Below are positions 1 through 54,660 of a DNA stretch of 54,660 bases, piece by piece. Location: positions 1 to 54,660 of the forward strand of contig CAISEW010000012.1 of assembly GCA_903884455.1 (NCBI GenBank), read 5' to 3'. The translations under genes and the position numbers were made by a program. The stretch is from an uncultured Chloroflexota bacterium (GTDB lineage Bacteria; Chloroflexota; Dehalococcoidia; GIF9; AB-539-J10). Numbering within the stretch: position 1 is the first letter of the stretch; each line of letters starts with the position of its first letter. Under the pieces are notes generated by a model that saw only the letters and a program-made list of their open reading frames with translations, had not been told where the DNA came from and made no database searches.

Positions 1-613
1 CCATTTTCATCCATTCAGCGAACTTATCCACATTGTAAACAATCTGTGTCTGGATGAAATCTGTCCCCGCTGCCACTTTCTTAGCAAGACGTGGTGCCCT
101 GAACTCAAAGGGGTCAGCAAAAGGATTTTCAGCAGCCCCGATGAAAAGATGTGGCTCAACCGCCATCGCCTCGCCACACTGGAACTTTTTTTCGTCCCTC
201 ATGTCTTTCACCATCTTAACCAGTTGAATAGAATCAAGGTCATAAACGCCCTTAGCAGTAGGATGATTACCAAATTTCTGGTGGTCTCCCGTGAGACACA
301 ACATATTATTTATGCCCAGTGCTGCAATACCTAACACATCCATTTGAAGGGCAATGCGATTGCGGTCGCGACAGGTCATCTGGACGATAGGGTCTAAACC
401 TTCCTCTTTGGCTATAAGACAAGCTGCCCAAGATGCCATGCGCACTACCGCAGTCTGACCATCGGTGACATTACAGGCATCCACATGACCTTTGAGTATC
501 TTCGCCTTCCTTCGGATCACCTCAGGGTCAGCACTCTGTGGTGGTCCCAATTCACCTGTGACAGCAAAGATTTTGGATTCTAACACCCGTTCCAAATTAC
601 TTTTCGTCTTCAT
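1..613 (-). CDS. metF: Methylenetetrahydrofolate reductase (MetF), 3' end outside window
   Basis: About 204 N-terminal residues are visible; the frame is open to the window edge, so the C-terminus is missing. The start is the ATG at 611-613. The N-terminus (VTGELGPPQSADPEVI), the VTDGQ..VRMAS stretch, the CRDRNR segment and LGINNMLCLTGDH match the TIM-barrel methylenetetrahydrofolate reductase family. The enzyme reduces 5,10-methylene-H4folate to 5-methyl-H4folate, the last methyl-branch step before transfer to the corrinoid protein. It follows metV by 32 bp and is the last visible gene of the Wood-Ljungdahl run, which fits the MetF-MetV pairing known from acetogens. Confidence 0.9.
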   Translation of the reverse strand, partial: MKTKSNLERVLESKIFAVTGELGPPQSADPEVIRRKAKILKGHVDACNVTDGQTAVVRMASWAACLIAKEEGLDPIVQMTCRDRNRIALQMDVLGIAALGINNMLCLTGDHQKFGNHPTAKGVYDLDSIQLVKMVKDMRDEKKFQCGEAMAVEPHLFIGAAENPFADPFEFRAPRLAKKVAAGTDFIQTQIVYNVDKFAEWMKM

Positions 614-645
614 TGCGCCTCCAATTGTTTAGCTCGTAGTCACAT

Positions 646-1296
646 CTAGGAAAGCCTCTTTACCGGTGGCCCTGATATAAGGCTCACACTCCAATTCTTC
701 GGTGTCACAAGCCTTTCCAATTTATCAAGTTGTCCCAGTTTGGCAAGACGATCGACAATCTGTTGCCAGACACAAGGTATATTTGGATCGACTTCGCATT
801 TACCACCTTGTGAGCCACCACAGGGACCATTGAGCAGATGCTTAGAACATCGGGCAATGGGACAGAGACCACCAGTAAACTCCAACACACAATCACCACA
901 CTCAAGGCAGCGCTCCGCTTCTTTCCACTCGGCATGAGCGCCACCTGAGGACAGAGTGTTGCAGCCAGGATGTACTACCTTATTCACTAATTCCGCTACA
1001 GTCTGCACTCCAGCCCCATCGGTCAGAACCAGGATGGAATCGGCAGCGGCAATTTCCTTTTTATAAGCTCTGAGTTTCAATTTGGTTAACACGCTATCAC
1101 ACAGCATATCAACAACTACTGAACCGGTAACAGTCTTACCTTTCTCCCGCAAAGTGCTTTTCATTTCTGCTACTTGTTTTTCTCCTCCACTACCCCAACC
1201 CTCAGCACAGCCCTTACAGCCAATCAGAAAGATATTATTATCTCCTTCCAGATAGCTTAGTATTTCTTCAAGTGGTTTTTGTTTTGAAATCAACAT
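646..1296 (-). CDS. metV: MetV-like methylenetetrahydrofolate reductase partner, zinc/FeS C-terminal domain
   Basis: This 216-residue protein matches the family found as the C-terminal domain or separate partner (MetV) of anaerobic MetF. It has an N-terminal CKGCAEGWGSGG segment and a cysteine-rich block, CLECGDCVLEFTGGLCPIAR, followed by C..HLLNGPCGG. The ATG at 1294-1296 has a GGAGAG ribosome binding site. In acetogens MetV binds metal or an iron-sulfur cluster and passes electrons to MetF. Its place directly before metF supports that role. The electron donor is not evident from this gene alone; the hydrogenase and NuoEF-like genes just upstream are candidates. Confidence 0.85.
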   Translation of the reverse strand: MLISKQKPLEEILSYLEGDNNIFLIGCKGCAEGWGSGGEKQVAEMKSTLREKGKTVTGSVVVDMLCDSVLTKLKLRAYKKEIAAADSILVLTDGAGVQTVAELVNKVVHPGCNTLSSGGAHAEWKEAERCLECGDCVLEFTGGLCPIARCSKHLLNGPCGGSQGGKCEVDPNIPCVWQQIVDRLAKLGQLDKLERLVTPKNWSVSLISGPPVKRLS

Positions 1297-1320
1297 TTCA
1301 TCTCTCCTTTAGGATCTGTA

Positions 1321-1758
1321 TTATTTAAGTTCTGATAAAATGGCATCTATTATCTGAGGCATTTTCTCTTGAAGCTCCGGCGATAATTCTAACCCCCAAT
1401 TAATCTCCCTCGGCTCGACCCCAATAATGACGGCCTCACCTATGTTATGCCCAAGCTGCATCAACTTTAAGCTATCCGCAAAGTCCATATCGTGAAGGGA
1501 TAGAAATGGCTTTTGCTCCAGAGTTATATCCTCAAGGTAAAAACGGTAAATTTGTCCCGGCGTTCCCCCACCCTTAACAGCATCCACTATGACCAATTTA
1601 TCAGCGTCCTCAAGAAGCTGCAGTACATCGGGGCATGTCCCCCCATCTATTATTTTTACGTCAGGGAGAGAGATACCTTCCATGGCATGTACCACATGAC
1701 AACCAACCCCTTCGTCTCTCAACAAGGCATTCCCTATTCCCACAACAAATTTTCCCAT
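1321..1758 (-). CDS. [NiFe] hydrogenase maturation protease (HycI/HyaD family)
   Basis: The 145-residue product has the family N-terminus GIGNALLRDEGVG, with the nickel-sensing acidic residue of the GNxLxxDxGxG motif, then IVDAVKGGGTPG and LSLHDMDFADSL. These proteases remove the C-terminal tail of the hydrogenase large subunit after nickel insertion. I chose the ATG at 1756-1758 because GGAGG lies about 9 bases upstream; a longer start would overlap the large-subunit gene. It begins 25 bp after the large-subunit stop, and that subunit carries a 15-residue tail beyond its terminal histidine, a fitting substrate. Confidence 0.9.
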   Translation of the reverse strand: MGKFVVGIGNALLRDEGVGCHVVHAMEGISLPDVKIIDGGTCPDVLQLLEDADKLVIVDAVKGGGTPGQIYRFYLEDITLEQKPFLSLHDMDFADSLKLMQLGHNIGEAVIIGVEPREINWGLELSPELQEKMPQIIDAILSELK

Positions 1759-1783
1759 TCCTGAACTTTCCTCCAAATTTTTA

Positions 1784-3343
1784 CTAACAAACCCTGAATT
1801 TTCCCAGGTCATGCCCTTTGGGACTGAGCAAATGTATAGAACAGGCGAGACAAGGGTCGAAGGACCTCACAATGCGCACTATCTCAAAGGGATTAGCCTC
1901 ATCCTTTATCATGGTTCCAGTGATAGCCTGCTCCAAAGGTCCAGGTTGGTTTTTATCATCCTTAGGAGAAATATTCCAGGTAGAAGGGGTAATGACCTGG
2001 TAATTAGCAATCTTGCCTTCTTTTATCTCTATCCAATGTCCCAGGGCACCCCTCGCTGCATCCACCAGTCCCATTCCAATAGACTCCTCGGGGAGTTTAT
2101 AGCTTATGTAAGCTGGCTCACCGGGCTTAAGTTGCAAAATCCAATTAACCATGGCATCGGCTATGAGTTTGGTCTCCAGAGCTCGAGCAAGGTTACGCCC
2201 CATGACAGAAAACATAGCTTTTGGTTTTAGATTTACTTGCGACAAAGTATAGTCAACCAAGCTCTTGACTCCGGGATTGCCGCCAACATAGTTGACCATC
2301 ATTCGCGCTAATGGTCCAACTTCGAAAACCATTCCACCATAACGAGGCGATTTTAGCCAGGAATAAGCACCCTTCTTTTCCCTATCAGGAATAACGTCTC
2401 CCTGAGATGGATGCCTACCACTGATTGAATCGGCGTACCAAGAATACTTTACCTCTTCAGTAATTTTAGCTGGATCGAATTCACTAAACTTGAGATCGGT
2501 AGAGGTGATGCCAGGCTTAAAAAATCTTTTCCTCTTGGTGAGGTCTGCTTCCTTTCCATCCAGCTCATACGAGCCATAAGCAAGTAAATTCCCACAGCCA
2601 CGACCAATCTCAAAATAATCTGAGTAAACCTGGGCTACTGCCAGTACATCAGGAAGGTAAACATTATCAACAAACTCCTGAAGCTCCTTCAATCTCCACA
2701 GGAAAGACGTTATATTATCAACCGTGGGTACGGAAGCAACTCCGCCAGGCATTATTCCCATATTGTGAGGCATCTTACCACCGAACAAAGCAAGCATCTC
2801 CTGGCCTTTACGGCGCATGTCGAATGCCGCGACATAGTGCGCTAGTGCCTGTTCATTAGCTTCATCGGGCAGGCGATAATCACCTTCGTAACGAGGTACA
2901 AACGGTCCCAGTTCCCCACGGGCAATAAAGCTCTTTATTGAATTTAAGGCAGGATTATTCCCCTTATACTTTGCTAATCTAGCCACATCTACATAATCAA
3001 GAGCCACTAAGTGATAGAAATGAAGGATGTGATCAGCGATATGAGCCGCCCCCAGGATTAGATTGCGGATAATTCTACCGTTGTCGGGTATTTTGTCAGC
3101 AATGCCGAAGGCGCTATCCAGGTTCAAAGTAGCGGCAGTAGAATGACTTGTCGGGCAAACTCCACAAACACGCTGAGCTATCCGCTGGGCATCACGGGGG
3201 TCCCTGCCCCTCATGATCAGCTCTAAGCCGCGGAACAGCATCCCTGAACTCTTAACCTCCTTTACCTTGCCACCATCAACCACCGCCTCTAGTTTAAGAT
3301 GTCCTTCAATACGAGTTACTGGATCGATTATAATCTTGCCCAT
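1784..3343 (-). CDS. [NiFe] hydrogenase large subunit
   Basis: This 519-residue catalytic subunit carries both nickel-binding motifs: RVCGVCPTSH near residues 58-67 (C60, C63) and DPCLACSIH near 496-504. Residues after H504 (15 residues ending RVC) form the tail normally removed by the maturation protease encoded next. The start is the ATG at 3341-3343 (MGKIIIDPVTRIEGHL) with GGAGG upstream, four bases past the small-subunit stop; the longer frame would run into that gene. The overall pattern resembles the uptake-type (group 1/2-like) lineage, but exact grouping needs a phylogeny. It probably oxidises H2 to supply the Wood-Ljungdahl pathway. Confidence 0.93.
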   Translation of the reverse strand: MGKIIIDPVTRIEGHLKLEAVVDGGKVKEVKSSGMLFRGLELIMRGRDPRDAQRIAQRVCGVCPTSHSTAATLNLDSAFGIADKIPDNGRIIRNLILGAAHIADHILHFYHLVALDYVDVARLAKYKGNNPALNSIKSFIARGELGPFVPRYEGDYRLPDEANEQALAHYVAAFDMRRKGQEMLALFGGKMPHNMGIMPGGVASVPTVDNITSFLWRLKELQEFVDNVYLPDVLAVAQVYSDYFEIGRGCGNLLAYGSYELDGKEADLTKRKRFFKPGITSTDLKFSEFDPAKITEEVKYSWYADSISGRHPSQGDVIPDREKKGAYSWLKSPRYGGMVFEVGPLARMMVNYVGGNPGVKSLVDYTLSQVNLKPKAMFSVMGRNLARALETKLIADAMVNWILQLKPGEPAYISYKLPEESIGMGLVDAARGALGHWIEIKEGKIANYQVITPSTWNISPKDDKNQPGPLEQAITGTMIKDEANPFEIVRIVRSFDPCLACSIHLLSPKGHDLGKFRVC

Positions 3344-3347
3344 TAAT

Positions 3348-4211
3348 TCAAACCTCCTCTGGCAGAGCAGCTTCGCTAACTTTCTCATAAAGCGGGGCTA
3401 TGTCAAAGAACCCGGGCTCGGTGCAGCCAATACAAGTGGCACCACAGCCTACACACCAATTAACTTTATTGTTCCACAACCTCACAGGACAATCGGCATG
3501 GGTTATAGGTCCTCTACATCCTAATTCATAATTGCACCCGGAATCGCCGAACTTCTTAGCAAACTTATTCTCATCATAGTAGGCTCGCCGTGGGCAGTTC
3601 TCGTGGATTGTTTGCCCATAGAAAGCCTTAGGACGCCTATGTTCATCCAAATCCTCCGGCTTCGGCAGACCAGAAAGCAGGATGCTGGCCACTGTGCCCA
3701 CAAACCAGTCAGGATGTGGTGCACAACCGGGGATGTTTACCAAGGGAGTATTGATGCCCTTGGCTTGAAGAACCTCACCGACGCTGCGACACTGAGTAGG
3801 GTTAGGATGGGCAGCGGGAATTCCCCCAAAAGCAGCACAGCTACCCAAAGCAATGACCGCCAAGGCATCTTTGGCCAATGTTTCCACCCAGGATTGCATA
3901 GTCATTGGCTTACCATCCTTTTCGCCAATCACCCCATAGATACCATCTTTAGCCGTGGGTATGGCCCCCTCCACAATCAGGATGTAACCTCCCTTTTTCT
4001 TCCGCGATGTATCCACCATAACTTCAATTACAGGCGCTCCCGCTCCCGCCATTACAGTGGGATGAAACCTTAGATTTATATGACTGCCCGGGAGTACTTC
4101 ATCAACTAAGAGGTTTTTGATAGAGGGATTTACCACATTGAGAAGAGAGACTGAGCATCCCGTACATCCAGCGGCTTGTAACCATATCGCCGGGTATTCT
4201 TTTGTATCCAT
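3348..4211 (-). CDS. [NiFe] hydrogenase small subunit, no Tat signal
   Basis: The 287-residue protein starts MDTKEYPAIWLQ and has CTGCS at residues 16-19, the proximal cluster motif. Further motifs include GSCAAFGGIP, NIPGCAPHPDW, HENCPRR and a C-terminal cysteine-rich block (WCVGCGATCIGCTEPGF) for medial and distal FeS clusters. There is no RRxFxK twin-arginine leader, so the enzyme should be cytoplasmic, unlike most uptake hydrogenases. The start at 4209-4211 has GAGGA upstream. The large subunit follows directly. No membrane cytochrome gene is nearby; NuoE/NuoF-like genes lie two genes upstream and could be its electron partners. Confidence 0.92.
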   Translation of the reverse strand: MDTKEYPAIWLQAAGCTGCSVSLLNVVNPSIKNLLVDEVLPGSHINLRFHPTVMAGAGAPVIEVMVDTSRKKKGGYILIVEGAIPTAKDGIYGVIGEKDGKPMTMQSWVETLAKDALAVIALGSCAAFGGIPAAHPNPTQCRSVGEVLQAKGINTPLVNIPGCAPHPDWFVGTVASILLSGLPKPEDLDEHRRPKAFYGQTIHENCPRRAYYDENKFAKKFGDSGCNYELGCRGPITHADCPVRLWNNKVNWCVGCGATCIGCTEPGFFDIAPLYEKVSEAALPEEV

Positions 4212-4273
4212 AAGTCCTCACCTGCCTTTCGACTTATTTTCGCAAATCCTCCACCGGGAGGATATTTTCTCAA

Positions 4274-5041
4274 TCATAAACGTAAGCCTTCAGCTATCTC
4301 TTTGACCTTTAATTGAAGAGAAGATTCCTGGGGGAGTTCAGTTACGGGCCTTCCCTTCATTTCCAAACCCGCCATATCGGGGTCTTCCGGAATCAGGGCA
4401 ATAACCTGAAGGCCAGATTCGTCAATTGCCTTTTTGATCTCCGTAGATAATTCTCCTCGGACACGATTAATTATAAGCCCGACTTTGCCCACATTCGATC
4501 TCAAATCTTCAATGAGCTTCTTCATTCGAGCTGCCGTAGTGACACCTTTTATGGTGGGGTCCGACATAATGAGCAAAACATCCACATCTCTGGTCGTTTG
4601 GCGGCTAATATGTTCCATGCCTGCCTCACAGTCCATGACAATATAATTATACTTATAATCTTTCACTAGTTTATCTAAGGAGGCACGCAAAAACTCATTA
4701 GAAGCACAATAGCATCCAGGCCCTTCCGGACGTCCCATGGACAAAAGGTCAAAGCCTTTGGACTCGACCAGGGATTCCACTATCTTGCTAAACAGATATT
4801 CCGGCTTGGCTATGGTGGGACTTAGACGACCCTTGGAGACATCTTCAGCCATCTTTTCCCGTATTCTACCCACAGTCTTACTATCATCCAGCAGTAGACC
4901 CAGCGCCTGGCTAAGATTGGTACTGGGATCAGCATCCACAGCCAGGACCAACCCCTTTTGAGAAAGGAGCTTGATAAGTAAGGCAGCAACAGTAGTCTTG
5001 CCTGTGCCTCCTTTTCCTGCGATAGCAATCGTTTTAGTCAT
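4274..5041 (-). CDS. cooC: CooC-type nickel-insertion ATPase for CODH
   Basis: The 255-residue MinD/ParA-class ATPase has the deviant P-loop GKGGTGKTT at residues 9-17, the VDADPSTNLSQALG switch region and a CYCASNEF segment. CooC proteins use ATP hydrolysis to load nickel into the C-cluster of carbon monoxide dehydrogenase. The start codon overlaps the stop of the preceding nuoF-like gene (ATGA at 5038-5041), indicating translational coupling. Its presence in the cdh/acs operon supports CODH maturation. The same family also includes AcsF, which serves acetyl-CoA synthase, so the exact client is inferred. Confidence 0.88.
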   Translation of the reverse strand: MTKTIAIAGKGGTGKTTVAALLIKLLSQKGLVLAVDADPSTNLSQALGLLLDDSKTVGRIREKMAEDVSKGRLSPTIAKPEYLFSKIVESLVESKGFDLLSMGRPEGPGCYCASNEFLRASLDKLVKDYKYNYIVMDCEAGMEHISRQTTRDVDVLLIMSDPTIKGVTTAARMKKLIEDLRSNVGKVGLIINRVRGELSTEIKKAIDESGLQVIALIPEDPDMAGLEMKGRPVTELPQESSLQLKVKEIAEGLRL

Positions 5042-6942
5042 TTCCCGGCTTTCCTTTCAGACAACTTTGAGGCAGGCAGCAAGCTAACAGGCGATAGCTT
5101 CACCACTGCATTATACTCGGGAGGGCAGACTTCCAGGCAAGTACCACACTTAGAACACTTTACCTGGTCTATGATTTTAACTTCCCCTTTATCCCCCTTA
5201 ATCGCTTTCGTGGGACAGGTCAAAATACAATGCTCACAGGCTCTATCACACTTGTCGGGAAGGATATAATACACAGTGAGTTCGGGACATACTCTGGCGG
5301 GGCAGCGCTTCTCCAGAATATGAGCTTCATATTCATCCCGGAAATAGCGCATGGTTGTGAGGACAGGATTAGGAGCTGTTTGCCCTAAACCACAAAGCGA
5401 CCCTGCTTTGACATCCTCAGCTAACGCCAGAAGAAGAGCAATATCATCTATTCCGCCTCGGCCAGCTGTGATGTCCTCTAAAATACGTAGCATTTGCAAA
5501 GTCCCCAAGCGACACATAGTGCATTTCCCACAGGACTCCTTGGTAGAGAAATCAATAAAGAACCTCGCAGCATCGACCATGCAGTTATTCTCATCCATAA
5601 CAATCATACCCCCTGAGCCCATCATTGAGCCAGCCTCCCGAAGGGAATCATAATCGATAGGGATGTTGAGCAAACTCTCGGGGAGGCACCCTCCCGAAGG
5701 CCCCCCTATCTGTACCGCTTTAAACTCCTTGTCCTTAGCAATTCCGCCACCGATGTCATAAACAAGCTTACTAAGCGTTGTTCCCATAGGCACCTCAGCC
5801 AATCCTACGTTGGCCACTTTACCAGCCAGAGTGAACATTGCTGTGCCCTTGCTTCCCTCAGTACCGATGGAGGCAAACCAATTCCCCCCTCTCTCAATTA
5901 TCAAAGGAACAAAAGCAAAGGTCTTCACATTGTTCAACAAGGTAGGTTTATTCCACAAGCCAGCTTCACTAAGGCGAGGAGGTCTTGGCCTGGGTTCACT
6001 TCTTCTGCCCTCCATAGCCGCAACTAATGCCGTTGCTTCTCCGGAAACGAAAGCACCAGCACCGGCTGCTATCTCAATGTGAAATCCAAAATCACCGCCT
6101 AGGATATTGTCTCCCAGAAAACCCAGTTTCCTTGCTTGCTTTAAGGCAATCTGGATACGCTCAATAGCTAAAGGATATTCGGCACGAACATAGATATAGC
6201 CTTGCTCGGCACCTATGGCATAGCCGGCAATAATCATACCCTCAATAACTTGATGCGGGTCGCTTTCCAAAACGACCCGGTCCATAAAAGCACCGGGGTC
6301 TCCTTCATCAGCATTACATATGACATACTTTGGTGTGCCTCCAGCCTTACGGCATAGCTCCCACTTCAGATGGGCAGGAAATCCAGCCCCCCCCCGCCCC
6401 CGCAGCCCGGATTTCTTCAGTTCCCCAATTATCTTCTCAGGCGATATCTTTAACGCTTTCTCCAAACCGCTATAGCCACCATTGGCGATGTAGTGATTTA
6501 TATTTTCAGGGTTGCTGTAACCACAGCAGCGCAGTATAAGACGAAGCTCATACTCAAACCTGGGAAGCTCTGGAATGTAGACTGCTTCCCCACCACCTCC
6601 TTCAAGGGTACCTAAGGCAAGTTCAAGGCATGGGTCATCGCCAGCTACATAACCTTCCACAAGGCGGGGTACAATCTCCGGCGTTACATTAGAATACACA
6701 ACTCGAAGAGAGCCAGGCTTGGATATAGTAACCAAGGGCTCAGCATAGCATAGCCCCATACAACCAACCTGTATAATCAGGACATCTAGACCTTGCCGTG
6801 TTAGCCCTTTTTTAAAGGCGTCAACTACATCCAGGGCGCCGGCTGCCCGTCCACAAGTAGCTGTGCCAATAAGAATATAGCTACCTCTCTGTAGAGCTTC
6901 CCATTCCGACTTCGCCTTATTACTAATTTCCTCGAAAGTCAT
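5038..6942 (-). CDS. NuoF/HydB-like NAD(P)H-FMN-FeS subunit with C-terminal ferredoxin domain
   Basis: This 634-residue flavoprotein has an N-terminal thioredoxin-like [2Fe-2S] domain (TATCGRAAG, VGCMGLCY). A NuoF core follows: GLRGRGGAGFPAHLKWE for FMN, CNADEGDPGAFMDR for NADH, then ESCGKCTMCRLGT for a [4Fe-4S] cluster. Two ferredoxin-type motifs end the protein (CEHCILTCP, CSKCGTCLEVCP). This architecture is typical of HydB/HndC-type subunits of soluble NAD(P)-linked or electron-bifurcating hydrogenases. I prefer the ATG at 6940-6942 over the TTG at 6957. It is preceded by a nuoE-like gene and followed by cooC and hydrogenase genes. No HydA/NuoG-like third subunit is present in the window. 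Confidence 0.9.
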   Translation of the reverse strand: MTFEEISNKAKSEWEALQRGSYILIGTATCGRAAGALDVVDAFKKGLTRQGLDVLIIQVGCMGLCYAEPLVTISKPGSLRVVYSNVTPEIVPRLVEGYVAGDDPCLELALGTLEGGGGEAVYIPELPRFEYELRLILRCCGYSNPENINHYIANGGYSGLEKALKISPEKIIGELKKSGLRGRGGAGFPAHLKWELCRKAGGTPKYVICNADEGDPGAFMDRVVLESDPHQVIEGMIIAGYAIGAEQGYIYVRAEYPLAIERIQIALKQARKLGFLGDNILGGDFGFHIEIAAGAGAFVSGEATALVAAMEGRRSEPRPRPPRLSEAGLWNKPTLLNNVKTFAFVPLIIERGGNWFASIGTEGSKGTAMFTLAGKVANVGLAEVPMGTTLSKLVYDIGGGIAKDKEFKAVQIGGPSGGCLPESLLNIPIDYDSLREAGSMMGSGGMIVMDENNCMVDAARFFIDFSTKESCGKCTMCRLGTLQMLRILEDITAGRGGIDDIALLLALAEDVKAGSLCGLGQTAPNPVLTTMRYFRDEYEAHILEKRCPARVCPELTVYYILPDKCDRACEHCILTCPTKAIKGDKGEVKIIDQVKCSKCGTCLEVCPPEYNAVVKLSPVSLLPASKLSERKAGK

Positions 6943-6969
6943 CTTAAACAATACCAAAATTCAAAGATA

Positions 6970-7020
6970 AAAATGCAAAATGACAAAGCAAACATCAAAA
7001 ATAAGATATTTTTGCATTTT
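6970..7020. repeat. AT-rich inverted repeat between nuoE-like and nuoF-like genes
   Basis: An 11-bp perfect inverted repeat, AAAATGCAAAA at 6970-6980 and its complement at 7010-7020, sits in the largest gap of the otherwise tight operon. The surrounding bases are almost pure A/T with micro-repeats of the AAAATGCAAA kind. It could form a stem with a 29-nt loop in the mRNA, affecting processing or relative subunit levels. It could equally be a simple-sequence relic. Confidence 0.5.
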
Positions 7021-7038
7021 GAATTGCAATCTTGATTT

Positions 7039-7554
7039 TTAACTTTTGCTTTTTGATTTCCCTTCTTTAAGCTCTCCCTGAGCTTCTTGCTTATACGGTA
7101 TTAAAGCCTCTTCCACCTTAAAAGGCGTCATCTTAGGATGAATTTTATCCTTTATTACTACGACGGGAGCCAGCATGCAACACCCAATACAAGCGACCCT
7201 CTCCAAGCTAAAGTTACCATCCTCGGCAGTCTCGCCTACTTTGATACTTAACTCACGCTCCAGGGCTTCCAAGATAAGCCTACCGCCCGCTAAGTGACAG
7301 GCGGTTCCCATACAAACCACGGTATGGTATTTTCCTAACGGAACAAAGCGAAACTGATTATAAAATGTAGCAACCCCCCAAACCTCAACCTCTGGCATCT
7401 CCAAGAAGTCAGCAATTTCCTGCAGCGCTTTCCTGGGGAGATATCCCAGCTTTGTCTGAACTTCTTGCAATAGTGGAATTAAATTTTTCTTTTCTTTTTT
7501 ATAATGACCTAAAATCTCAGCTACGGCTTGGCTAGCTTGTTTTTCTGCAATCAT
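7039..7554 (-). CDS. NuoE-like [2Fe-2S] thioredoxin-fold subunit
   Basis: The 171-residue protein shows the NuoE/HydC pattern: helical N-terminus (LIPLLQEVQTKLGYLP), FYNQFRFVPLGKY, then CMGTACHLAGG and CIGCCMLAP, which supply the four [2Fe-2S] ligands. It pairs with the NuoF-like subunit in NADH-linked complexes. I chose the ATG at 7552-7554, 13 bases after the acsC stop. A TTG at 7596 would give a longer protein overlapping acsC and has no better ribosome binding site. A spacer of about 96 bp with an AT-rich inverted repeat separates it from the nuoF-like gene. Confidence 0.88.
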   Translation of the reverse strand: MIAEKQASQAVAEILGHYKKEKKNLIPLLQEVQTKLGYLPRKALQEIADFLEMPEVEVWGVATFYNQFRFVPLGKYHTVVCMGTACHLAGGRLILEALERELSIKVGETAEDGNFSLERVACIGCCMLAPVVVIKDKIHPKMTPFKVEEALIPYKQEAQGELKEGKSKSKS

Positions 7555-7567
7555 TCTTTCAACAGAC

Positions 7568-8938
7568 TCAAGACAATCCCTTGAGTTGCTTAGCAAATCC
7601 AGGCAGGAAAGCCGCTATTCCGGTCGTCTCCCTAGGACCCACTATTACTTCCCATTCAAGATTCAAGGCATCCTCAAGCTCACCTTTGATCCTAGCTACT
7701 TTTCCCGGGATAATTAGCTTTCTATGTTTTACCTTTCCCCCGATGCCACATTTCTTAATAAATGCTCCTACAGAATCGCCGCTAAATTTACCTGCTGCCC
7801 AAGCAGTGAGGACACCAAGCCCTTCCGCGTCCTTAACACAAATGTAGGCGGGAACCTTGGTAGCCTCAACAGCCGATGAGACAAGGAAGTAGGTCAAAGC
7901 CCAGTTTGAAGTGACAAGAACCGGAGAAGATTCATCAGGTTCTCCCACTTCATAGTATTTCTGCTCTACTGCCATAGGAAAGCGAGGATCGGTATAGATG
8001 TTAAGCCGCTGAACTAGAAGAGGAAGCAGGGAGTATTGGTCGAAATCAGAAAAGACAATAATGCTAGCCCATTTATTTATAAATGCCGAGCCCACTAGCA
8101 TTTCCTTCAGCCCATCCTTGGCCATGAAGCAAGGAAAGGCAACAGTGGGATAGCCAAGAGGCCTGAAACCTTGCTTTAGCGCTGCCCTTCTGATAAAAGT
8201 TTGGTCTCTTATTGCCTCCAGCAAATTTTTAGAACCCGGGTCTAAAGATAGTTCCTCAATCCCAGCATCTTTTAACTTAGAAGTTAGAGGAATAAGTTCT
8301 TCGATACTTCCCCCACGGAGGCCAACAGGAGTAAGATTCGCTTTAATCTTTGGAATGGCCTTATCAATGTTCTCCTTCGTTATGGGGTAAAGAAGTGGAT
8401 GCCTATCCGCGCATATATCCCGTGCCGCAAATAAGGCGTCCATGTCTTCCGAGATTAAGACCATGCCCAGGTCTGTTGAATCATAAACTTTCTTCACCAG
8501 AGCCAGAAACTTGTTTTTGTCCCCTGATGCAAAATAAAGTGCCAAAAGATTTGCCTTTAGGTTTACCCCGACCCAAGGGAACTGCAATTCTTTTATCTTC
8601 TTTATTTTCTCCTCGATTTTGGCTTTGTCATCCTTGTCTGAGATAAGGAGGGCAATGCCTGGTGAATGGACAAATGTCTTCTCGTGCCGATATATCACTT
8701 CTTCGTTCCCGATTTTGACGGCGTTCTCCCCAGAGCCTATAGTAACAAGCTTTATCGGCGGTGCCAGAAGATCCAGCAGCTTAGCTTTCACTTCCTCAGA
8801 TAGGTAAGGGCATTTGTCCACAGTAGCTCCACCCGATGCCAGCTTCATGGCAAAGGCAAAACAAGTAGGGAAGCCACAGTCCTTACATGGTTTCTTTCCA
8901 GGAAGCATTTTTACAATCTCAGAACCTGCAATCGGCAT
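7568..8938 (-). CDS. acsC: Corrinoid/iron-sulfur protein large subunit (AcsC)
   Basis: The 456-residue protein has the N-terminal [4Fe-4S] motif CKDCGFPTCFAFAMKLASGG followed by DKCPYL, diagnostic of the CFeSP large subunit. A TIM-barrel domain (LSLDPGSKNLLEAIRDQT) and a C-terminal cobalamin-binding region follow. The CFeSP carries the methyl group on its cobamide from methyl-H4folate to acetyl-CoA synthase, and the FeS cluster re-reduces inactive Co(II). Start ATG at 8936-8938. It is followed 13 bp later by the nuoE-like gene and preceded by the ACS beta gene. Confidence 0.93.
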   Translation of the reverse strand: MPIAGSEIVKMLPGKKPCKDCGFPTCFAFAMKLASGGATVDKCPYLSEEVKAKLLDLLAPPIKLVTIGSGENAVKIGNEEVIYRHEKTFVHSPGIALLISDKDDKAKIEEKIKKIKELQFPWVGVNLKANLLALYFASGDKNKFLALVKKVYDSTDLGMVLISEDMDALFAARDICADRHPLLYPITKENIDKAIPKIKANLTPVGLRGGSIEELIPLTSKLKDAGIEELSLDPGSKNLLEAIRDQTFIRRAALKQGFRPLGYPTVAFPCFMAKDGLKEMLVGSAFINKWASIIVFSDFDQYSLLPLLVQRLNIYTDPRFPMAVEQKYYEVGEPDESSPVLVTSNWALTYFLVSSAVEATKVPAYICVKDAEGLGVLTAWAAGKFSGDSVGAFIKKCGIGGKVKHRKLIIPGKVARIKGELEDALNLEWEVIVGPRETTGIAAFLPGFAKQLKGLS

Positions 8939-8998
8939 AGTAAACCTCCTTCTTCAGCTATCAGTTTGCAGCTTTCAATTAGCTGACTACTTTTTTAT

Positions 8999-10246
8999 TT
9001 ATGTTGGAAGCTGTACTTCCCCTTTTATCCAAGGATGTCCTACTCTTTCCAAGAATGCTAGAAGCTCATCCACGTTCTTGACATCTTCTTCTGTGGCTAT
9101 TTTATCGTAGAGTCCTTTCTTTTCCAGGACATCTTTAAACCTTTCCTTTAACTCCTTGGGCATCCACACTATCCTGGCCAAGCCACCATCCGCCTGGATG
9201 AATTTGGGAGACCTTAGTTGCTGCAGTCCAGTTCCTAATCTTCCTTCTATTTGTTTACCTCCAGAAGTTTCACCAGCCATGTGGGAAAATGTTTCTCCTA
9301 CTACAGTTTCGCCCTTGAAATCTCTATGCACTACTCCAAAGGCATCCGCTTCAGGAATGTAATATACAATTGCTTCGAAACAGCCACAAGATGTATGGGG
9401 GTGCTCAAATGCACTATAGAGATAAACTCTATCGTAGGTACCCAGAGACTTGTTAGCTTCAATTGCATTCACCCCTGAATATTCACCTTTTACAGCATCT
9501 ATAAGCTCCCCCTTTGGTATGGCAAATATGGGCCCATCAGGGTCAATCTTGGCAGCAGCTCTGCCGTCAAACCAGTTTATCGCTCCACAATTAGCAATCC
9601 TATTTGGGGCTATGATAGAGATATGAGTGGGGGCAAAACTCTGACATAAGGTACAGCCATAAAAGGTGTCCACATCCTCATCATTCAAGGTCCTTGCCCG
9701 TTCATCCCTGGCGGCATAAACTTCCAAAGCGTGGGGAAGCAGCTCCTTTATCTTTTTTTCATCGGTGATAATAGTGACTTGGATTTTCTCGATGATTGAC
9801 ATCTCTGATGTATAAAGCAAGATATAAATTTCTCCCAATTCTCGTAAAGAAGTGAAACCCTTCTTATAACAGTCCTTACTTATCCTCAGCCATGTATCCT
9901 GCCTTTGATTCATGTGATACCAGCCCTCAATCATGTTAGTGAACATATGAATCCTTCTCTCGATAATTGCTTCGGCATCCTTGTCTAATTCTCCTCCGGC
10001 AACATCTACCAGAATGGCAATAGGATAGCTACCACCGCCTTTCTCTTCATCGTAAGGTTTCAAATCACCTATGTCCGGGCCGATAATTTCTACTTTCTCA
10101 TTCTCTATTTCATCAAGACTTTTAACTGTTGCTAATTCAAACTTATGTGCTGCTTTTGGTCCACCGAATTCCATATAGAGGTTTTCTTTTCTTATTACCT
10201 CGCCTTCATATTGAGGTCCTATATCTACGTGAAATTCACCTGCCAT
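8999..10246 (-). CDS. Short (archaeal-type) acetyl-CoA synthase subunit, AcsB/CdhC
   Basis: At 415 residues this is far shorter than the roughly 730-residue AcsB of classical acetogens; it lacks the N-terminal CODH-docking domain and matches the archaeal CdhC size. A-cluster ligands are visible as YGCTLCQSFAP, ANCGAINW and the later TSCGCFEAIVYYI pair. The enzyme joins CO, the methyl group and CoA at a nickel-iron A-cluster. Start ATG at 10244-10246 with AAGGAGAG upstream. It sits between cdhB and acsC. The size and the neighbouring epsilon subunit support a compact archaeal-style ACS in a bacterial operon. Confidence 0.92.
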   Translation of the reverse strand: MAGEFHVDIGPQYEGEVIRKENLYMEFGGPKAAHKFELATVKSLDEIENEKVEIIGPDIGDLKPYDEEKGGGSYPIAILVDVAGGELDKDAEAIIERRIHMFTNMIEGWYHMNQRQDTWLRISKDCYKKGFTSLRELGEIYILLYTSEMSIIEKIQVTIITDEKKIKELLPHALEVYAARDERARTLNDEDVDTFYGCTLCQSFAPTHISIIAPNRIANCGAINWFDGRAAAKIDPDGPIFAIPKGELIDAVKGEYSGVNAIEANKSLGTYDRVYLYSAFEHPHTSCGCFEAIVYYIPEADAFGVVHRDFKGETVVGETFSHMAGETSGGKQIEGRLGTGLQQLRSPKFIQADGGLARIVWMPKELKERFKDVLEKKGLYDKIATEEDVKNVDELLAFLERVGHPWIKGEVQLPT

Positions 10247-10252
10247 TTTTTC

Positions 10253-10804
10253 TTACTCTCCTTTCTTTAAATTATCTATTAAGCTTTCCAAGAATGCTTT
10301 CCATTGCTCATCTTTCCTGAAATTGGGGAGGGAATAATTAGCATTGGGAAAATAGAATTTGCACAGCGTCATAGTCTTTAGATGAGGGGCAAAATGCTTG
10401 AGCACAGAGAGGCCCTGCTCTCCGAGATCGCTCCTTATACCGAAGAAGAGCACCAAATCATGGTTCCCTTCTTTCCTGACCCCCCGCCAATTCGGATCCT
10501 TGAGAGCATTGATTATCTCCACAACATCATAGAAGCTATCCGGCTTTATCCCCAGCTCCGCCATCTTCGCCCTAACCTGAGCCGTGGCGCATGTAGGAAT
10601 ATTAGCAGCCTTAGCAATCTCCAGAGCATATTCTATGAGTAGCTTTCCATCAAGCGACCACTTCAGCAGAAGAGGGCCAAGTACAAGAAGCGGCCTTCTT
10701 GCTTTTTTTATCAAGTCAGCATATTCTTGGGCATCTTCTATCAGCCTTGCCGACTTTATCCCGGTTAAGACATTTACCCTATGATATGGTATTACCGCAC
10801 TCAT
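10253..10804 (-). CDS. cdhB: CODH/ACS epsilon subunit (CdhB-like)
   Basis: The 183-residue protein matches the CdhB/epsilon family in length and pattern: an N-terminal IKSARLIEDAQEYADLIKKA segment, RPLLVLGPLLL, a Rossmann-like core with NIPTCATA, and DLVLFFGIRSDLGEQGLSVLKHFAP. In methanogens this subunit binds the CODH alpha subunit and is thought to influence electron exchange with flavins. Classical bacterial CODH/ACS complexes lack it, so it is a useful marker of archaeal-type ancestry here. It lies 12 bp after cdhA and 6 bp before the ACS gene. Confidence 0.9.
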   Translation of the reverse strand: MSAVIPYHRVNVLTGIKSARLIEDAQEYADLIKKARRPLLVLGPLLLKWSLDGKLLIEYALEIAKAANIPTCATAQVRAKMAELGIKPDSFYDVVEIINALKDPNWRGVRKEGNHDLVLFFGIRSDLGEQGLSVLKHFAPHLKTMTLCKFYFPNANYSLPNFRKDEQWKAFLESLIDNLKKGE

Positions 10805-10816
10805 TTTATCCTCCTT

Positions 10817-13123
10817 TTAATGTATCACTGCATCCACAGAAACCTTGCTGGGATAAGTCCCGATAAGGGTGGGAAGTCCCACAGGCTCCTTGGGTTTCCA
10901 GCCGATTTCCTGTAGATATGCTCTCACCTCTTTCTTATAGACCAGAGGAATATCAGGATCCCTGCGCACGAAGAGGTGAATGTCCTCAGGAAGACCGCCT
11001 CCCATGTACTTCTTGTGCAGGGAGATGTAATGGTTCAATTTTATCGCTCTTCCCTGAGGGGTATCATTCTTCCTTATGCACAACTTGGGAATCATCACCA
11101 TAGCCTTCTCTTTAGTCTCACATACATAAGCCAGGTGCTCAGGAGAAGGCTCTCCAGTATCCACAATTTCCCTCTTCCGTGCATCCATGACTCTCCAATC
11201 GTCCTCTTCCTTTCTCGAGAGATACAACCTTCTATATTTGGAGGAATGAGGTCCGAGTATCACCGGGATGCCCAATCTGTTGCAGCCTGTAGCGATGGAA
11301 GCCGCCTTCTGTGAGTATGCCCCCCAAGCTACTCCCACAGCACCCACACGATTGAGGACATAATCAGCCATCACCTCGTAGTTTCCTCTCAAGGGAAGAG
11401 CAGCAAAGATATTGGCAATTTTTATTGCCGCTCCGGTGATATGACTATTGGCAACGCAGGAGCCAACGTTTACTACCCCTCCCATATCAAAAGCAGGGGG
11501 ATATTTTTCATATACGGTCTTGCCATCGGCATCCTTCCACATCCCGGCAACCATGGCACTGCATCCCGAAACAACCACGATATACTTTCTCTTGGCAAAT
11601 TCGTCCACCATCTCAGCAATGTCTCGAATGTCAGGAAAGTTTGAGCAGCCGACAATGGCAACTACTCCGGGGATTGTGCCCAGAGTTATAGGTGCCCCAA
11701 CAGTCCGTATCTCCGTATCCATAATCGGACCACGCCCGGCTCTCACCTTCCAACTTTCTTTACTCGCCGCTATCTGCATTATCTTGAAGATGGGAATCTT
11801 GCGAGGACATTCTGCCTCGCACTTTCCACAGCCAACACAGAGATTGAATTGCTCCCTTATCAGATCAAAATTGCCCTTGGCAACCTCAGCTATACCAGCG
11901 CCAATGTTGAAAAGGTTAGGGCATACCTGCTCACACATGCCACAGACATTACACTTCGTGGCCAGTTCCTTAGCCTCCCCCTCCGTCAGCCATTCCTTTC
12001 TCCTCTGAGGAGCAATTACTATCGCCACCTTAGCCGCTACCTCGGCTGCCTTTCGAGGGTCAAGGATGGCAAAATGCTTCTTGTCCTCTACCATCTGTCT
12101 GACTATGTCTTCAGTATCCATCTCAGAGGCATCTTCAAGTCCATACATAGCCTTGTCCAGAGTAGCTATGAGCGATGACCCAGCTTTGGATGCCTCTATT
12201 GGCATATCGGTCCTGATACACTGCTCATCGGTCATTATCACATCGGCAATGCCACTTCTGATAAAGAAAAGCTGCCGGGAAAAAGGACCAACAACTTTGG
12301 CCCTATCAGAGTACCTACTTGTTTCCAGAGCAGTGCAACAGACGCCACAGACTTCAACCTGGTCATAAAGATTATTCTCTCGGAGATAATCAATAACTAC
12401 GGTTGAAGTAGCTGGATTATGCCCCACAAACAGGATTACCGGTTTGCTTTTGTCCACTGCCGCCCACCCCAAATCTATCAGGGGTGTATCAGCAACTGAA
12501 GTGGGGTAATTAAATCCCACTATCTGAGCAATATCCGCCACTTCCATGCCTACATGGTCCAGCATTCCAGCATGAAGAGCTTTCGATTCGTAATCCAGGT
12601 AGCTACCCTCTTGTCCCATTGCAGTGGAATCCAGAAGATGGGTGATCTCCTTGAAGACATATTCTATGGCTATTACCAGGTCACCCAAAGTCTCAGGCTT
12701 CAAGCCCACGACTGTCCTTATGTGCGGTGCTTCGATATTGATTGACCCACCTAAATCTATCTTCTTATCCGGACCATACCTTTCAATCAAGAACTCCAGA
12801 ATGTGCCCACCATGAGCAGCATGAGCGGAGCATCCCATCAAGCAAGATAAGAGCACCCATCTTGCTTGTTGAGTAGCTATATCAATACCGCAGGCTCCTC
12901 TCCTTGTCTCGGTGAGGTCACATTTGCCATAGGTACAGAAACAACATAAATCACAGAATGGCGCATAAAAAGGCGCATATGTTTTCAATAACCTCATGTC
13001 CCAATTTCTGAGGTCGGGAATTTCCGGCATCGGCGTGGGACCGACTGGCTCCCAAGGAATCTCCGCTTTTATCTTCTTATGAATTTCTTCTAATTTCCGT
13101 GTCATTTCTTTTACTTCTGCCAT
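10817..13123 (-). CDS. cdhA: Archaeal-type CODH catalytic subunit (CdhA-like) with ferredoxin domain
   Basis: This 768-residue protein has the N-terminal cysteine-rich block CDLCCFCTYGKCDL...ACGID that forms B/D clusters. A SAHAAHGGH histidine region and VCGVCCTALE follow. An internal pair of ferredoxin motifs (CNVCGMCEQVCPN, CVGCGKCEAECP) is typical of archaeal CdhA and absent from bacterial CooS/AcsA. C-cluster segments (GCSAMVAGMW, NVGSCVANSH) are present. It interconverts CO2 and CO for acetyl-CoA synthesis. Start ATG at 13121-13123 with GAGGT upstream; acsD ends 4 bp before it. Together with cdhB and the short ACS it forms an archaeal-style CODH/ACS core. Confidence 0.93.
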   Translation of the reverse strand: MAEVKEMTRKLEEIHKKIKAEIPWEPVGPTPMPEIPDLRNWDMRLLKTYAPFYAPFCDLCCFCTYGKCDLTETRRGACGIDIATQQARWVLLSCLMGCSAHAAHGGHILEFLIERYGPDKKIDLGGSINIEAPHIRTVVGLKPETLGDLVIAIEYVFKEITHLLDSTAMGQEGSYLDYESKALHAGMLDHVGMEVADIAQIVGFNYPTSVADTPLIDLGWAAVDKSKPVILFVGHNPATSTVVIDYLRENNLYDQVEVCGVCCTALETSRYSDRAKVVGPFSRQLFFIRSGIADVIMTDEQCIRTDMPIEASKAGSSLIATLDKAMYGLEDASEMDTEDIVRQMVEDKKHFAILDPRKAAEVAAKVAIVIAPQRRKEWLTEGEAKELATKCNVCGMCEQVCPNLFNIGAGIAEVAKGNFDLIREQFNLCVGCGKCEAECPRKIPIFKIMQIAASKESWKVRAGRGPIMDTEIRTVGAPITLGTIPGVVAIVGCSNFPDIRDIAEMVDEFAKRKYIVVVSGCSAMVAGMWKDADGKTVYEKYPPAFDMGGVVNVGSCVANSHITGAAIKIANIFAALPLRGNYEVMADYVLNRVGAVGVAWGAYSQKAASIATGCNRLGIPVILGPHSSKYRRLYLSRKEEDDWRVMDARKREIVDTGEPSPEHLAYVCETKEKAMVMIPKLCIRKNDTPQGRAIKLNHYISLHKKYMGGGLPEDIHLFVRRDPDIPLVYKKEVRAYLQEIGWKPKEPVGLPTLIGTYPSKVSVDAVIH

Positions 13124-13126
13124 TTT

Positions 13127-14032
13127 TTACCTCGCTTCTATCGTTTCCTTTATTAATTTCAAGGTCTCGGGATGTCTCAATACAATAATATTTGCCCCAG
13201 CCAGTAAAAGTGATAGCGCTGTCATTCCTTCCCAAAGCAATCCTTGTTTCTTGTTTTCCTTAGCCTGTTTTGTCTTCCAGCACTCCCCACCAAGATTGGC
13301 AATAATCGGCATCATGGTCATACTGTCTTTGGTGATAACTCCAATCTGTTTTACCCGCTCAACCAAAGAGAAACTATATTCCATGCCATAGCCCAGCGCA
13401 GAAGACAAGGGGTCAATCACAATCCTATCTGAAGGAAAGAACTTACTGAGCTTGACATTCAACTCCTTAAGCAAATTGATATCCAGAGGGCTCTGGGCAA
13501 TGGCTGTATGCCCATGATCCAGAATTGCTTTGCCCACTGCTTCGTAATTTTCCTTAAGCACCGGGCCGATAAGGAGATTCATACCATCGCACACTTCAGC
13601 AACCTTGGAAAGAACTTCAACATCCTTCTTTTCGTCTCCCGAGCCATAGATAATCAAAGGCACATTTATAGCCTCGGCTACTTCTTTGGCCAGTGCCGCT
13701 GCTTTGTCAGCAGGAGCATTCTTGACTGCCGGGTCGGTACTCACAAGGAAAAGTGAAACGGCATCCACAGCAAAATCCTGGCATTTCTTAGCCCAGCTAA
13801 CCGAGTTGGAAATTACATCCCGCAAGGGCTCAACTGCATGCTCTGGCCAATCCTCAGGCTTCATATCAAGAACTTCCAGAGCAAACTTCGCCGGATTGGG
13901 ATTTGAGCCCTGGTCAAAAAAATGAAGGGGAAGAATATTCTCTCCCCCAATCTTCAAGCTCTTCTTTCCCTTCCCAATAGTTACCTCTCTCACTACCCCA
14001 CTATACGCTTCAACTGGTGCTTTATATTCCAT
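13127..14032 (-). CDS. acsD: Corrinoid/iron-sulfur protein small subunit (AcsD)
   Basis: The 301-residue TIM-barrel protein shows the CFeSP small-subunit pattern: an N-terminal beta segment ending GGENILPLHFFD, then ALEVLDMKPEDWPE, DAVSLFLVSTDP, and SPLDINLLKELN. The C-terminus is LLAGANIIVLRHPETLKLI. It forms the heterodimer with AcsC and helps bind the cobamide. Start ATG at 14030-14032 has GGAGG 8 bases upstream. It is the second gene of the operon, after acsE and before cdhA. Confidence 0.92.
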   Translation of the reverse strand: MEYKAPVEAYSGVVREVTIGKGKKSLKIGGENILPLHFFDQGSNPNPAKFALEVLDMKPEDWPEHAVEPLRDVISNSVSWAKKCQDFAVDAVSLFLVSTDPAVKNAPADKAAALAKEVAEAINVPLIIYGSGDEKKDVEVLSKVAEVCDGMNLLIGPVLKENYEAVGKAILDHGHTAIAQSPLDINLLKELNVKLSKFFPSDRIVIDPLSSALGYGMEYSFSLVERVKQIGVITKDSMTMMPIIANLGGECWKTKQAKENKKQGLLWEGMTALSLLLAGANIIVLRHPETLKLIKETIEAR

Positions 14033-14044
14033 TCCTTATCCTCC

Positions 14045-14932
14045 TTAACTTTCCAGCCAGGCATTGGAGTACAAGGTTTCTCCCTTAAGAACCCTGGCTG
14101 TCTTAACATACTCAACTTGCTTTTGAGATAGGGCGGAGAGGTCTATGTCCTCCCCATCCATAGCCTTATAAATGAGCTCGACAATTTTCGGCATCTCTCC
14201 CTTGATCAAGCTCATAAGCTCTTTATCCAAAGGGTCAGCGATGGCAGAATAAAGTCCATTCCTCCCTAGCATCACCAGATACACACGGTTAAGAAGCGGC
14301 CTGAGTTGGTCCGGCACCCCGTTAGATACATTGGAAAGCCCTACTGTGGATTTAACCCCGGGCAGAACATCCTCAAGTATCTTGATAAATTCCAAATTTG
14401 CTACGGCGAACCTCTGTCCCTCGCCAGCGGTACTCACGGGAAGAAGTATAGGGTCAACCCAGATGTCTTCGTTGGGAATCCCCAATTCATTGGCATATGT
14501 CACCGTGTCCATAATACTCTCTATCTTGGAATCAACATCGGGAGGCATTCCCTTATCCGTCATTACCGAAATCACCACATCGCAGTTATATTTTTTGGCC
14601 AAGGGAAGCATTTGCTCTTTGGAGCCAGTCTTCCCCGAAGCAGAGTTAAGCAAAGGTCTCTTCTGGCAAGCTTTTAGACCTGCCTCCATCGCTACAGGAT
14701 TCATAGTATCTATAGATAAAGGCAAATCGGTAACTTCCTGAACTGTGCTGACTAACCATTGCATGGTCTCTTCGGTGTCCTTTTTCATGGGGCCAACATT
14801 CAAGTCAATGTAATCGGCTCCCGCTTCAGTTTGAGCTTTAGCTAAATCCTGAATTACTTTGGCATCTCTCTCCCTTATCGCTGTGGAAACTGCTTTAGCT
14901 ATGACATGTATGTTCTCGCCAATAATGACCAT
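14045..14932 (-). CDS. acsE: Methyl-H4folate:corrinoid protein methyltransferase (AcsE)
   Basis: The 295-residue pterin-binding TIM-barrel protein begins MVIIGENIHVIAKAV. It has AQTEAGADYIDLNVGPMKKD, PLSIDTMNPVAMEAGL, LNSASGK and GLSNVSNGVP, all family motifs around the methyl-H4folate pocket. It moves the methyl group from methyl-H4folate to the CFeSP. The start is the ATG at 14930-14932 with GGAGGT 7 bases upstream; the frame extends further upstream but that part lacks family similarity and would run into the promoter. It is the first gene of the operon. Confidence 0.94.
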   Translation of the reverse strand: MVIIGENIHVIAKAVSTAIRERDAKVIQDLAKAQTEAGADYIDLNVGPMKKDTEETMQWLVSTVQEVTDLPLSIDTMNPVAMEAGLKACQKRPLLNSASGKTGSKEQMLPLAKKYNCDVVISVMTDKGMPPDVDSKIESIMDTVTYANELGIPNEDIWVDPILLPVSTAGEGQRFAVANLEFIKILEDVLPGVKSTVGLSNVSNGVPDQLRPLLNRVYLVMLGRNGLYSAIADPLDKELMSLIKGEMPKIVELIYKAMDGEDIDLSALSQKQVEYVKTARVLKGETLYSNAWLES

Positions 14933-15026
14933 ATCGAGTACCTCCGATTTATTGGTTTGGGGTCTGGAATAAACTATCGCAATATAGCAAGGAAAAGTCT
15001 GTTTGTCAAACCCCTTGTTAACCTTT

Positions 15027-15035
15027 ATTATAACA
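15027..15035 (-). promoter_or_regulatory. Extended -10 promoter of the Wood-Ljungdahl operon
   Basis: On the minus strand the sequence reads TTGTTATAAT, an extended -10 (TGn plus TATAAT), about 95 bases upstream of the acsE start. No good -35 hexamer lies at the usual distance, which is common with extended -10 elements. It is the only strong candidate promoter seen upstream of the 14-gene run. Confidence 0.5.
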
Positions 15036-15070
15036 ATTTTGGCAGCTGTATCCACCACAGCGCGTCAAAA

Positions 15071-15091
15071 GTTCTTTCTCCCAAAGAAAGA
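15071..15091. promoter_or_regulatory. Dyad between divergent promoters
   Basis: TTCTTTC at 15071-15077 and its complement GAAAGAA at 15085-15091 form a 7-bp inverted repeat with a 7-bp spacer. It lies between the leftward acsE -10 and the rightward J-protein -10. The position suits an operator controlling both directions, but no regulator is identified. Confidence 0.3.
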
Positions 15092-15124
15092 AACATCGGG
15101 TGATTAACGCTAATGTCGTCGCTT

Positions 15125-15133
15125 TGCTATAAT
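15125..15133 (+). promoter_or_regulatory. Extended -10 promoter of the J-domain gene
   Basis: TGCTATAAT is a full extended -10 element (TGn plus TATAAT) about 78 bases upstream of the J-domain start. The -35 region is weak. Confidence 0.5.
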
Positions 15134-15210
15134 TTTTGTGAATATTGGAGAGCAGGCAGCAAAATTCTGGCAATTGCCTCGGAGTAAGTTTTTCCTTATA
15201 GCAAGCTTAA

Positions 15211-15873
15211 ATGGCTAAAGATTATTATAGGATTTTAGACGTACCAAGGAATGCCTCGGATGCAGAGATTAAGAAGTCCTACCGGAAACTGGCCATGCAA
15301 TATCACCCCGATCGCAATCCCGGGAAAGAGAAATGGGCTAACGAGAAATTCAAGGAGATAAACGAGGCTTACGGAATCCTTGGTGACCCTCAAAAAAGAA
15401 AGCAATACGACCAATTTGGCACTGTCGGCAATATAGGCGACATCTTCGGCAGTCCTTTCACTACAACCACTTTCGAGGAAATGATGAAGGACTTCGGCGG
15501 GGCTGGCCTGAGATTTGATTTCCTTGACGACATATTTGGCGATTTCTTGAAGGGTAGAGGTTCTTCTTTCTCTTTTAGAAGCTTCGGTGGCAGGCCTGGG
15601 AGAGTGAGATTTGAAGTCTGGCCGGGGCAAGAAATCAATCTGGATGAAATATTCAGCCAGGCTCGCAGACCCCAGGAAGCTCATTATGAGCTTGCAATTA
15701 GCCAAGAAGAGGCTTTGCAGGGGGTGAAGAAGATATTGAAGAGAAGGGGGAAAAGACTGGAGGTAAGGATTCCTGCCGGGGTAAGAACAGGCAACGTGGT
15801 GAGATATAGGAATGCCCTCCAGACAAGCGATGGCTTGCCCGGCGACATCTTGATTAAAGTTATAGTTAAATAA
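15211..15873 (+). CDS. J-domain co-chaperone, short DnaJ/CbpA-like
   Basis: The 220-residue protein has a complete N-terminal J domain (residues 1-70) with the HPD motif in YHPDRNPG and the KRKQYDQFG end. A phenylalanine/glycine-rich linker follows, then one short beta-rich substrate-binding domain ([35 protein letters not shown]). It lacks the DnaJ zinc-finger repeats and the second C-terminal domain, so it is shorter than CbpA. It should stimulate DnaK ATPase on client proteins. It is transcribed alone, divergently from the Wood-Ljungdahl operon; no dnaK or grpE is nearby. Confidence 0.88.
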
Positions 15874-16024
15874 GCCCGGGACTCGCACCCAGTGCATTTC
15901 TGTTAAGACATGGCCTTCGTCCATTAAAACCTTGATATATTTATCGCTAAGAATAGATTTGACTTTAGCCTCTCCGAGCAATGTTGTTTAGTGAGGATGA
16001 TGCGATGTACAATACAATTTTTGC

Positions 16025-17737
16025 ATGATTCCTCACTTTCGTATGACGCATAACCAGCCCCGTAGCGAGGTAAATTATAAATGGATTGCTCTTTCTAACA
16101 CCACCCTGGCAATGCTGCTGGGTTTCGTCAACATGTCGAGCGTGCTCCTAGCCTTGCCGGTCATCTTCAGGGGTATTGGTATTGACCCTCTAGCCCCAGG
16201 TAGTTCCAACTACCTGCTTTGGCTACTGATGGGGTATACGCTGGTATCAGCAGTCTTTGTTGTTGCCGCTGGCCGCCTGGGAGACATGTTCGGGCGAACT
16301 CGGATGTACAATCTCGGGTTTGCTATTTTCACTGTGGGGTCTTTTTTGTGTGCCATTCCCTGGAGTACCGGACCGGCTGCAGCGCTTGAGTTGATCCTGT
16401 TCCGGGTCGTGCAAGGAATTGGTGGTGCCTTCTTATTTTCTAACTCGGCAGCCATTCTCACCGATGCCTTCCCCGAAAACGAGCGAGGCATGGCTCTGGG
16501 TTTAAACCAAGTAGCTGGCATCGCCGGTTCTTTTTTGGGCATTCTGGTGGGTGGGCTTCTGTCTCAGATAGGGTGGCGATGGGTATTTCTCTTTAATGTG
16601 CCCATAGGCATAATAGGAACTATCTGGGCACACCGAACACTTCGCGAGGTAGGTACCCGAAAAAGCGAGCCTGTCGATTGGTTGGGGAACATCACCTTTG
16701 CTGCTGGCCTGACCATGGTTCTGGTGGGCATCATCTACGGCATCAATCCCACCCCTACTTCCCCTATGAGCTGGACAACGCCCTTCGTACTAGGCATGAT
16801 AGCCGGGGGTGTCGCTCTTTTGATAACATTTGTCTTTATCGAAAAACACGTACAAGCCCCCATGTTCCGGCTCAATTTGTTCCGCATTCGCGCCTTTGCT
16901 GCAGGAAACGTGGCTGGGTTTCTAGCGTCTTTAGCCCGAGGTGGACTAATGCTTATGCTCACCATCTGGCTACAGGGCATCTGGCTGCCTCTTCACGGCT
17001 ATGACTTTGAAGTAACACCTCTATGGGCAGGTATATATATGATACCTTCTAGCCTCGGAATTCTTATAGCCGGGCCACTTTCAGGTCGGTTATCTGACCG
17101 CTTCGGGGCACGGTATTTTGCCACCGTCGCCATGATACTGACAGCAGTTAGCTTCGCACTCATGTTAGCCCTGCCGGTGAACTTTGCTTATCACATGTTC
17201 GCACTGGTAATCCTGCTGGATGGTATATCCATGGGGATGTTCATAGCACCCAACATGGCGGCTATCATGAATAGCCTCCCCCCTCGACACCGTGGGGTAG
17301 GTTCTGGTATGCGGCTAACACTTATGAACGTGGGGAATCCACTATCCATGGTGATTATCTTCTCTCTGATGGTTCTCGGGTTAAATGCATCGATGCCAGC
17401 AGCCCTATATAGCGGTCTCGTACAGAACGGTATACCTGCCCAAGTTGCGCAACAGATAGCCAGCGCACCGCCTGTAAGCTATCTATTTGCCGCGTTCCTG
17501 GGTTATAACCCGCTACTTACCTTGATTCCCCCAAATGTACTTAACGCTCTGCCGGCGGAGCAGGCGGCGACCATCACCTCTAGAGCCTTCTTCCCACAGC
17601 TCATCGATGCTTCTTTCCACCATGGTCTCGTCGAGGTGCTGATCTTCTCTATTGTCATATGTCTCATCGCAGCTGGCGCATCTTGGGTTCGTGGTGGTAA
17701 GTACATATATCACGAGGAGGATGAACAGCAAGGCTAA
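16025..17737 (+). CDS. MFS drug/solute exporter, DHA2 (EmrB/QacA) type
   Basis: The 570-residue protein has about 14 hydrophobic segments. MFS motifs are the loop GRLGDMFGRTRMYNLGF, the RVVQGIGGAFLFSN segment and the motif-C-like GLNQVAGIAGSFLGILVGGLL, typical of 14-TM proton-driven exporters. A second cytoplasmic signature, GRLSDRFGARYF, lies in the C-terminal half. It sits in the inner membrane and probably exports a hydrophobic or cationic compound; the substrate cannot be read. The first ATG (16025) lacks a clear ribosome binding site, and an ATG at 16043 is an alternative. The next gene starts 45 bp downstream. Confidence 0.87.
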   Translation: MIPHFRMTHNQPRSEVNYKWIALSNTTLAMLLGFVNMSSVLLALPVIFRGIGIDPLAPGSSNYLLWLLMGYTLVSAVFVVAAGRLGDMFGRTRMYNLGFAIFTVGSFLCAIPWSTGPAAALELILFRVVQGIGGAFLFSNSAAILTDAFPENERGMALGLNQVAGIAGSFLGILVGGLLSQIGWRWVFLFNVPIGIIGTIWAHRTLREVGTRKSEPVDWLGNITFAAGLTMVLVGIIYGINPTPTSPMSWTTPFVLGMIAGGVALLITFVFIEKHVQAPMFRLNLFRIRAFAAGNVAGFLASLARGGLMLMLTIWLQGIWLPLHGYDFEVTPLWAGIYMIPSSLGILIAGPLSGRLSDRFGARYFATVAMILTAVSFALMLALPVNFAYHMFALVILLDGISMGMFIAPNMAAIMNSLPPRHRGVGSGMRLTLMNVGNPLSMVIIFSLMVLGLNASMPAALYSGLVQNGIPAQVAQQIASAPPVSYLFAAFLGYNPLLTLIPPNVLNALPAEQAATITSRAFFPQLIDASFHHGLVEVLIFSIVICLIAAGASWVRGGKYIYHEEDEQQG

Positions 17738-17781
17738 GCTAGAATTCTGAGAATGATGTAACACACGAGGAGGTGGTGAAG

Positions 17782-18429
17782 ATGAAAGAGACTTCGCCTT
17801 TCGTAATTACAATTAGTCGCCAAGTGGGAAGTGGAGGGGCATACTTGGGCAAGCGGCTGGCATCCCGCCTGAATATTTTGTACTTGGACCGTGAAATTGT
17901 GAGCCAGGCTGCCAAGGAACTCAAAATGCCCGTAGAGTCCTTAGAGGCTCGGGATGAGAAATTGACTCCACTCTGGCGGTCGCTATTAGAATCGTACGCC
18001 TACATCACTCCTACGCCATATGTACCACCTCCGTTACATATGCCGACTGATCGAGAACTCTACAGGACTGAGTCAAACATTATCACACGAGTTGCTCAAC
18101 AGCGCTCGGCGGTCATTGTCGGGCGTGGTGGCTATTATGTGCTGCGGCAACATCCACGATGCCTAAGTATTCTTTTACATGCTGATATTAATTTTCGCCA
18201 AAAACGGGTGCAGGAACTATACCATGTGTCGGCAGAAGAAGCGCTTAAGCTAATAGAGTCCATCGATAAAGAGCGGGAGCATTATCTCCGTGCACTTACT
18301 GGACAGAACTGCATGGATGCGCGACATTACCATCTCTCTCTTGATACCAGCTTGGTGGGGCTCGAGGCAGCTGAGGAGATAATTCTGGCTGCTTTTCGTG
18401 CCAGATTCGGCGACATTGGGCCGGCATGA
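17782..18429 (+). CDS. Cytidylate kinase-like family protein
   Basis: The 215-residue protein resembles the cytidylate-kinase-like family: ITISRQVGSGGAYLGKRLA replaces a classical P-loop, followed by LYLDREIVSQAAKEL and a central VIVGRGGYYVLRQHP. The fold binds nucleotides, but the physiological substrate of this branch is not established. I chose the ATG at 17782, 8 bases after GGAGG; a GTG at 17773 is in frame. It follows the MFS gene closely and may be co-transcribed with it. Confidence 0.75.
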   Translation: MKETSPFVITISRQVGSGGAYLGKRLASRLNILYLDREIVSQAAKELKMPVESLEARDEKLTPLWRSLLESYAYITPTPYVPPPLHMPTDRELYRTESNIITRVAQQRSAVIVGRGGYYVLRQHPRCLSILLHADINFRQKRVQELYHVSAEEALKLIESIDKEREHYLRALTGQNCMDARHYHLSLDTSLVGLEAAEEIILAAFRARFGDIGPA

Positions 18430-18467
18430 AGTGTCACGACTTGGCTGAATGTTAATCACACAATAAG

Positions 18468-19103
18468 ATGAAAAAGATAAGAGTAAGCTTCCCATCCGGT
18501 GAGCTTTTCCTCGAAGGAGTATTGGCTATACCCGAAGGTGCCGGGCCTTTCCCAGCAGTAATAGTCTGCCATCCTCATCCCCTCTACGGCGGCAATATGG
18601 ATAACAATGTGGTCTATAGCCTTTCCGAGGCACTGACACAGGCATCGCTTGCTTCATTCAAGTTTAACTTCCGCGGAGTAGGCGGTAGCCAGGGGGAGTT
18701 CGGGCAGGGAATAGGCGAGCAGGAGGATGTGGAAGCCGCCATTTCATTTATACACACGGTAAAGGAAGTGGATTCTAAGAGAATCGGGCTTGCTGGTTAT
18801 TCAGCCGGCGCTGGCTTTGCTCTTCCCGTTGGCCTTAATGATGTTCGAATTAAGGCATTGGCGGCAGTCTCGCCTCCACTCCGTATGTTCGATTTTGATT
18901 TTCTCAAAGACTGCCCTAAGCCAAAACTTTTTATCTCGGGAAGCAGGGATGATTTTACACCCGCCGACCAGTTCCTGGAATTTTGCCAGAATCTTCCTGA
19001 GCCTAAAGAGTACGAAAGTATTGAAGGCGCGGACCACTTCTGGTGGGGCTATGAAACTCGCCTGGCTGCTAAAGTGACTGCCTTCTTCACCAAAGTTTTA
19101 TAG
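18468..19103 (+). CDS. Alpha/beta hydrolase, dienelactone-hydrolase/prolyl-oligopeptidase-like
   Basis: The 211-residue protein has the nucleophile elbow GYSAGAG, the oxyanion segment VCHPHPLYGGNMDNNVV, FNFRGVGGSQGE, an acid-bearing loop SGSRDDFTP and a catalytic-histidine region EGADHFWWG. These match small serine hydrolases of the COG2945 type. The substrate is unknown; it acts in the cytoplasm with no signal peptide. It ends 30 bp from the convergent CoA-transferase gene. Confidence 0.8.
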   Translation: MKKIRVSFPSGELFLEGVLAIPEGAGPFPAVIVCHPHPLYGGNMDNNVVYSLSEALTQASLASFKFNFRGVGGSQGEFGQGIGEQEDVEAAISFIHTVKEVDSKRIGLAGYSAGAGFALPVGLNDVRIKALAAVSPPLRMFDFDFLKDCPKPKLFISGSRDDFTPADQFLEFCQNLPEPKEYESIEGADHFWWGYETRLAAKVTAFFTKVL

Positions 19104-19133
19104 ACTTAACCTAACTTCGGATGAGACGTGACC

Positions 19134-20075
19134 TTAAGAAACAAACTCCAGTATTTCTCTTATCGCTTTCTCCTGCATTCCCAAATATTCATCATACCCT
19201 TCTAGATTAAGCTTCCCGGCCAGTATAATCTTACCGATAGGCCTGTCCATAACGCTGGCTAAAATGTAGTTACTCGTAGAGTCCATTAACCTCAGTGCCC
19301 ATAGTTCCCTCTCTGTAGGCGGCTCCATTATCTTCAGTTCCTCTGCCACTTTCAAATCCCAGGGGAAACTCTTCCTGACTTCTTCAATGTCTTCTTCATC
19401 CTGCCAGGGGAATACCTCGGCTAAATACAGCTCATGGGTCTCGGCGTCGAATCTGAAGACTCCTCTGTTAGTGGCCACAGCGGAAGGCCCTCCTCCCACC
19501 AGGTTCGCCTTCTTCCGGGCATCACGACTGCCATCGAGGAAACCTGGCTCAGTTATGTAGTCAACCTTTTTCACCCATTGCCGGGGATTAAACTCCACAG
19601 TGTAAACTACCCTCCCCGCAGATGACGCTGTATCGCCTCCCCCACCACTGCCATTCATTTTTACTTGTTGTCCAGTTATATAGCTAACATTCACATTTCC
19701 ATACTTATCCATCTGGGCAAATCCCAGATAAGCTACATCAACGAAGCCTGATTGCTGGTCTAGGAACATCTCAGGAAGACTCTGATGGCACATAGCCATT
19801 GCGCCTGCCGAGTTATCGGCCGGACTGATTAAGACAGCAACGCTGGGGAACCCAATATAGCCGGCCTCGGCCACCAGTATGACATTTGGCGTATGCACCA
19901 GTTTCGCTACGGCACCGGCCAGGTCGGAAATGCCGATGCCCACAAACACGACTTCTCTATCTATTATTTCCCTGGACCCGGCGCAACAGACAAGCTCGGG
20001 AGGTGTATATTTCCTCTTTATTTCGTCAAGTTGCTCTGGCGCATATTTCTCCCTGGTGGTATACAAATGTCCCAT
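19134..20075 (-). CDS. CoA-transferase family subunit B (glutaconate/IpdB-like)
   Basis: The 313-residue protein matches the beta subunit of the class I CoA-transferase superfamily: CAGSREIIDREVVFVGIG, LVAEAGYIGFPS, VDVAYLGFAQMDKYGNVN and GGGGDTASSAGR. The family contains glutaconate CoA-transferase and the ring-opening hydrolase IpdAB. The ATG at 20073-20075 has GGAG at good spacing; the ATG at 20081 is too close to it. The alpha-like gene lies just upstream. Together they may activate a dicarboxylic or aromatic acid, but the acid cannot be specified. Confidence 0.8.
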   Translation of the reverse strand: MGHLYTTREKYAPEQLDEIKRKYTPPELVCCAGSREIIDREVVFVGIGISDLAGAVAKLVHTPNVILVAEAGYIGFPSVAVLISPADNSAGAMAMCHQSLPEMFLDQQSGFVDVAYLGFAQMDKYGNVNVSYITGQQVKMNGSGGGGDTASSAGRVVYTVEFNPRQWVKKVDYITEPGFLDGSRDARKKANLVGGGPSAVATNRGVFRFDAETHELYLAEVFPWQDEEDIEEVRKSFPWDLKVAEELKIMEPPTERELWALRLMDSTSNYILASVMDRPIGKIILAGKLNLEGYDEYLGMQEKAIREILEFVS

Positions 20076-20110
20076 TTTCATACTCCTTTTATAGTTTTTA
20101 TCAAGGTCCC

Positions 20111-21163
20111 TCAGTCGGGTATCCTGCTTAGCTTATGTTCTGATTTAGCCAGTCTATCCAATTTTTCCCAGCCTAACTTATCGCAATATTCGAAGTGGTT
20201 TTTGCAGCCAAAGACCCATTCATCAAGCCATTTTAAAGCTCCGTCACGACTCTGCCTCGGCAGCAAGAGAGCTATGAAGTTTATGCTGTCCACTGTGTAG
20301 CATCCAAAGCAACCTGTGGGATGGCAATTAAAGGGCAGGTGGACAACGGCATCGGTACAATAGGCTGGTATTACCGTCAGCCCCGGGTTCTCATATATCT
20401 TTTCAGTAGGGACAAGTTCCTCGGTAAGCAGAACTACATGCTTGGCAGCCCTGGCTTTCCAGTAATCCGTTCCTTTAAAACCCCATATCTGTCCATTTCC
20501 TCTCCGGTCTGCCCGCTGAACTGAGATGAAGGCAACATCTGGTTTGTAAGCCGGGATGAGGATGAGCGGCTTGTTCTCATACGGGTCATTTATCTCCTTG
20601 ATCTCCTTATTGTATTTGGGGATATCGGAGCCAATTGAGGAGCGGCAGGGCATGAAGGGGACATTGAATGCCCCGGCTACGAATCTCAATGCAACTTGGA
20701 AATTCGTCCAGTCCACTATCTTCAATGGAGGCACATCAGATTTAACTTTATCCTTGGGCGTAGCCAGAACTCCGCCCGCTTCAACCGGGCGTGGTAAACC
20801 TTCCTTGAGACCGCGCTCCAGAGCAGGCGTGCCAGAAATACCACCTACCTGGCGTGTAATAGCATAGGCTATGTCTATTCTGTCCAGCATTCCTAGCTCT
20901 ACCAGCAAATCTATACCTTCAAAAGTTCCACTCTCATCTACAATAGATAAGTGCTTCTTTCCCTGACGTGCTATCTCTCTCATGACGGATTCAGGCTGCC
21001 GCCACATAACAAACCCCCCCAAGCAGAATGAATCACCATCATGTAGAAATGTTTCCACTGCTTCCTTTTCCGTCATCACCTTGTTTAATCTCTTTTTATA
21101 ATCCGCGTCCTTGGCCCTCTCTTCATAATTTATTGTCCTCAGCCCTTTTACTGCCATTTTCAT
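20111..21163 (-). CDS. CoA-transferase family subunit A (glutaconate/IpdA-like)
   Basis: The 350-residue protein has the alpha-subunit signature near its N-terminus, HDGDSFCLGGFVMWRQPES, then RQVGGISGTPALERGL, VPFMPCRSSIGSD and VQRADRRGNGQIWG. It pairs with the gene 35 bp downstream to form a heteromeric CoA-transferase or related hydrolase. GGAGG precedes the ATG at 21161-21163 by only 4 bases, so the second ATG (21157) may be used instead. No beta-oxidation genes adjoin it, so the pathway is open. Confidence 0.8.
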   Translation of the reverse strand: MKMAVKGLRTINYEERAKDADYKKRLNKVMTEKEAVETFLHDGDSFCLGGFVMWRQPESVMREIARQGKKHLSIVDESGTFEGIDLLVELGMLDRIDIAYAITRQVGGISGTPALERGLKEGLPRPVEAGGVLATPKDKVKSDVPPLKIVDWTNFQVALRFVAGAFNVPFMPCRSSIGSDIPKYNKEIKEINDPYENKPLILIPAYKPDVAFISVQRADRRGNGQIWGFKGTDYWKARAAKHVVLLTEELVPTEKIYENPGLTVIPAYCTDAVVHLPFNCHPTGCFGCYTVDSINFIALLLPRQSRDGALKWLDEWVFGCKNHFEYCDKLGWEKLDRLAKSEHKLSRIPD

Positions 21164-21346
21164 ACTGCCTCCTGTTTTTTAGTAACTGCCCAAAAACCTG
21201 ACATTTTTGATGGCCTTAAACCGGGATTTCCCATTGAACAAACATCGGTATGTATATTCAACCATAAATAAAAAGCGTAGGACTAAGTTATTCTCTCATC
21301 TTGCAGTCTAACATTAAAATTGGACTCATTTTGTCAGGTCGGTGGG

Positions 21347-22006
21347 TCATGCGGTTGTGTCTTGTATTGTGAATCTGGCACCCATTTCAAAGGCCTTCTT
21401 ACAGTCCTGGGGGAATATTTGATGCTTATGCTTCGATTTTCTGTCAACCAAGGGCTCCAACAGATCAGCCACAATCTTAGTGTAATCATTGACATGAAAT
21501 GTATCCGTACTAATGAGTGTCTCAGCCTCAGCAGCTCCCATCGCCCAGGAGATTACAGCTTGGCGCATTTTTGTATACTTGCGGTACCACATTTCCATTT
21601 GCTGGTCATCAGCACCCATTGTATATATCAAGCCTATTTTAACTTTCCTAGGGAAATTCGACGAATAGCCTTTATAGTTGCAATAAGGATACAATCGTTC
21701 GATAAACATCTGCATTTCCGATGTAACTGAATGAAAATAAATTGGCGTTCCCAGGAATAGAGCATCTGCCTGCTCAATTCTTTTATATATCGGCGTCATA
21801 TCGTCTTTAAGAATGCATTTTCCGTAACTCTTACCCCCGCGTTTCTTGCAGGAATAACATCCTTGGCATCCTTTCATGTTGAGTTCATTCAACTGAATGA
21901 ATTCTGTTTCTGCCTTTTGTGAAGCTGCACCTTCTAAAGCTTTATGGAGGAGCTTTGCGGTAGCCCCATTCTTTCTTGGACTGCCATTAAAGGCCATAAC
22001 TAGCAT
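21347..22006 (-). CDS. NADPH-dependent FMN reductase/iron-sulfur flavoprotein family
   Basis: The 219-residue flavodoxin-fold protein starts MLVMAFNGSPRKNGATAKLL, the FMN phosphate-binding loop. CQGCYSCKKRGGKSYGKC follows, a compact cysteine cluster resembling that of archaeal-type iron-sulfur flavoproteins, then ADALFLGTPIYFHSVT. The ATG at 22004-22006 has GGAGAG 8 bases upstream, so I reject the longer frame to 22132. It probably shuttles electrons in an anaerobe; donor and acceptor are unknown. Confidence 0.82.
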   Translation of the reverse strand: MLVMAFNGSPRKNGATAKLLHKALEGAASQKAETEFIQLNELNMKGCQGCYSCKKRGGKSYGKCILKDDMTPIYKRIEQADALFLGTPIYFHSVTSEMQMFIERLYPYCNYKGYSSNFPRKVKIGLIYTMGADDQQMEMWYRKYTKMRQAVISWAMGAAEAETLISTDTFHVNDYTKIVADLLEPLVDRKSKHKHQIFPQDCKKAFEMGARFTIQDTTA

Positions 22007-22279
22007 ATGCTGACTCTCCTTCAAATTTATGAGTAATATTAGTAATTTTACTCCAAATGATTTCCAGTTGCCCCCAATAGTTATACCACTCCTTAAGTTA
22101 GTCCAATGGTTATGCCGCCTAGAATATATCATCCTTTGAGCCTGGGTATCTAGCCCCCAAAATTAGCTCAGTCCAGCATCGACAAATTTGTTTATCGCTA
22201 TCGCTGGGTTGAGGATTCCCGGCCGGGTGGTTGTGGACAAAGATTAAAGCCGCGGCATTATGTTACACGGCATTCGTTA

Positions 22280-22720
22280 TCAAAGATGAAGAACATCCTC
22301 CAGGATACGAGCGGAGTCGTAGACAAAGCCAGGGCACTTATTTTTAAAGACCCCACTATCTCTCGCTAATTTACGTTCATCAGAATTACTTAAGTCATAA
22401 CCGATCAGTTCCTTGCACTCGATAGAGCCATGAAGTGCTGTGAACTTATCAACAAACTCCTTTACTAACGTGTAGGTTCTTTTTTGAGATTCTTCATCAG
22501 CCAAATTCACCTGACCATGCTTCAATCCAATCACCATTAATGCTCCGGTTACAGCTCCGCAGGTTCTGCCCATGCGTCCTATTCCACCGCCAAAACCACA
22601 GGCAATCTTTAAAGCCAATTTGTTTTCTAGACCAAGCTGTTCGCTATATGTCGATAATACCGCGGGAGCACAAGAAAACCCTTTTTCAAATTGCTTTTTT
22701 GCTTCCTCTGCTTTACTCAA
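22280..22720 (-). CDS. C_GCAxxG_C_C family redox protein
   Basis: The 146-residue protein has the family's spaced cysteines: FSCAPAVL, ACGFGGGIGRMGRTCGAVTGA, IECKELIGYDL and KNKCPGFVYDS. Such proteins are common in anaerobes, often beside redox enzymes, and are thought to bind a metal or cluster. No ATG is available; I place the start at the TTG at 22718-22720, because GGAGGAG lies about 8 bases upstream. A TTG at 22735 is the alternative. A CCCGGCCGGG palindrome lies downstream at 22218-22227. Confidence 0.8.
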   Translation of the reverse strand: MSKAEEAKKQFEKGFSCAPAVLSTYSEQLGLENKLALKIACGFGGGIGRMGRTCGAVTGALMVIGLKHGQVNLADEESQKRTYTLVKEFVDKFTALHGSIECKELIGYDLSNSDERKLARDSGVFKNKCPGFVYDSARILEDVLHL

Positions 22721-22911
22721 TTCTTTCTCCTCCAATCGTATGAATGTAATAGCTCTTTGTCTCCATCATATCTTTAAAGGCTTCATGGTGTAAAGTCTGT
22801 TTTTAAATGCGCTACACATAAGAAGGTCAGATACATACACCTTGGCGGATTATGCAGTTGGGGGTCACGGAACTGCGACGCTTTGACCTTGGCCTTTTAC
22901 GGTGCCGCAGG

Positions 22912-22996
22912 CTACGCCTTCAATATCTCCCTATGCTTAAATGTACTCTCCAGCGAGGGTTGCATCTTCATCTCCTTGAACCCGGCAAAGTCGATA
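22912..22996 (-). pseudogene. 3' fragment of a paralogue of the large kinase/ATPase gene
   Basis: Reading the minus strand, about 27 codons give FKEMKMQPSLES-FKHREILKA and a stop, nearly the same as the last residues of the protein ending at 23861 (FRDMKMQPSLER-LRHKEILKA). Nothing upstream continues the frame: the alpha/beta hydrolase stop at 23016 follows at once. It is a stub of a deleted paralogue or of a tandem duplication. The remaining bases of 22736-23015 hold no other feature I can support. Confidence 0.7.
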
Positions 22997-23015
22997 TTTA
23001 AAGAAATTTTGGCTT

Positions 23016-23828
23016 CTAGCCTTTCTTATGCCGTTCCAAGAAACCAAGAACTATCTTATTGCTCTCCTCTGCATCTTCTATGAAAAATTCATGTCCCGCA
23101 CCTTTTATTATTACCAGTTCCGTTTTTGGTATCCTGGAGGCCAATATTCGAGAATTTTCTAAAGGAATCGCTCTGTCATTATCTCCAGCAATTACAAGAG
23201 TAGGCAATTTTATTTTCGGTAAGAGTTCGTACGTGTCGTGGCCCATCATAGCCGCTGCTTGCCTCATGGCTCCATGAGGAGGTGTGGGATATTCGAGGCT
23301 TTTAGCTACTCTCTTTTCGACAATATCAGGATTCTTTTCGATGAACTCCTGGCTGAAGAGGAAGGGAATTAACTGCCTTACAAATTCTTCAGGGGTCTTT
23401 TTCAAGCGCTCAAAGTCAAAGAGCGCCACCATAGATTCAGGTTTAGGCTGGATACTGCGAACTCCACCGCAGGTAGTACAGCCCAGTATGAGACTAATCA
23501 CTCTTTGGGGATAATTAAGAGCAAAATGTTGCGCAATCATTCCACCCATGGAAATTCCAAAAATGTGGGCAGCATCGACACCTATAACATCAAGCAGTCC
23601 TGCAACATCTCCCGCCATCATCGCCATGGTATAAGGTATGTCGGGCTTATCACTCCGCCCTACTCCCCTGTTATCAAAGGCAATAACCAGGTACTTCTTT
23701 GAAAGAATTGGAATCTGCCGGAACCACAGCCCTGAGTGAGCGGCATAGCCGTAAATCAGAACCAATGGTTCTCCTTTACCATGAATCTCATAATAGATGT
23801 TGATGTCGCCAACCTTTGCTGTAGACAT
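23016..23828 (-). CDS. Alpha/beta-fold hydrolase
   Basis: The 270-residue protein has a standard alpha/beta hydrolase plan: oxyanion loop near LIYGYAAHSGLWFRQ, VIAFDNRGVGRSDKPD, nucleophile elbow GISMGGMIAQHFAL, an acid loop IAGDNDRAIP and the histidine in GAGHEFFIED. Length and motifs fit the RsbQ/haloperoxidase-like group. Start ATG at 23826-23828 with a GGGGGTG ribosome binding site. It stands between two kinase-gene ends, the intact gene at 23861 and the stub at 22912, so it may have been inserted between or moved with them. Confidence 0.82.
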   Translation of the reverse strand: MSTAKVGDINIYYEIHGKGEPLVLIYGYAAHSGLWFRQIPILSKKYLVIAFDNRGVGRSDKPDIPYTMAMMAGDVAGLLDVIGVDAAHIFGISMGGMIAQHFALNYPQRVISLILGCTTCGGVRSIQPKPESMVALFDFERLKKTPEEFVRQLIPFLFSQEFIEKNPDIVEKRVAKSLEYPTPPHGAMRQAAAMMGHDTYELLPKIKLPTLVIAGDNDRAIPLENSRILASRIPKTELVIIKGAGHEFFIEDAEESNKIVLGFLERHKKG

Positions 23829-23860
23829 TTACACCCCCTTTAATAATTTTTTGACTTCAA

Positions 23861-26800
23861 TTACGCCTTCAGTATCTCCTTATGCCTTAGCGCGCGCTCC
23901 AGTGACGGCTGCATCTTCATGTCGCGGAACTCGGCGATGGCAAAATCAAGGTGTGCCAGCGCCTCGGCTCGCTCCTTTGGGTAATGCTCCAAGAGCAGTT
24001 CGGCAAGCTGAAGGCGAGTGAGCGCCAAATCTGGCCGGAACCTCATCTCCGTGCAGATCCTGATTGCTTCTTGGTAATGCTTGTGGGCTTCATCATATCG
24101 GCCCAACAGGGCCGCTGCGGCTCCCAGGTGGCGGCCTGTGCATTTGGTGAGCCACATTCCACTCGTGATGCTGCTGCTGCCAGCCAGTCGGCGAAGGAGC
24201 AGCTCGGCTGCCTGGCGATGTCCCGCCAGCACCGCGGCTTCCAGTGATGTGATATCCTGGGACACTGGGGTCTCGTCCTCGACCGAGCCAATGCCGGGGC
24301 GTGCTATGACCAGCCGTTCCAACATCTCCGCCACCTCGGCATAGCGGCCCAGGTTCGCCAGGCAGAACAGAATCATCGGCTCAGTGCCCGCATTCCGGGA
24401 GATGTTTCTCGAGCCCTGAAGCATGGACTCGAGGGCCCGGCCAGCGTTGCCGAGATACACCCGGGCAGGCAGGATCCAACTTGTCCACACCGCTGCAAAC
24501 TCAAGGATGCCCAGCTCCTCGGCGCGGGCCAAAATGCGGCGGCGGATTGCTACTGCCTCCTCCAGACGCCCGCCCCAGATGGCCAGGATGGCGTCATTCA
24601 CCATGGACAGGATAAGCAGGTTCGGTTGTCCGCTGCGCTCGGCCAGTGTCCGCATCTCAGCCATAATGTCTTCAGCGCGGCGTCGCTGGCCCAATTGCAA
24701 GAACGTGTGCAACATCCACCACAGTGCCCAGGTAAGTATAGATAAGTTCACGCCATGCCGGGACTGCTCCGCCAGTTCCTCCGCCAGGCGCAGTCGCTCC
24801 TCAGCATGCTGTGGCGCTTCTGAGGCGAAGAGCCATAACCCGGCTACCCACCAGTACGTGTCGGGGGCTCCCAGACGACGGGCCAGGTCCAGGGCTCGGC
24901 TGAGTATGGTAAACCATTCTGGTGAGGAGCTAACTCCAGACAACTTCACAGTGGCCAGCATGGCATCAGCCCAGGCACGCTCCACCGTCTCTGGTTCGGC
25001 ATAGCGGTCGGCCCGAGCGGCCCACTGTGCCGCCTCGGGAGAAGTCAACAATGTCGTTCCATAGACTCCTAGCCCCCTCCCCGCCAGCAGGCAAGCCCGG
25101 GAAGCCCGCGTGTTGTCGGCGATAGCCTCAGCCAGGGACAGTGCCTGGGGTGCCTCGGTGGCGATAATGCGTTGATGCTCGCCGGCGAGGATTAAGGCAT
25201 CGCCCAGAGCCAGGAGCAGGTCACACCGCTTGGCCTTGTCCTCCGTGTCCAGCACCTCCTGGACCTTGAATGCCTGCTCCAGCAGCCGTACCGCCTCTCC
25301 ATAGGCGTAAACGTCCGTAGCCCTTTTGGCCGCCATCTTGCCGTATTCCACCGCCTTCGTAAGGTCGGCCGGGTCGGTGGAATGGGAGAAGTGCTCGGCC
25401 AATTCGGTGGCGTGTCCCTCGAGTCGCTTGGCGTACAAGGTTTCGAGAGAGCGTGCTACCTGCTGGTGCAACTTAAGACGCTGCGGGGCAATCATCTCCT
25501 CATACAGTGTCTGGCGGAAGAAGGCGTGCGTGAAGCGGTAGCGTACCAGGCCCCTCTGGGAGTGCTCTTCCAGTATCGACAGTCGGACGGCCTCTTTGAG
25601 GGCGTTGACAAAGACATCTTCATTTATGCCAGCCACGGCTTTAAGAATCTCCAGGGCAAACTCCCGGCCGATAACGGAGGCCACGGAAAGGAGCTGATTA
25701 CACTCCGGACTGAGCAGGGACAGGCGCTTGCCGATAACATCCCGCAGCCCTTCGGGGATACTCATCTCCAGCGGGGTATCTTTTGTCGGCCGCCAGCCTC
25801 CCTCTTTCCGGGTAATGAGTCCCTCCTCGACGAGATAGCGAATCACCTCCTGCACAAAGAGGGGATTTCCTTCCGTCTGGCGGTGCACCGTCTCGGCGAG
25901 TCCCCAGGGGACACTTTCCCGGGTAATGCTCTCCAGCATGCGCCGGACTTCATCCGCATTCAGGCCGCGCAGGAGGACGCGGCCATAGGTAGAGACACGC
26001 CTCAACTCAGCCAGCGCCGCCGATAAAGGATGACTGCGGTCTACCTCCACATCGCGGTATGTACCTATTATCAGTAGTCGGGCACCAGCAAGATTACGAG
26101 AGACATGAGTCAGCATTTCCAGGGTACTTTTGTCGGCGTCGTGCAGGTCTTCCAGAACAACCATCATGGGCTGGACATTGGCGGCGTTACTTAGGAAGCC
26201 GGTGACCGCCTGCAACAGCCGGTATCTTTCCTCTTCGGGGTCTTTCTGGGGTCGGAGTTTAAGCTTGAGCCGTTCCCTTATCTCGGAGACGATGCGTGCC
26301 ACATCGGCGGCGCCGCTGCCCAGCTCTTCCCGCAGGTCTTTGACCTCGCGGCTGAGCACATAGGAGCGCAGCGCCTCCACGAAGGCCAGGTAGGGCAGCG
26401 ACAGCGAGCCTTTTTCGTAGCAGTGGCCGACCAGCGTCCGCCCGCCGCGCAGGGTGACATAGGTTGATAGCTGTTCACATAAGGCGGTCTTGCCGATGCC
26501 CGGCTCGCCCGTCACCATCATCAGGGCACCCTGCCCCGATATAGCCCCGTCGAAGGCCGACTTAAGCTGTTTTAACTCTGGCTCGCGGCCGACAAATACC
26601 CTTCGGTACAGCGGATTTTCAGCGGGGGCTTCCCGCGATGGCTCTTTTATCTTACCTGCCTCGATTGTTTCCAGGGCCTGGAACACAACCGCGGCCGACT
26701 CCGGACGTTTCTCAGGGTCTTTCTCCAGTAGTTGCAGAATGAGCGTCTCCAGAGCCGGGGGCAGGTCGGCCCGGTGCCAGGTGGGTGATACCGGCGGCGT

Positions 26801-27664
26801 ATTGATATGTTGACCGATGATGGCTACCGAATCATCCCCCACGAAGGGCGGACGTCCAGTCACCATCTCATAGAGCATTGCCCCCAGGGAATAGAGGTCG
26901 GCTTTGGCGGTCACTTTTCCGCCCATGGCCTGCTCCGGCGGCATATAGGTCACCGTACCCACCATCATGCCGGATTGGGTCAGGCGGGGGAGGTCAACCG
27001 CCACCGCCAGACCAAAGTCACCTATCTTGGCTGTGCCATCAGCACTGAGCCAGACATTGCCGGGTTTTATATCGCGGTGGATAATCCCCTTGCCGTGAGC
27101 ATACTCCAGGCCCCGGCAGACAGCCTTGGCGATGCCGATAACCTGCCCAAGGGGCAACCGGTGGTCGGGAGCTTTCTCGATTAGACCTTCGATGTCACCA
27201 CCAGGCATGACAGGGAGAACGATGTAGGGCTGTCCTTCATGGTCCCCCAGATCGTGGATAGTAATGATGTTGGGGTGGTCGCCGAGCCGACCCATTGCCC
27301 GGGCTTCGCGGCTGACGCGGATGCGGGTGGCGTCATCCAGCTTCTCGGTCTTGATGAGGGCAAAGGCAACATCACGGTCAAGGAGCGTATCATGGACAAG
27401 GTAGACCTTCTTCTTGCCCCCCTCCCCGAGGAACTTCTTGACCTGATAACGGCCATTGGCAAAGGACGGGGGCATGAGAGAAGGGGAGGACGTTTCAGGT
27501 GCTGGCTCAACTAGAGAATGGCCACATTTATCGCAGAATTTGTTACCTTGAGGATTCGCATGTCTGCATTGAGGGCAAGTTTTCTCGGTAATGAATGACT
27601 GGCCACACTCTCCGCAGAACCCTGCACCTTCGCGGTTCTCGTATCCACACTTCGGGCAGTTCAT
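23861..27664 (-). CDS. Zinc-ribbon Ser/Thr protein kinase fused to AAA ATPase and TPR-like region
   Basis: This 1267-residue protein has four parts. Two zinc ribbons (CPKCGYENREGAGFCGECG, CPQCRHANPQGNKFCDKCG) fill residues 1-50. A Hanks-type kinase follows at about 75-340, with HRDIKPGN and DFGLAV. An AAA/STAND ATPase has its P-loop GEPGIGKTA near 385 and VVLEDLHDADKSTLEML as Walker B. A long MalT/TPR-like helical region runs from about 700 to the end. Such proteins are cytoplasmic signal integrators; ligand and targets are unknown. I start at the ATG 27662-27664, not the TTG at 27670. The gene looks clearly more GC-rich than its neighbours, suggesting transfer or different selection. Confidence 0.9.
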   Translation of the reverse strand: MNCPKCGYENREGAGFCGECGQSFITEKTCPQCRHANPQGNKFCDKCGHSLVEPAPETSSPSLMPPSFANGRYQVKKFLGEGGKKKVYLVHDTLLDRDVAFALIKTEKLDDATRIRVSREARAMGRLGDHPNIITIHDLGDHEGQPYIVLPVMPGGDIEGLIEKAPDHRLPLGQVIGIAKAVCRGLEYAHGKGIIHRDIKPGNVWLSADGTAKIGDFGLAVAVDLPRLTQSGMMVGTVTYMPPEQAMGGKVTAKADLYSLGAMLYEMVTGRPPFVGDDSVAIIGQHINTPPVSPTWHRADLPPALETLILQLLEKDPEKRPESAAVVFQALETIEAGKIKEPSREAPAENPLYRRVFVGREPELKQLKSAFDGAISGQGALMMVTGEPGIGKTALCEQLSTYVTLRGGRTLVGHCYEKGSLSLPYLAFVEALRSYVLSREVKDLREELGSGAADVARIVSEIRERLKLKLRPQKDPEEERYRLLQAVTGFLSNAANVQPMMVVLEDLHDADKSTLEMLTHVSRNLAGARLLIIGTYRDVEVDRSHPLSAALAELRRVSTYGRVLLRGLNADEVRRMLESITRESVPWGLAETVHRQTEGNPLFVQEVIRYLVEEGLITRKEGGWRPTKDTPLEMSIPEGLRDVIGKRLSLLSPECNQLLSVASVIGREFALEILKAVAGINEDVFVNALKEAVRLSILEEHSQRGLVRYRFTHAFFRQTLYEEMIAPQRLKLHQQVARSLETLYAKRLEGHATELAEHFSHSTDPADLTKAVEYGKMAAKRATDVYAYGEAVRLLEQAFKVQEVLDTEDKAKRCDLLLALGDALILAGEHQRIIATEAPQALSLAEAIADNTRASRACLLAGRGLGVYGTTLLTSPEAAQWAARADRYAEPETVERAWADAMLATVKLSGVSSSPEWFTILSRALDLARRLGAPDTYWWVAGLWLFASEAPQHAEERLRLAEELAEQSRHGVNLSILTWALWWMLHTFLQLGQRRRAEDIMAEMRTLAERSGQPNLLILSMVNDAILAIWGGRLEEAVAIRRRILARAEELGILEFAAVWTSWILPARVYLGNAGRALESMLQGSRNISRNAGTEPMILFCLANLGRYAEVAEMLERLVIARPGIGSVEDETPVSQDITSLEAAVLAGHRQAAELLLRRLAGSSSITSGMWLTKCTGRHLGAAAALLGRYDEAHKHYQEAIRICTEMRFRPDLALTRLQLAELLLEHYPKERAEALAHLDFAIAEFRDMKMQPSLERALRHKEILKA

Positions 27665-27670
27665 CAGCAA

Positions 27671-27990
27671 TACCCTTCCACGAAGCTACAGTCTATGACC
27701 GCCGTGCAGGAATGTCAAGCACTGCCTGATTGCACAACATGACGAATTCTGCAGTTGTCTTGTCGCTTTTAAGCGCTAAGTGATAAATTCAATTCTGCCT
27801 TTGGTAATCTGGCTCAGAAGACGCCGAAGGGCAAATAACTAAGATCCAAAGCATTCCTGAAATGGCTTAGCAATTACCTGATCACCCCACTGGGTTTGAG
27901 GTAATTAAGCAAACAATCTGGCTAAGTGCTACACATCTCAAGGGTAACGAATATATCTTGTGTCTCAGGCAGAAATGAATGAGCAGGAGT
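27671..27990. other. Intergenic region with interspersed repeat A
   Basis: No gene is supported here. Most of the stretch (27739-27924) is a full-length copy of the interspersed repeat described separately. The rest contains nothing I recognise. Confidence 0.7.
27739..27924 (+). repeat. Interspersed repeat, copy A (common segment plus module 2)
   Basis: Copy A has the common segment (TTTTAAGCGCTAAG then ATAAATTCAATT) followed by module 2 (GGCTCAGAAGACGCCGAAGG, then AAAGCATTCCTGAAATGGC), ending AAACAATCTGGCTAA. Copy C at 32735 matches along its whole length; F and H match part of it. Confidence 0.8.
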
Positions 27991-28308
27991 CTAATACCTG
28001 CTCTGTCCTCCTCTACTAGGTCCACCGCGTCTTCTGTTGCCGTAAGACCCACCACCTTTGCTCTCAGAAGGTGGGCGAGCCGCGTTAACAATAAGCGTCT
28101 GGTCCTTCAGTGCCTTCCCGTTGAGGCCGGCAATTGCAGCTTGACCTTCAGACACCACTGCCATTTCAACAAACCCGAATCCCCTGGGTCGCCCACTGAA
28201 TTTGTCTGTTATGATGTTTACAGACGTCACTGCTCCAAAAGTCGCAAATTCCTGACGTACCTCTTGTTCAGTTACCTCATCAGGTAAGTTACCCACATAA
28301 ATCTTCAT
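27991..28308 (-). CDS. RRM-type glycine-rich RNA-binding protein
   Basis: The 105-residue protein is a single RNA recognition motif: RNP2 is KIYVGNLP at residues 2-9 and RNP1 is RGFGFVEM near residue 42. A short Gly/Arg-rich tail (NRRRGGPSRGGQSRY) follows. Bacterial proteins of this kind act as RNA chaperones and are often cold-induced. The start at 28306-28308 has AAAGGAG upstream. A neighbouring zinc-ribbon gene, NYN-domain gene and typA make an RNA/translation-themed group. The 230-bp upstream region could hold a long leader, but I see no conserved structure in it. Confidence 0.9.
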   Translation of the reverse strand: MKIYVGNLPDEVTEQEVRQEFATFGAVTSVNIITDKFSGRPRGFGFVEMAVVSEGQAAIAGLNGKALKDQTLIVNAARPPSESKGGGSYGNRRRGGPSRGGQSRY

Positions 28309-28485
28309 ACTAGTGCTCCTTTCGCTTAATCTCGTAATCCTTGCCTAGAAAATGGCGGTGGGACTTTGCCTCGTGCAGAATTCCATTCATTTGCATCATC
28401 CTTTGAAAGCGACACACCAGGGAATCCTGGAATTCACCTTGACGTATCGAGACTCCCATTGAGATGACACGTCACCACATTCTAC

Positions 28486-28525
28486 AAACATACACGAGCC
28501 AGGCATCCCCGGCCCGTGTATGTTT
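28486..28525 (-). terminator. 3' hairpin of zinc-ribbon gene copy 1
   Basis: AAACATACACG at 28486-28496 pairs perfectly with 28515-28525, just past the stop codon. No U-tract follows on the minus strand, so it is either a weak terminator or an mRNA-stabilising stem. Copy 2 has the same hairpin with a compensatory base change. Confidence 0.6.
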
Positions 28526-28540
28526 ATGGTCAAACCGGCA

Positions 28541-28846
28541 TTATCTACTCTGTCTGACTTTATTGTAGCAATCGCTACAATAGACTGGCCTGCCATTGGT
28601 AGGCTCAAAAGGCACTTGGGTCTCTTTGCCGCACTCGGCGCATATGGCAGAAAACATTTGGCGTGGGAGCCCGTAGCTGCTACCACCACTTCCATTCCGC
28701 TCCGTCTTCCTTGTCTGGCGGCATGAGGGACAGCGCTTGGGCTCATTAGTATAGCCCTTGGATTGAAAGAACTCTTGTTCCCCAGCGGTGAAGCTGAATT
28801 CAGTCCCACAATCGGAACACTGGATCGTTTTGTCTTGAAAACTCAT
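28541..28846 (-). CDS. Small CxxC zinc-ribbon protein, copy 1
   Basis: The 101-residue protein has four CxxC pairs (CSDC, CPSC, CAEC, CSDC), enough for two zinc ribbons, with the motifs FFQSKGYTNEPKRCPSC and GRPVYCSDCY. This family is widespread in Chloroflexota and related lineages; its function is unknown, and the basic, zinc-binding character suggests nucleic-acid binding. The start is the ATG at 28844-28846 with GAAAGGAGG upstream; the in-frame ATG at 28891 lies inside the leader hairpin and is unlikely. Copy 2 at 32260 is nearly identical. Confidence 0.85.
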   Translation of the reverse strand: MSFQDKTIQCSDCGTEFSFTAGEQEFFQSKGYTNEPKRCPSCRQTRKTERNGSGGSSYGLPRQMFSAICAECGKETQVPFEPTNGRPVYCSDCYNKVRQSR

Positions 28847-28896
28847 TGGATGACCTCCTTTCTCAAAAATTTTAGTTAGAGCCTGGGTCATCCAAT
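28845..28896 (-). promoter_or_regulatory. Leader hairpin that would occlude the ribosome binding site, copy 1
   Basis: An 11-bp perfect stem joins 28886-28896 (mRNA 5' AUUGGAUGACC) to 28845-28855 (3' GGUCAUCCAAU). It covers part of the Shine-Dalgarno and the AU of the start codon, with a 30-nt loop. The same structure is kept in copy 2 (32564-32615). It suits translational control, such as thermosensing or autoregulation. Confidence 0.6.
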
Positions 28897-29235
28897 ACTT
28901 GATATGAATCTAAAGAATCCTAAGAAGCTTGTAATAACCTAAACTTAAACCACTAAAATACATCATACACCAAACAAAACATTTTGTAAATAGCCTGTTA
29001 AGATTGTCAAGTCCCGCCGTAGCTCTATTCGAGGTCTACATCTGCCCCAGGTGTTATGGATGGCAAAGGAACAATACGATGAAAAGTGATGTGGGCAGAA
29101 AGAGCTGAGATTCAAAGCATTCCTGAAATGGCTTAGCAATTGCCAGACCACTCCACTATGTGGACTGTTTCTCTATCTCAAACCTTCCGCGCCCGTATTT
29201 TCATTGTAAGGCCAGGTTTTAGCGCAAGTTCATGA
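28897..29235. other. Intergenic region upstream of zinc-ribbon copy 1
   Basis: This stretch holds the conserved leader, a TATGAT -10 (plus-strand 28962-28967), a TTGACA at 29005-29010 spaced 37 bp away, and repeat fragment B (29098-29163). No coding sequence is supported. Confidence 0.6.
29098..29163 (+). repeat. Interspersed repeat fragment B (module 2 only)
   Basis: It shares GATTCAAAGCATTCCTGAAA and TGGCTTAGCAATTGCC with copies A and C but lacks the common segment. It sits just beyond the duplicated zinc-ribbon block, as copy C does beside copy 2. Confidence 0.65.
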
Positions 29236-29979
29236 TTAATCTGTATCCGATTTAGGAGCTGTTAGCGCGACATACACCACCGGTGGTTTTCTTGATGTAT
29301 CCCGTTTGAGCGTAAATGTTTCTGGATATTTTTTAATGAGAGACTGTAATTGCTGATGACCGTAAGTACGGGGATCAAATGCTGGATCCAATTGCCGAAG
29401 AACGGAGCCCAATGCCGCCAGATGAATCCACTCCTCTTCTTTTGCAGCTAGATTGAACCCTTCGAGAAGAAGGTTTAAAGGGTCAGATACTTCAGATTTC
29501 TCTTCTCTTGCTTCTTTCCTGCTTATTTCCTCGGGTCCAATTAGATTTTCACAGTAGATGAACTGGTTGCACGCGTTGGTGAAAGCTTCTGGAGTCTTTC
29601 TATCCCCCACTCCAATAACGAAAAGGCCTGCCTCTCTTATTCTTGTTGCCAGTCGTGTGTAGTCGCTGTCGCTAGCGACAAGACAGAAGCCGCCTACATT
29701 GTTACTGTGGAGTAGATCCATCGCATCAATTATCATTGCACTATCTGTGGAATTCTTGCCAACCGTATACCTGAACTGCTGCATGGGCTGAATTGCATGT
29801 TTATGAAGCGAATTCTTCCAGCTATTCATGTTTGTAGTGGTCCAGTCTCCGTATATCCGCTTGACCGTTATCAGCCCGACTTTGCTGACCTCTGCCAGGA
29901 TTTGAGGAAGAAGAGACGCCTGGGCATTGTCACCATCAATCAGTACTGCAAATCTCAGTTGTTCAGATTGTTCGTCCAT
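29236..29979 (-). CDS. NYN-domain putative ribonuclease with C-terminal OST-HTH/LOTUS domain
   Basis: The 247-residue protein has an N-terminal NYN (LabA/DUF88, PIN-like) domain with acidic catalytic residues in AVLIDGDNAQASLLP, STDSAMIIDAMDLL and CLVASDSDYTRLATRIRE. A C-terminal OST-HTH domain follows (HLAALGSVLRQLDPAFDPRTYG...SLIKKYPETFTL). This combination is a known bacterial architecture expected to bind and cut RNA. It lies between typA and the RNA-binding zinc-ribbon and RRM genes. Start ATG at 29977-29979 with AAGGTG upstream. The RNA target is unknown. Confidence 0.88.
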   Translation of the reverse strand: MDEQSEQLRFAVLIDGDNAQASLLPQILAEVSKVGLITVKRIYGDWTTTNMNSWKNSLHKHAIQPMQQFRYTVGKNSTDSAMIIDAMDLLHSNNVGGFCLVASDSDYTRLATRIREAGLFVIGVGDRKTPEAFTNACNQFIYCENLIGPEEISRKEAREEKSEVSDPLNLLLEGFNLAAKEEEWIHLAALGSVLRQLDPAFDPRTYGHQQLQSLIKKYPETFTLKRDTSRKPPVVYVALTAPKSDTD

Positions 29980-30143
29980 TGTGCACCTTTTTGGTTATCT
30001 ATTGACGCCAAACCATACAGAGACAAAGTCTATGTCGTTTCTCAAGTTAATTAACCACATATCTATGGAATCTTACTCCGTATATACCTCAAATAGCAAG
30101 AGGTAATAAAATGATGATTTGGGTAGCGCGTGAACTAGGGTAT

Positions 30144-30176
30144 CAATTCGAGCCTTAAGGCGTCTCAACAATAAGC
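30144..30176 (+). repeat. Possible repeat fragment J
   Basis: The stretch around GCCTTAAGG and CTCAA..AATAAG resembles the left end of copy C (GTGCCTTAAGTCCGCCTCAA, AAG). It includes the palindrome GCCTTAAGGC (30152-30161). The match is short and weak. Confidence 0.3.
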
Positions 30177-30182
30177 CATGGC

Positions 30183-32015
30183 CTATTGCTTTACGCTTCG
30201 CCGGGCAGAGGAGATGTCCCTCAACCGTTGCGCCTGGGTGAGCAATTTCTTCCTCAGCCTGATATTCTCAGGTGTCACTTCAACCAGTTCATCCTTATTG
30301 ATAAAATCAATAGCTTGCTCCAAGCTCAGCTTCACGGGAGGAGTGAGCTTTACAGCAATGTCGGACGTAGACGACCGTATATTGGTCTTCTTCTTTTCTT
30401 TGCACACGTTGATGGCTATGTCCCGTGGCCGTGAATTCATCCCCACTATCATACCTTCATAGACCAGCGTGCCTGGTTCAATGAAGGTGAGTCCCCGCCC
30501 CTGGGCATTATTAAGGCCATAGGTGACAGCTGTGCCCTGCTCCGATGCTACCAGAACACCGCTGCGAGTCGAGACTATGGCTTTCCGCCAGGCTTCATAG
30601 CCAAGAAAAATGGTATTCATGATGCCTTCACCACGGGTGGCAGTAAGAAAAGCACTACGGAAACCAATGAGTCCTCTTGTAGGTATATGGAATTCCAAAC
30701 GTACGTTATCATGGCCATCGTTGCTCATATCAGTAAGCTGAGCTTGGCGCTTGCTCAGCATCTCGGTCAAAACTCCAACATGTTCCTCTTTGATATCAAG
30801 GGTAAGAGCCTCCACGGGTTCCACAAGGTTGCCGTCAACTACTTTGGTAATAGCTTCTGGCCTGGAGGCCTCAAATTCGTAGCCCTCGCGGCGCATGGTC
30901 TCAATCAGAATAGCCAGATGCAATTCTCCTCTACCTTTTACCAGGAAGGTGTCCGGGCTATCTGTATCTTGTACCCTGAGGCTGAGATTAGTTTCCAGTT
31001 CCTTGTAGAGTCGTGCCCTTAACTGGCGCGTGGTGCTGAAGCGCCCCTCGCGGCCAGCGAACGGTGAGGTGTTTACTCCGAAGGTCATTTCCACCGTTGG
31101 TTCGCCAACTTCTATGCGTGGTAGAGCTTCAGGCTGCTCCGGGCTGGCAATGGTATCTCCAATGCTGACTTTTTCGAGGCCGGTCACAGCTACTATATCA
31201 CCCGCCTCCGCCTCTGCTACCTCCAGGCGTTTGAGACCAAGATATGTAAGTACTTCACTAATCTCATAATGACTTAGACTCCCATCAGCACCTAGACAGA
31301 CTACGGGGTCGTGGGCAGCAACCTTGCCTCTCCAGATTCTACCAATAGCTATTTTGCCTTTGTGGCTGTCATAGTCCAGGTTAGAAACTAGCATTTGAAA
31401 TGGTCCACTTTCAATTTGCGGTGGTGGTACTGCTTCTAAAATGCATTCGAAGAGAGGAGTGATGTCTTTGCCTTCAATACCTAGCTCGCTTACGGCTGTA
31501 CCTTCCGTGGCACTGGCATATACTACCGGGAAGTCAAGCTGGTCAGCGCTGGTAGCTAATTTCAAGAATAGGTCCTCGGTGAGCTTAAGCACCTCTGCTA
31601 TCCGCGAATTCTGTCTGTCTATTTTATTGATAACCACAATGGGCTTTAGACCCTTTTCCAGAGCCTGGCGAAGCACAAACTTAGTCTGGGGCATGGGACC
31701 TTCTATAGAATCCACCAGAAGCAGGCAGCCATCAGCCATATTGATGACGCGCTCTACCTCACCGCTGAAATCAGCATGCCCGGGGGTATCGATGATATTA
31801 ATCTTGACTCCCCGGTAAATCACGGCGGTATTCTTAGCCATAATGGTAATGCCTTTTTCACGCTCTAAAGCGTTCTGGTCCATTATTAACTCGCCTACTT
31901 TTTGGCTATCCCTGAAGACCTTGCTTTGCTTAAGCATGGCATCTACCAGAGTAGTCTTACCATGGTCAACGTGGGCAATAATAGCTATATTTCTTATGTC
32001 GCTGCGATAATTCAT
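30183..32015 (-). CDS. typA: Ribosome-associated GTPase TypA/BipA
   Basis: The 610-residue translational GTPase has G1 HVDHGKTTLVD, the switch region EREKGITI, G3 DTPGHADFSGEV and G4 NKIDRQNS. EF-G-like domains follow, and the BipA C-terminal domain carries GRGELHLAILIETMRREG and FLGYEAW. Length fits the family. TypA binds the ribosome and aids 50S assembly and growth under cold and other stress. Start ATG at 32013-32015. It is probably transcribed alone; the flanking duplicated zinc-ribbon genes bracket typA and the NYN gene. Confidence 0.95.
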   Translation of the reverse strand: MNYRSDIRNIAIIAHVDHGKTTLVDAMLKQSKVFRDSQKVGELIMDQNALEREKGITIMAKNTAVIYRGVKINIIDTPGHADFSGEVERVINMADGCLLLVDSIEGPMPQTKFVLRQALEKGLKPIVVINKIDRQNSRIAEVLKLTEDLFLKLATSADQLDFPVVYASATEGTAVSELGIEGKDITPLFECILEAVPPPQIESGPFQMLVSNLDYDSHKGKIAIGRIWRGKVAAHDPVVCLGADGSLSHYEISEVLTYLGLKRLEVAEAEAGDIVAVTGLEKVSIGDTIASPEQPEALPRIEVGEPTVEMTFGVNTSPFAGREGRFSTTRQLRARLYKELETNLSLRVQDTDSPDTFLVKGRGELHLAILIETMRREGYEFEASRPEAITKVVDGNLVEPVEALTLDIKEEHVGVLTEMLSKRQAQLTDMSNDGHDNVRLEFHIPTRGLIGFRSAFLTATRGEGIMNTIFLGYEAWRKAIVSTRSGVLVASEQGTAVTYGLNNAQGRGLTFIEPGTLVYEGMIVGMNSRPRDIAINVCKEKKKTNIRSSTSDIAVKLTPPVKLSLEQAIDFINKDELVEVTPENIRLRKKLLTQAQRLRDISSARRSVKQ

Positions 32016-32206
32016 ATACGTTAGCGAAATCTTGCCTCTATCCAGTCTTATTTATGGTCCATACCTATCACTGCGACTCTGTTGTCTTCAGTCTCCTACG
32101 ACCGGGCCAGCGTTTTTTGTGTCATCAGTCAGGCCTGTATTAGTGTAGCATTTCTGTTTGGAAGCGGCGAAGGTAAACGTAATTGCGAAGACACCACATT
32201 CTATAA

Positions 32207-32242
32207 ACAGACACGTGCCGGGTATCCCCGGCCCGTGTCTGT
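32207..32242 (-). terminator. 3' hairpin of zinc-ribbon gene copy 2
   Basis: ACAGACACG at 32207-32215 pairs with 32234-32242, and an inner GCCGGG/CCCGGC pair extends it around a TATC loop. Relative to copy 1, one base pair changed T-A to G-C by mutations on both arms. No U-tract follows. Confidence 0.65.
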
Positions 32243-32259
32243 CCATGGTCAAACCGGCA

Positions 32260-32565
32260 TTATCTACTCAGTCTGACTTTACTGTAACAATCGCTACAAT
32301 AGACTGGCCTGCCATTGGTGGGCTCAAAGGGCACTTGGGTCTCTTTGCCGCACTCGGCGCATGTGGCAGCAAACATTTGGCGTGGGAGCCCGTAGCTGTT
32401 ACCACGACTTCCGTTCCGCTCTGTCTTCCTTGTCTGTCGGCATGAAGGACAGCGCTTGGGCTCATTGGTATAGCCCTTGGATTGAAAGAACTCTTGCTCC
32501 TCAGCAGTGAAGCTGAAGTCAGTCCCACAATCGGCACACTTGAGCGTTTTGTTTTCAAAACTCAT
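32260..32565 (-). CDS. Small CxxC zinc-ribbon protein, copy 2
   Basis: The 101-residue paralogue of the 28541 gene keeps all four CxxC pairs (CADC, CPSC, CAEC, CSDC). Differences are few and mostly conservative. The start is the ATG at 32563-32565, after AAAGGAGG; the in-frame ATG at 32610 lies in the leader stem. It has a clean promoter (TTGACA, 16 bp, TATGAT) about 120 bases upstream, giving a leader of about 110 nt. Function is unknown, probably nucleic-acid binding. Confidence 0.85.
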   Translation of the reverse strand: MSFENKTLKCADCGTDFSFTAEEQEFFQSKGYTNEPKRCPSCRQTRKTERNGSRGNSYGLPRQMFAATCAECGKETQVPFEPTNGRPVYCSDCYSKVRLSR

Positions 32566-32615
32566 TGGATGACCTCCTTTTTCAAAAATTTTAGTTAGAG
32601 CCTGGGTCATCCAAT
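32564..32615 (-). promoter_or_regulatory. Leader hairpin that would occlude the ribosome binding site, copy 2
   Basis: The same 11-bp stem as copy 1 joins 32605-32615 and 32564-32574, again covering part of the Shine-Dalgarno and the start-codon AU, with a 30-nt loop. Confidence 0.6.
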
Positions 32616-32680
32616 ACTTGATATGAATCTAATAGAATCCTAAGAAGCTTGTAATAACCTAAACCTGAACTATTAAATAC

Positions 32681-32708
32681 ATCATACACCCATTATTAAG
32701 ATTGTCAA
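32681..32708 (-). promoter_or_regulatory. Promoter of zinc-ribbon copy 2
   Basis: On the minus strand TTGACA (plus 32703-32708) is followed after 16 bp by TATGAT (plus 32681-32686), close to consensus. In copy 1 the same hexamers are 37 bp apart. Confidence 0.65.
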
Positions 32709-32734
32709 GTCCCGCCGTGGCTCTATTCGTGCCT

Positions 32735-32901
32735 TAAGTCCGCCTCAAGCGCTAAGTAATAAATACAATTCCGCCTTTGGTAATCTGGCTCAGAAGACGC
32801 CGAAGGGCAAAGAGGTAAGATTCAAAGCATTCCTGCAATGGCTTAGTAATTGCCTGACCACCCCACGGGGTTCGAGGAACTTAAACGAACAATCTGGCTG
32901 A
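32735..32901 (+). repeat. Interspersed repeat, copy C (common segment plus module 2)
   Basis: Copy C has CAAGCGCTAAGTAATAAATA, GGTAATCTGGCTCAGAAGAC and AAAGCATTCCTG, ending AACAATCTGGCTGA, the same right end as copy A. The rest of the gap up to the gene at 33064 (32902-33063) shows nothing I recognise. Confidence 0.8.
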
Positions 32902-33063
32902 CTGAACATGATTTCAGCCATTCACACCAAACGCTTGGTTTTTCTACCCCCATGAAGTACATTGAAAAGAGACCTGTCCAAATATGTTTCGTGGTGTTCG
33001 CCATGAGGTAAGCTGCCACACCTTATAGAAACTGCAAGTTGGTTTTGATATCATGTCAGAGCA

Positions 33064-34857
33064 ATGATTGAGGCTAGGCGGCCGCAGAATACTGATGAAC
33101 TCGAACAACATTTTGACGAAGCTCTGTCAAGGTTAAGAGTGTATGAATTACCCTTGTCTATAGCTTTACATGTTTCCTTGGTTGCCTTTGAAGAATTGCA
33201 TTGTACAGCAGTTGGCCGTATACCCGAGCGTTTTTCAGCTTCAGCTGCCATGTTGCACTACAAGGGTGCGCTCGAAATCCTTATACCTAATTTGTTCAAG
33301 AGATGCAGACCGCAAGAACCTCTAGAGGAACAGCTAATTGTTACCAGCAACATAGTGGGCACAGTCACCGATGCTCTTCATTTCTGTGAGCGATATCACT
33401 TCGCGGTCCATTCTTACACACTATACCATCAAAAACAGTTCACAGGGTCGCTGAGTGGACGAGTGGTTGATTTTCAATATTCCAAGGACGTCAATCTCGG
33501 GCGTTCCTCATTGAGTCTGCTTCTCAGCAACTATCATGAACAAAGGATGGTAAATCAATCATGGTTATCTGGCATGTTGCCACCGTCGATTGCCCCCAAC
33601 AAGAGTAAGGAAGCTCTGGTGAAACGAATTAAGTCCACAGATGTCAGGGCGATACTTGACTCGACACCTGACGAAGTATACATTCCAATCCGGGAAATAG
33701 TTGAAGCAGCGATACCGCGACCAACCATAGACACCAATGCCAACTGCGGTAGTTACTCCATCGGTGATTGTTACAGTTTCTGGATTGAGTTCATGGTTCG
33801 GATGTTGGCGTACAAACAAGCCTGTGAAGAGAAGAGTAGGATAGATGACTCGTTCAATCTTTTGGAGCATAGAATACTGCGCCTTACTTTATCTGAATTG
33901 TCTGCAATACTGGCTAACAGAAGGACTGTGGAACATGAGGTAGCTTTTTCGATATTATCAGACCTCGTTTTCAACAGTACAGCAAGTCGTCCAGATATAC
34001 TTGTTCAACCGCTGGTACCCATGCCGAATACCGGAATAATATTGATAGCCCCGTCGCTTATATTCACTAGTAATTGGGAGGTGTGTGTCTTGCGGAATTG
34101 GATCAAGTTATACCCAGATATATATCGTAAAGTCATTGCAAGCAAGAAGGGAGAATTAGCGAAATCATTGGGTAGTGCTTTGGCCTCCAAGCACTTTGTT
34201 ACTTCCGTCAATAGAAAACTAACCGATGGGAAAGGACAAACGATGACTGATGTGGACGTAGCCGCTTTTGACCCTTTTGACGGACTACTTGCTATATTCC
34301 AAGTCAAGTGGTTAATCGAACCGGATTCAACAAGAGAGACTATTCGGACAGATGCGGAAATCTCCTATGCTATTGAGCAATCAATAAGATGCAAACGTGA
34401 GTTTGAGCACGATAGGAGCAGGTTTCTCAAGCAGGTATTTCCAGATTATGATATAGGGGTTCCAGCAGTTAAGGAACTCAAGTGTTATGTCGTCGCCCGC
34501 GGTGATATGGGAAGCAAAGATGACAAAGAGAATGATATATATGTAATCGACTATTTGCTAAGTATTGATACTATAACCAATTCCACTAATGTCCCTCTGC
34601 GCCAGATACTATCGTGCGTCATGGATAAGCAGGTAGAAATCTCAAATTCAATTGAAGAGGGCGCCCATCTACTCAAGATTAAACTTGCAGGATATCTCCT
34701 ACGCCTACCTGGTTACGGAGCAGTTGCAAGGCCGATCGTCAAGAGAAGTCCAAAAACTGGACAGCCACGTAGAAATGATCGATGTATATGCGGCAGTGGC
34801 AAGAAATACAAGAAATGTTGTCTCGAGCTTGCTAGCTACGACGAAGACATCGTATGA
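33064..34857 (+). CDS. SEC-C motif protein with nuclease-like core, function unknown
   Basis: The 597-residue protein ends in a SEC-C zinc motif (RNDRCICGSGKKYKKCC). The N-terminal two thirds resemble nothing I can name. Around residues 396-415 the pattern DVDVAAFD...LLAIFQVKW has the spacing of a PD-(D/E)XK nuclease core with Q413-x-K415 as the (E/Q)xK pair. That part is inference. No signal peptide or membrane segment is evident. It converges with an Mrr-like gene and lies between repeats C and D, so it may belong to a repeat-bounded defence or accessory cassette. The ATG at 33064 lacks a strong ribosome binding site. Confidence 0.6.
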   Translation: MIEARRPQNTDELEQHFDEALSRLRVYELPLSIALHVSLVAFEELHCTAVGRIPERFSASAAMLHYKGALEILIPNLFKRCRPQEPLEEQLIVTSNIVGTVTDALHFCERYHFAVHSYTLYHQKQFTGSLSGRVVDFQYSKDVNLGRSSLSLLLSNYHEQRMVNQSWLSGMLPPSIAPNKSKEALVKRIKSTDVRAILDSTPDEVYIPIREIVEAAIPRPTIDTNANCGSYSIGDCYSFWIEFMVRMLAYKQACEEKSRIDDSFNLLEHRILRLTLSELSAILANRRTVEHEVAFSILSDLVFNSTASRPDILVQPLVPMPNTGIILIAPSLIFTSNWEVCVLRNWIKLYPDIYRKVIASKKGELAKSLGSALASKHFVTSVNRKLTDGKGQTMTDVDVAAFDPFDGLLAIFQVKWLIEPDSTRETIRTDAEISYAIEQSIRCKREFEHDRSRFLKQVFPDYDIGVPAVKELKCYVVARGDMGSKDDKENDIYVIDYLLSIDTITNSTNVPLRQILSCVMDKQVEISNSIEEGAHLLKIKLAGYLLRLPGYGAVARPIVKRSPKTGQPRRNDRCICGSGKKYKKCCLELASYDEDIV

Positions 34858-34962
34858 ACAACCTGGCTTTTGGTTGTATTCACTGGCAGAGCAAATTGTA
34901 CAAAAGGAAGGATTTTTGAGCTAGAATCTACCAGCGCCTATTATTAGCAAAAATAGCCGACC

Positions 34963-35931
34963 CTATGTCTGAATGTGCTTAAGTTCGGTACCCCATTGGT
35001 CCAGTCCACCGAGGTAAAAAGGAATATCCCTCAATGACTCTATCCTTTCCCTTTCCTCCTCTGTCGTCTCTCGAACAACCAGTTGAGCCATCGCAAACGT
35101 GAATTCCGAAAACTTTTCATATGCCTTCTCTGTGAATTTATGTTCGCCTTTCCTCAGGCTATTCATCCAAGTAATTATCCAGTGCATAAATACCAAGGGG
35201 ATTGAGAGGTCGTCAATGTCTTCCCAGCCTGTTATGAGCCCCCTCTTGTCAAATCGTGATTCTAACAACCTGTCGCACTCACCTCTACAAGCCCAATATA
35301 CATCGACTGTTTCTACTTTGTGACCTTCGACCACCCTATTTGCAAAACCAAATATTCCATTTCTCTCATCCATTAAATCCTTGCCGCAGACATTACACCG
35401 AATTCTAAGAGGTAAATCACCTACTGCTCTCGGAGCAATATGCTCGCGGGTGTACCTTGCATAACTCTCGGGGAAAAACCTTTCAAACACCCTTTTGAGC
35501 GCAGTATTCTCAAGTAGAGCCCGCTCTATGCGTTCGCAATCATACACTTCTACGCCGAAATCTTCTTTTACGCGTTCTAAGGTTCCCGAGAGGCCGGAGC
35601 TGGGTACAGTGGAATAAAATGCTATGAAGCCATTGGCCCTGAACTTCCTCAATCTGCCTATTATGTCCACTTCCTTACTGTCGTACACGGCTTTCTTTGA
35701 GTGCGCATAGTGCTTGCAACTGACAAGCCATCTATGCTCACCCGTGCCTAGCGTACCGATTCGCCTTTCAGTAAGTATTAGGTCTCTTCCTGAATCAGGT
35801 CCTCGGTCGGGTCCTTCTTCAGCCTTCACTCCCATAGCATCGAAAAACTCTCTAGTAAATAATGCCCACTCATCCTGACCTGCCTGACCGCCCTTTGATG
35901 ATGGTATTTCTCTAAAATCTATTATAGCCAT
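34963..35931 (-). CDS. Mrr-like restriction endonuclease-fold protein with zinc-finger region
   Basis: The 322-residue protein has a PD-(D/E)XK-type core near its N-terminus: GPDSGRDLIL supplies the acidic residue and WLVSCKHYA the x-K pair, where the usual E/Q is replaced by C. A central CNVCGKDLMDE..C..ECDRLL region may bind zinc. I take the ATG at 35929-35931 with GGGAGG upstream; a GTG at 35946 is in frame. Members of this fold cut modified DNA or act in defence. The C-for-E/Q change may alter activity. It is convergent with the SEC-C gene. Confidence 0.65.
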   Translation of the reverse strand: MAIIDFREIPSSKGGQAGQDEWALFTREFFDAMGVKAEEGPDRGPDSGRDLILTERRIGTLGTGEHRWLVSCKHYAHSKKAVYDSKEVDIIGRLRKFRANGFIAFYSTVPSSGLSGTLERVKEDFGVEVYDCERIERALLENTALKRVFERFFPESYARYTREHIAPRAVGDLPLRIRCNVCGKDLMDERNGIFGFANRVVEGHKVETVDVYWACRGECDRLLESRFDKRGLITGWEDIDDLSIPLVFMHWIITWMNSLRKGEHKFTEKAYEKFSEFTFAMAQLVVRETTEEERERIESLRDIPFYLGGLDQWGTELKHIQT

Positions 35932-36065
35932 ACTATTACCTCCCACGCCTAAATATTACGACATATCAAATCTATAGTACCTACTTGTTCTATTCAATGC
36001 AACATCTAAATCAATCAAAATTGTGTGTTCTTTGCTTCGGAGTTATCGAGTAGCAATGCCAGAAG

Positions 36066-36093
36066 AAAAAACACAGACCTCTTTTAACCTGTG
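36066..36093 (-). terminator. Rho-independent terminator after the tRNA-like gene
   Basis: On the minus strand CACAG and CTGTG enclose a 12-nt loop and are followed by TTTTTT. It lies just 3' of the tRNA-like sequence, implying that this was a transcribed unit. Confidence 0.6.
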
Positions 36094-36107
36094 CCTTTAT
36101 CTTACTT

Positions 36108-36182
36108 GGTAGCGGGGTTGGATTCGAACCAACGCCCTCTGGGTTATAAGCCCGGGCAGCCTCAACTAAAGATGCCCCACTG
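36108..36182 (-). tRNA. Degenerate tRNA-like gene, loop reads TAT (Ile- or fMet-related)
   Basis: The minus strand has a perfect T-arm (GTTGG TTCGAAT CCAAC), CCA at the 3' end and an anticodon arm GGGCTTATAACCC close to that of tRNA-fMet with the loop changed from CAT to TAT. The acceptor pairs over only six bases including a G-T wobble, there is an anticodon-stem mismatch, and the D-arm is unusual. It may be a pseudogene or an attachment-site remnant. Confidence 0.45.
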
Positions 36183-36188
36183 AACAAG

Positions 36189-36366
36189 GTGACGGATTCT
36201 GCAGTCTTCTAGTTGCTTTTAAGCGCTAAGGGATAAATTCAATTCCGCTCTGGCTTAAGCCCTTTCCCCCTCTTTAAGGCTTAAAAAGTCCGAGTTATAT
36301 TCTTCAATTAGCCCGGCATCGGCAAAGCTGAAGTATCTATTCTCGCCTATGATGATGTGCTTTATC
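36189..36366 (+). repeat. Interspersed repeat, copy D (common segment plus radC tail)
   Basis: Copy D starts GACGGATTCTGCAGTCTTCT, contains TTTTAAGCGCTAAGGG and ATAAATTCAATTCCGCTCTG, then the antisense C-terminal codons of radC. Copies G and I share this arrangement. Confidence 0.8.
36255..36366 (-). pseudogene. radC 3' fragment in repeat D
   Basis: The minus strand encodes HIIIGENRYFSFADAGLIEE then YNSDFLSLKEGERA and a stop. HIIIG..RYFSFAD.GLI is the C-terminal JAB-like motif of RadC. A stop codon and loss of similarity lie just upstream, so only about 36 codons remain. Confidence 0.8.
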
Positions 36367-36461
36367 GCCTACTGCAGCACACTACGTCGCCTAATTAGCA
36401 ACAACATGACAAACCGTATAGTTTAGAATTACCCAAGAATTAGGTATGTAATACAGTTCAA

Positions 36462-36486
36462 GTCCAGTAAGTGGGGGGTACTGGAC
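36462..36486. repeat. Inverted repeat upstream of the methyltransferase gene
   Basis: GTCCAGTA at 36462-36469 and TACTGGAC at 36479-36486 form a perfect 8-bp stem with a 9-nt G-rich loop. Its role is not evident. Confidence 0.35.
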
Positions 36487-36667
36487 GACAGACAGGACTT
36501 TATGCTATTGTTCAGCTTTAGTGTATGGTCGAACCAAAATCACATGATTTGTTTGCCTGGATTACGTAGGTTACCCATAATCAAGAGTGACCCAAGCCCA
36601 TAGCATCTCGATGCTGCTAATTTCATGATGTAGTCTACAGAAAAGACAGCTCGCTGGAGGATAAAGA

Positions 36668-37438
36668 ATGAAGACAGAGAAAAGAGAGGACCGATCGGCT
36701 TCGCTGGCTGAATCCCAACCTGCGGTCCCAGTAGAGAGAACCCTTGCCCAAGACCTGTTCGATGGGGTTGCCCCTTCGTACGACACCTGGGCGCAAGTGC
36801 TTACTTTCTTTCAGTACCTTCCTTGGCGTAGGTTCTTAGTCTCGCAAATGGCTCTTCGGCCGGGAAACCTTGTGCTTGACGTATGTACCGGTACAGCCGG
36901 TGTTGCCATGGAGATTGCCGACCACCATGATGGCCGAATCGTGGGGCTCGATGTTAGCCACTCAATGCTGCAAGCTGGCCTTAGCGCCATCGAGAAGAGA
37001 AGCCTGGACGGCAGGGTCCAACTTATCCAGGGCCGCGCTGAGCATTTACCCTTTCCTGATGAGACTTTCGATACGGTTGTCTTCACCTACCTGTTGCGTT
37101 ATGTCCAGGACCCGGATGCGACAATACGGGAGCTGTCTCGGGTACTGAAACCAGGCGGGGAATTGCTCTCGCTTGAGTTCGGCATTCCAGAAACCCTCTG
37201 GGTAAGAGCTCTATGGCTTATCTACAATAGGGTCGTCATGCCCATAATAACCATCCCCGCTTCAGGAGGTTGGCATCGTATGGGCCGTTTCCTGGGTCCG
37301 AGTATCTCGGACTTTTGTCACCGGTATCCTGTTGATCGCCTCGCCGCAATATGGCGTGAAAACAGCTTCTCTGTCGTGGAAATCAAGCACCTGCTTCGAG
37401 GCGCGGCCATAGTGATGTGGGGAACGAAAGGAAGATAG
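36668..37438 (+). CDS. Class I SAM-dependent methyltransferase, UbiE/MenG-like
   Basis: The 256-residue protein has the SAM motif VLDVCTGTAGVAMEIA, an acidic second strand IVGLDVSHSML, post-I RAEHLPFPDETFDTVVF and VLKPGGELLSLEFG. The N-terminal LFDGVAPSYDTW matches the UbiE/COQ5 C-methyltransferase group that acts on quinone precursors. Other UbiE-like enzymes act on different substrates, and no quinone genes adjoin it. The ATG at 36668 has GGAGG upstream. It is flanked by repeats D and E. Confidence 0.8.
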   Translation: MKTEKREDRSASLAESQPAVPVERTLAQDLFDGVAPSYDTWAQVLTFFQYLPWRRFLVSQMALRPGNLVLDVCTGTAGVAMEIADHHDGRIVGLDVSHSMLQAGLSAIEKRSLDGRVQLIQGRAEHLPFPDETFDTVVFTYLLRYVQDPDATIRELSRVLKPGGELLSLEFGIPETLWVRALWLIYNRVVMPIITIPASGGWHRMGRFLGPSISDFCHRYPVDRLAAIWRENSFSVVEIKHLLRGAAIVMWGTKGR

Positions 37439-37510
37439 AGACCGATCGCCAGCCGTAGTAATTACCTGCACAGAGAATTCTAATCTAAAGAGGCACTGAC
37501 AATATACGTG

Positions 37511-37541
37511 TGCGGTTTTCCAGTCGCCTTTAAGCGCTAAG
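37511..37541 (+). repeat. Interspersed repeat fragment E (common segment only)
   Basis: TGCGGTTTTCCAGTCGCC followed by TTTAAGCGCTAAGAG matches the common segment of the other copies, then diverges. It lies between the methyltransferase gene and an unknown gene. Confidence 0.65.
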
Positions 37542-37663
37542 AGTCCCTTTCCTAGCCTTCCTAGTCATGGATAGCAGGGTTAACAATACGATGAATTGCT
37601 GCCCACGAAAGGTATATAATAAGAATGTACGTTATTGCGAGAAGCTACTAACCTATATTGGAA

Positions 37664-38464
37664 ATGCTGATGACTGACGATGAGGTAATACATATTGCAG
37701 TAGCTCCTCCGGCCAACCTCGATGCAAACCTCGTAAGAAGTGTGGCAACCGTTATCAACAAGCGCCCTTTCCAGACACGTCTTCTTCTGGCCGGTGAGGT
37801 GCCTAAAGTCATTGCTCACTACGACAACATACAAATAGCAGAATCCATAATTCAAAATCTGCGAAACCTGGGTCTTGTTGCAATTGCGTGTAGAGATTCC
37901 GAACTTCGTCAGTTTCCACAAACCTTTAAGGCGCAAACTCTAGAATTCAGAGAGAAAGAAGTTTTATTCCGAGACAGTGCTGGTCGTGAGAAAAGGATAG
38001 CAGAAAACAATATCTTCCTGGTTCTTGTGGGGAGGATAGAAACTTCCGTGGAGGTAGAGACTACAAAGCCCAAGACTAAGTTTAGTTTGACCAAGACATT
38101 GGTCATGGGCGGCATCCCAATCTGGGAAAGGGTTGATGAGAAAACCACAACTCACTCTACTCAGGCTGAGTGTTTCGCCAGACTCTACGAACGAAAATCA
38201 CCAGATCCTAGCGTAGATATCCTTCAACACCACATGAATTATTCTTTCTTAGGAGCAAAGGTAGCTGCATCCTCTTTCACAAACTTTGGCACCTTTGTTC
38301 TGAAACTCCGAGAGGCATTCCCGCAGGCGATTTTTGATAACAGGCTAGCGAAACCTTCCGCGCTAACCACATCTTCCAGCCGGGTTTGGGAAGATATTGA
38401 GATAAACTGCAAGTTGATTTACTTATTCCATGTAGTGACCAGCAGTCAGCTTGGTAATCCATAG
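37664..38464 (+). CDS. Conserved-looking protein of unknown function
   Basis: The 266-residue product resembles no family I can name. It is soluble with no signal peptide. The N-terminal part (residues about 5-75, VIHIAVAPPANLDANLVRSV, KRPFQTRLLLAGEVPKVIAHY) has alternating strand and helix character. The ATG at 37664 or 37670 is the likely start; the frame also opens with a TTG at 37658. Regular codon use and length suggest a real gene. It is isolated between repeat E and the CARDB operon. Confidence 0.5.
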   Translation: MLMTDDEVIHIAVAPPANLDANLVRSVATVINKRPFQTRLLLAGEVPKVIAHYDNIQIAESIIQNLRNLGLVAIACRDSELRQFPQTFKAQTLEFREKEVLFRDSAGREKRIAENNIFLVLVGRIETSVEVETTKPKTKFSLTKTLVMGGIPIWERVDEKTTTHSTQAECFARLYERKSPDPSVDILQHHMNYSFLGAKVAASSFTNFGTFVLKLREAFPQAIFDNRLAKPSALTTSSSRVWEDIEINCKLIYLFHVVTSSQLGNP

Positions 38465-38552
38465 GATAACAGAATGGTTTTTTGTGACCATAGCTATCGG
38501 GAACGCATTGAAGCACTTCTGAAAGTAGCAGCCTGTCAAACATGGCAACGGG

Positions 38553-39914
38553 TCATGTGCGCTTCCTTCTTCTCCTCACAACATTTAACAGCACAACGAC
38601 AAAGACCACCACGGCAAGAGAAATGAGAATGATAGTCATGGTTGATACCCCTGATGGTTGTTGGACTGTCACCGTTGCTCTCACGGTGTCGGAGGTATAG
38701 GAATTGCCTAAGGAATCCCAGTATTGAACTTCCACTTCAAGTATGTAGGGCTTGGGCACAGCGTCAGCATCAACACTTATCCTGAACCTGGCTGAGCCAC
38801 TTTCGCCAGACTGAAGTGTCCCGATATAGGCGGTATCATCAGTGGTTGAAAAGGGAGCAGTGGCAAACGGATTGACAATATTGATCCTGGCGACGGCATC
38901 TTTTGCCTCGTAGTCGCCGGCGTTTACAATAGGAATGGTGATAACCTTCTCAGACCCCGGAGTAAGACTGCCATCCACCTGGATAGTCTGAACCTCAAAG
39001 TTCAACTTGCCCACTACCATTACACCTACGGTCAGCAGTGACTGTCTTGGCATGTCCCTTTCATCCTTGTATTTGACTAGGATGCCGACAGAGGAATCCT
39101 TAGCAATCGCTTCTTTGGAGACCGACATCTTTAACTGAGTAGTAACCGAACTATTCCCAGCAACATCTCCCAGAAAACTGGCTGGGCCAACAGGGGAGAT
39201 ACTAGTTCCCTGGACTATTTCAGCAGTAACGCCATATGCCTCACTGGCTCCACTATTCTGGATGTCCACCGTGATAATGCCTGTCGCTCCGGCCCTGACT
39301 CCCTCCGTCTGGGTGACTACTGCCGCGAAATAAGTACCGACAACCGTTATCGATATCTGCGCTTGCTGCACTCTACTGCCCCAGTGAAAATCAAACTGGG
39401 GCGACGCCCCCCCAGGATTGAGCCAATCAACATCGCTGAGATATTGGTATTCCAGTTTCAGGTCAAGCTTATAGGTCCCGGGCTGGACATCTTTGTGGAT
39501 ATAGAGCTGGAAGGTAATTGGCTGCGTAGTAGACATGCCCCTGGACAGTGTGCCAATGAAGGCTGCCCCACTTATGACTTCAATTGAAGACGACCCTGAT
39601 GTCAAAGTGACATTGACACCTACAGCGGTTGTGCACGGCGGCACCAGGGCGACACCCGTAGCGGTAAGATAGCCCAGTGCCATGACCTGGTCGGCTGGGT
39701 CCTCAACGTCTCCCGAAAAAGTCCCTATATTCTGAACCATTATCTGGAAGGTCCCGACCTGCCCCACTGTGAGTTCCTGGCTCCCCACCACTGTCACCTC
39801 TAAATTAGGTTTCCCCGCTACCGCGGCTAGCACGGGCGCAGTAGTTCCCACAACCGAGGCAAGCAAAGCCCCTACTAGCGAGATTATCAACCAAAAACGC
39901 ATTTTATTAATCAT
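38553..39914 (-). CDS. Secreted, membrane-anchored CARDB-repeat protein
   Basis: The 453-residue protein has an N-terminal signal peptide (RFWLIISLVGALLASVVG). Three or four CARDB/NEW3-like beta domains follow, with repeats such as LEVTVVGSQELTVGQVGTFQ and NFEVQTIQVDGSLTPGSEK. A C-terminal transmembrane anchor (MTIILISLAVVVFVVVLLNVV) with a basic tail completes it. This plan is common next to ABC-2 exporters, where the protein may act as an extracytoplasmic partner. The ATG at 39912-39914 has GGAGG 6 bases upstream. It is the last gene of a marR-ABC operon. Confidence 0.78.
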   Translation of the reverse strand: MINKMRFWLIISLVGALLASVVGTTAPVLAAVAGKPNLEVTVVGSQELTVGQVGTFQIMVQNIGTFSGDVEDPADQVMALGYLTATGVALVPPCTTAVGVNVTLTSGSSSIEVISGAAFIGTLSRGMSTTQPITFQLYIHKDVQPGTYKLDLKLEYQYLSDVDWLNPGGASPQFDFHWGSRVQQAQISITVVGTYFAAVVTQTEGVRAGATGIITVDIQNSGASEAYGVTAEIVQGTSISPVGPASFLGDVAGNSSVTTQLKMSVSKEAIAKDSSVGILVKYKDERDMPRQSLLTVGVMVVGKLNFEVQTIQVDGSLTPGSEKVITIPIVNAGDYEAKDAVARINIVNPFATAPFSTTDDTAYIGTLQSGESGSARFRISVDADAVPKPYILEVEVQYWDSLGNSYTSDTVRATVTVQQPSGVSTMTIILISLAVVVFVVVLLNVVRRRRKRT

Positions 39915-39958
39915 TTTTTCCTCCGTATTTCTGGCACTATTCAATAATTAGCTTTCTT

Positions 39959-41146
39959 TTATCTGGTGATAGCCCTGTTAAAAACGGGTATGGCGATCAC
40001 CGTGAAGACGACACCGAAGCCAACCATCACCCAGACTTCGGTCATCATGCCCGATATGCCTGTGCCCAGCACAACGCACTTCCGCAGCGCTTCCACGGCG
40101 TAGGTTAGAGGCAGTGCTTTTGAAATCCACTGCATCACTACTGGCATTTGCTGGATGGGGAAGAGTGCGCCGGACAGGAAAAGCATTGGAAAGGTCAGGG
40201 TCATCATAATTGTCATGGCAGTTTCTTGCTGCGAAGCTAGTGCTGATATCATGATACCAATGCCAATAAAGGAAAAAACCGTCAGCAGCAGGAGCAACGC
40301 GAGAAGGCCATAACTGCCGTGAACTACCACCCCAAAAAGCACCACAGTGAGAATCAATGCAAGTAGTGCCTGCAAAAGTCCTCGTACCACCTGTGCAAAG
40401 CTCTTACCCAGTATGATTGATAGTCGACTGATGGGAGCCGATATGATGCCATCGAGTGTGCCCAGTTCTCGCTCTCTTGATATCGAGCCGGCCAATCCGG
40501 TCATCGCCGCAAACATAATCGTCATCGCCATAATGCCGGGGGCCACAAACTCGAAGTAGTTAGGCTTCCCAGCGACGATGCCCTCCGTCTCAACGGTGAA
40601 GGGCACAACTAATTGCTGAGGGTTGGGAAAATTTGGTACCAGTGCCGCCACCTTCTGGACAATCAGTTGGCTTGCCATCGCTGACATAAGCCCATTAATT
40701 GTGCCAGTAATGCCGGCCGATACTTGCGGATTGGACTGGTCGGTTATAAGTATTACCGAAGCCTGTTCACCCGCCGAGATTTTGGCTGAAAAATCCGCTG
40801 GGATAATAAGAGCACCACTAATTGCTTGGTATTTGATTTGGTCTACAGCGGTCCCCTTGCTGTGCAAATAGGTAATGTCGAACATTCGTTCATTCTGGCT
40901 CCGGCTCATTTGTTGCAGCGCCAATACTACTTGGCCACCCATCGATCCCTCATCAAGATTGACCACGCCAAAAGAGACGTTCTTTAAAACATTCTGCGAG
41001 GGAAAGATGAAACCCACCATTAGCATCATGAAGATGGGCATAATAACAAAGGAGATAAGCATCATGCGATCGCGGGCGAAAACTAACAGGTCCTTTATCC
41101 CGAGGCGAAGGCTGTGCATAATCAGACCTTTTAAATTTCCAAACAT
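39959..41146 (-). CDS. ABC-2 type transport permease
   Basis: The 395-residue protein has one N-terminal membrane segment (MMLISFVIMPIFMMLMVGFIF), a large extracytoplasmic loop of about 150 residues, and five C-terminal membrane segments. The segment SRERELGTLDGIISAPISRL is the cytoplasmic coupling helix of DrrB/YhhJ-type ABC-2 permeases. It should export a drug, lipid or peptide with the ATPase encoded just upstream. I prefer the ATG at 41144-41146, which has AAAGGA at better spacing than the ATG at 41155. Confidence 0.88.
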   Translation of the reverse strand: MFGNLKGLIMHSLRLGIKDLLVFARDRMMLISFVIMPIFMMLMVGFIFPSQNVLKNVSFGVVNLDEGSMGGQVVLALQQMSRSQNERMFDITYLHSKGTAVDQIKYQAISGALIIPADFSAKISAGEQASVILITDQSNPQVSAGITGTINGLMSAMASQLIVQKVAALVPNFPNPQQLVVPFTVETEGIVAGKPNYFEFVAPGIMAMTIMFAAMTGLAGSISRERELGTLDGIISAPISRLSIILGKSFAQVVRGLLQALLALILTVVLFGVVVHGSYGLLALLLLLTVFSFIGIGIMISALASQQETAMTIMMTLTFPMLFLSGALFPIQQMPVVMQWISKALPLTYAVEALRKCVVLGTGISGMMTEVWVMVGFGVVFTVIAIPVFNRAITR

Positions 41147-41161
41147 ACCAGTCATCCTTTC

Positions 41162-42166
41162 TTACCTCACTCTGGAGGCTCCGCGCCAACGGTGCCCCCC
41201 GACTGAAGGAACATTTGCAGCTACTTTATCTCTTATCTCTCGCCCCGTGACATGGAGAAAGACATCTTCCATAGTCGGTAGTACGGTGTTGATTGCGCGG
41301 ACACTTGCTCCCATAGCGCTGAGAGCACTCAGAATCGGGGCAATATTATCGGTGTTGCGTGTATGAATTCTGACGCGGTAGGTATCCGATCGTGTGACCG
41401 AAGCTATTGATTCCATACTCTTAAGCTGGGAGAGCATCGGTTCATTGAAGTTCGCTATTTCCACATCTATCACAGTGGTATTATCACCAGAGAGAAGCTT
41501 CTTCAGGTTTGTCGTCGTGTCCAAAGCCACTATCTTAGCTTGGTCAATAATGGCTATCTGTTGGCACAGGGTCTCAGCCTCAACCATATCGTGGGTAGTC
41601 AGCACAATCGTGATGCCTTCCCCTTTCAACTCCAGAATAAATTCATGTATGGCATGCGTCGTCTGTGGGTCCAGACCGAGAGTCGGCTCGTCCAGGAAGA
41701 GCACATCGGGGTGGTGGAGCAGAGCGCGGGCAACGTTAATTCTTTGCTTCATACCCGTTGAGAACGTGCCTACACGATGTTTACGCCATGCTTCCATATG
41801 AAGGCGTCCAAGCCACTTATCTATAGCCTGTTTGATTTGCTCTTCGGGTAAATTATTCAACCTGCCGAAAAGACTGAGATTCTCTTCAGCAGTTAGCTGG
41901 TCATAAAGGATAATCTTTTCGGCGACCAGACCAATGTGCCGTCTGACCTCGTCTTGCTCCTTGATTATGTCAAAACCAACCACCCGGGCACTACCCTCAC
42001 TGGGACGCAGCAACGTACAGAGCATCCGTATTGCAGTTGATTTACCGGCCCCGTTAGGGCCAAGGAATCCAAATACCGTCCCTTTTCCAACTGTAAATGA
42101 GATGTGGTCTACAGCCGTGAAATCGCCAAAACGCCTGGTCAACCCCTCAACTTCAATCATGTTCAT
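41162..42166 (-). CDS. ABC transporter ATPase (DrrA/CcmA type)
   Basis: The 334-residue ATPase has Walker A GPNGAGKSTAIRML, the signature FSTGMKQRINVARAL, Walker B VLFLDEPTLGLDP and the H-loop LTTHDM. A C-terminal extension of about 90 residues (LKSMESIASVTRS, MEDVFLHVTGREI) is usual for drug and polyketide exporters. The start overlaps the marR stop by 14 bases, so translation is probably coupled. The permease follows in 15 bp. Confidence 0.92.
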   Translation of the reverse strand: MNMIEVEGLTRRFGDFTAVDHISFTVGKGTVFGFLGPNGAGKSTAIRMLCTLLRPSEGSARVVGFDIIKEQDEVRRHIGLVAEKIILYDQLTAEENLSLFGRLNNLPEEQIKQAIDKWLGRLHMEAWRKHRVGTFSTGMKQRINVARALLHHPDVLFLDEPTLGLDPQTTHAIHEFILELKGEGITIVLTTHDMVEAETLCQQIAIIDQAKIVALDTTTNLKKLLSGDNTTVIDVEIANFNEPMLSQLKSMESIASVTRSDTYRVRIHTRNTDNIAPILSALSAMGASVRAINTVLPTMEDVFLHVTGREIRDKVAANVPSVGGHRWRGASRVR

Positions 42167-42614
42167 CTTTGATTCGTCCTTTATAGGAGTCCGCTGCCTT
42201 GATAAATGCCGAAAGCCCCTGAGCGAGGGCAGAAAGCTCTTCTAAACTGAGAACAGACAGAATATGGGTCATGTGCTTGATTCCAACCTCTCTGAGGTTA
42301 GACACAAGAGCTTTTCCTTTGTCCGTTGCCCGCAGTGTCATCTCGCGGCGGTCTTCGGGATTCTGTGTTCGGCTGACCAGCCCCTGCTCTACCAGGCGGT
42401 CAACAATGCCCGTTACATTGGAGGGGGTCACTCCCAGAGCCTTCGCCAGTTTCCTGAAATTGGTGCTCCCCTTGTTGGCAATTAAGAACAGACTCCTGAG
42501 CTGTGGTAGGGTAAGCCCTGAATCAATCCAGATAATGTGGGCATGCTGTCCTATAATGCGGCCAACCTGCCGCTCCAACTCAACTATTTCCTGAATCAAT
42601 TGTGACCTGCCCAT
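42153..42614 (-). CDS. MarR-family transcriptional regulator
   Basis: The 153-residue winged-helix protein has the MarR DNA-binding pattern: LPQLRSLFLIANKGSTNFRKLAKALGVTPSNVTGIVDRLVEQGLV followed by the wing RTQNPEDRREMTLRATDKG. It is the first gene of the exporter operon and likely represses it until a substrate of the pump binds. Start ATG at 42612-42614 with GGAGG upstream. Candidate operators lie at its promoter (42657-42666 and 42683-42702). Confidence 0.9.
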   Translation of the reverse strand: MGRSQLIQEIVELERQVGRIIGQHAHIIWIDSGLTLPQLRSLFLIANKGSTNFRKLAKALGVTPSNVTGIVDRLVEQGLVSRTQNPEDRREMTLRATDKGKALVSNLREVGIKHMTHILSVLSLEELSALAQGLSAFIKAADSYKGRIKDEHD

Positions 42615-42656
42615 ACTCAGCCTCCTGGTTTTTTGGAGAGCAAATTACTAAACATT

Positions 42657-42712
42657 TGGTTAACCATAAACCTATTGTTGATAGTTTAATTTATATTAAC
42701 TACTTTTGTCAA
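42657..42712 (-). promoter_or_regulatory. marR operon promoter with palindromic operators
   Basis: On the minus strand TTGACA (plus 42707-42712) is followed after 18 bp by TAAACT (plus 42683-42688). The -10 lies in an AT-rich pseudo-palindrome AGTTTAAT...ATTAACT. A perfect 10-bp palindrome TGGTTAACCA lies just downstream at 42657-42666. Both suit autorepression by the MarR protein. Confidence 0.5.
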
Positions 42713-42861
42713 GTCCATCGGAAAAATAAAGGACATGGAAAAATCTACTACATATTGGGGCGATTTGTGACCCACAATGTCACCATTGTCTTCATTGGTG
42801 ACATTTACACAGAAATCTGGGCGTGACAAAACCCTAGACCATCAACACATCCAACATGCAG

Positions 42862-42890
42862 TTGACTGCCCTTCGTGCAGATGTTATCAT
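42862..42890 (+). promoter_or_regulatory. Promoter of the lipoprotein gene
   Basis: TTGACT at 42862-42867, 17 bp, then TATCAT at 42885-42890 with an upstream TG (extended -10). The gene starts 56 bp downstream. Confidence 0.6.
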
Positions 42891-42945
42891 TTCACTATAT
42901 GCCTGTTAATTACTGGGCTACTCTAAGGTATAAAGGAGGACAGCT

Positions 42946-43758
42946 ATGAAAATTCTGAGAGGCAAAACTCTGTTGCATTTGTTCCTCGTTCTGGTTATCG
43001 CAGTTTTAACCGTCACCGGCTGCGGCGCATCAGGAGCGCCAACCATTCCACCGGTAGACACTTTTGTCATCCCCTTCGAAGACTTCTCGAATAGTGGCAC
43101 AGGCGGTCTCGTCACTTTAGCCGGAGGCAATCAATCCAACTGGGATTATGCGGCATTCACCGTAGTCTACTGGGGTGCAATCCTCGTAACAAAACTTGCC
43201 GTGCCGGTAGCAGCATTTCGTGCGTCCTTCCAGCATACTCCGGTGCAGCAGGACGATGGCTCATGGGTCTGGTCATATTCGGTAATAACCGGCAACGCCA
43301 CATACACTGCAGAACTGCACGCACAGTTTATCACGGAGGGAGTCCACTGGGCGATGAACATATCAAAAGAAGGCGAGTATGAGGACTTTCTGTGGTATTA
43401 TGGCGAATGCAACCTCCCCGCAACCGAGGGCTTCTGGATTCTCAAGGAGAGCCCGGCTGACCCAACCGACCTGGTGGGAATAAACTGGTCCCGCAATATC
43501 TCCGCAGGCACACACGCTATCCGATATACAAACATAGTCCCCGGCGGTCCGGAGAACGGAGGCTATATCGATACCCAGTATACTAAAGGGGTTCCCTACG
43601 ATCACATCTGGGATATGTACAACAAGAGCGGGGATAACCATACCTATATCGAATGGAGCAGCACTACCGGAGCAGGACGTGTCAAGGACTCCAAGCACTT
43701 CGGCGATGACAACTGGCATTGCTGGAACAGCACCCGAACGAACGTTACCTGCCCATGA
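42946..43758 (+). CDS. Putative lipoprotein of unknown function
   Basis: The 270-residue protein has a lipoprotein signal: a basic start, a hydrophobic stretch (LLHLFLVLVIAVLTVTGCG) and the lipobox ending at C26. The mature part is rich in W, Y, N and G (WDYAAFTVVYWGA, FLWYYGECNLPATEGFW, CWNSTRTNVTC) and looks like an all-beta extracytoplasmic domain. I recognise no family. The ATG at 42946 has AAAGGAGG upstream. It is transcribed alone, divergently from the exporter operon. Confidence 0.65.
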   Translation: MKILRGKTLLHLFLVLVIAVLTVTGCGASGAPTIPPVDTFVIPFEDFSNSGTGGLVTLAGGNQSNWDYAAFTVVYWGAILVTKLAVPVAAFRASFQHTPVQQDDGSWVWSYSVITGNATYTAELHAQFITEGVHWAMNISKEGEYEDFLWYYGECNLPATEGFWILKESPADPTDLVGINWSRNISAGTHAIRYTNIVPGGPENGGYIDTQYTKGVPYDHIWDMYNKSGDNHTYIEWSSTTGAGRVKDSKHFGDDNWHCWNSTRTNVTCP

Positions 43759-43906
43759 TAGCCAGCGGTATTCTCGCTGAATAGAGCCCTGCGGAATTGC
43801 AAGGACTTTATATCAATTTGCCTGCTGCAAATCAGGTATTACATGCCGAAATACTGCCTATCTCTTCCATACCTCAGGGGTGCAGTACATTTTTCCTAGA
43901 CAGGAG

Positions 43907-43939
43907 TATAATTCAAGGTTAAATTCATTATTGTTTAAC
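43907..43939 (+). promoter_or_regulatory. -10 element and dyad upstream of the ferredoxin-type gene
   Basis: TATAAT at 43907-43912 is followed at once by the inverted repeat GTTAAA (43918-43923) and TTTAAC (43934-43939). The -35 region is poor. The dyad would overlap the transcription start. Confidence 0.35.
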
Positions 43940-43955
43940 GTGAGAGGAGATTGCT

Positions 43956-45038
43956 ATGTCCAACGTTTATGAGAGACTTCGTGAAAGATTGGATATGTTT
44001 CCCCAGGGATTCCCTAAAACTGAAAGCGGTGTGGAGCTGAAGATACTACAGCATCTCTTTGCTCCGAATGAGGCCGAGATAATGCTGGACTTGAGGCCCT
44101 TCCCGCCAGAAAATGTAGCGGCAATCGCAGAGCGGACAGGGAAAGACAAGGCTGAACTGGAAGAAACCCTGTACGAGATGTCGAGGAGGGGGCTAATAAT
44201 GCGTTATAAGGCGCCTGACAACGAGCTTTACTACGCCCTGATCCCCTGGGTAGTCGGAATTTGGGAGTTCCAGTTGAATAACCTCACCCCTGAAAACATC
44301 AAACTTTATGAGAAATATTTCGAGGAGGGGATGGTACCTTTACAGCGAAATCGAAAAATGGGGGGACTCCGCGTTATCCCTATCGAGACAGAGATAGAGG
44401 GGAGCACCGAGATTCAGCCCTACGAAAAGGTATCACAGATTATCGAATCGCATACCAGGTTTGCCGTCGCCGACTGCATTTGCCGGAAAGAAGCCAGAAT
44501 GCTTGGAAAGGGGTGTGACAAGCTGCTGGAGGCGTGCATGAGTTTCGGAGCGTCAGCCGACTTTTACATTGAAAATGGAATGGGCCGGGAAATTTCGAAA
44601 GAGGAGGCAAAGAAGATACTGATGAAAGCCGAGGAGGACGGCCTGATTCACTGCTCCACAAACAGCGCGGGCAACAAGGTATTCATATGCAACTGCTGTG
44701 GCTGCTGTTGTAAGTCTTTAGCACATATCACAAAATACGGTAATCTCCAAGCCATAGTAAGGTCAAACTACTATGCCACAAAAGACCAGGAGACCTGTAC
44801 CACCTGCGGCACCTGCGTGGAGCGATGCCAGGTAAATGCCATCAAATTTGAAAATGACTATACCGTCATCGACAGGGATAGGTGCATTGGCTGTGGGCTC
44901 TGTGCATCTACATGTCCCACAGGGTCAATCACCATGGTTCACAAATCACCTCAAGAGGCTTCTGCAATTTTCTCCGGTGGTAAAGCATTGTTGCAGGCAA
45001 TGGGCAAGGAAACGGATAAGGTATATCCTTTCGAATAG
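43956..45038 (+). CDS. 4Fe-4S binding protein with N-terminal winged-helix-like region
   Basis: The 360-residue protein has an N-terminal helical region (PPENVAAIAERTGKDKAELEETLYEMSRRGLI) resembling a winged helix. A central cysteine-rich part contains ADCICRKEARMLGKGCD and FICNCCGCCC. Two ferredoxin motifs end it (CTTCGTCVERC, CIGCGLCASTCP). It matches a family of anaerobe FeS proteins thought to couple redox reactions or sense redox state; no reaction can be named. It precedes a nitroreductase gene by 97 bp, perhaps as electron supplier. Start ATG at 43956 with GAGAGGAG upstream. Confidence 0.75.
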   Translation: MSNVYERLRERLDMFPQGFPKTESGVELKILQHLFAPNEAEIMLDLRPFPPENVAAIAERTGKDKAELEETLYEMSRRGLIMRYKAPDNELYYALIPWVVGIWEFQLNNLTPENIKLYEKYFEEGMVPLQRNRKMGGLRVIPIETEIEGSTEIQPYEKVSQIIESHTRFAVADCICRKEARMLGKGCDKLLEACMSFGASADFYIENGMGREISKEEAKKILMKAEEDGLIHCSTNSAGNKVFICNCCGCCCKSLAHITKYGNLQAIVRSNYYATKDQETCTTCGTCVERCQVNAIKFENDYTVIDRDRCIGCGLCASTCPTGSITMVHKSPQEASAIFSGGKALLQAMGKETDKVYPFE

Positions 45039-45135
45039 GATTAGAGACCTGCTCCTCAAGAACTGGTCAAGGAATCGCTGTTCAGTCAAAGACCAGTGTT
45101 GAGCATATGGGTTAACCTGTAACTACTAGAAATAT

Positions 45136-45933
45136 ATGGACATCCCTTTCTCAAGATGGTACCTGGCAATCGAAAAACGGAGGTCACGCAGACATTTCGA
45201 TCCAAATCTACCCATAGCACCAGAGGCCCTGGCAGCTCTGGAAAAGGTCTGTAACCAGTTCGCTCCATTTCCCCATGCTCGGTCACGTCTTGTAACTGAA
45301 TCGACAGAGAGCGTTTTCAAAGGCATTATTGGAAGCTACGGTAAGGTCAAAGACGCCCAGGCGTTCATTGCTTTTATTGGAAATATGGATGATCCCTTTG
45401 TCCAGGAGGAGGTCGGCTACACAGGTGAGGGAATCATCTTAGAGGCGACAGCTTTGGGGTTAAATACGTGTTGGGTTGGCGGCTTTTTCAGACCGGAGAT
45501 CGTGGCCTCTCTTATAGAAGTGAGCAATAAAGAACGGGTACTGGCCGTAACTCCAGTGGGCTATGCGCGGGAGTTTGAGTCATGGGAGGAAAAATTGATG
45601 ACCGGCTTTGGTCGGTCACATAATCGTCTGCCACTTTCTAAGTTAGTTAGAGGCTTGCCATGGGAGAAGTGGCCCGACTGGGTAAACATATGTCTTGAAG
45701 CTGCCAGGCTTGCTCCTTCTGCTGCGAATCGTCAACCATGGAGTTTTGATGTACAAGATGATGGTATCATAGTTTTCGTAAGGACTAGGGGGCCAGTGTT
45801 CAATGTCTCTAAACGTTTGGATTGCGGTATTGCGATGCTGCATCTGGAAGTAGCTGCTGTCGACTCTGGTTGTAAGGGGGAATGGGAATTCTTACCATCC
45901 CCACAGGTAGCCAAATTCAAGATTCGTTCCTAA
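45136..45933 (+). CDS. Nitroreductase-family flavoprotein (TM1586-like)
   Basis: The 265-residue protein has two halves of the nitroreductase fold: an N-terminal IEKRRSRRHFDPNLPI and a later LEAARLAPSAANRQPWSF, the FMN-binding motif, with GGFFRPEIV and AVTPVGYA between. This order is typical of the putative TM nitroreductase family, in which the substrate is unknown. No ribosome binding site is obvious before the ATG at 45136. It may be co-transcribed with the ferredoxin-type gene upstream. Confidence 0.78.
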   Translation: MDIPFSRWYLAIEKRRSRRHFDPNLPIAPEALAALEKVCNQFAPFPHARSRLVTESTESVFKGIIGSYGKVKDAQAFIAFIGNMDDPFVQEEVGYTGEGIILEATALGLNTCWVGGFFRPEIVASLIEVSNKERVLAVTPVGYAREFESWEEKLMTGFGRSHNRLPLSKLVRGLPWEKWPDWVNICLEAARLAPSAANRQPWSFDVQDDGIIVFVRTRGPVFNVSKRLDCGIAMLHLEVAAVDSGCKGEWEFLPSPQVAKFKIRS

Positions 45934-46006
45934 GGTGTTCTTCTGGAGTTGACGCCGGGTGGTAAGTAACATTAGACTGTCTGTTACCCAACATTCCTGA
46001 TAATTG

Positions 46007-46034
46007 TTGTCTCAGCAACCCGCTTTGTTATAAT
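46007..46034 (+). promoter_or_regulatory. Promoter of the GNAT gene
   Basis: TTGTCT at 46007-46012, 16 bp, then TATAAT at 46029-46034 preceded by TGT (extended -10). The ATG lies 85 bp downstream. Confidence 0.5.
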
Positions 46035-46119
46035 AGAACAATACTCGCATATACAGTGGCCATCTCATTCAACTTCTAGTGTCCACAAACACTTATCAAA
46101 ACAGTATTGAAGAAAAAGC

Positions 46120-46746
46120 ATGAATGATCAAACCAATAAGCTGTTAAGGCTAACCAGGAAAGACCGTGATGCCGGGGCGGCGGTGCTGGGGCGGGCTTTC
46201 ACGGAATATGAGTTGCTCCGGTACTATTTCCAGGATGAGACGGAACGGCATGCAGTAGCCGTTACGTTCGGTTTCGTTGCACTTTCTGTTTCTCTTAAAT
46301 ATGGCGAGGTCTATGCGTCCTCAGCGAAGATGGAGGGCATATCAGCCTGGTTACCACCGGGGAAGGCACCTTTTGGGGGTTGGCAGATTATACGCTCGGT
46401 ACCACTTTCGGTTCTTTTCAGGTTTGGACGCCAGGGGGCAAACCGAATGCAGGCTTACGGTAGATATGTAGATAACCTGCATCGCAAGCTGGTTCCCTAC
46501 CCTCACTGGTATTTGCAAATCATAGGGGTGGATCCAAAATATCAGGGACAGGGATTTTCCAGCCGGTTAGTGAGGCCGGTACTGGAACGTATCGACCGGG
46601 AGCGGATGCCATGCTTCTTGGAGACGAATACTGGGAAGAACGTGGCTATCTACCGGCGGTTCGGATTTGAGGTTGTTTCAGAGGATAAGATGCCGGGAAC
46701 GGAAGTGACGAGCTTTGCCATGTTGAGAAAAGCACATACCACGTGA
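46120..46746 (+). CDS. GNAT-family N-acetyltransferase
   Basis: The 208-residue protein ends in a GNAT acetyl-CoA-binding region: WYLQIIGVDPKYQGQGFSSRLVRPVLERI (motif A with Q-G-Q-G) and FLETNTGKNVAIYRRFGFEVV (motif B). The N-terminal half has AVAVTFGFVALSVSLKYGEVYA and GISAWLPPGKAP, seen in uncharacterised acetyltransferases. The acceptor is unknown. It is monocistronic. Confidence 0.85.
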   Translation: MNDQTNKLLRLTRKDRDAGAAVLGRAFTEYELLRYYFQDETERHAVAVTFGFVALSVSLKYGEVYASSAKMEGISAWLPPGKAPFGGWQIIRSVPLSVLFRFGRQGANRMQAYGRYVDNLHRKLVPYPHWYLQIIGVDPKYQGQGFSSRLVRPVLERIDRERMPCFLETNTGKNVAIYRRFGFEVVSEDKMPGTEVTSFAMLRKAHTT

Positions 46747-46851
46747 AGTTTCCAAGTAGCTAGACATAATGAATTCCTCGCGACAGTTAGTGGACTGATC
46801 TCTCCCCAGTGCACATAACTCGGAAATGTTCAACTCAATATACCCAACAGA

Positions 46852-46972
46852 ATGACGGATTGCGCTGTTTTCTAGTCGCCTTCAAGCACTAAGTAATAAA
46901 TTCGATTCCGCCTCTGACAACCCGGCTCAGAAGACGCTGAAGGGCAATGAGCTAAGATTGCCGAGTAGCTTA
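46852..46972 (+). repeat. Interspersed repeat, copy F (common segment plus part of module 2)
   Basis: Copy F has GACGGATTGCGCTGTTTTCT, CAAGCACTAAGTAATAAATT, then CGGCTCAGAAGACGCTGAAG and GAGCTAAGATT. It ends earlier than A and C and lies between convergent genes. Confidence 0.8.
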
Positions 46973-47014
46973 CTAAGGTACGCGTCAAATTGAGCTGTCA
47001 TACCAAGGCTGTTC

Positions 47015-48064
47015 TCAAGCCCGACGACGGAGCCTGCGACAAACTGCTTCGATGCGTGTCAGTGCTTCGTCAATATCTGAGGATGAGACCATGCGGTGAG
47101 TAACCGCACGGAACGGGCGGCCGTCACGCAAGCCTATCTTTATCCCTGTTCTATCAAGACCTTCAACAAACTCGACGACAGACAACTCGGGGGAGAGATG
47201 GAACATCACGATGTTTGTAGGTATGTCGTCCTGGGCCAGCGTTATTCCTTCGATGCCTGTCAGCCCTTGTGCCAGACGTCTGGCATTCGAGTGGTCTTCA
47301 GCCAGGCGGTCTACCATTGTTTCCAGTGCCACGATGCCCGCAGCTGCGATAACTCCCGCCTGCCGCATGCCACCGCCCAGCATCTTACGGAACTTGCGGG
47401 CTCGCTCAACAAAATCTTTGCTCCCGCACAGCAGCGATCCCACCGGCGCACTCAGTCCCTTCGAAAGGCATAATGCTACTGAATCCGAATTCTGAGCCAG
47501 TGCCCACGCCGGTACGCCGAGAGCAATTGTGGCATTAAAAATGCGGGCGCCATCCAGATGTACCTTTAGCCCGCGTGTGTGGGCCAGATTGCAGACTTCG
47601 TCTGTGTAGTCTGGCATAAGGACAGCCCCACCACAGCGATTATGTGTGTTCTCAAGACAGAGCAGCGTAGTCTCCGGGTAGTGGATATCCTTGCCCCGGA
47701 TTGCCCGGTCAATATCGTCTAGATTGAGACGTCCGCAATTATCAGTAGGCACGGTGTGCATAATTACACCGCCCAGGGCTGCAGCGCCACCTACTTCGTA
47801 CCAGAAGATATGTGCCTCGTCTCCCACGATGATTTCGTCGCCATGCTTGGTATGGGTGAGCACGGCGATAAGATTACTCTGGGTGCCGGAGGTGGTGAAA
47901 AGCGCGGCTTCCTTGCCCATCATCCCCGCCGCCATCGTCTCAAGCCGGTTGACCGTAGGGTCTTCACGATAAACATCGTCCCCTACTTCCGCCTCAAACA
48001 TTGCCTTCCGCATCTCAGGTGTGGGATGAGTGACAGTGTCGCTACGCAAATCAATTACTTTCAT
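47015..48064 (-). CDS. ltaE: Low-specificity L-threonine aldolase
   Basis: The 349-residue PLP enzyme has RSDTVTHPTPEMRKAM at its start, FTTSGTQSNLIAVL, GDEAHIFWYEVGGAA, HLDGARIFNAT and SVALCLSKGLSAPVGSLLCG with the PLP lysine. Family length is about 340. It cleaves threonine or allo-threonine to glycine and acetaldehyde. It follows the ornithine-cyclodeaminase-family gene by 11 bp, so the two are probably co-transcribed. Start ATG at 48062-48064. Confidence 0.92.
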   Translation of the reverse strand: MKVIDLRSDTVTHPTPEMRKAMFEAEVGDDVYREDPTVNRLETMAAGMMGKEAALFTTSGTQSNLIAVLTHTKHGDEIIVGDEAHIFWYEVGGAAALGGVIMHTVPTDNCGRLNLDDIDRAIRGKDIHYPETTLLCLENTHNRCGGAVLMPDYTDEVCNLAHTRGLKVHLDGARIFNATIALGVPAWALAQNSDSVALCLSKGLSAPVGSLLCGSKDFVERARKFRKMLGGGMRQAGVIAAAGIVALETMVDRLAEDHSNARRLAQGLTGIEGITLAQDDIPTNIVMFHLSPELSVVEFVEGLDRTGIKIGLRDGRPFRAVTHRMVSSSDIDEALTRIEAVCRRLRRRA

Positions 48065-48075
48065 CTCTCATTCCC

Positions 48076-49038
48076 TCATGTTCCCACCAGGTCAATCGAC
48101 GGATAACCGCCCGCTTGTTGAGCCTTCTCAAACAGAAGCTTGGCCACAGCTATGTCCTCAACGGCAATTCCAGTCGAATCGAATATAGTGATAACCTTGT
48201 TATCTGGTCTCCCTTTCTTCTTGCCCACAACCAATTCGGCGAGTGTTCCGTAGACTTCACCAATACTATAGATACCTTTCTGAATAGGGACGTTAATCTC
48301 CCCGCTACTGCTTGCCTGTTTCATGTCATCGACAACGACAATGGCCTCCTTCAATATCGAAGGGTCCAGTTCTTGCTTACCTGGCGCATCGGCACCGACT
48401 GCATTTATGTGAGTTCCGGGGACTATCCACTCTTTCTTGATAATAGGACTACGCGAAGGCGTCAAAGTGCATACGACATCCGATGCCACCGCCTCTTGAA
48501 TGGAACAGTTTTTGACCGAAAACTGTGAGAAAGAATGCATTAGTCTATCCACAGCAGCTTTGGAAACGTCAAAAGCCTTTATCGAGATGGGGTTAAACAA
48601 TTCGGCATGAGCCAGTATCTGCGTGTGTGCCTGAAAGCCAGCACCGATAATTCCAATTGTATGCGAATCTCGTCGCGCCAGATATTTGGAGGCGATGGCC
48701 GCTGCCGCGCCGGTTCGGTAGGCTGTGATTTCAGTAGCGTCCATTATTGCCAGGGGATACCCTGTTTCTGGGTCACTGTAGATTAAGATAGCCATAATCG
48801 AAGGTAGACCAAGAGATGGGTTTTGAGGGTGGACGTTTACCCATTTCACACCCGCACATCCCGGCAAGGCGGCAGGCATTGCCCTGAAATCACCCTGTTC
48901 AACGGCCAAGTATACTTTGGGTGGCATCTTTCCCTTGCCTTTGCCGCACATCTTGAAAGCTTCTTCTACCACAGTGATAACGTCTGACATCCTGATCAGG
49001 GTTTTGATGGCGTTTCTATCTAACAAGAGTGTCGGCAT
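48076..49038 (-). CDS. Ornithine cyclodeaminase/mu-crystallin family (possible alanine dehydrogenase)
   Basis: The 320-residue protein has GVKWVNVHPQNP, AIMDATEITAYRTGAAAAIASKYLA, the NAD-binding loop GIIGAGFQAHTQILAH and NAVGADAPGKQELD. The family includes ornithine cyclodeaminase, archaeal alanine dehydrogenase and ketimine reductases, and sequence alone does not tell which. The threonine aldolase partner suggests amino-acid degradation. A promoter (49081-49109) lies about 40 bp upstream of the ATG at 49036-49038. Confidence 0.85.
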   Translation of the reverse strand: MPTLLLDRNAIKTLIRMSDVITVVEEAFKMCGKGKGKMPPKVYLAVEQGDFRAMPAALPGCAGVKWVNVHPQNPSLGLPSIMAILIYSDPETGYPLAIMDATEITAYRTGAAAAIASKYLARRDSHTIGIIGAGFQAHTQILAHAELFNPISIKAFDVSKAAVDRLMHSFSQFSVKNCSIQEAVASDVVCTLTPSRSPIIKKEWIVPGTHINAVGADAPGKQELDPSILKEAIVVVDDMKQASSSGEINVPIQKGIYSIGEVYGTLAELVVGKKKGRPDNKVITIFDSTGIAVEDIAVAKLLFEKAQQAGGYPSIDLVGT

Positions 49039-49080
49039 AAGCTACCAAATCTGATGGCTACTGAAGAAAATTTCCTATTG

Positions 49081-49109
49081 ACTTTACTCCACTTTAACAG
49101 CATGGTCAA
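49081..49109 (-). promoter_or_regulatory. Promoter of the cyclodeaminase-family/ltaE operon
   Basis: On the minus strand TTGACC (plus 49104-49109), 17 bp, then TAAAGT (plus 49081-49086). Confidence 0.5.
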
Positions 49110-49270
49110 GACACAAATCACTTCCTACCTGTTTGTGACCTTTTGAGCTATTTGTACCTGCTTTATTGGAAATCAGCGCGCAAAATCATAAATCCTGACA
49201 TTGTTATCTGCCGCGGCACGTTTTGGATAGTTATTGCCTGCCTTCTCGAAAGAAGGCCTTCGGGAGTTAC

Positions 49271-49297
49271 AAAAAAAGGCTTCCCGCACCGATGCGG
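49271..49297 (-). terminator. Rho-independent terminator downstream of the CDGSH gene
   Basis: On the minus strand CCGCA/TGCGG form a stem around a 4-nt loop, then GAAGCC and TTTTTTT. Repeat G lies between the gene stop and this terminator, so the repeat is probably transcribed. Confidence 0.5.
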
Positions 49298-49310
49298 TCA
49301 TCCAGTATTG

Positions 49311-49412
49311 TGACGGATTGTGCAGTTTTCTAGTCGTTTTTAAGCGCTAAGTAATAAATTCAATTCCGCTCTGGCTTAAGCCTTCTTCCCCTCTTTGCTG
49401 AGACTGAAAGTT
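49311..49412 (+). repeat. Interspersed repeat, copy G (common segment plus short radC tail)
   Basis: Copy G has GACGGATTGTGCAGTTTTCT, TTTTAAGCGCTAAGTAATAA and CAATTCCGCTCTGGCTTAAG, then about 10 antisense codons resembling the radC end (SKEGKKA and stop). It ends 10 bp before the stop of the CDGSH gene. Confidence 0.78.
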
Positions 49413-49422
49413 TATTCTATTC

Positions 49423-50112
49423 TTATTTCAGATGACTACCATCGCAGAATGGTTTATTGGAGCTTTTCCCACAGCGACACAGGGTGACTCGATTACGGGC
49501 TTCGTAAGGTTTACCATCTGCTGATTCAACCGGGATACCACCCCGCACCCAGATGGGTCCCATCTTCTTAGCTTGAGTATCTTCCACAAGACCGATCGAT
49601 GGTTCGAAATTTGGTTCAATAGCTTTGCCATTCTTCTCCCAGGCCACCAGCCTGCCGGATGGACAATCGCATATTTCTTCAATAGCTGTCTGTTTAGCTT
49701 CAGAATTACCGGATTGTTGTGTGAGCTTCCAAGCACCCCCGGCACGGTGGCAGAAACGGGCTCCAACGCATAGTTCTTGGACGTCGGTCAATTTCAGACT
49801 GGGTCCGTTTATCTCAGAAGCTTGTTCCATATATGTTTTATGGTTAGCAGTCTCAGTGCCATCAAACTTGACTCTAGCATGACTGCCATCACAAAAGGGT
49901 TTATTCTGTGAATGTCCGCAGCGGCACAATGCGTAGCTTTCCTGTGGCGGATATTTCTTGCCTTCTTTCCAACCGTGACACTGGTCGTCGTTATCAACGC
50001 AGATGACCTGTTCCGATAGCGGAATCCCGCCTGATGCCAAGTAAGGTCCATTCTTTGTAACCTTGATTTTGAATTTATTTTCGTTCTGAGTGTCGTTTTT
50101 TGCTTGCTTCAT
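49423..50112 (-). CDS. Double CDGSH iron-sulfur protein with central ferredoxin-like domain
   Basis: The 229-residue protein has two CDGSH motifs, CRCGHSQNKPFCDGSH near the N-terminal third and CRCGKSSNKPFCDGSH at the C-terminus. Each binds a [2Fe-2S] cluster through three Cys and one His. A middle block (CVGARFCHRAGGAWKL, EEICDCPSGRLVAWEKNG) resembles the iron-binding domain often fused to CDGSH. The ATG at 50110-50112 has AAGGAGA upstream; the longer frame to 50238 is unsupported. Redox or iron handling is likely; partners are unknown. Confidence 0.88.
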   Translation of the reverse strand: MKQAKNDTQNENKFKIKVTKNGPYLASGGIPLSEQVICVDNDDQCHGWKEGKKYPPQESYALCRCGHSQNKPFCDGSHARVKFDGTETANHKTYMEQASEINGPSLKLTDVQELCVGARFCHRAGGAWKLTQQSGNSEAKQTAIEEICDCPSGRLVAWEKNGKAIEPNFEPSIGLVEDTQAKKMGPIWVRGGIPVESADGKPYEARNRVTLCRCGKSSNKPFCDGSHLK

Positions 50113-50259
50113 CCTGCTATTCTCCTTATGCCCCCTTATCTCAATTGTATAAATTTTGTCACAACTATCGAATATAGCCAAAGATTTGGTGAGTATTTTG
50201 GCAGTGGACAATCCTGAGGAATTGGTGAACAATAGCAACCGTTATGAAATGCTGCCCGA

Positions 50260-50649
50260 TTAATGGTGCTCTTCGGCTTCAGCCTTTTCGGCCTCAGCCT
50301 TTGTCTTATGCACCGTCTTATCAGGATGGTTCGGAGGTGAGTAAATGGTGTATAGCTTCAGTTTAGCTGTCTTTGAGGTGTTGATGACATTATGATAGGT
50401 ACCTGCCGGTACAATGACGGCATCGCCGTCCTTAACAACGTGTTTTTCTTTTCCTTCAAAAACAAATGTCGCTTCGCCTTGCTCAATACGAAAGAACTGG
50501 TCTACCTTGGGATGTACTTCGTTGCCGATTTCTTCACCTGGCTGCAAGCACATTACTACAAGCTGGGCATATTTCCCAGTGAACAAGACTTGTCTAAAAT
50601 AATTGTTGGCAAGAGTCTGTCTTTCAATTGACCCAACATAGCCTGCCAT
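50260..50649 (-). CDS. Cupin-domain protein
   Basis: The 129-residue single cupin has the two conserved motifs: PGEEIGNEVHPKVDQFFRIEQGEATF (motif 1) and GDAVIVPAGTYHNVINT (motif 2), with metal-ligand His and Glu. The C-terminal tail is rich in K, A and E. Such proteins may bind a metal and a small acid or act as isomerases; the role is unknown. The ATG at 50647-50649 has GGAGG upstream, so the frame extending to 50736 is not used. Confidence 0.85.
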   Translation of the reverse strand: MAGYVGSIERQTLANNYFRQVLFTGKYAQLVVMCLQPGEEIGNEVHPKVDQFFRIEQGEATFVFEGKEKHVVKDGDAVIVPAGTYHNVINTSKTAKLKLYTIYSPPNHPDKTVHKTKAEAEKAEAEEHH

Positions 50650-50680
50650 AATTTCGCCTCCTTTTGTTATTGATGACCTC

Positions 50681-50709
50681 ACTGTAGCACTGACAAGCGC
50701 TCCGGTCAA
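50681..50709 (-). promoter_or_regulatory. Promoter of the cupin gene
   Basis: On the minus strand TTGACC (plus 50704-50709), 17 bp, then TACAGT (plus 50681-50686), 32 bp before the ATG. Confidence 0.5.
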
Positions 50710-50852
50710 TATTGCGCAGGACAATTCCAGGGACACCCTACCAATCAGGCCTGCTACAAATCAGGTATTATGACCCCAGAATACCATGGCAAAATTAACA
50801 ATCCGATGAAATGTGCCTGACAGCCAATTTGGCACTCCAGGAGTCTTTAGCG

Positions 50853-51359
50853 TTATTGAGTGGTTTTTCTACTGGGCTCTACCCATACGCTTGTCTTTAC
50901 CCACTGACTCAAGGCCAAGTTGGCCTTTTCCACAAATGATTCCTTATCTGTGGGGGTGATCGCGATGCTCATTCCTTTATTTATCGCTATTTCTACATAA
51001 CTCTTGGTTATCGTGGTGGTAAAATTGACATTGAAAGACAACCTGCTTGTGATTCTTATTGCCTCTATGTTCTGAAATCCAACTTTGACTGAGAATGGTC
51101 CACCCAGCACTATGCGTAAATGATTTTCGTACACCTGATATTCGCGAGGTAACACAAACCACAATATCAGTCCAATTATGAAAGCCTCAGTTAGTAAAGC
51201 TAGACTACCGATAGCGTCACCCGTGGACCATAAATAAATGCTCGACGCCAGTAATATCACGGGTATTATCAGAATAAGCTTCAAAGGAAGCCCATATTTA
51301 GGCTTATCTTGATAGAGCAGAACGCTTTGTGAATAGTTCACGCGAATGGATTGTAACAC
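50853..51359 (-). CDS. Small membrane protein with PH-like domain
   Basis: The 168-residue protein has two membrane segments (LKLILIIPVILLASSIYLW and LALLTEAFIIGLILWFVLP). A soluble part follows (REYQVYENHLRIVLGGPFSVKVGFQNIEAI...SYVEIAINKGMSIAITPTD) that resembles bacterial PH domains. The start is a GTG at 51357-51359 with GAGGACC upstream. Function is unknown. It is divergent from the membrane protein at 51502. Confidence 0.6.
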   Translation of the reverse strand: MLQSIRVNYSQSVLLYQDKPKYGLPLKLILIIPVILLASSIYLWSTGDAIGSLALLTEAFIIGLILWFVLPREYQVYENHLRIVLGGPFSVKVGFQNIEAIRITSRLSFNVNFTTTITKSYVEIAINKGMSIAITPTDKESFVEKANLALSQWVKTSVWVEPSRKTTQ

Positions 51360-51413
51360 ACCGACAGGTCCTCTCTCTATTCGGACGTATTAGACATCCT
51401 CAAACCCCTCCTA

Positions 51414-51442
51414 TTGCCCGATGGCGACTATATCACTATAAT
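51414..51442 (+). promoter_or_regulatory. Promoter of the 51502 membrane-protein gene
   Basis: TTGCCC at 51414-51419, 17 bp, then consensus TATAAT at 51437-51442. Confidence 0.55.
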
Positions 51443-51501
51443 ATTCAAGTAAAACTAGACTATGTTGTACACATTTACTACTCGAAGTGCTGGTAATTAA
51501 C

Positions 51502-52245
51502 ATGCGCAGGCGTTTCTCATTTGTTATCTACTTAGCTATTGCATTGGTGGCGCTTTCCGCAACTGCATATTTCATTGATTACCTCATTTTTCGTGATATT
51601 CACCATATATTTATCTATTTGGTCGGGGACCTTGCCTTTCTGCCCCTCGAGGTTCTATTAGTGGTGGTTATCATCGAGCGTCTCCTGACCCGCCGAGAGA
51701 CGCAAGCTAAACTGGAGAAACTCAATATGGTGGTGGGAGCTTTTTTCAGCGAACTGGGCAACCACCTCCTTCAAGACCTCCTCAAACATTTCGATAACCG
51801 TCTGGAGATTTCCAGACACCTGAATATTACTGAGAGCTGGACAAAGAAAGATTTCCAAAAAGCTGTCGACTTTGCGCACCACCTCAGAGTTGAGGTTGAC
51901 TGCCGAAATATAGACCTCGGCGGGCTCAAAGCTTTCCTAGCGCAGAAGCGAGAGTTCCTGCTAACGCTGCTCGAGAATCCCAGCTTGCTGGAGCATGACC
52001 GTTTTACCGACCTGCTCTGGGCAGTTACCCACCTGGATGAAGAGCTTGAGGCAAGACCATCGCTTACTGGTCTTCCTGGTAAGGACCTGGAGCACATTGC
52101 TGGTGATATCCAAAGACTGTATGACCACCTGGCCAGTGAATGGTTAGACTACGTTCAGCACTTGAAATCGAAGTATCCTTTCCTTTTCTCACTAGTCCTG
52201 AGAACGCATCCGTTCCAAGAACATCAGTCCCCCATCATAACCTGA
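51502..52245 (+). CDS. Two-TM membrane protein with long helical cytoplasmic region
   Basis: The 247-residue protein starts MRRRFSFVIYLAIALVALSA with a first membrane helix, then a second (IFIYLVGDLAFLPLEVLLVVVIIERLL). About 180 mostly helical, charged residues follow (ETQAKLEKLNMVVGAFFSEL, LEHIAGDIQRLYDHLASEWL). I recognise no named domain. I prefer the ATG at 51502 over the GTG at 51487. It has its own promoter and is followed by repeat H. Confidence 0.6.
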   Translation: MRRRFSFVIYLAIALVALSATAYFIDYLIFRDIHHIFIYLVGDLAFLPLEVLLVVVIIERLLTRRETQAKLEKLNMVVGAFFSELGNHLLQDLLKHFDNRLEISRHLNITESWTKKDFQKAVDFAHHLRVEVDCRNIDLGGLKAFLAQKREFLLTLLENPSLLEHDRFTDLLWAVTHLDEELEARPSLTGLPGKDLEHIAGDIQRLYDHLASEWLDYVQHLKSKYPFLFSLVLRTHPFQEHQSPIIT

Positions 52246-52268
52246 TAGAACCGGACTGTGTTATCTCC

Positions 52269-52350
52269 AAAGGGATAAATTCAGTTCCTCTTTTGGTAAT
52301 CTGGCTCAGAAGACGCCGAAGGGTAGAGAGCTAAGATTACAAGGTAGCTT
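52269..52350 (+). repeat. Interspersed repeat fragment H
   Basis: AAGGGATAAATTCAGTTCC, GGTAATCTGGCTCAGAAGAC and AGCTAAGATT match module 2 and the right part of the common segment. The left part, with the AGCGCT core, is missing. It begins 23 bp after the stop of the membrane-protein gene. Confidence 0.7.
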
Positions 52351-52501
52351 ATTAGTATTTCTTGTCTCGGTCAATGCAAAACGAGGAACTAACCAGAGTG
52401 GCTGTTTGTGCAGCTCCCTGCCTTAGCTTTCTCCCTTCTTTCGCAAAGTAAAGTATTTCTCATTAACTGTCCAACACTTGGCAAACAACAGCCCTCCTAT
52501 C

Positions 52502-53899
52502 CTAGCCTTTGGCATTTCTTGCCCGCTCGCGAACTTTACCAATGATATTCTGCCTCTCTACGAAGTCTGTCGTATGACGACCTGCACTGAAGACCTCGTC
52601 TTCCAATGCCACCCGATGAAAGGGAAGATTTGTCTGTATCCCTTCAATCCTCGTTTCATCCACGGCTCTCTTCATCTGTGATATGGCTTCATCTCTTGTT
52701 TTTCCCCACGTTATAAGTTTAAGGAGCAATGGGTCATAATAGAAAGGAATTTCATATCTCTCATATATTCCTTCGTCAATGCGGATCCCTAAACCGTGCG
52801 GCAGATGAAGACCGGTTACAATCCCTGGACAGGGGAGAAAGTTGCGTAAGACATCCTCTGCCGTAATGCGGCATTCTAAAGCGTGGTCACGGAGGTTGAT
52901 GTCGTCCTGAGCGTAAGGTAACTGCTCACCAGCGGCAATTCTGATCTGTTCTCTGACGATGTCTATGCCAGTGGCAAGTTCCGTTACGCAATGCTCCACT
53001 TGCAAGCGGGTGTTCACTTCATTAAAGTAAAACTCCTGTGTATCCGGGACGTAAAAGAATTCGACAGTCAACGCGTTGACATACTGTAAAGTCAGAGCTA
53101 TATCAAGGGCAGCCACTGCCATCTTCATCCTCAAATGCGGCGAAAGAATATGGCAGGGAGATTCTTCTATCAGCTTTTGAAACCGCCGTTGTATGGAACA
53201 ATCTCTCTCACCTAAATGAATGATATTACCATGGTTATCGGCAAGCACTTGAAACTCTACGTGCTTTATCCCGCTGAGAAGCTTTTCAACATAAAACGAG
53301 GACACGCCAAACAAAGCCCTGCCTCTGTCCTCCACAGAGCGGACAGCCCTTATCAGCTCTTGCCTGTTTCTGGCAACAATCATGCCGATCCCGCCGCCGC
53401 CACCTGAAGGCTTAACGATAACCGGATAGCCAATACTTTCTGCTACTTCCTCAACCTGTGCCAATCTCCCACTAGCTGAGTTCGTAAGAGTCTTATCGTA
53501 ACCCGGGACTATGGGTATCTTAATCCTCCTCATTAGCTCGCGGGCATTCTGTTTTGGTTTCGCCTTGTGCATACACTCGGCAGGCGGGCCAACAAAAGTA
53601 ATTCCTTGTTTTTCACACATTTCGACAAAGTCAGGATTTTCGGCTAGAAAACCATATCCAGGGTGAAGAGCTTCAGCCCCGCTCCTTGTGGCGACTCCCA
53701 GAATCTTTTCCTTATTGAGGTAACTTTGTACTGCTTCTCCTGGCCCGATGGGATAAGCTTCGTCCGCAAGCTTCACATGAAGGGAATCAGCATCAACATC
53801 GGAGTAAACTGCCACTGTTCGTATTCCCATTTCTTTACAAGTTCTCATTATCCGTACGGCTATTTCGCCCCGGTTGGCAATGAGGATTTTGCTAAACAC
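52502..53899 (-). CDS. accC: Biotin carboxylase (AccC-like)
   Basis: The 465-residue enzyme has MFSKILIANRGEIAVRIMRTC, LHPGYGFLAENPDF, the ATP-grasp loop KPSGGGGGIGM, ERDCSIQRRFQKLIEESPC and EVNTRLQVEHCVTE, all biotin-carboxylase signatures. It carboxylates biotin on a carrier protein using ATP and bicarbonate. No biotin carrier or carboxyltransferase gene is adjacent, so it may serve acetyl-CoA, propionyl-CoA or pyruvate carboxylation. The start is GTG at 53897-53899 with AAAGGAGG upstream. The C-terminus is slightly longer than in E. coli AccC. Confidence 0.9.
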   Translation of the reverse strand: MFSKILIANRGEIAVRIMRTCKEMGIRTVAVYSDVDADSLHVKLADEAYPIGPGEAVQSYLNKEKILGVATRSGAEALHPGYGFLAENPDFVEMCEKQGITFVGPPAECMHKAKPKQNARELMRRIKIPIVPGYDKTLTNSASGRLAQVEEVAESIGYPVIVKPSGGGGGIGMIVARNRQELIRAVRSVEDRGRALFGVSSFYVEKLLSGIKHVEFQVLADNHGNIIHLGERDCSIQRRFQKLIEESPCHILSPHLRMKMAVAALDIALTLQYVNALTVEFFYVPDTQEFYFNEVNTRLQVEHCVTELATGIDIVREQIRIAAGEQLPYAQDDINLRDHALECRITAEDVLRNFLPCPGIVTGLHLPHGLGIRIDEGIYERYEIPFYYDPLLLKLITWGKTRDEAISQMKRAVDETRIEGIQTNLPFHRVALEDEVFSAGRHTTDFVERQNIIGKVRERARNAKG

Positions 53900-53974
53900 A
53901 GTCGTCTTCCTCCTTTCGTATAAGGTTTAAAGGCATATTATCTGTCGCTCGAATTCTACTAAGAAAATGCCAAA

Positions 53975-54187
53975 CTCGTAAAGCAAACAATCTGACGAAA
54001 TATGCAGTTTTCTAGTCCCCTTTAAGCACTAAGGGATAAATTCAATTCAGCTCGGGCTTAAGCCCTTTTTCCCTCTTTGAGGCTTAAAAATTCCGAGTTA
54101 TATTTCTCAATTAGCCCGGCATCGGCAAAGCTGAAGTAGCGATTTTCGCCTATTATGATGTGGTCCAAGACCTTAAGCTGGATTGTG
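53975..54187 (+). repeat. Interspersed repeat, copy I (common segment plus longest radC tail)
   Basis: Copy I starts AAAGCAAACAATCTGACGAA, then TGCAGTTTTCTAGTCC, TTTAAGCACTAAGGG, ATAAATTCAATTCAG and a radC tail. Its left end (GCAAACAATCTG) equals the right end of copy A. Confidence 0.8.
54058..54187 (-). pseudogene. radC 3' fragment in repeat I
   Basis: The minus strand encodes IQLKVLDHIIIGENRYFSF then ADAGLIEKYNSEFLSLKEGKRA and a stop, the C-terminal JAB-like end of RadC. About 43 codons remain and no upstream part of radC is present. Confidence 0.85.
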
Positions 54188-54306
54188 GGGCACGACAACA
54201 CACAACTTTTGCCATTTAGGGTGCGTGTTTAATGTAGCATGGTCACAATACAACATTTCCAGTTTGTGTAATGAGGTAACAAAACAGGCTTTTGTGCAAT
54301 TTTACG

Positions 54307-54432
54307 TTAGGTACACTCTGGACCTTTACCTCGCCGCCTTATCATCCATATAGCCACTGCCACTGAAAGCAGCGCCAACAAGCCTACTATAGCCGTCTTC
54401 TCCGCCGGAGAAAGCTCTTCCTCTCTTCTCTG
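54307..54432 (-). pseudogene. Orphan C-terminal membrane anchor, probably a gene remnant
   Basis: The minus-strand frame between two stops reads REEELSPAEKTAIVGLLAL then LSVAVAIWMIRRRGKGPECT. This is a typical acidic linker, transmembrane helix and basic tail, but no start codon is usable. It may be the end of a deleted surface protein. Confidence 0.4.
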
Positions 54433-54521
54433 TCATTGAGAAGAGCGAAGCGGTTGCGAGGCTGCGGCGTTCAATTGCTGTATGTATCTGCTCCAAAAAG
54501 TTTATGGACGCTTACAGATAC

Positions 54522-54550
54522 TTGACACAACAACAATTCTGCAATATTAT
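54522..54550 (+). promoter_or_regulatory. Near-consensus promoter of the gene at 54587
   Basis: TTGACA at 54522-54527, exactly 17 bp, then TATTAT at 54545-54550. AAAGGAGG at 54572-54579 follows as the ribosome binding site. Confidence 0.75.
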
Positions 54551-54586
54551 GGGGTGCACGGTTAAAAACACAAAGGAGGCAAAAAC

Positions 54587-54660
54587 ATGGCAGTTACAAT
54601 CAATTCCAGCCTCAAGGAGCTACTTGCCGACCCGAAGGCAAAAGCTATACTTGAGAAACA
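54587..54660 (+). CDS. Start of a gene cut by the window edge
   Basis: The ATG at 54587 follows AAAGGAGG by 7 bases. The 24 visible codons read MAVTINSSLKELLADPKAK then AILEK. The pattern SLKELLADPKAKAILEK occurs as a short helical module in various bacterial proteins, so the product cannot be named from this stub. The strong promoter and ribosome binding site suggest high expression. Confidence 0.7.
   Translation, partial: MAVTINSSLKELLADPKAKAILEK

Follow-up and report, generated by a model that had tools for sequence, protein, structure and literature searches.

A Chloroflexota operon linking a hybrid CODH/ACS to a BfuBC module and a putative H2-driven methylene-THF reductase

The window (the whole stretch of 54,660 nucleotides analysed) begins with the first base of contig C12 and carries on its minus strand, from 14932 to 1, a single tight operon which, judged from its sequence, is likely to encode most of an H2-driven Wood-Ljungdahl pathway: a hybrid CODH/ACS, a BfuBC module and a soluble HydSL-MetVF. 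Within it, a five-gene hydrogenase unit probably feeds electrons from H2 straight to the methylene-THF reductase step. We lean towards reading HydSL-MetVF as a direct, soluble H2:methylene-THF oxidoreductase, i.e., a fifth type of methylene-THF reductase (MTHFR), which would have arisen once, spread through Dehalococcoidia, Desulfobacterota and Bacillota, and been combined in the window lineage with a hybrid CODH/ACS that has a bifurcating module of its own. The hybrid six-subunit CODH/ACS itself is already known and is not new; the HydSL-MetVF unit appears to be new, as judged against the open-access literature. The genes, separated by intergenic gaps of -41 to 81 bp, are listed in operon order with the evidence for each.

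14045..14932, minus: AcsE, methyl-THF:CFeSP methyltransferase (Pterin_bind; NF005719)
13127..14032, minus: AcsD, CFeSP small subunit, 301 aa, a bacterial length (NF003376, tree)
10817..13123, minus: CdhA, alpha subunit of an archaeal-type (clade A) Ni-CODH, carrying an internal ferredoxin domain with two clusters (TIGR00314, ligands, tree, solved chains)
10253..10804, minus: CdhB, epsilon subunit (TIGR00315, tree)
8999..10246, minus: CdhC, a short acetyl-CoA synthase that lacks the N-terminal domain of AcsB (TIGR00316, tree, A-cluster cysteines)
7568..8938, minus: AcsC, CFeSP large subunit (NF003195 at 543 bits, tree)
7039..7596, minus: NuoE-like protein, BfuC/HydC (2Fe-2S_thioredx; adjoins BfuB in nearly all relatives)
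5038..6957, minus: NuoF-like protein, BfuB/HydB, 639 aa, bearing a 2Fe-2S domain at the N-terminus and a 2x4Fe-4S domain at the C-terminus (solved chain, ligands)
4274..5041, minus: CooC, Ni-insertion ATPase of CODH/ACS (CbiA; a homologue adjoins CdhC in archaea)
3348..4211, minus: HydS, small subunit of the [NiFe]-hydrogenase, lacking a Tat signal (TIGR00391 at 242 bits)
1784..3388, minus: HydL, [NiFe]-hydrogenase large subunit (NF033181 at 704 bits, cut-off 600; motifs)
1321..1812, minus: HycI-type hydrogenase maturation protease (TIGR00072 at 124 bits)
646..1296, minus: MetV, Fe-S/Zn subunit of methylene-THF reductase (PF12225 at 114 bits)
1..613, minus: MetF, 5' part, truncated by the contig end (the frame stays open from ATG 613 up to the contig edge)

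The hybrid CODH/ACS and the integrity of the operon

The mixture of an archaeal-type core with bacterial parts, which an earlier note on this DNA had described, is confirmed, and the three core ORFs (CdhA, CdhB and CdhC) lie on the minus strand where that note had placed them. CdhA (768 aa) scored 1077 bits against TIGR00314 (cut-off 781); its C-cluster ligands agree with those of archaeal CdhA, its nearest solved chains are CdhA-type alpha subunits, and the internal ferredoxin pair was located as two 4Fe-4S motifs (C391/394/397/401 and C429/432/435/439) in the archaeal pattern. The epsilon subunit CdhB (183 aa) was likewise recovered in the operon, at 132 bits for TIGR00315 (cut-off 101), and has relatives only in archaea and hybrid operons. 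The acetyl-CoA synthase, held to be archaeal in type and merely 415 residues long, proved to be both: CdhC gave 564 bits with TIGR00316 (cut-off 356) and fell below the bacterial alpha/beta models (513-529 bits vs cut-offs of 800-809), with the C-terminal part only aligned. It lacks the bacterial N-terminal domain and also the C-terminal tail of about 55 residues of archaeal CdhC (profile covered to 401 of 464), and its five A-cluster cysteines are all conserved in 77 of 77 sequences. The trees proposed for the three proteins gave archaeal placements, a fully supported branch setting CdhA and CdhC with the archaeal sequences, apart from bacterial AcsA/AcsB. A split of CdhA in loci L038-L042 was considered and rejected; those ORFs are full length, though divergent.

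AcsC, AcsD and AcsE are of bacterial type, in agreement with the earlier note. The AcsC and AcsD trees place both on the bacterial side, with archaea separated at full support in each, and AcsE had solely bacterial relatives in the sequence set compared. AcsD passed NF003376 (339 bits, cut-off 280), and AcsE, at 244 bits, was slightly below the NF005719 cut-off of 259. The probable true start of AcsE is ATG 14932 (295 aa) and not GTG 15058; its relatives are 294-295 aa long, and the best promoter-like site nearby (15009-14981) lies within the longer ORF. CooC, MetV and MetF were found beside the core, as had been described.

The complete gene order was found again in three independent metagenome-assembled genomes (L002, L003 and L014), which bears out the proposal of a single ordered operon joining CODH/ACS to hydrogenase and NuoEF-like genes. 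The synteny comparison in related bins also bears on the chance that the operon is an assembly chimera joining archaeal and bacterial contigs, for which nothing was found beyond the mixed origin of the genes. GC (0.44-0.48) and skew are even over 1-14 kb of the window, and the junctions are identical in assemblies from different studies (L002, L003, L014 and L091); because the same junctions occur in separate assemblies, a chimera is excluded, short of one artefact common to them all, its probability being very small.

That archaeal-like CODH/ACS occurs in some Chloroflexota is already published: a passage of PMC6305446 names the hybrid for Chloroflexi RBG_13_51_36, Ca. Desulforudis audaxviator and Unc8, and a passage of PMC9751293 gives further cases, with the same six subunits and the same archaeal/bacterial split as in the window. 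Locus L003 is RBG_13_51_36 itself, and its CdhC is 93% identical to that of the window; the BfuBC and HydSL-MetVF genes linked to the CODH/ACS are not taken up in the passages concerned. As in the clade A (Cdh-type) Ni-CODH contexts of PMC13056359, the window CODH is linked to ACS and CooC. Hydrogenase association was almost exclusive to CODH clades E and F in that survey, and the window's clade A operon is an exception to this pattern.

The NuoEF-like pair and the hydrogenase

The earlier note had treated hydrogenase and NuoEF-like genes as one arrangement; their linkage held up, and a single joint module did not. As judged from gene neighbourhoods, they form two distinct modules, each distributed in its own way, the NuoEF-like pair going with CODH/ACS and the hydrogenase with MetV-MetF. 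The closest solved chain to the NuoF-like protein is 7t2r_B, subunit B of a bifurcating NiFe-hydrogenase, and the B1-B5 cluster ligands (by the criteria of the Bfu source paper), including the B2 His/Cys set, are complete in the window and its relatives. Thr in place of Cys476 was considered as a missing B2 ligand and rejected, Thr being usual at this position in two thirds of BfuB (PMC9304861). BfuA is absent from the window operon; a homologue lies in the same genome right after FTHFS, at the FTHFS-FolD site (C46:3806-4489). In relatives BfuA stands upstream of AcsE with BfuBC downstream of AcsC, or all three are contiguous. The same bracketing of CODH genes by BfuA and BfuBC was the argument for the predicted Codh-Bfu of PMC9304861, a family which includes the Acetomicrobium mobile NiFe-HydABCSL and with which the window shares the BfuBC core and all ligands; Codh-Bfu was there limited to Firmicutes, whereas in the present loci it occurs together with the archaeal-type CODH/ACS of Chloroflexota and Desulfobacterota.

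The hydrogenase resembles group-1/NiFeSe proteins in the comparison with solved structures, the best solved homologue of HydS being 1cc1_S, the small subunit of a NiFeSe hydrogenase; HydL carries Cys, not Sec, in its motif DPCLACSIH. Periplasmic group-1/NiFeSe uptake hydrogenases have a Tat signal on the small subunit, whereas none was found on the window HydS, where a 17-residue lead precedes the first Cys motif (in Tat-type relatives this lead is about 50-87 residues long and contains an RR motif). A single branch (support 92) sets leaderless HydS apart; several over-short HydL rows were left out of the HydL comparison.

HydSL, BfuBC and the distant BfuA could together form an electron-bifurcating NiFe-hydrogenase (2 H2 -> NADH + reduced ferredoxin), with MetVF merely co-transcribed. 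BfuBC does stand between CODH/ACS and HydSL in the window operon, the BfuB ligands are all intact, a BfuA homologue is present in the genome, and the A. mobile enzyme is a precedent. The A. mobile HydSL, however, is described as group 3 and encoded with HydA, whereas the window HydS is group-1/NiFeSe-like in an operon without HydA; most HydSL-MetVF loci lack an adjoining BfuBC (e.g., L098-L106, L108 and L110), and BfuBC stays with CODH/ACS in most relatives without HydSL. Because the two modules differ in distribution, this was put aside as the main reading, and we regard it as rather unlikely.

The HydSL-MetVF unit among relatives

The survey covered 57 related loci in three phyla. MetV follows the leaderless hydrogenase in 36 of the 36 loci with enough downstream DNA, which belong to Chloroflexota (12 families), Desulfobacterota and Bacillota, and follows none of 15 Tat-type HydS homologues, a contrast for which the Fisher value overstates the evidence, loci within one genus not being independent. 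The leaderless units usually have neither CODH/ACS nor BfuBC nearby; in several genomes HydSL opens the unit, with upstream neighbours on the opposite strand, and in L107 the unit lies beside a bacterial AcsA/AcsB operon. In MetV, 11 of 12 cysteines are invariant among 29 hydrogenase-linked copies; a comparison with solved structures gave no match. The window MetF is 84-97% identical to that of close relatives, and the gene after MetF in L002, L003 and L014 encodes a DUF3786 protein (the window contig ends inside MetF).

In close relatives, either the hydrogenase-MetV cassette or an NADH-linked RnfC2-MetV cassette (RnfC2 in L004, L005, L011 and L079) stands ahead of a conserved MetF (84-92% identical). 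MetV identity is about 44-50% where RnfC2 replaces the hydrogenase vs 89-97% otherwise, and MetF shows no such shift. A position of RnfC2-linked MetV as a deep outgroup was rejected; in the MetV tree it is a long branch nested within hydrogenase-linked MetV, and for this reason the cassette swap is claimed without direction. L094 and L095 have a second MetV-like gene downstream of the hydrogenase-linked MetV, and therefore the two cassettes may coexist.

These observations bear on whether HydSL is instead a free-standing cytoplasmic hydrogenase passing electrons through ferredoxin to MetVF and CODH, its gene order reflecting shared regulation only. Reduced ferredoxin can serve MetVF enzymes as electron donor in vitro (PMC8760232), and the conserved order of HydSL-MetVF can come from co-regulation alone. 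That order is nevertheless maintained over three phyla, also where no other pathway gene adjoins, and it is the MetV version, not MetF, that changes with RnfC2 replacement; we consider a free-standing hydrogenase improbable.

Proposed function and its meaning

In the favoured reading, a direct H2:methylene-THF oxidoreductase, archaeal-type CdhA2B2 would reduce CO2 to CO, bacterial AcsCDE would bring the methyl group and the short CdhC would form acetyl-CoA. BfuBC, with the BfuA encoded elsewhere beside FTHFS-FolD, is a candidate NAD/ferredoxin bifurcating module tied to the CODH/ACS genes. HydSL, MetV and MetF are linked in the genome and may form a soluble complex, in which H2 would be oxidised at the NiFe site and electrons would pass through three HydS clusters to the MetV Fe-S clusters, the MetF flavin and methylene-THF.

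Type II MTHFR is MetVF alone, whereas the window, like all the leaderless loci above, has HydSL ahead of MetV. Type III, MetVF-RnfC2 of Acetobacterium woodii (PMC8760232), shares with the window MetV, MetF and an extra electron-input module beside MetV; that input is RnfC2 (NADH), and the window has the NiFe-hydrogenase HydSL-HycI (H2) in its place. Type III with a MetV-domain-bearing RnfC2 is present in a close relative (L004). Type IV is HdrCBA-MvhD-MetVF, and the window operon is without hdrCBA-mvhD; Mvh/Hdr-like genes occur on contig C19. The Sporomusa ovata chain (PMC9430772) carries out the same overall reaction, methylene-THF reduction with H2, using a separate hydrogenase that is periplasmic and linked to cytochrome b, together with membrane-located HdrCBA-MvhD and probably quinone, whereas the window hydrogenase is leaderless and lies inside the metVF gene unit. 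The reaction is exergonic by 41 kJ/mol (PMC9430772), and a soluble H2-linked enzyme would conserve no energy at this step.

The reductant of methylene-THF, and energy saving at that step, is an open problem of acetogen bioenergetics (PMC8760232, PMC9430772). If the reading is true, a hydrogenase wired to MetVF would solve it in a large, still uncultured group of subsurface bacteria, with H2 and NADH as electron inputs that swap ahead of one MetF among close relatives. The methyl branch is then predicted to be able to use H2 with neither NADH nor ferredoxin involved, and HydSL-MetVF would serve as a metagenome marker for H2-dependent carbon fixation.

Operon layout and origin of the CODH/ACS core

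Every gene of the operon lies on the same strand of the window, with intergenic gaps of -41 to 81 bp; the source genome (1.56 Mb) is 99.5% complete.

14932..1, minus strand, in operon order: AcsE, AcsD, CdhA, CdhB, CdhC, AcsC, NuoE, NuoF, CooC, HydS, HydL, HycI, MetV, MetF

The contig end truncates MetF, since the window starts at base 1 of contig C12. The 14-gene order was found whole in a contig of Chloroflexi RBG_13_51_36 (locus L003), and was identical in the related loci L002, L003 and L014, and in L091 over the stretch it covers; synteny in related bins, to which the earlier note had pointed, rules out a chimeric assembly.

The earlier note had read CdhA, CdhB and the short ACS as an archaeal-type core within a bacterial-type operon (AcsC, AcsD, AcsE), and it was right in both observation and reading. 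Scores of CdhA, CdhB and CdhC exceeded the curated-model cut-offs, and the short ACS fell below the cut-off in bacterial full-length models. In maximum-likelihood trees taking in archaea, bacterial Acs operons, Dehalococcoidia and Desulfobacterota (quick searches with few bacterial outgroup rows, in which deep branching within each side is unreliable), CdhA and CdhC grouped with archaea, the branches dividing them from bacterial AcsA and AcsB being fully supported; AcsD and AcsC grouped with bacteria, the archaea splitting off with full support. Among the compared sequences CdhB was confined to archaea and hybrid operons, and AcsE had bacterial relatives only. The C-cluster and ferredoxin-domain cysteines of CdhA match archaeal CdhA. 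Only 7 of 400 Chloroflexota genomes passed the CdhA cut-off, hence the trait, though real, is not common. The hybrid core has been reported before: PMC6305446 describes a six-subunit complex of exactly this type, names RBG_13_51_36 as carrier and proposes a single transfer of cdhABC out of Euryarchaeota, and PMC9751293 reports further hybrids.

Variation among related operons

Across window 10253-12800 (cdhA-cdhB), DNA identity was ~91-96% to L004/L014 and ~75% to L002/L003, and the flanking genes were similar to all compared loci (L002, L003, L004, L010, L014). From these identities we infer that the CODH alpha-epsilon pair was swapped as one block, giving a homologous-recombination mosaic among these loci. 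Eight Dehalococcoidia loci (L038-L042, L046, L049, L050) carry a CdhA homologue without any C-cluster ligand (the ferredoxin insert is absent in 5/8) and lack CdhB, retaining CdhC, AcsCDE and BfuBC, an arrangement suggestive of an acetyl-CoA synthase whose CODH subunit is dead. In the trees, hybrid operons from Syntrophaceae/Deltaproteobacteria MAGs (L019, L021, L023, L024) and a Clostridia MAG (L020) nest within the Dehalococcoidia clade; the former may be real transfers, and L020, nearly identical to Dehalococcoidia L025, is probably misbinned. At L033:8734-9429 a gene for a DUF166 protein separates CdhA from CdhB. DUF3786 proteins follow MetF or BfuA in Wood-Ljungdahl clusters (L004:19607-20254; L002:20589-21236; L107:12993-13703; L043:15652-16344). 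Elsewhere in the window (23861-27670), a 1269-aa protein kinase-AAA-TPR gene of ~60% GC amid a 46% GC region is possibly a recent import.

The NuoEF module

NuoF, a HydB/BfuB-type protein of 639 residues, has its nearest solved structure in the HydB chain of the bifurcating A. mobile NiFe-hydrogenase. By the BfuB ligand criteria of PMC9304861, its B1 to B5 cluster ligands are complete, the diagnostic B2 His and Cys among them, and nearly all of the 40 sequences aligned keep the full set. The same genome encodes a BfuA homologue of 227 residues on contig C46, directly after FTHFS and FolD. In relatives, BfuA is immediately upstream of AcsE and BfuBC immediately downstream of AcsC; four Desulfobacterota MAGs have the order AcsC-BfuC-BfuB-BfuA. 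PMC9304861 argued from the same bracketing of CODH genes for a Codh-Bfu enzyme, at the time known in Firmicutes alone, and on this ground NuoEF belongs to the CODH/ACS gene set as a putative bifurcating module. Second NuoEF-BfuA sets occur inside the CODH/ACS operons of L006 (between CdhA and CdhB) and L036 (between AcsD and CdhA). On contig C19 of the window's genome (L089, L090) there is a second BfuB, close to a complex-I 49-kDa-like subunit, and an Mvh-type hydrogenase adjoining FlpD and Hdr-like genes, so the genome has several additional ways of reducing ferredoxin with H2.

The hydrogenase-MetVF unit

HydS resembles NiFeSe small subunits and has no Tat signal, only 17 residues preceding its first cysteine motif; the hydrogenase and MetV motifs are intact, HydL having Cys rather than Sec in DPCxxCxxH. 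HydS was sought in 393 Dehalococcoidia, 400 Chloroflexota, 345 Desulfobacterota-side and 348 Bacillota-side genomes, and surroundings were taken for selected matches. Leaderless HydS (without the Tat signal) was present in 39 of 57 loci, and wherever the DNA reached far enough (36 loci) MetV followed on the same strand, the remaining three running out at the end of a contig or locus; after MetV, MetF was identified in at least 31. MetV accompanied Tat-type HydS in none of 18 loci (15 with enough DNA). The leaderless proteins form one side of a single tree branch (support 92) and come from at least 12 Dehalococcoidia families and two other phyla, including a 3.56-Mb single contig (L143). Most of these units have neither CODH/ACS nor BfuBC alongside; that of L107 follows a bacterial-type AcsD-AcsA-AcsB-AcsC-AcsE cluster. 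In L098 and L104 a cNMP-binding histidine kinase gene separates MetV and MetF and a short response-regulator-like gene follows MetF, as if the unit were under its own regulation. The Tat-type HydL ORFs of L138, L139, L140 and L147 end right after SFDP, which is what a selenocysteine TGA in DPUxxC would produce; leaderless-type HydL carries Cys.

In L004, L005, L011 and L079, HydS-HydL-HycI-MetV is replaced by a protein that combines a MetV domain, an RnfC domain and two 4Fe-4S clusters, then a different MetV. Since RnfC2 of type III MTHFR has an N-terminal MetV domain (PMC8760232), we identify this protein, from its domains, as RnfC2; the hydrogenase thus alternates with an NADH module. The MetF that follows is 84-91% identical to that of the window, the MetV only 44-50%: donor module and MetV vary as a pair, and the reductase MetF is retained.

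On the best reading, HydSL would pass electrons from H2 along an Fe-S chain to MetV and then MetF; the physical complex, the direct transfer and the direction of the reaction are deduced from the genes. H2-dependent methylene-THF reduction is exergonic, at -41 kJ/mol under standard conditions (PMC9430772), so the reverse, H2 from methyl-THF, is unlikely. Unlike this unit, the four MTHFR types described all lack a hydrogenase subunit, and S. ovata achieves the same net reaction via a membrane chain. A search of the open-access literature found no description of a hydrogenase-MetVF unit, for which the genomic case is strong. What gives the finding its value is the pair of electron modules, chiefly the hydrogenase-MetVF unit.
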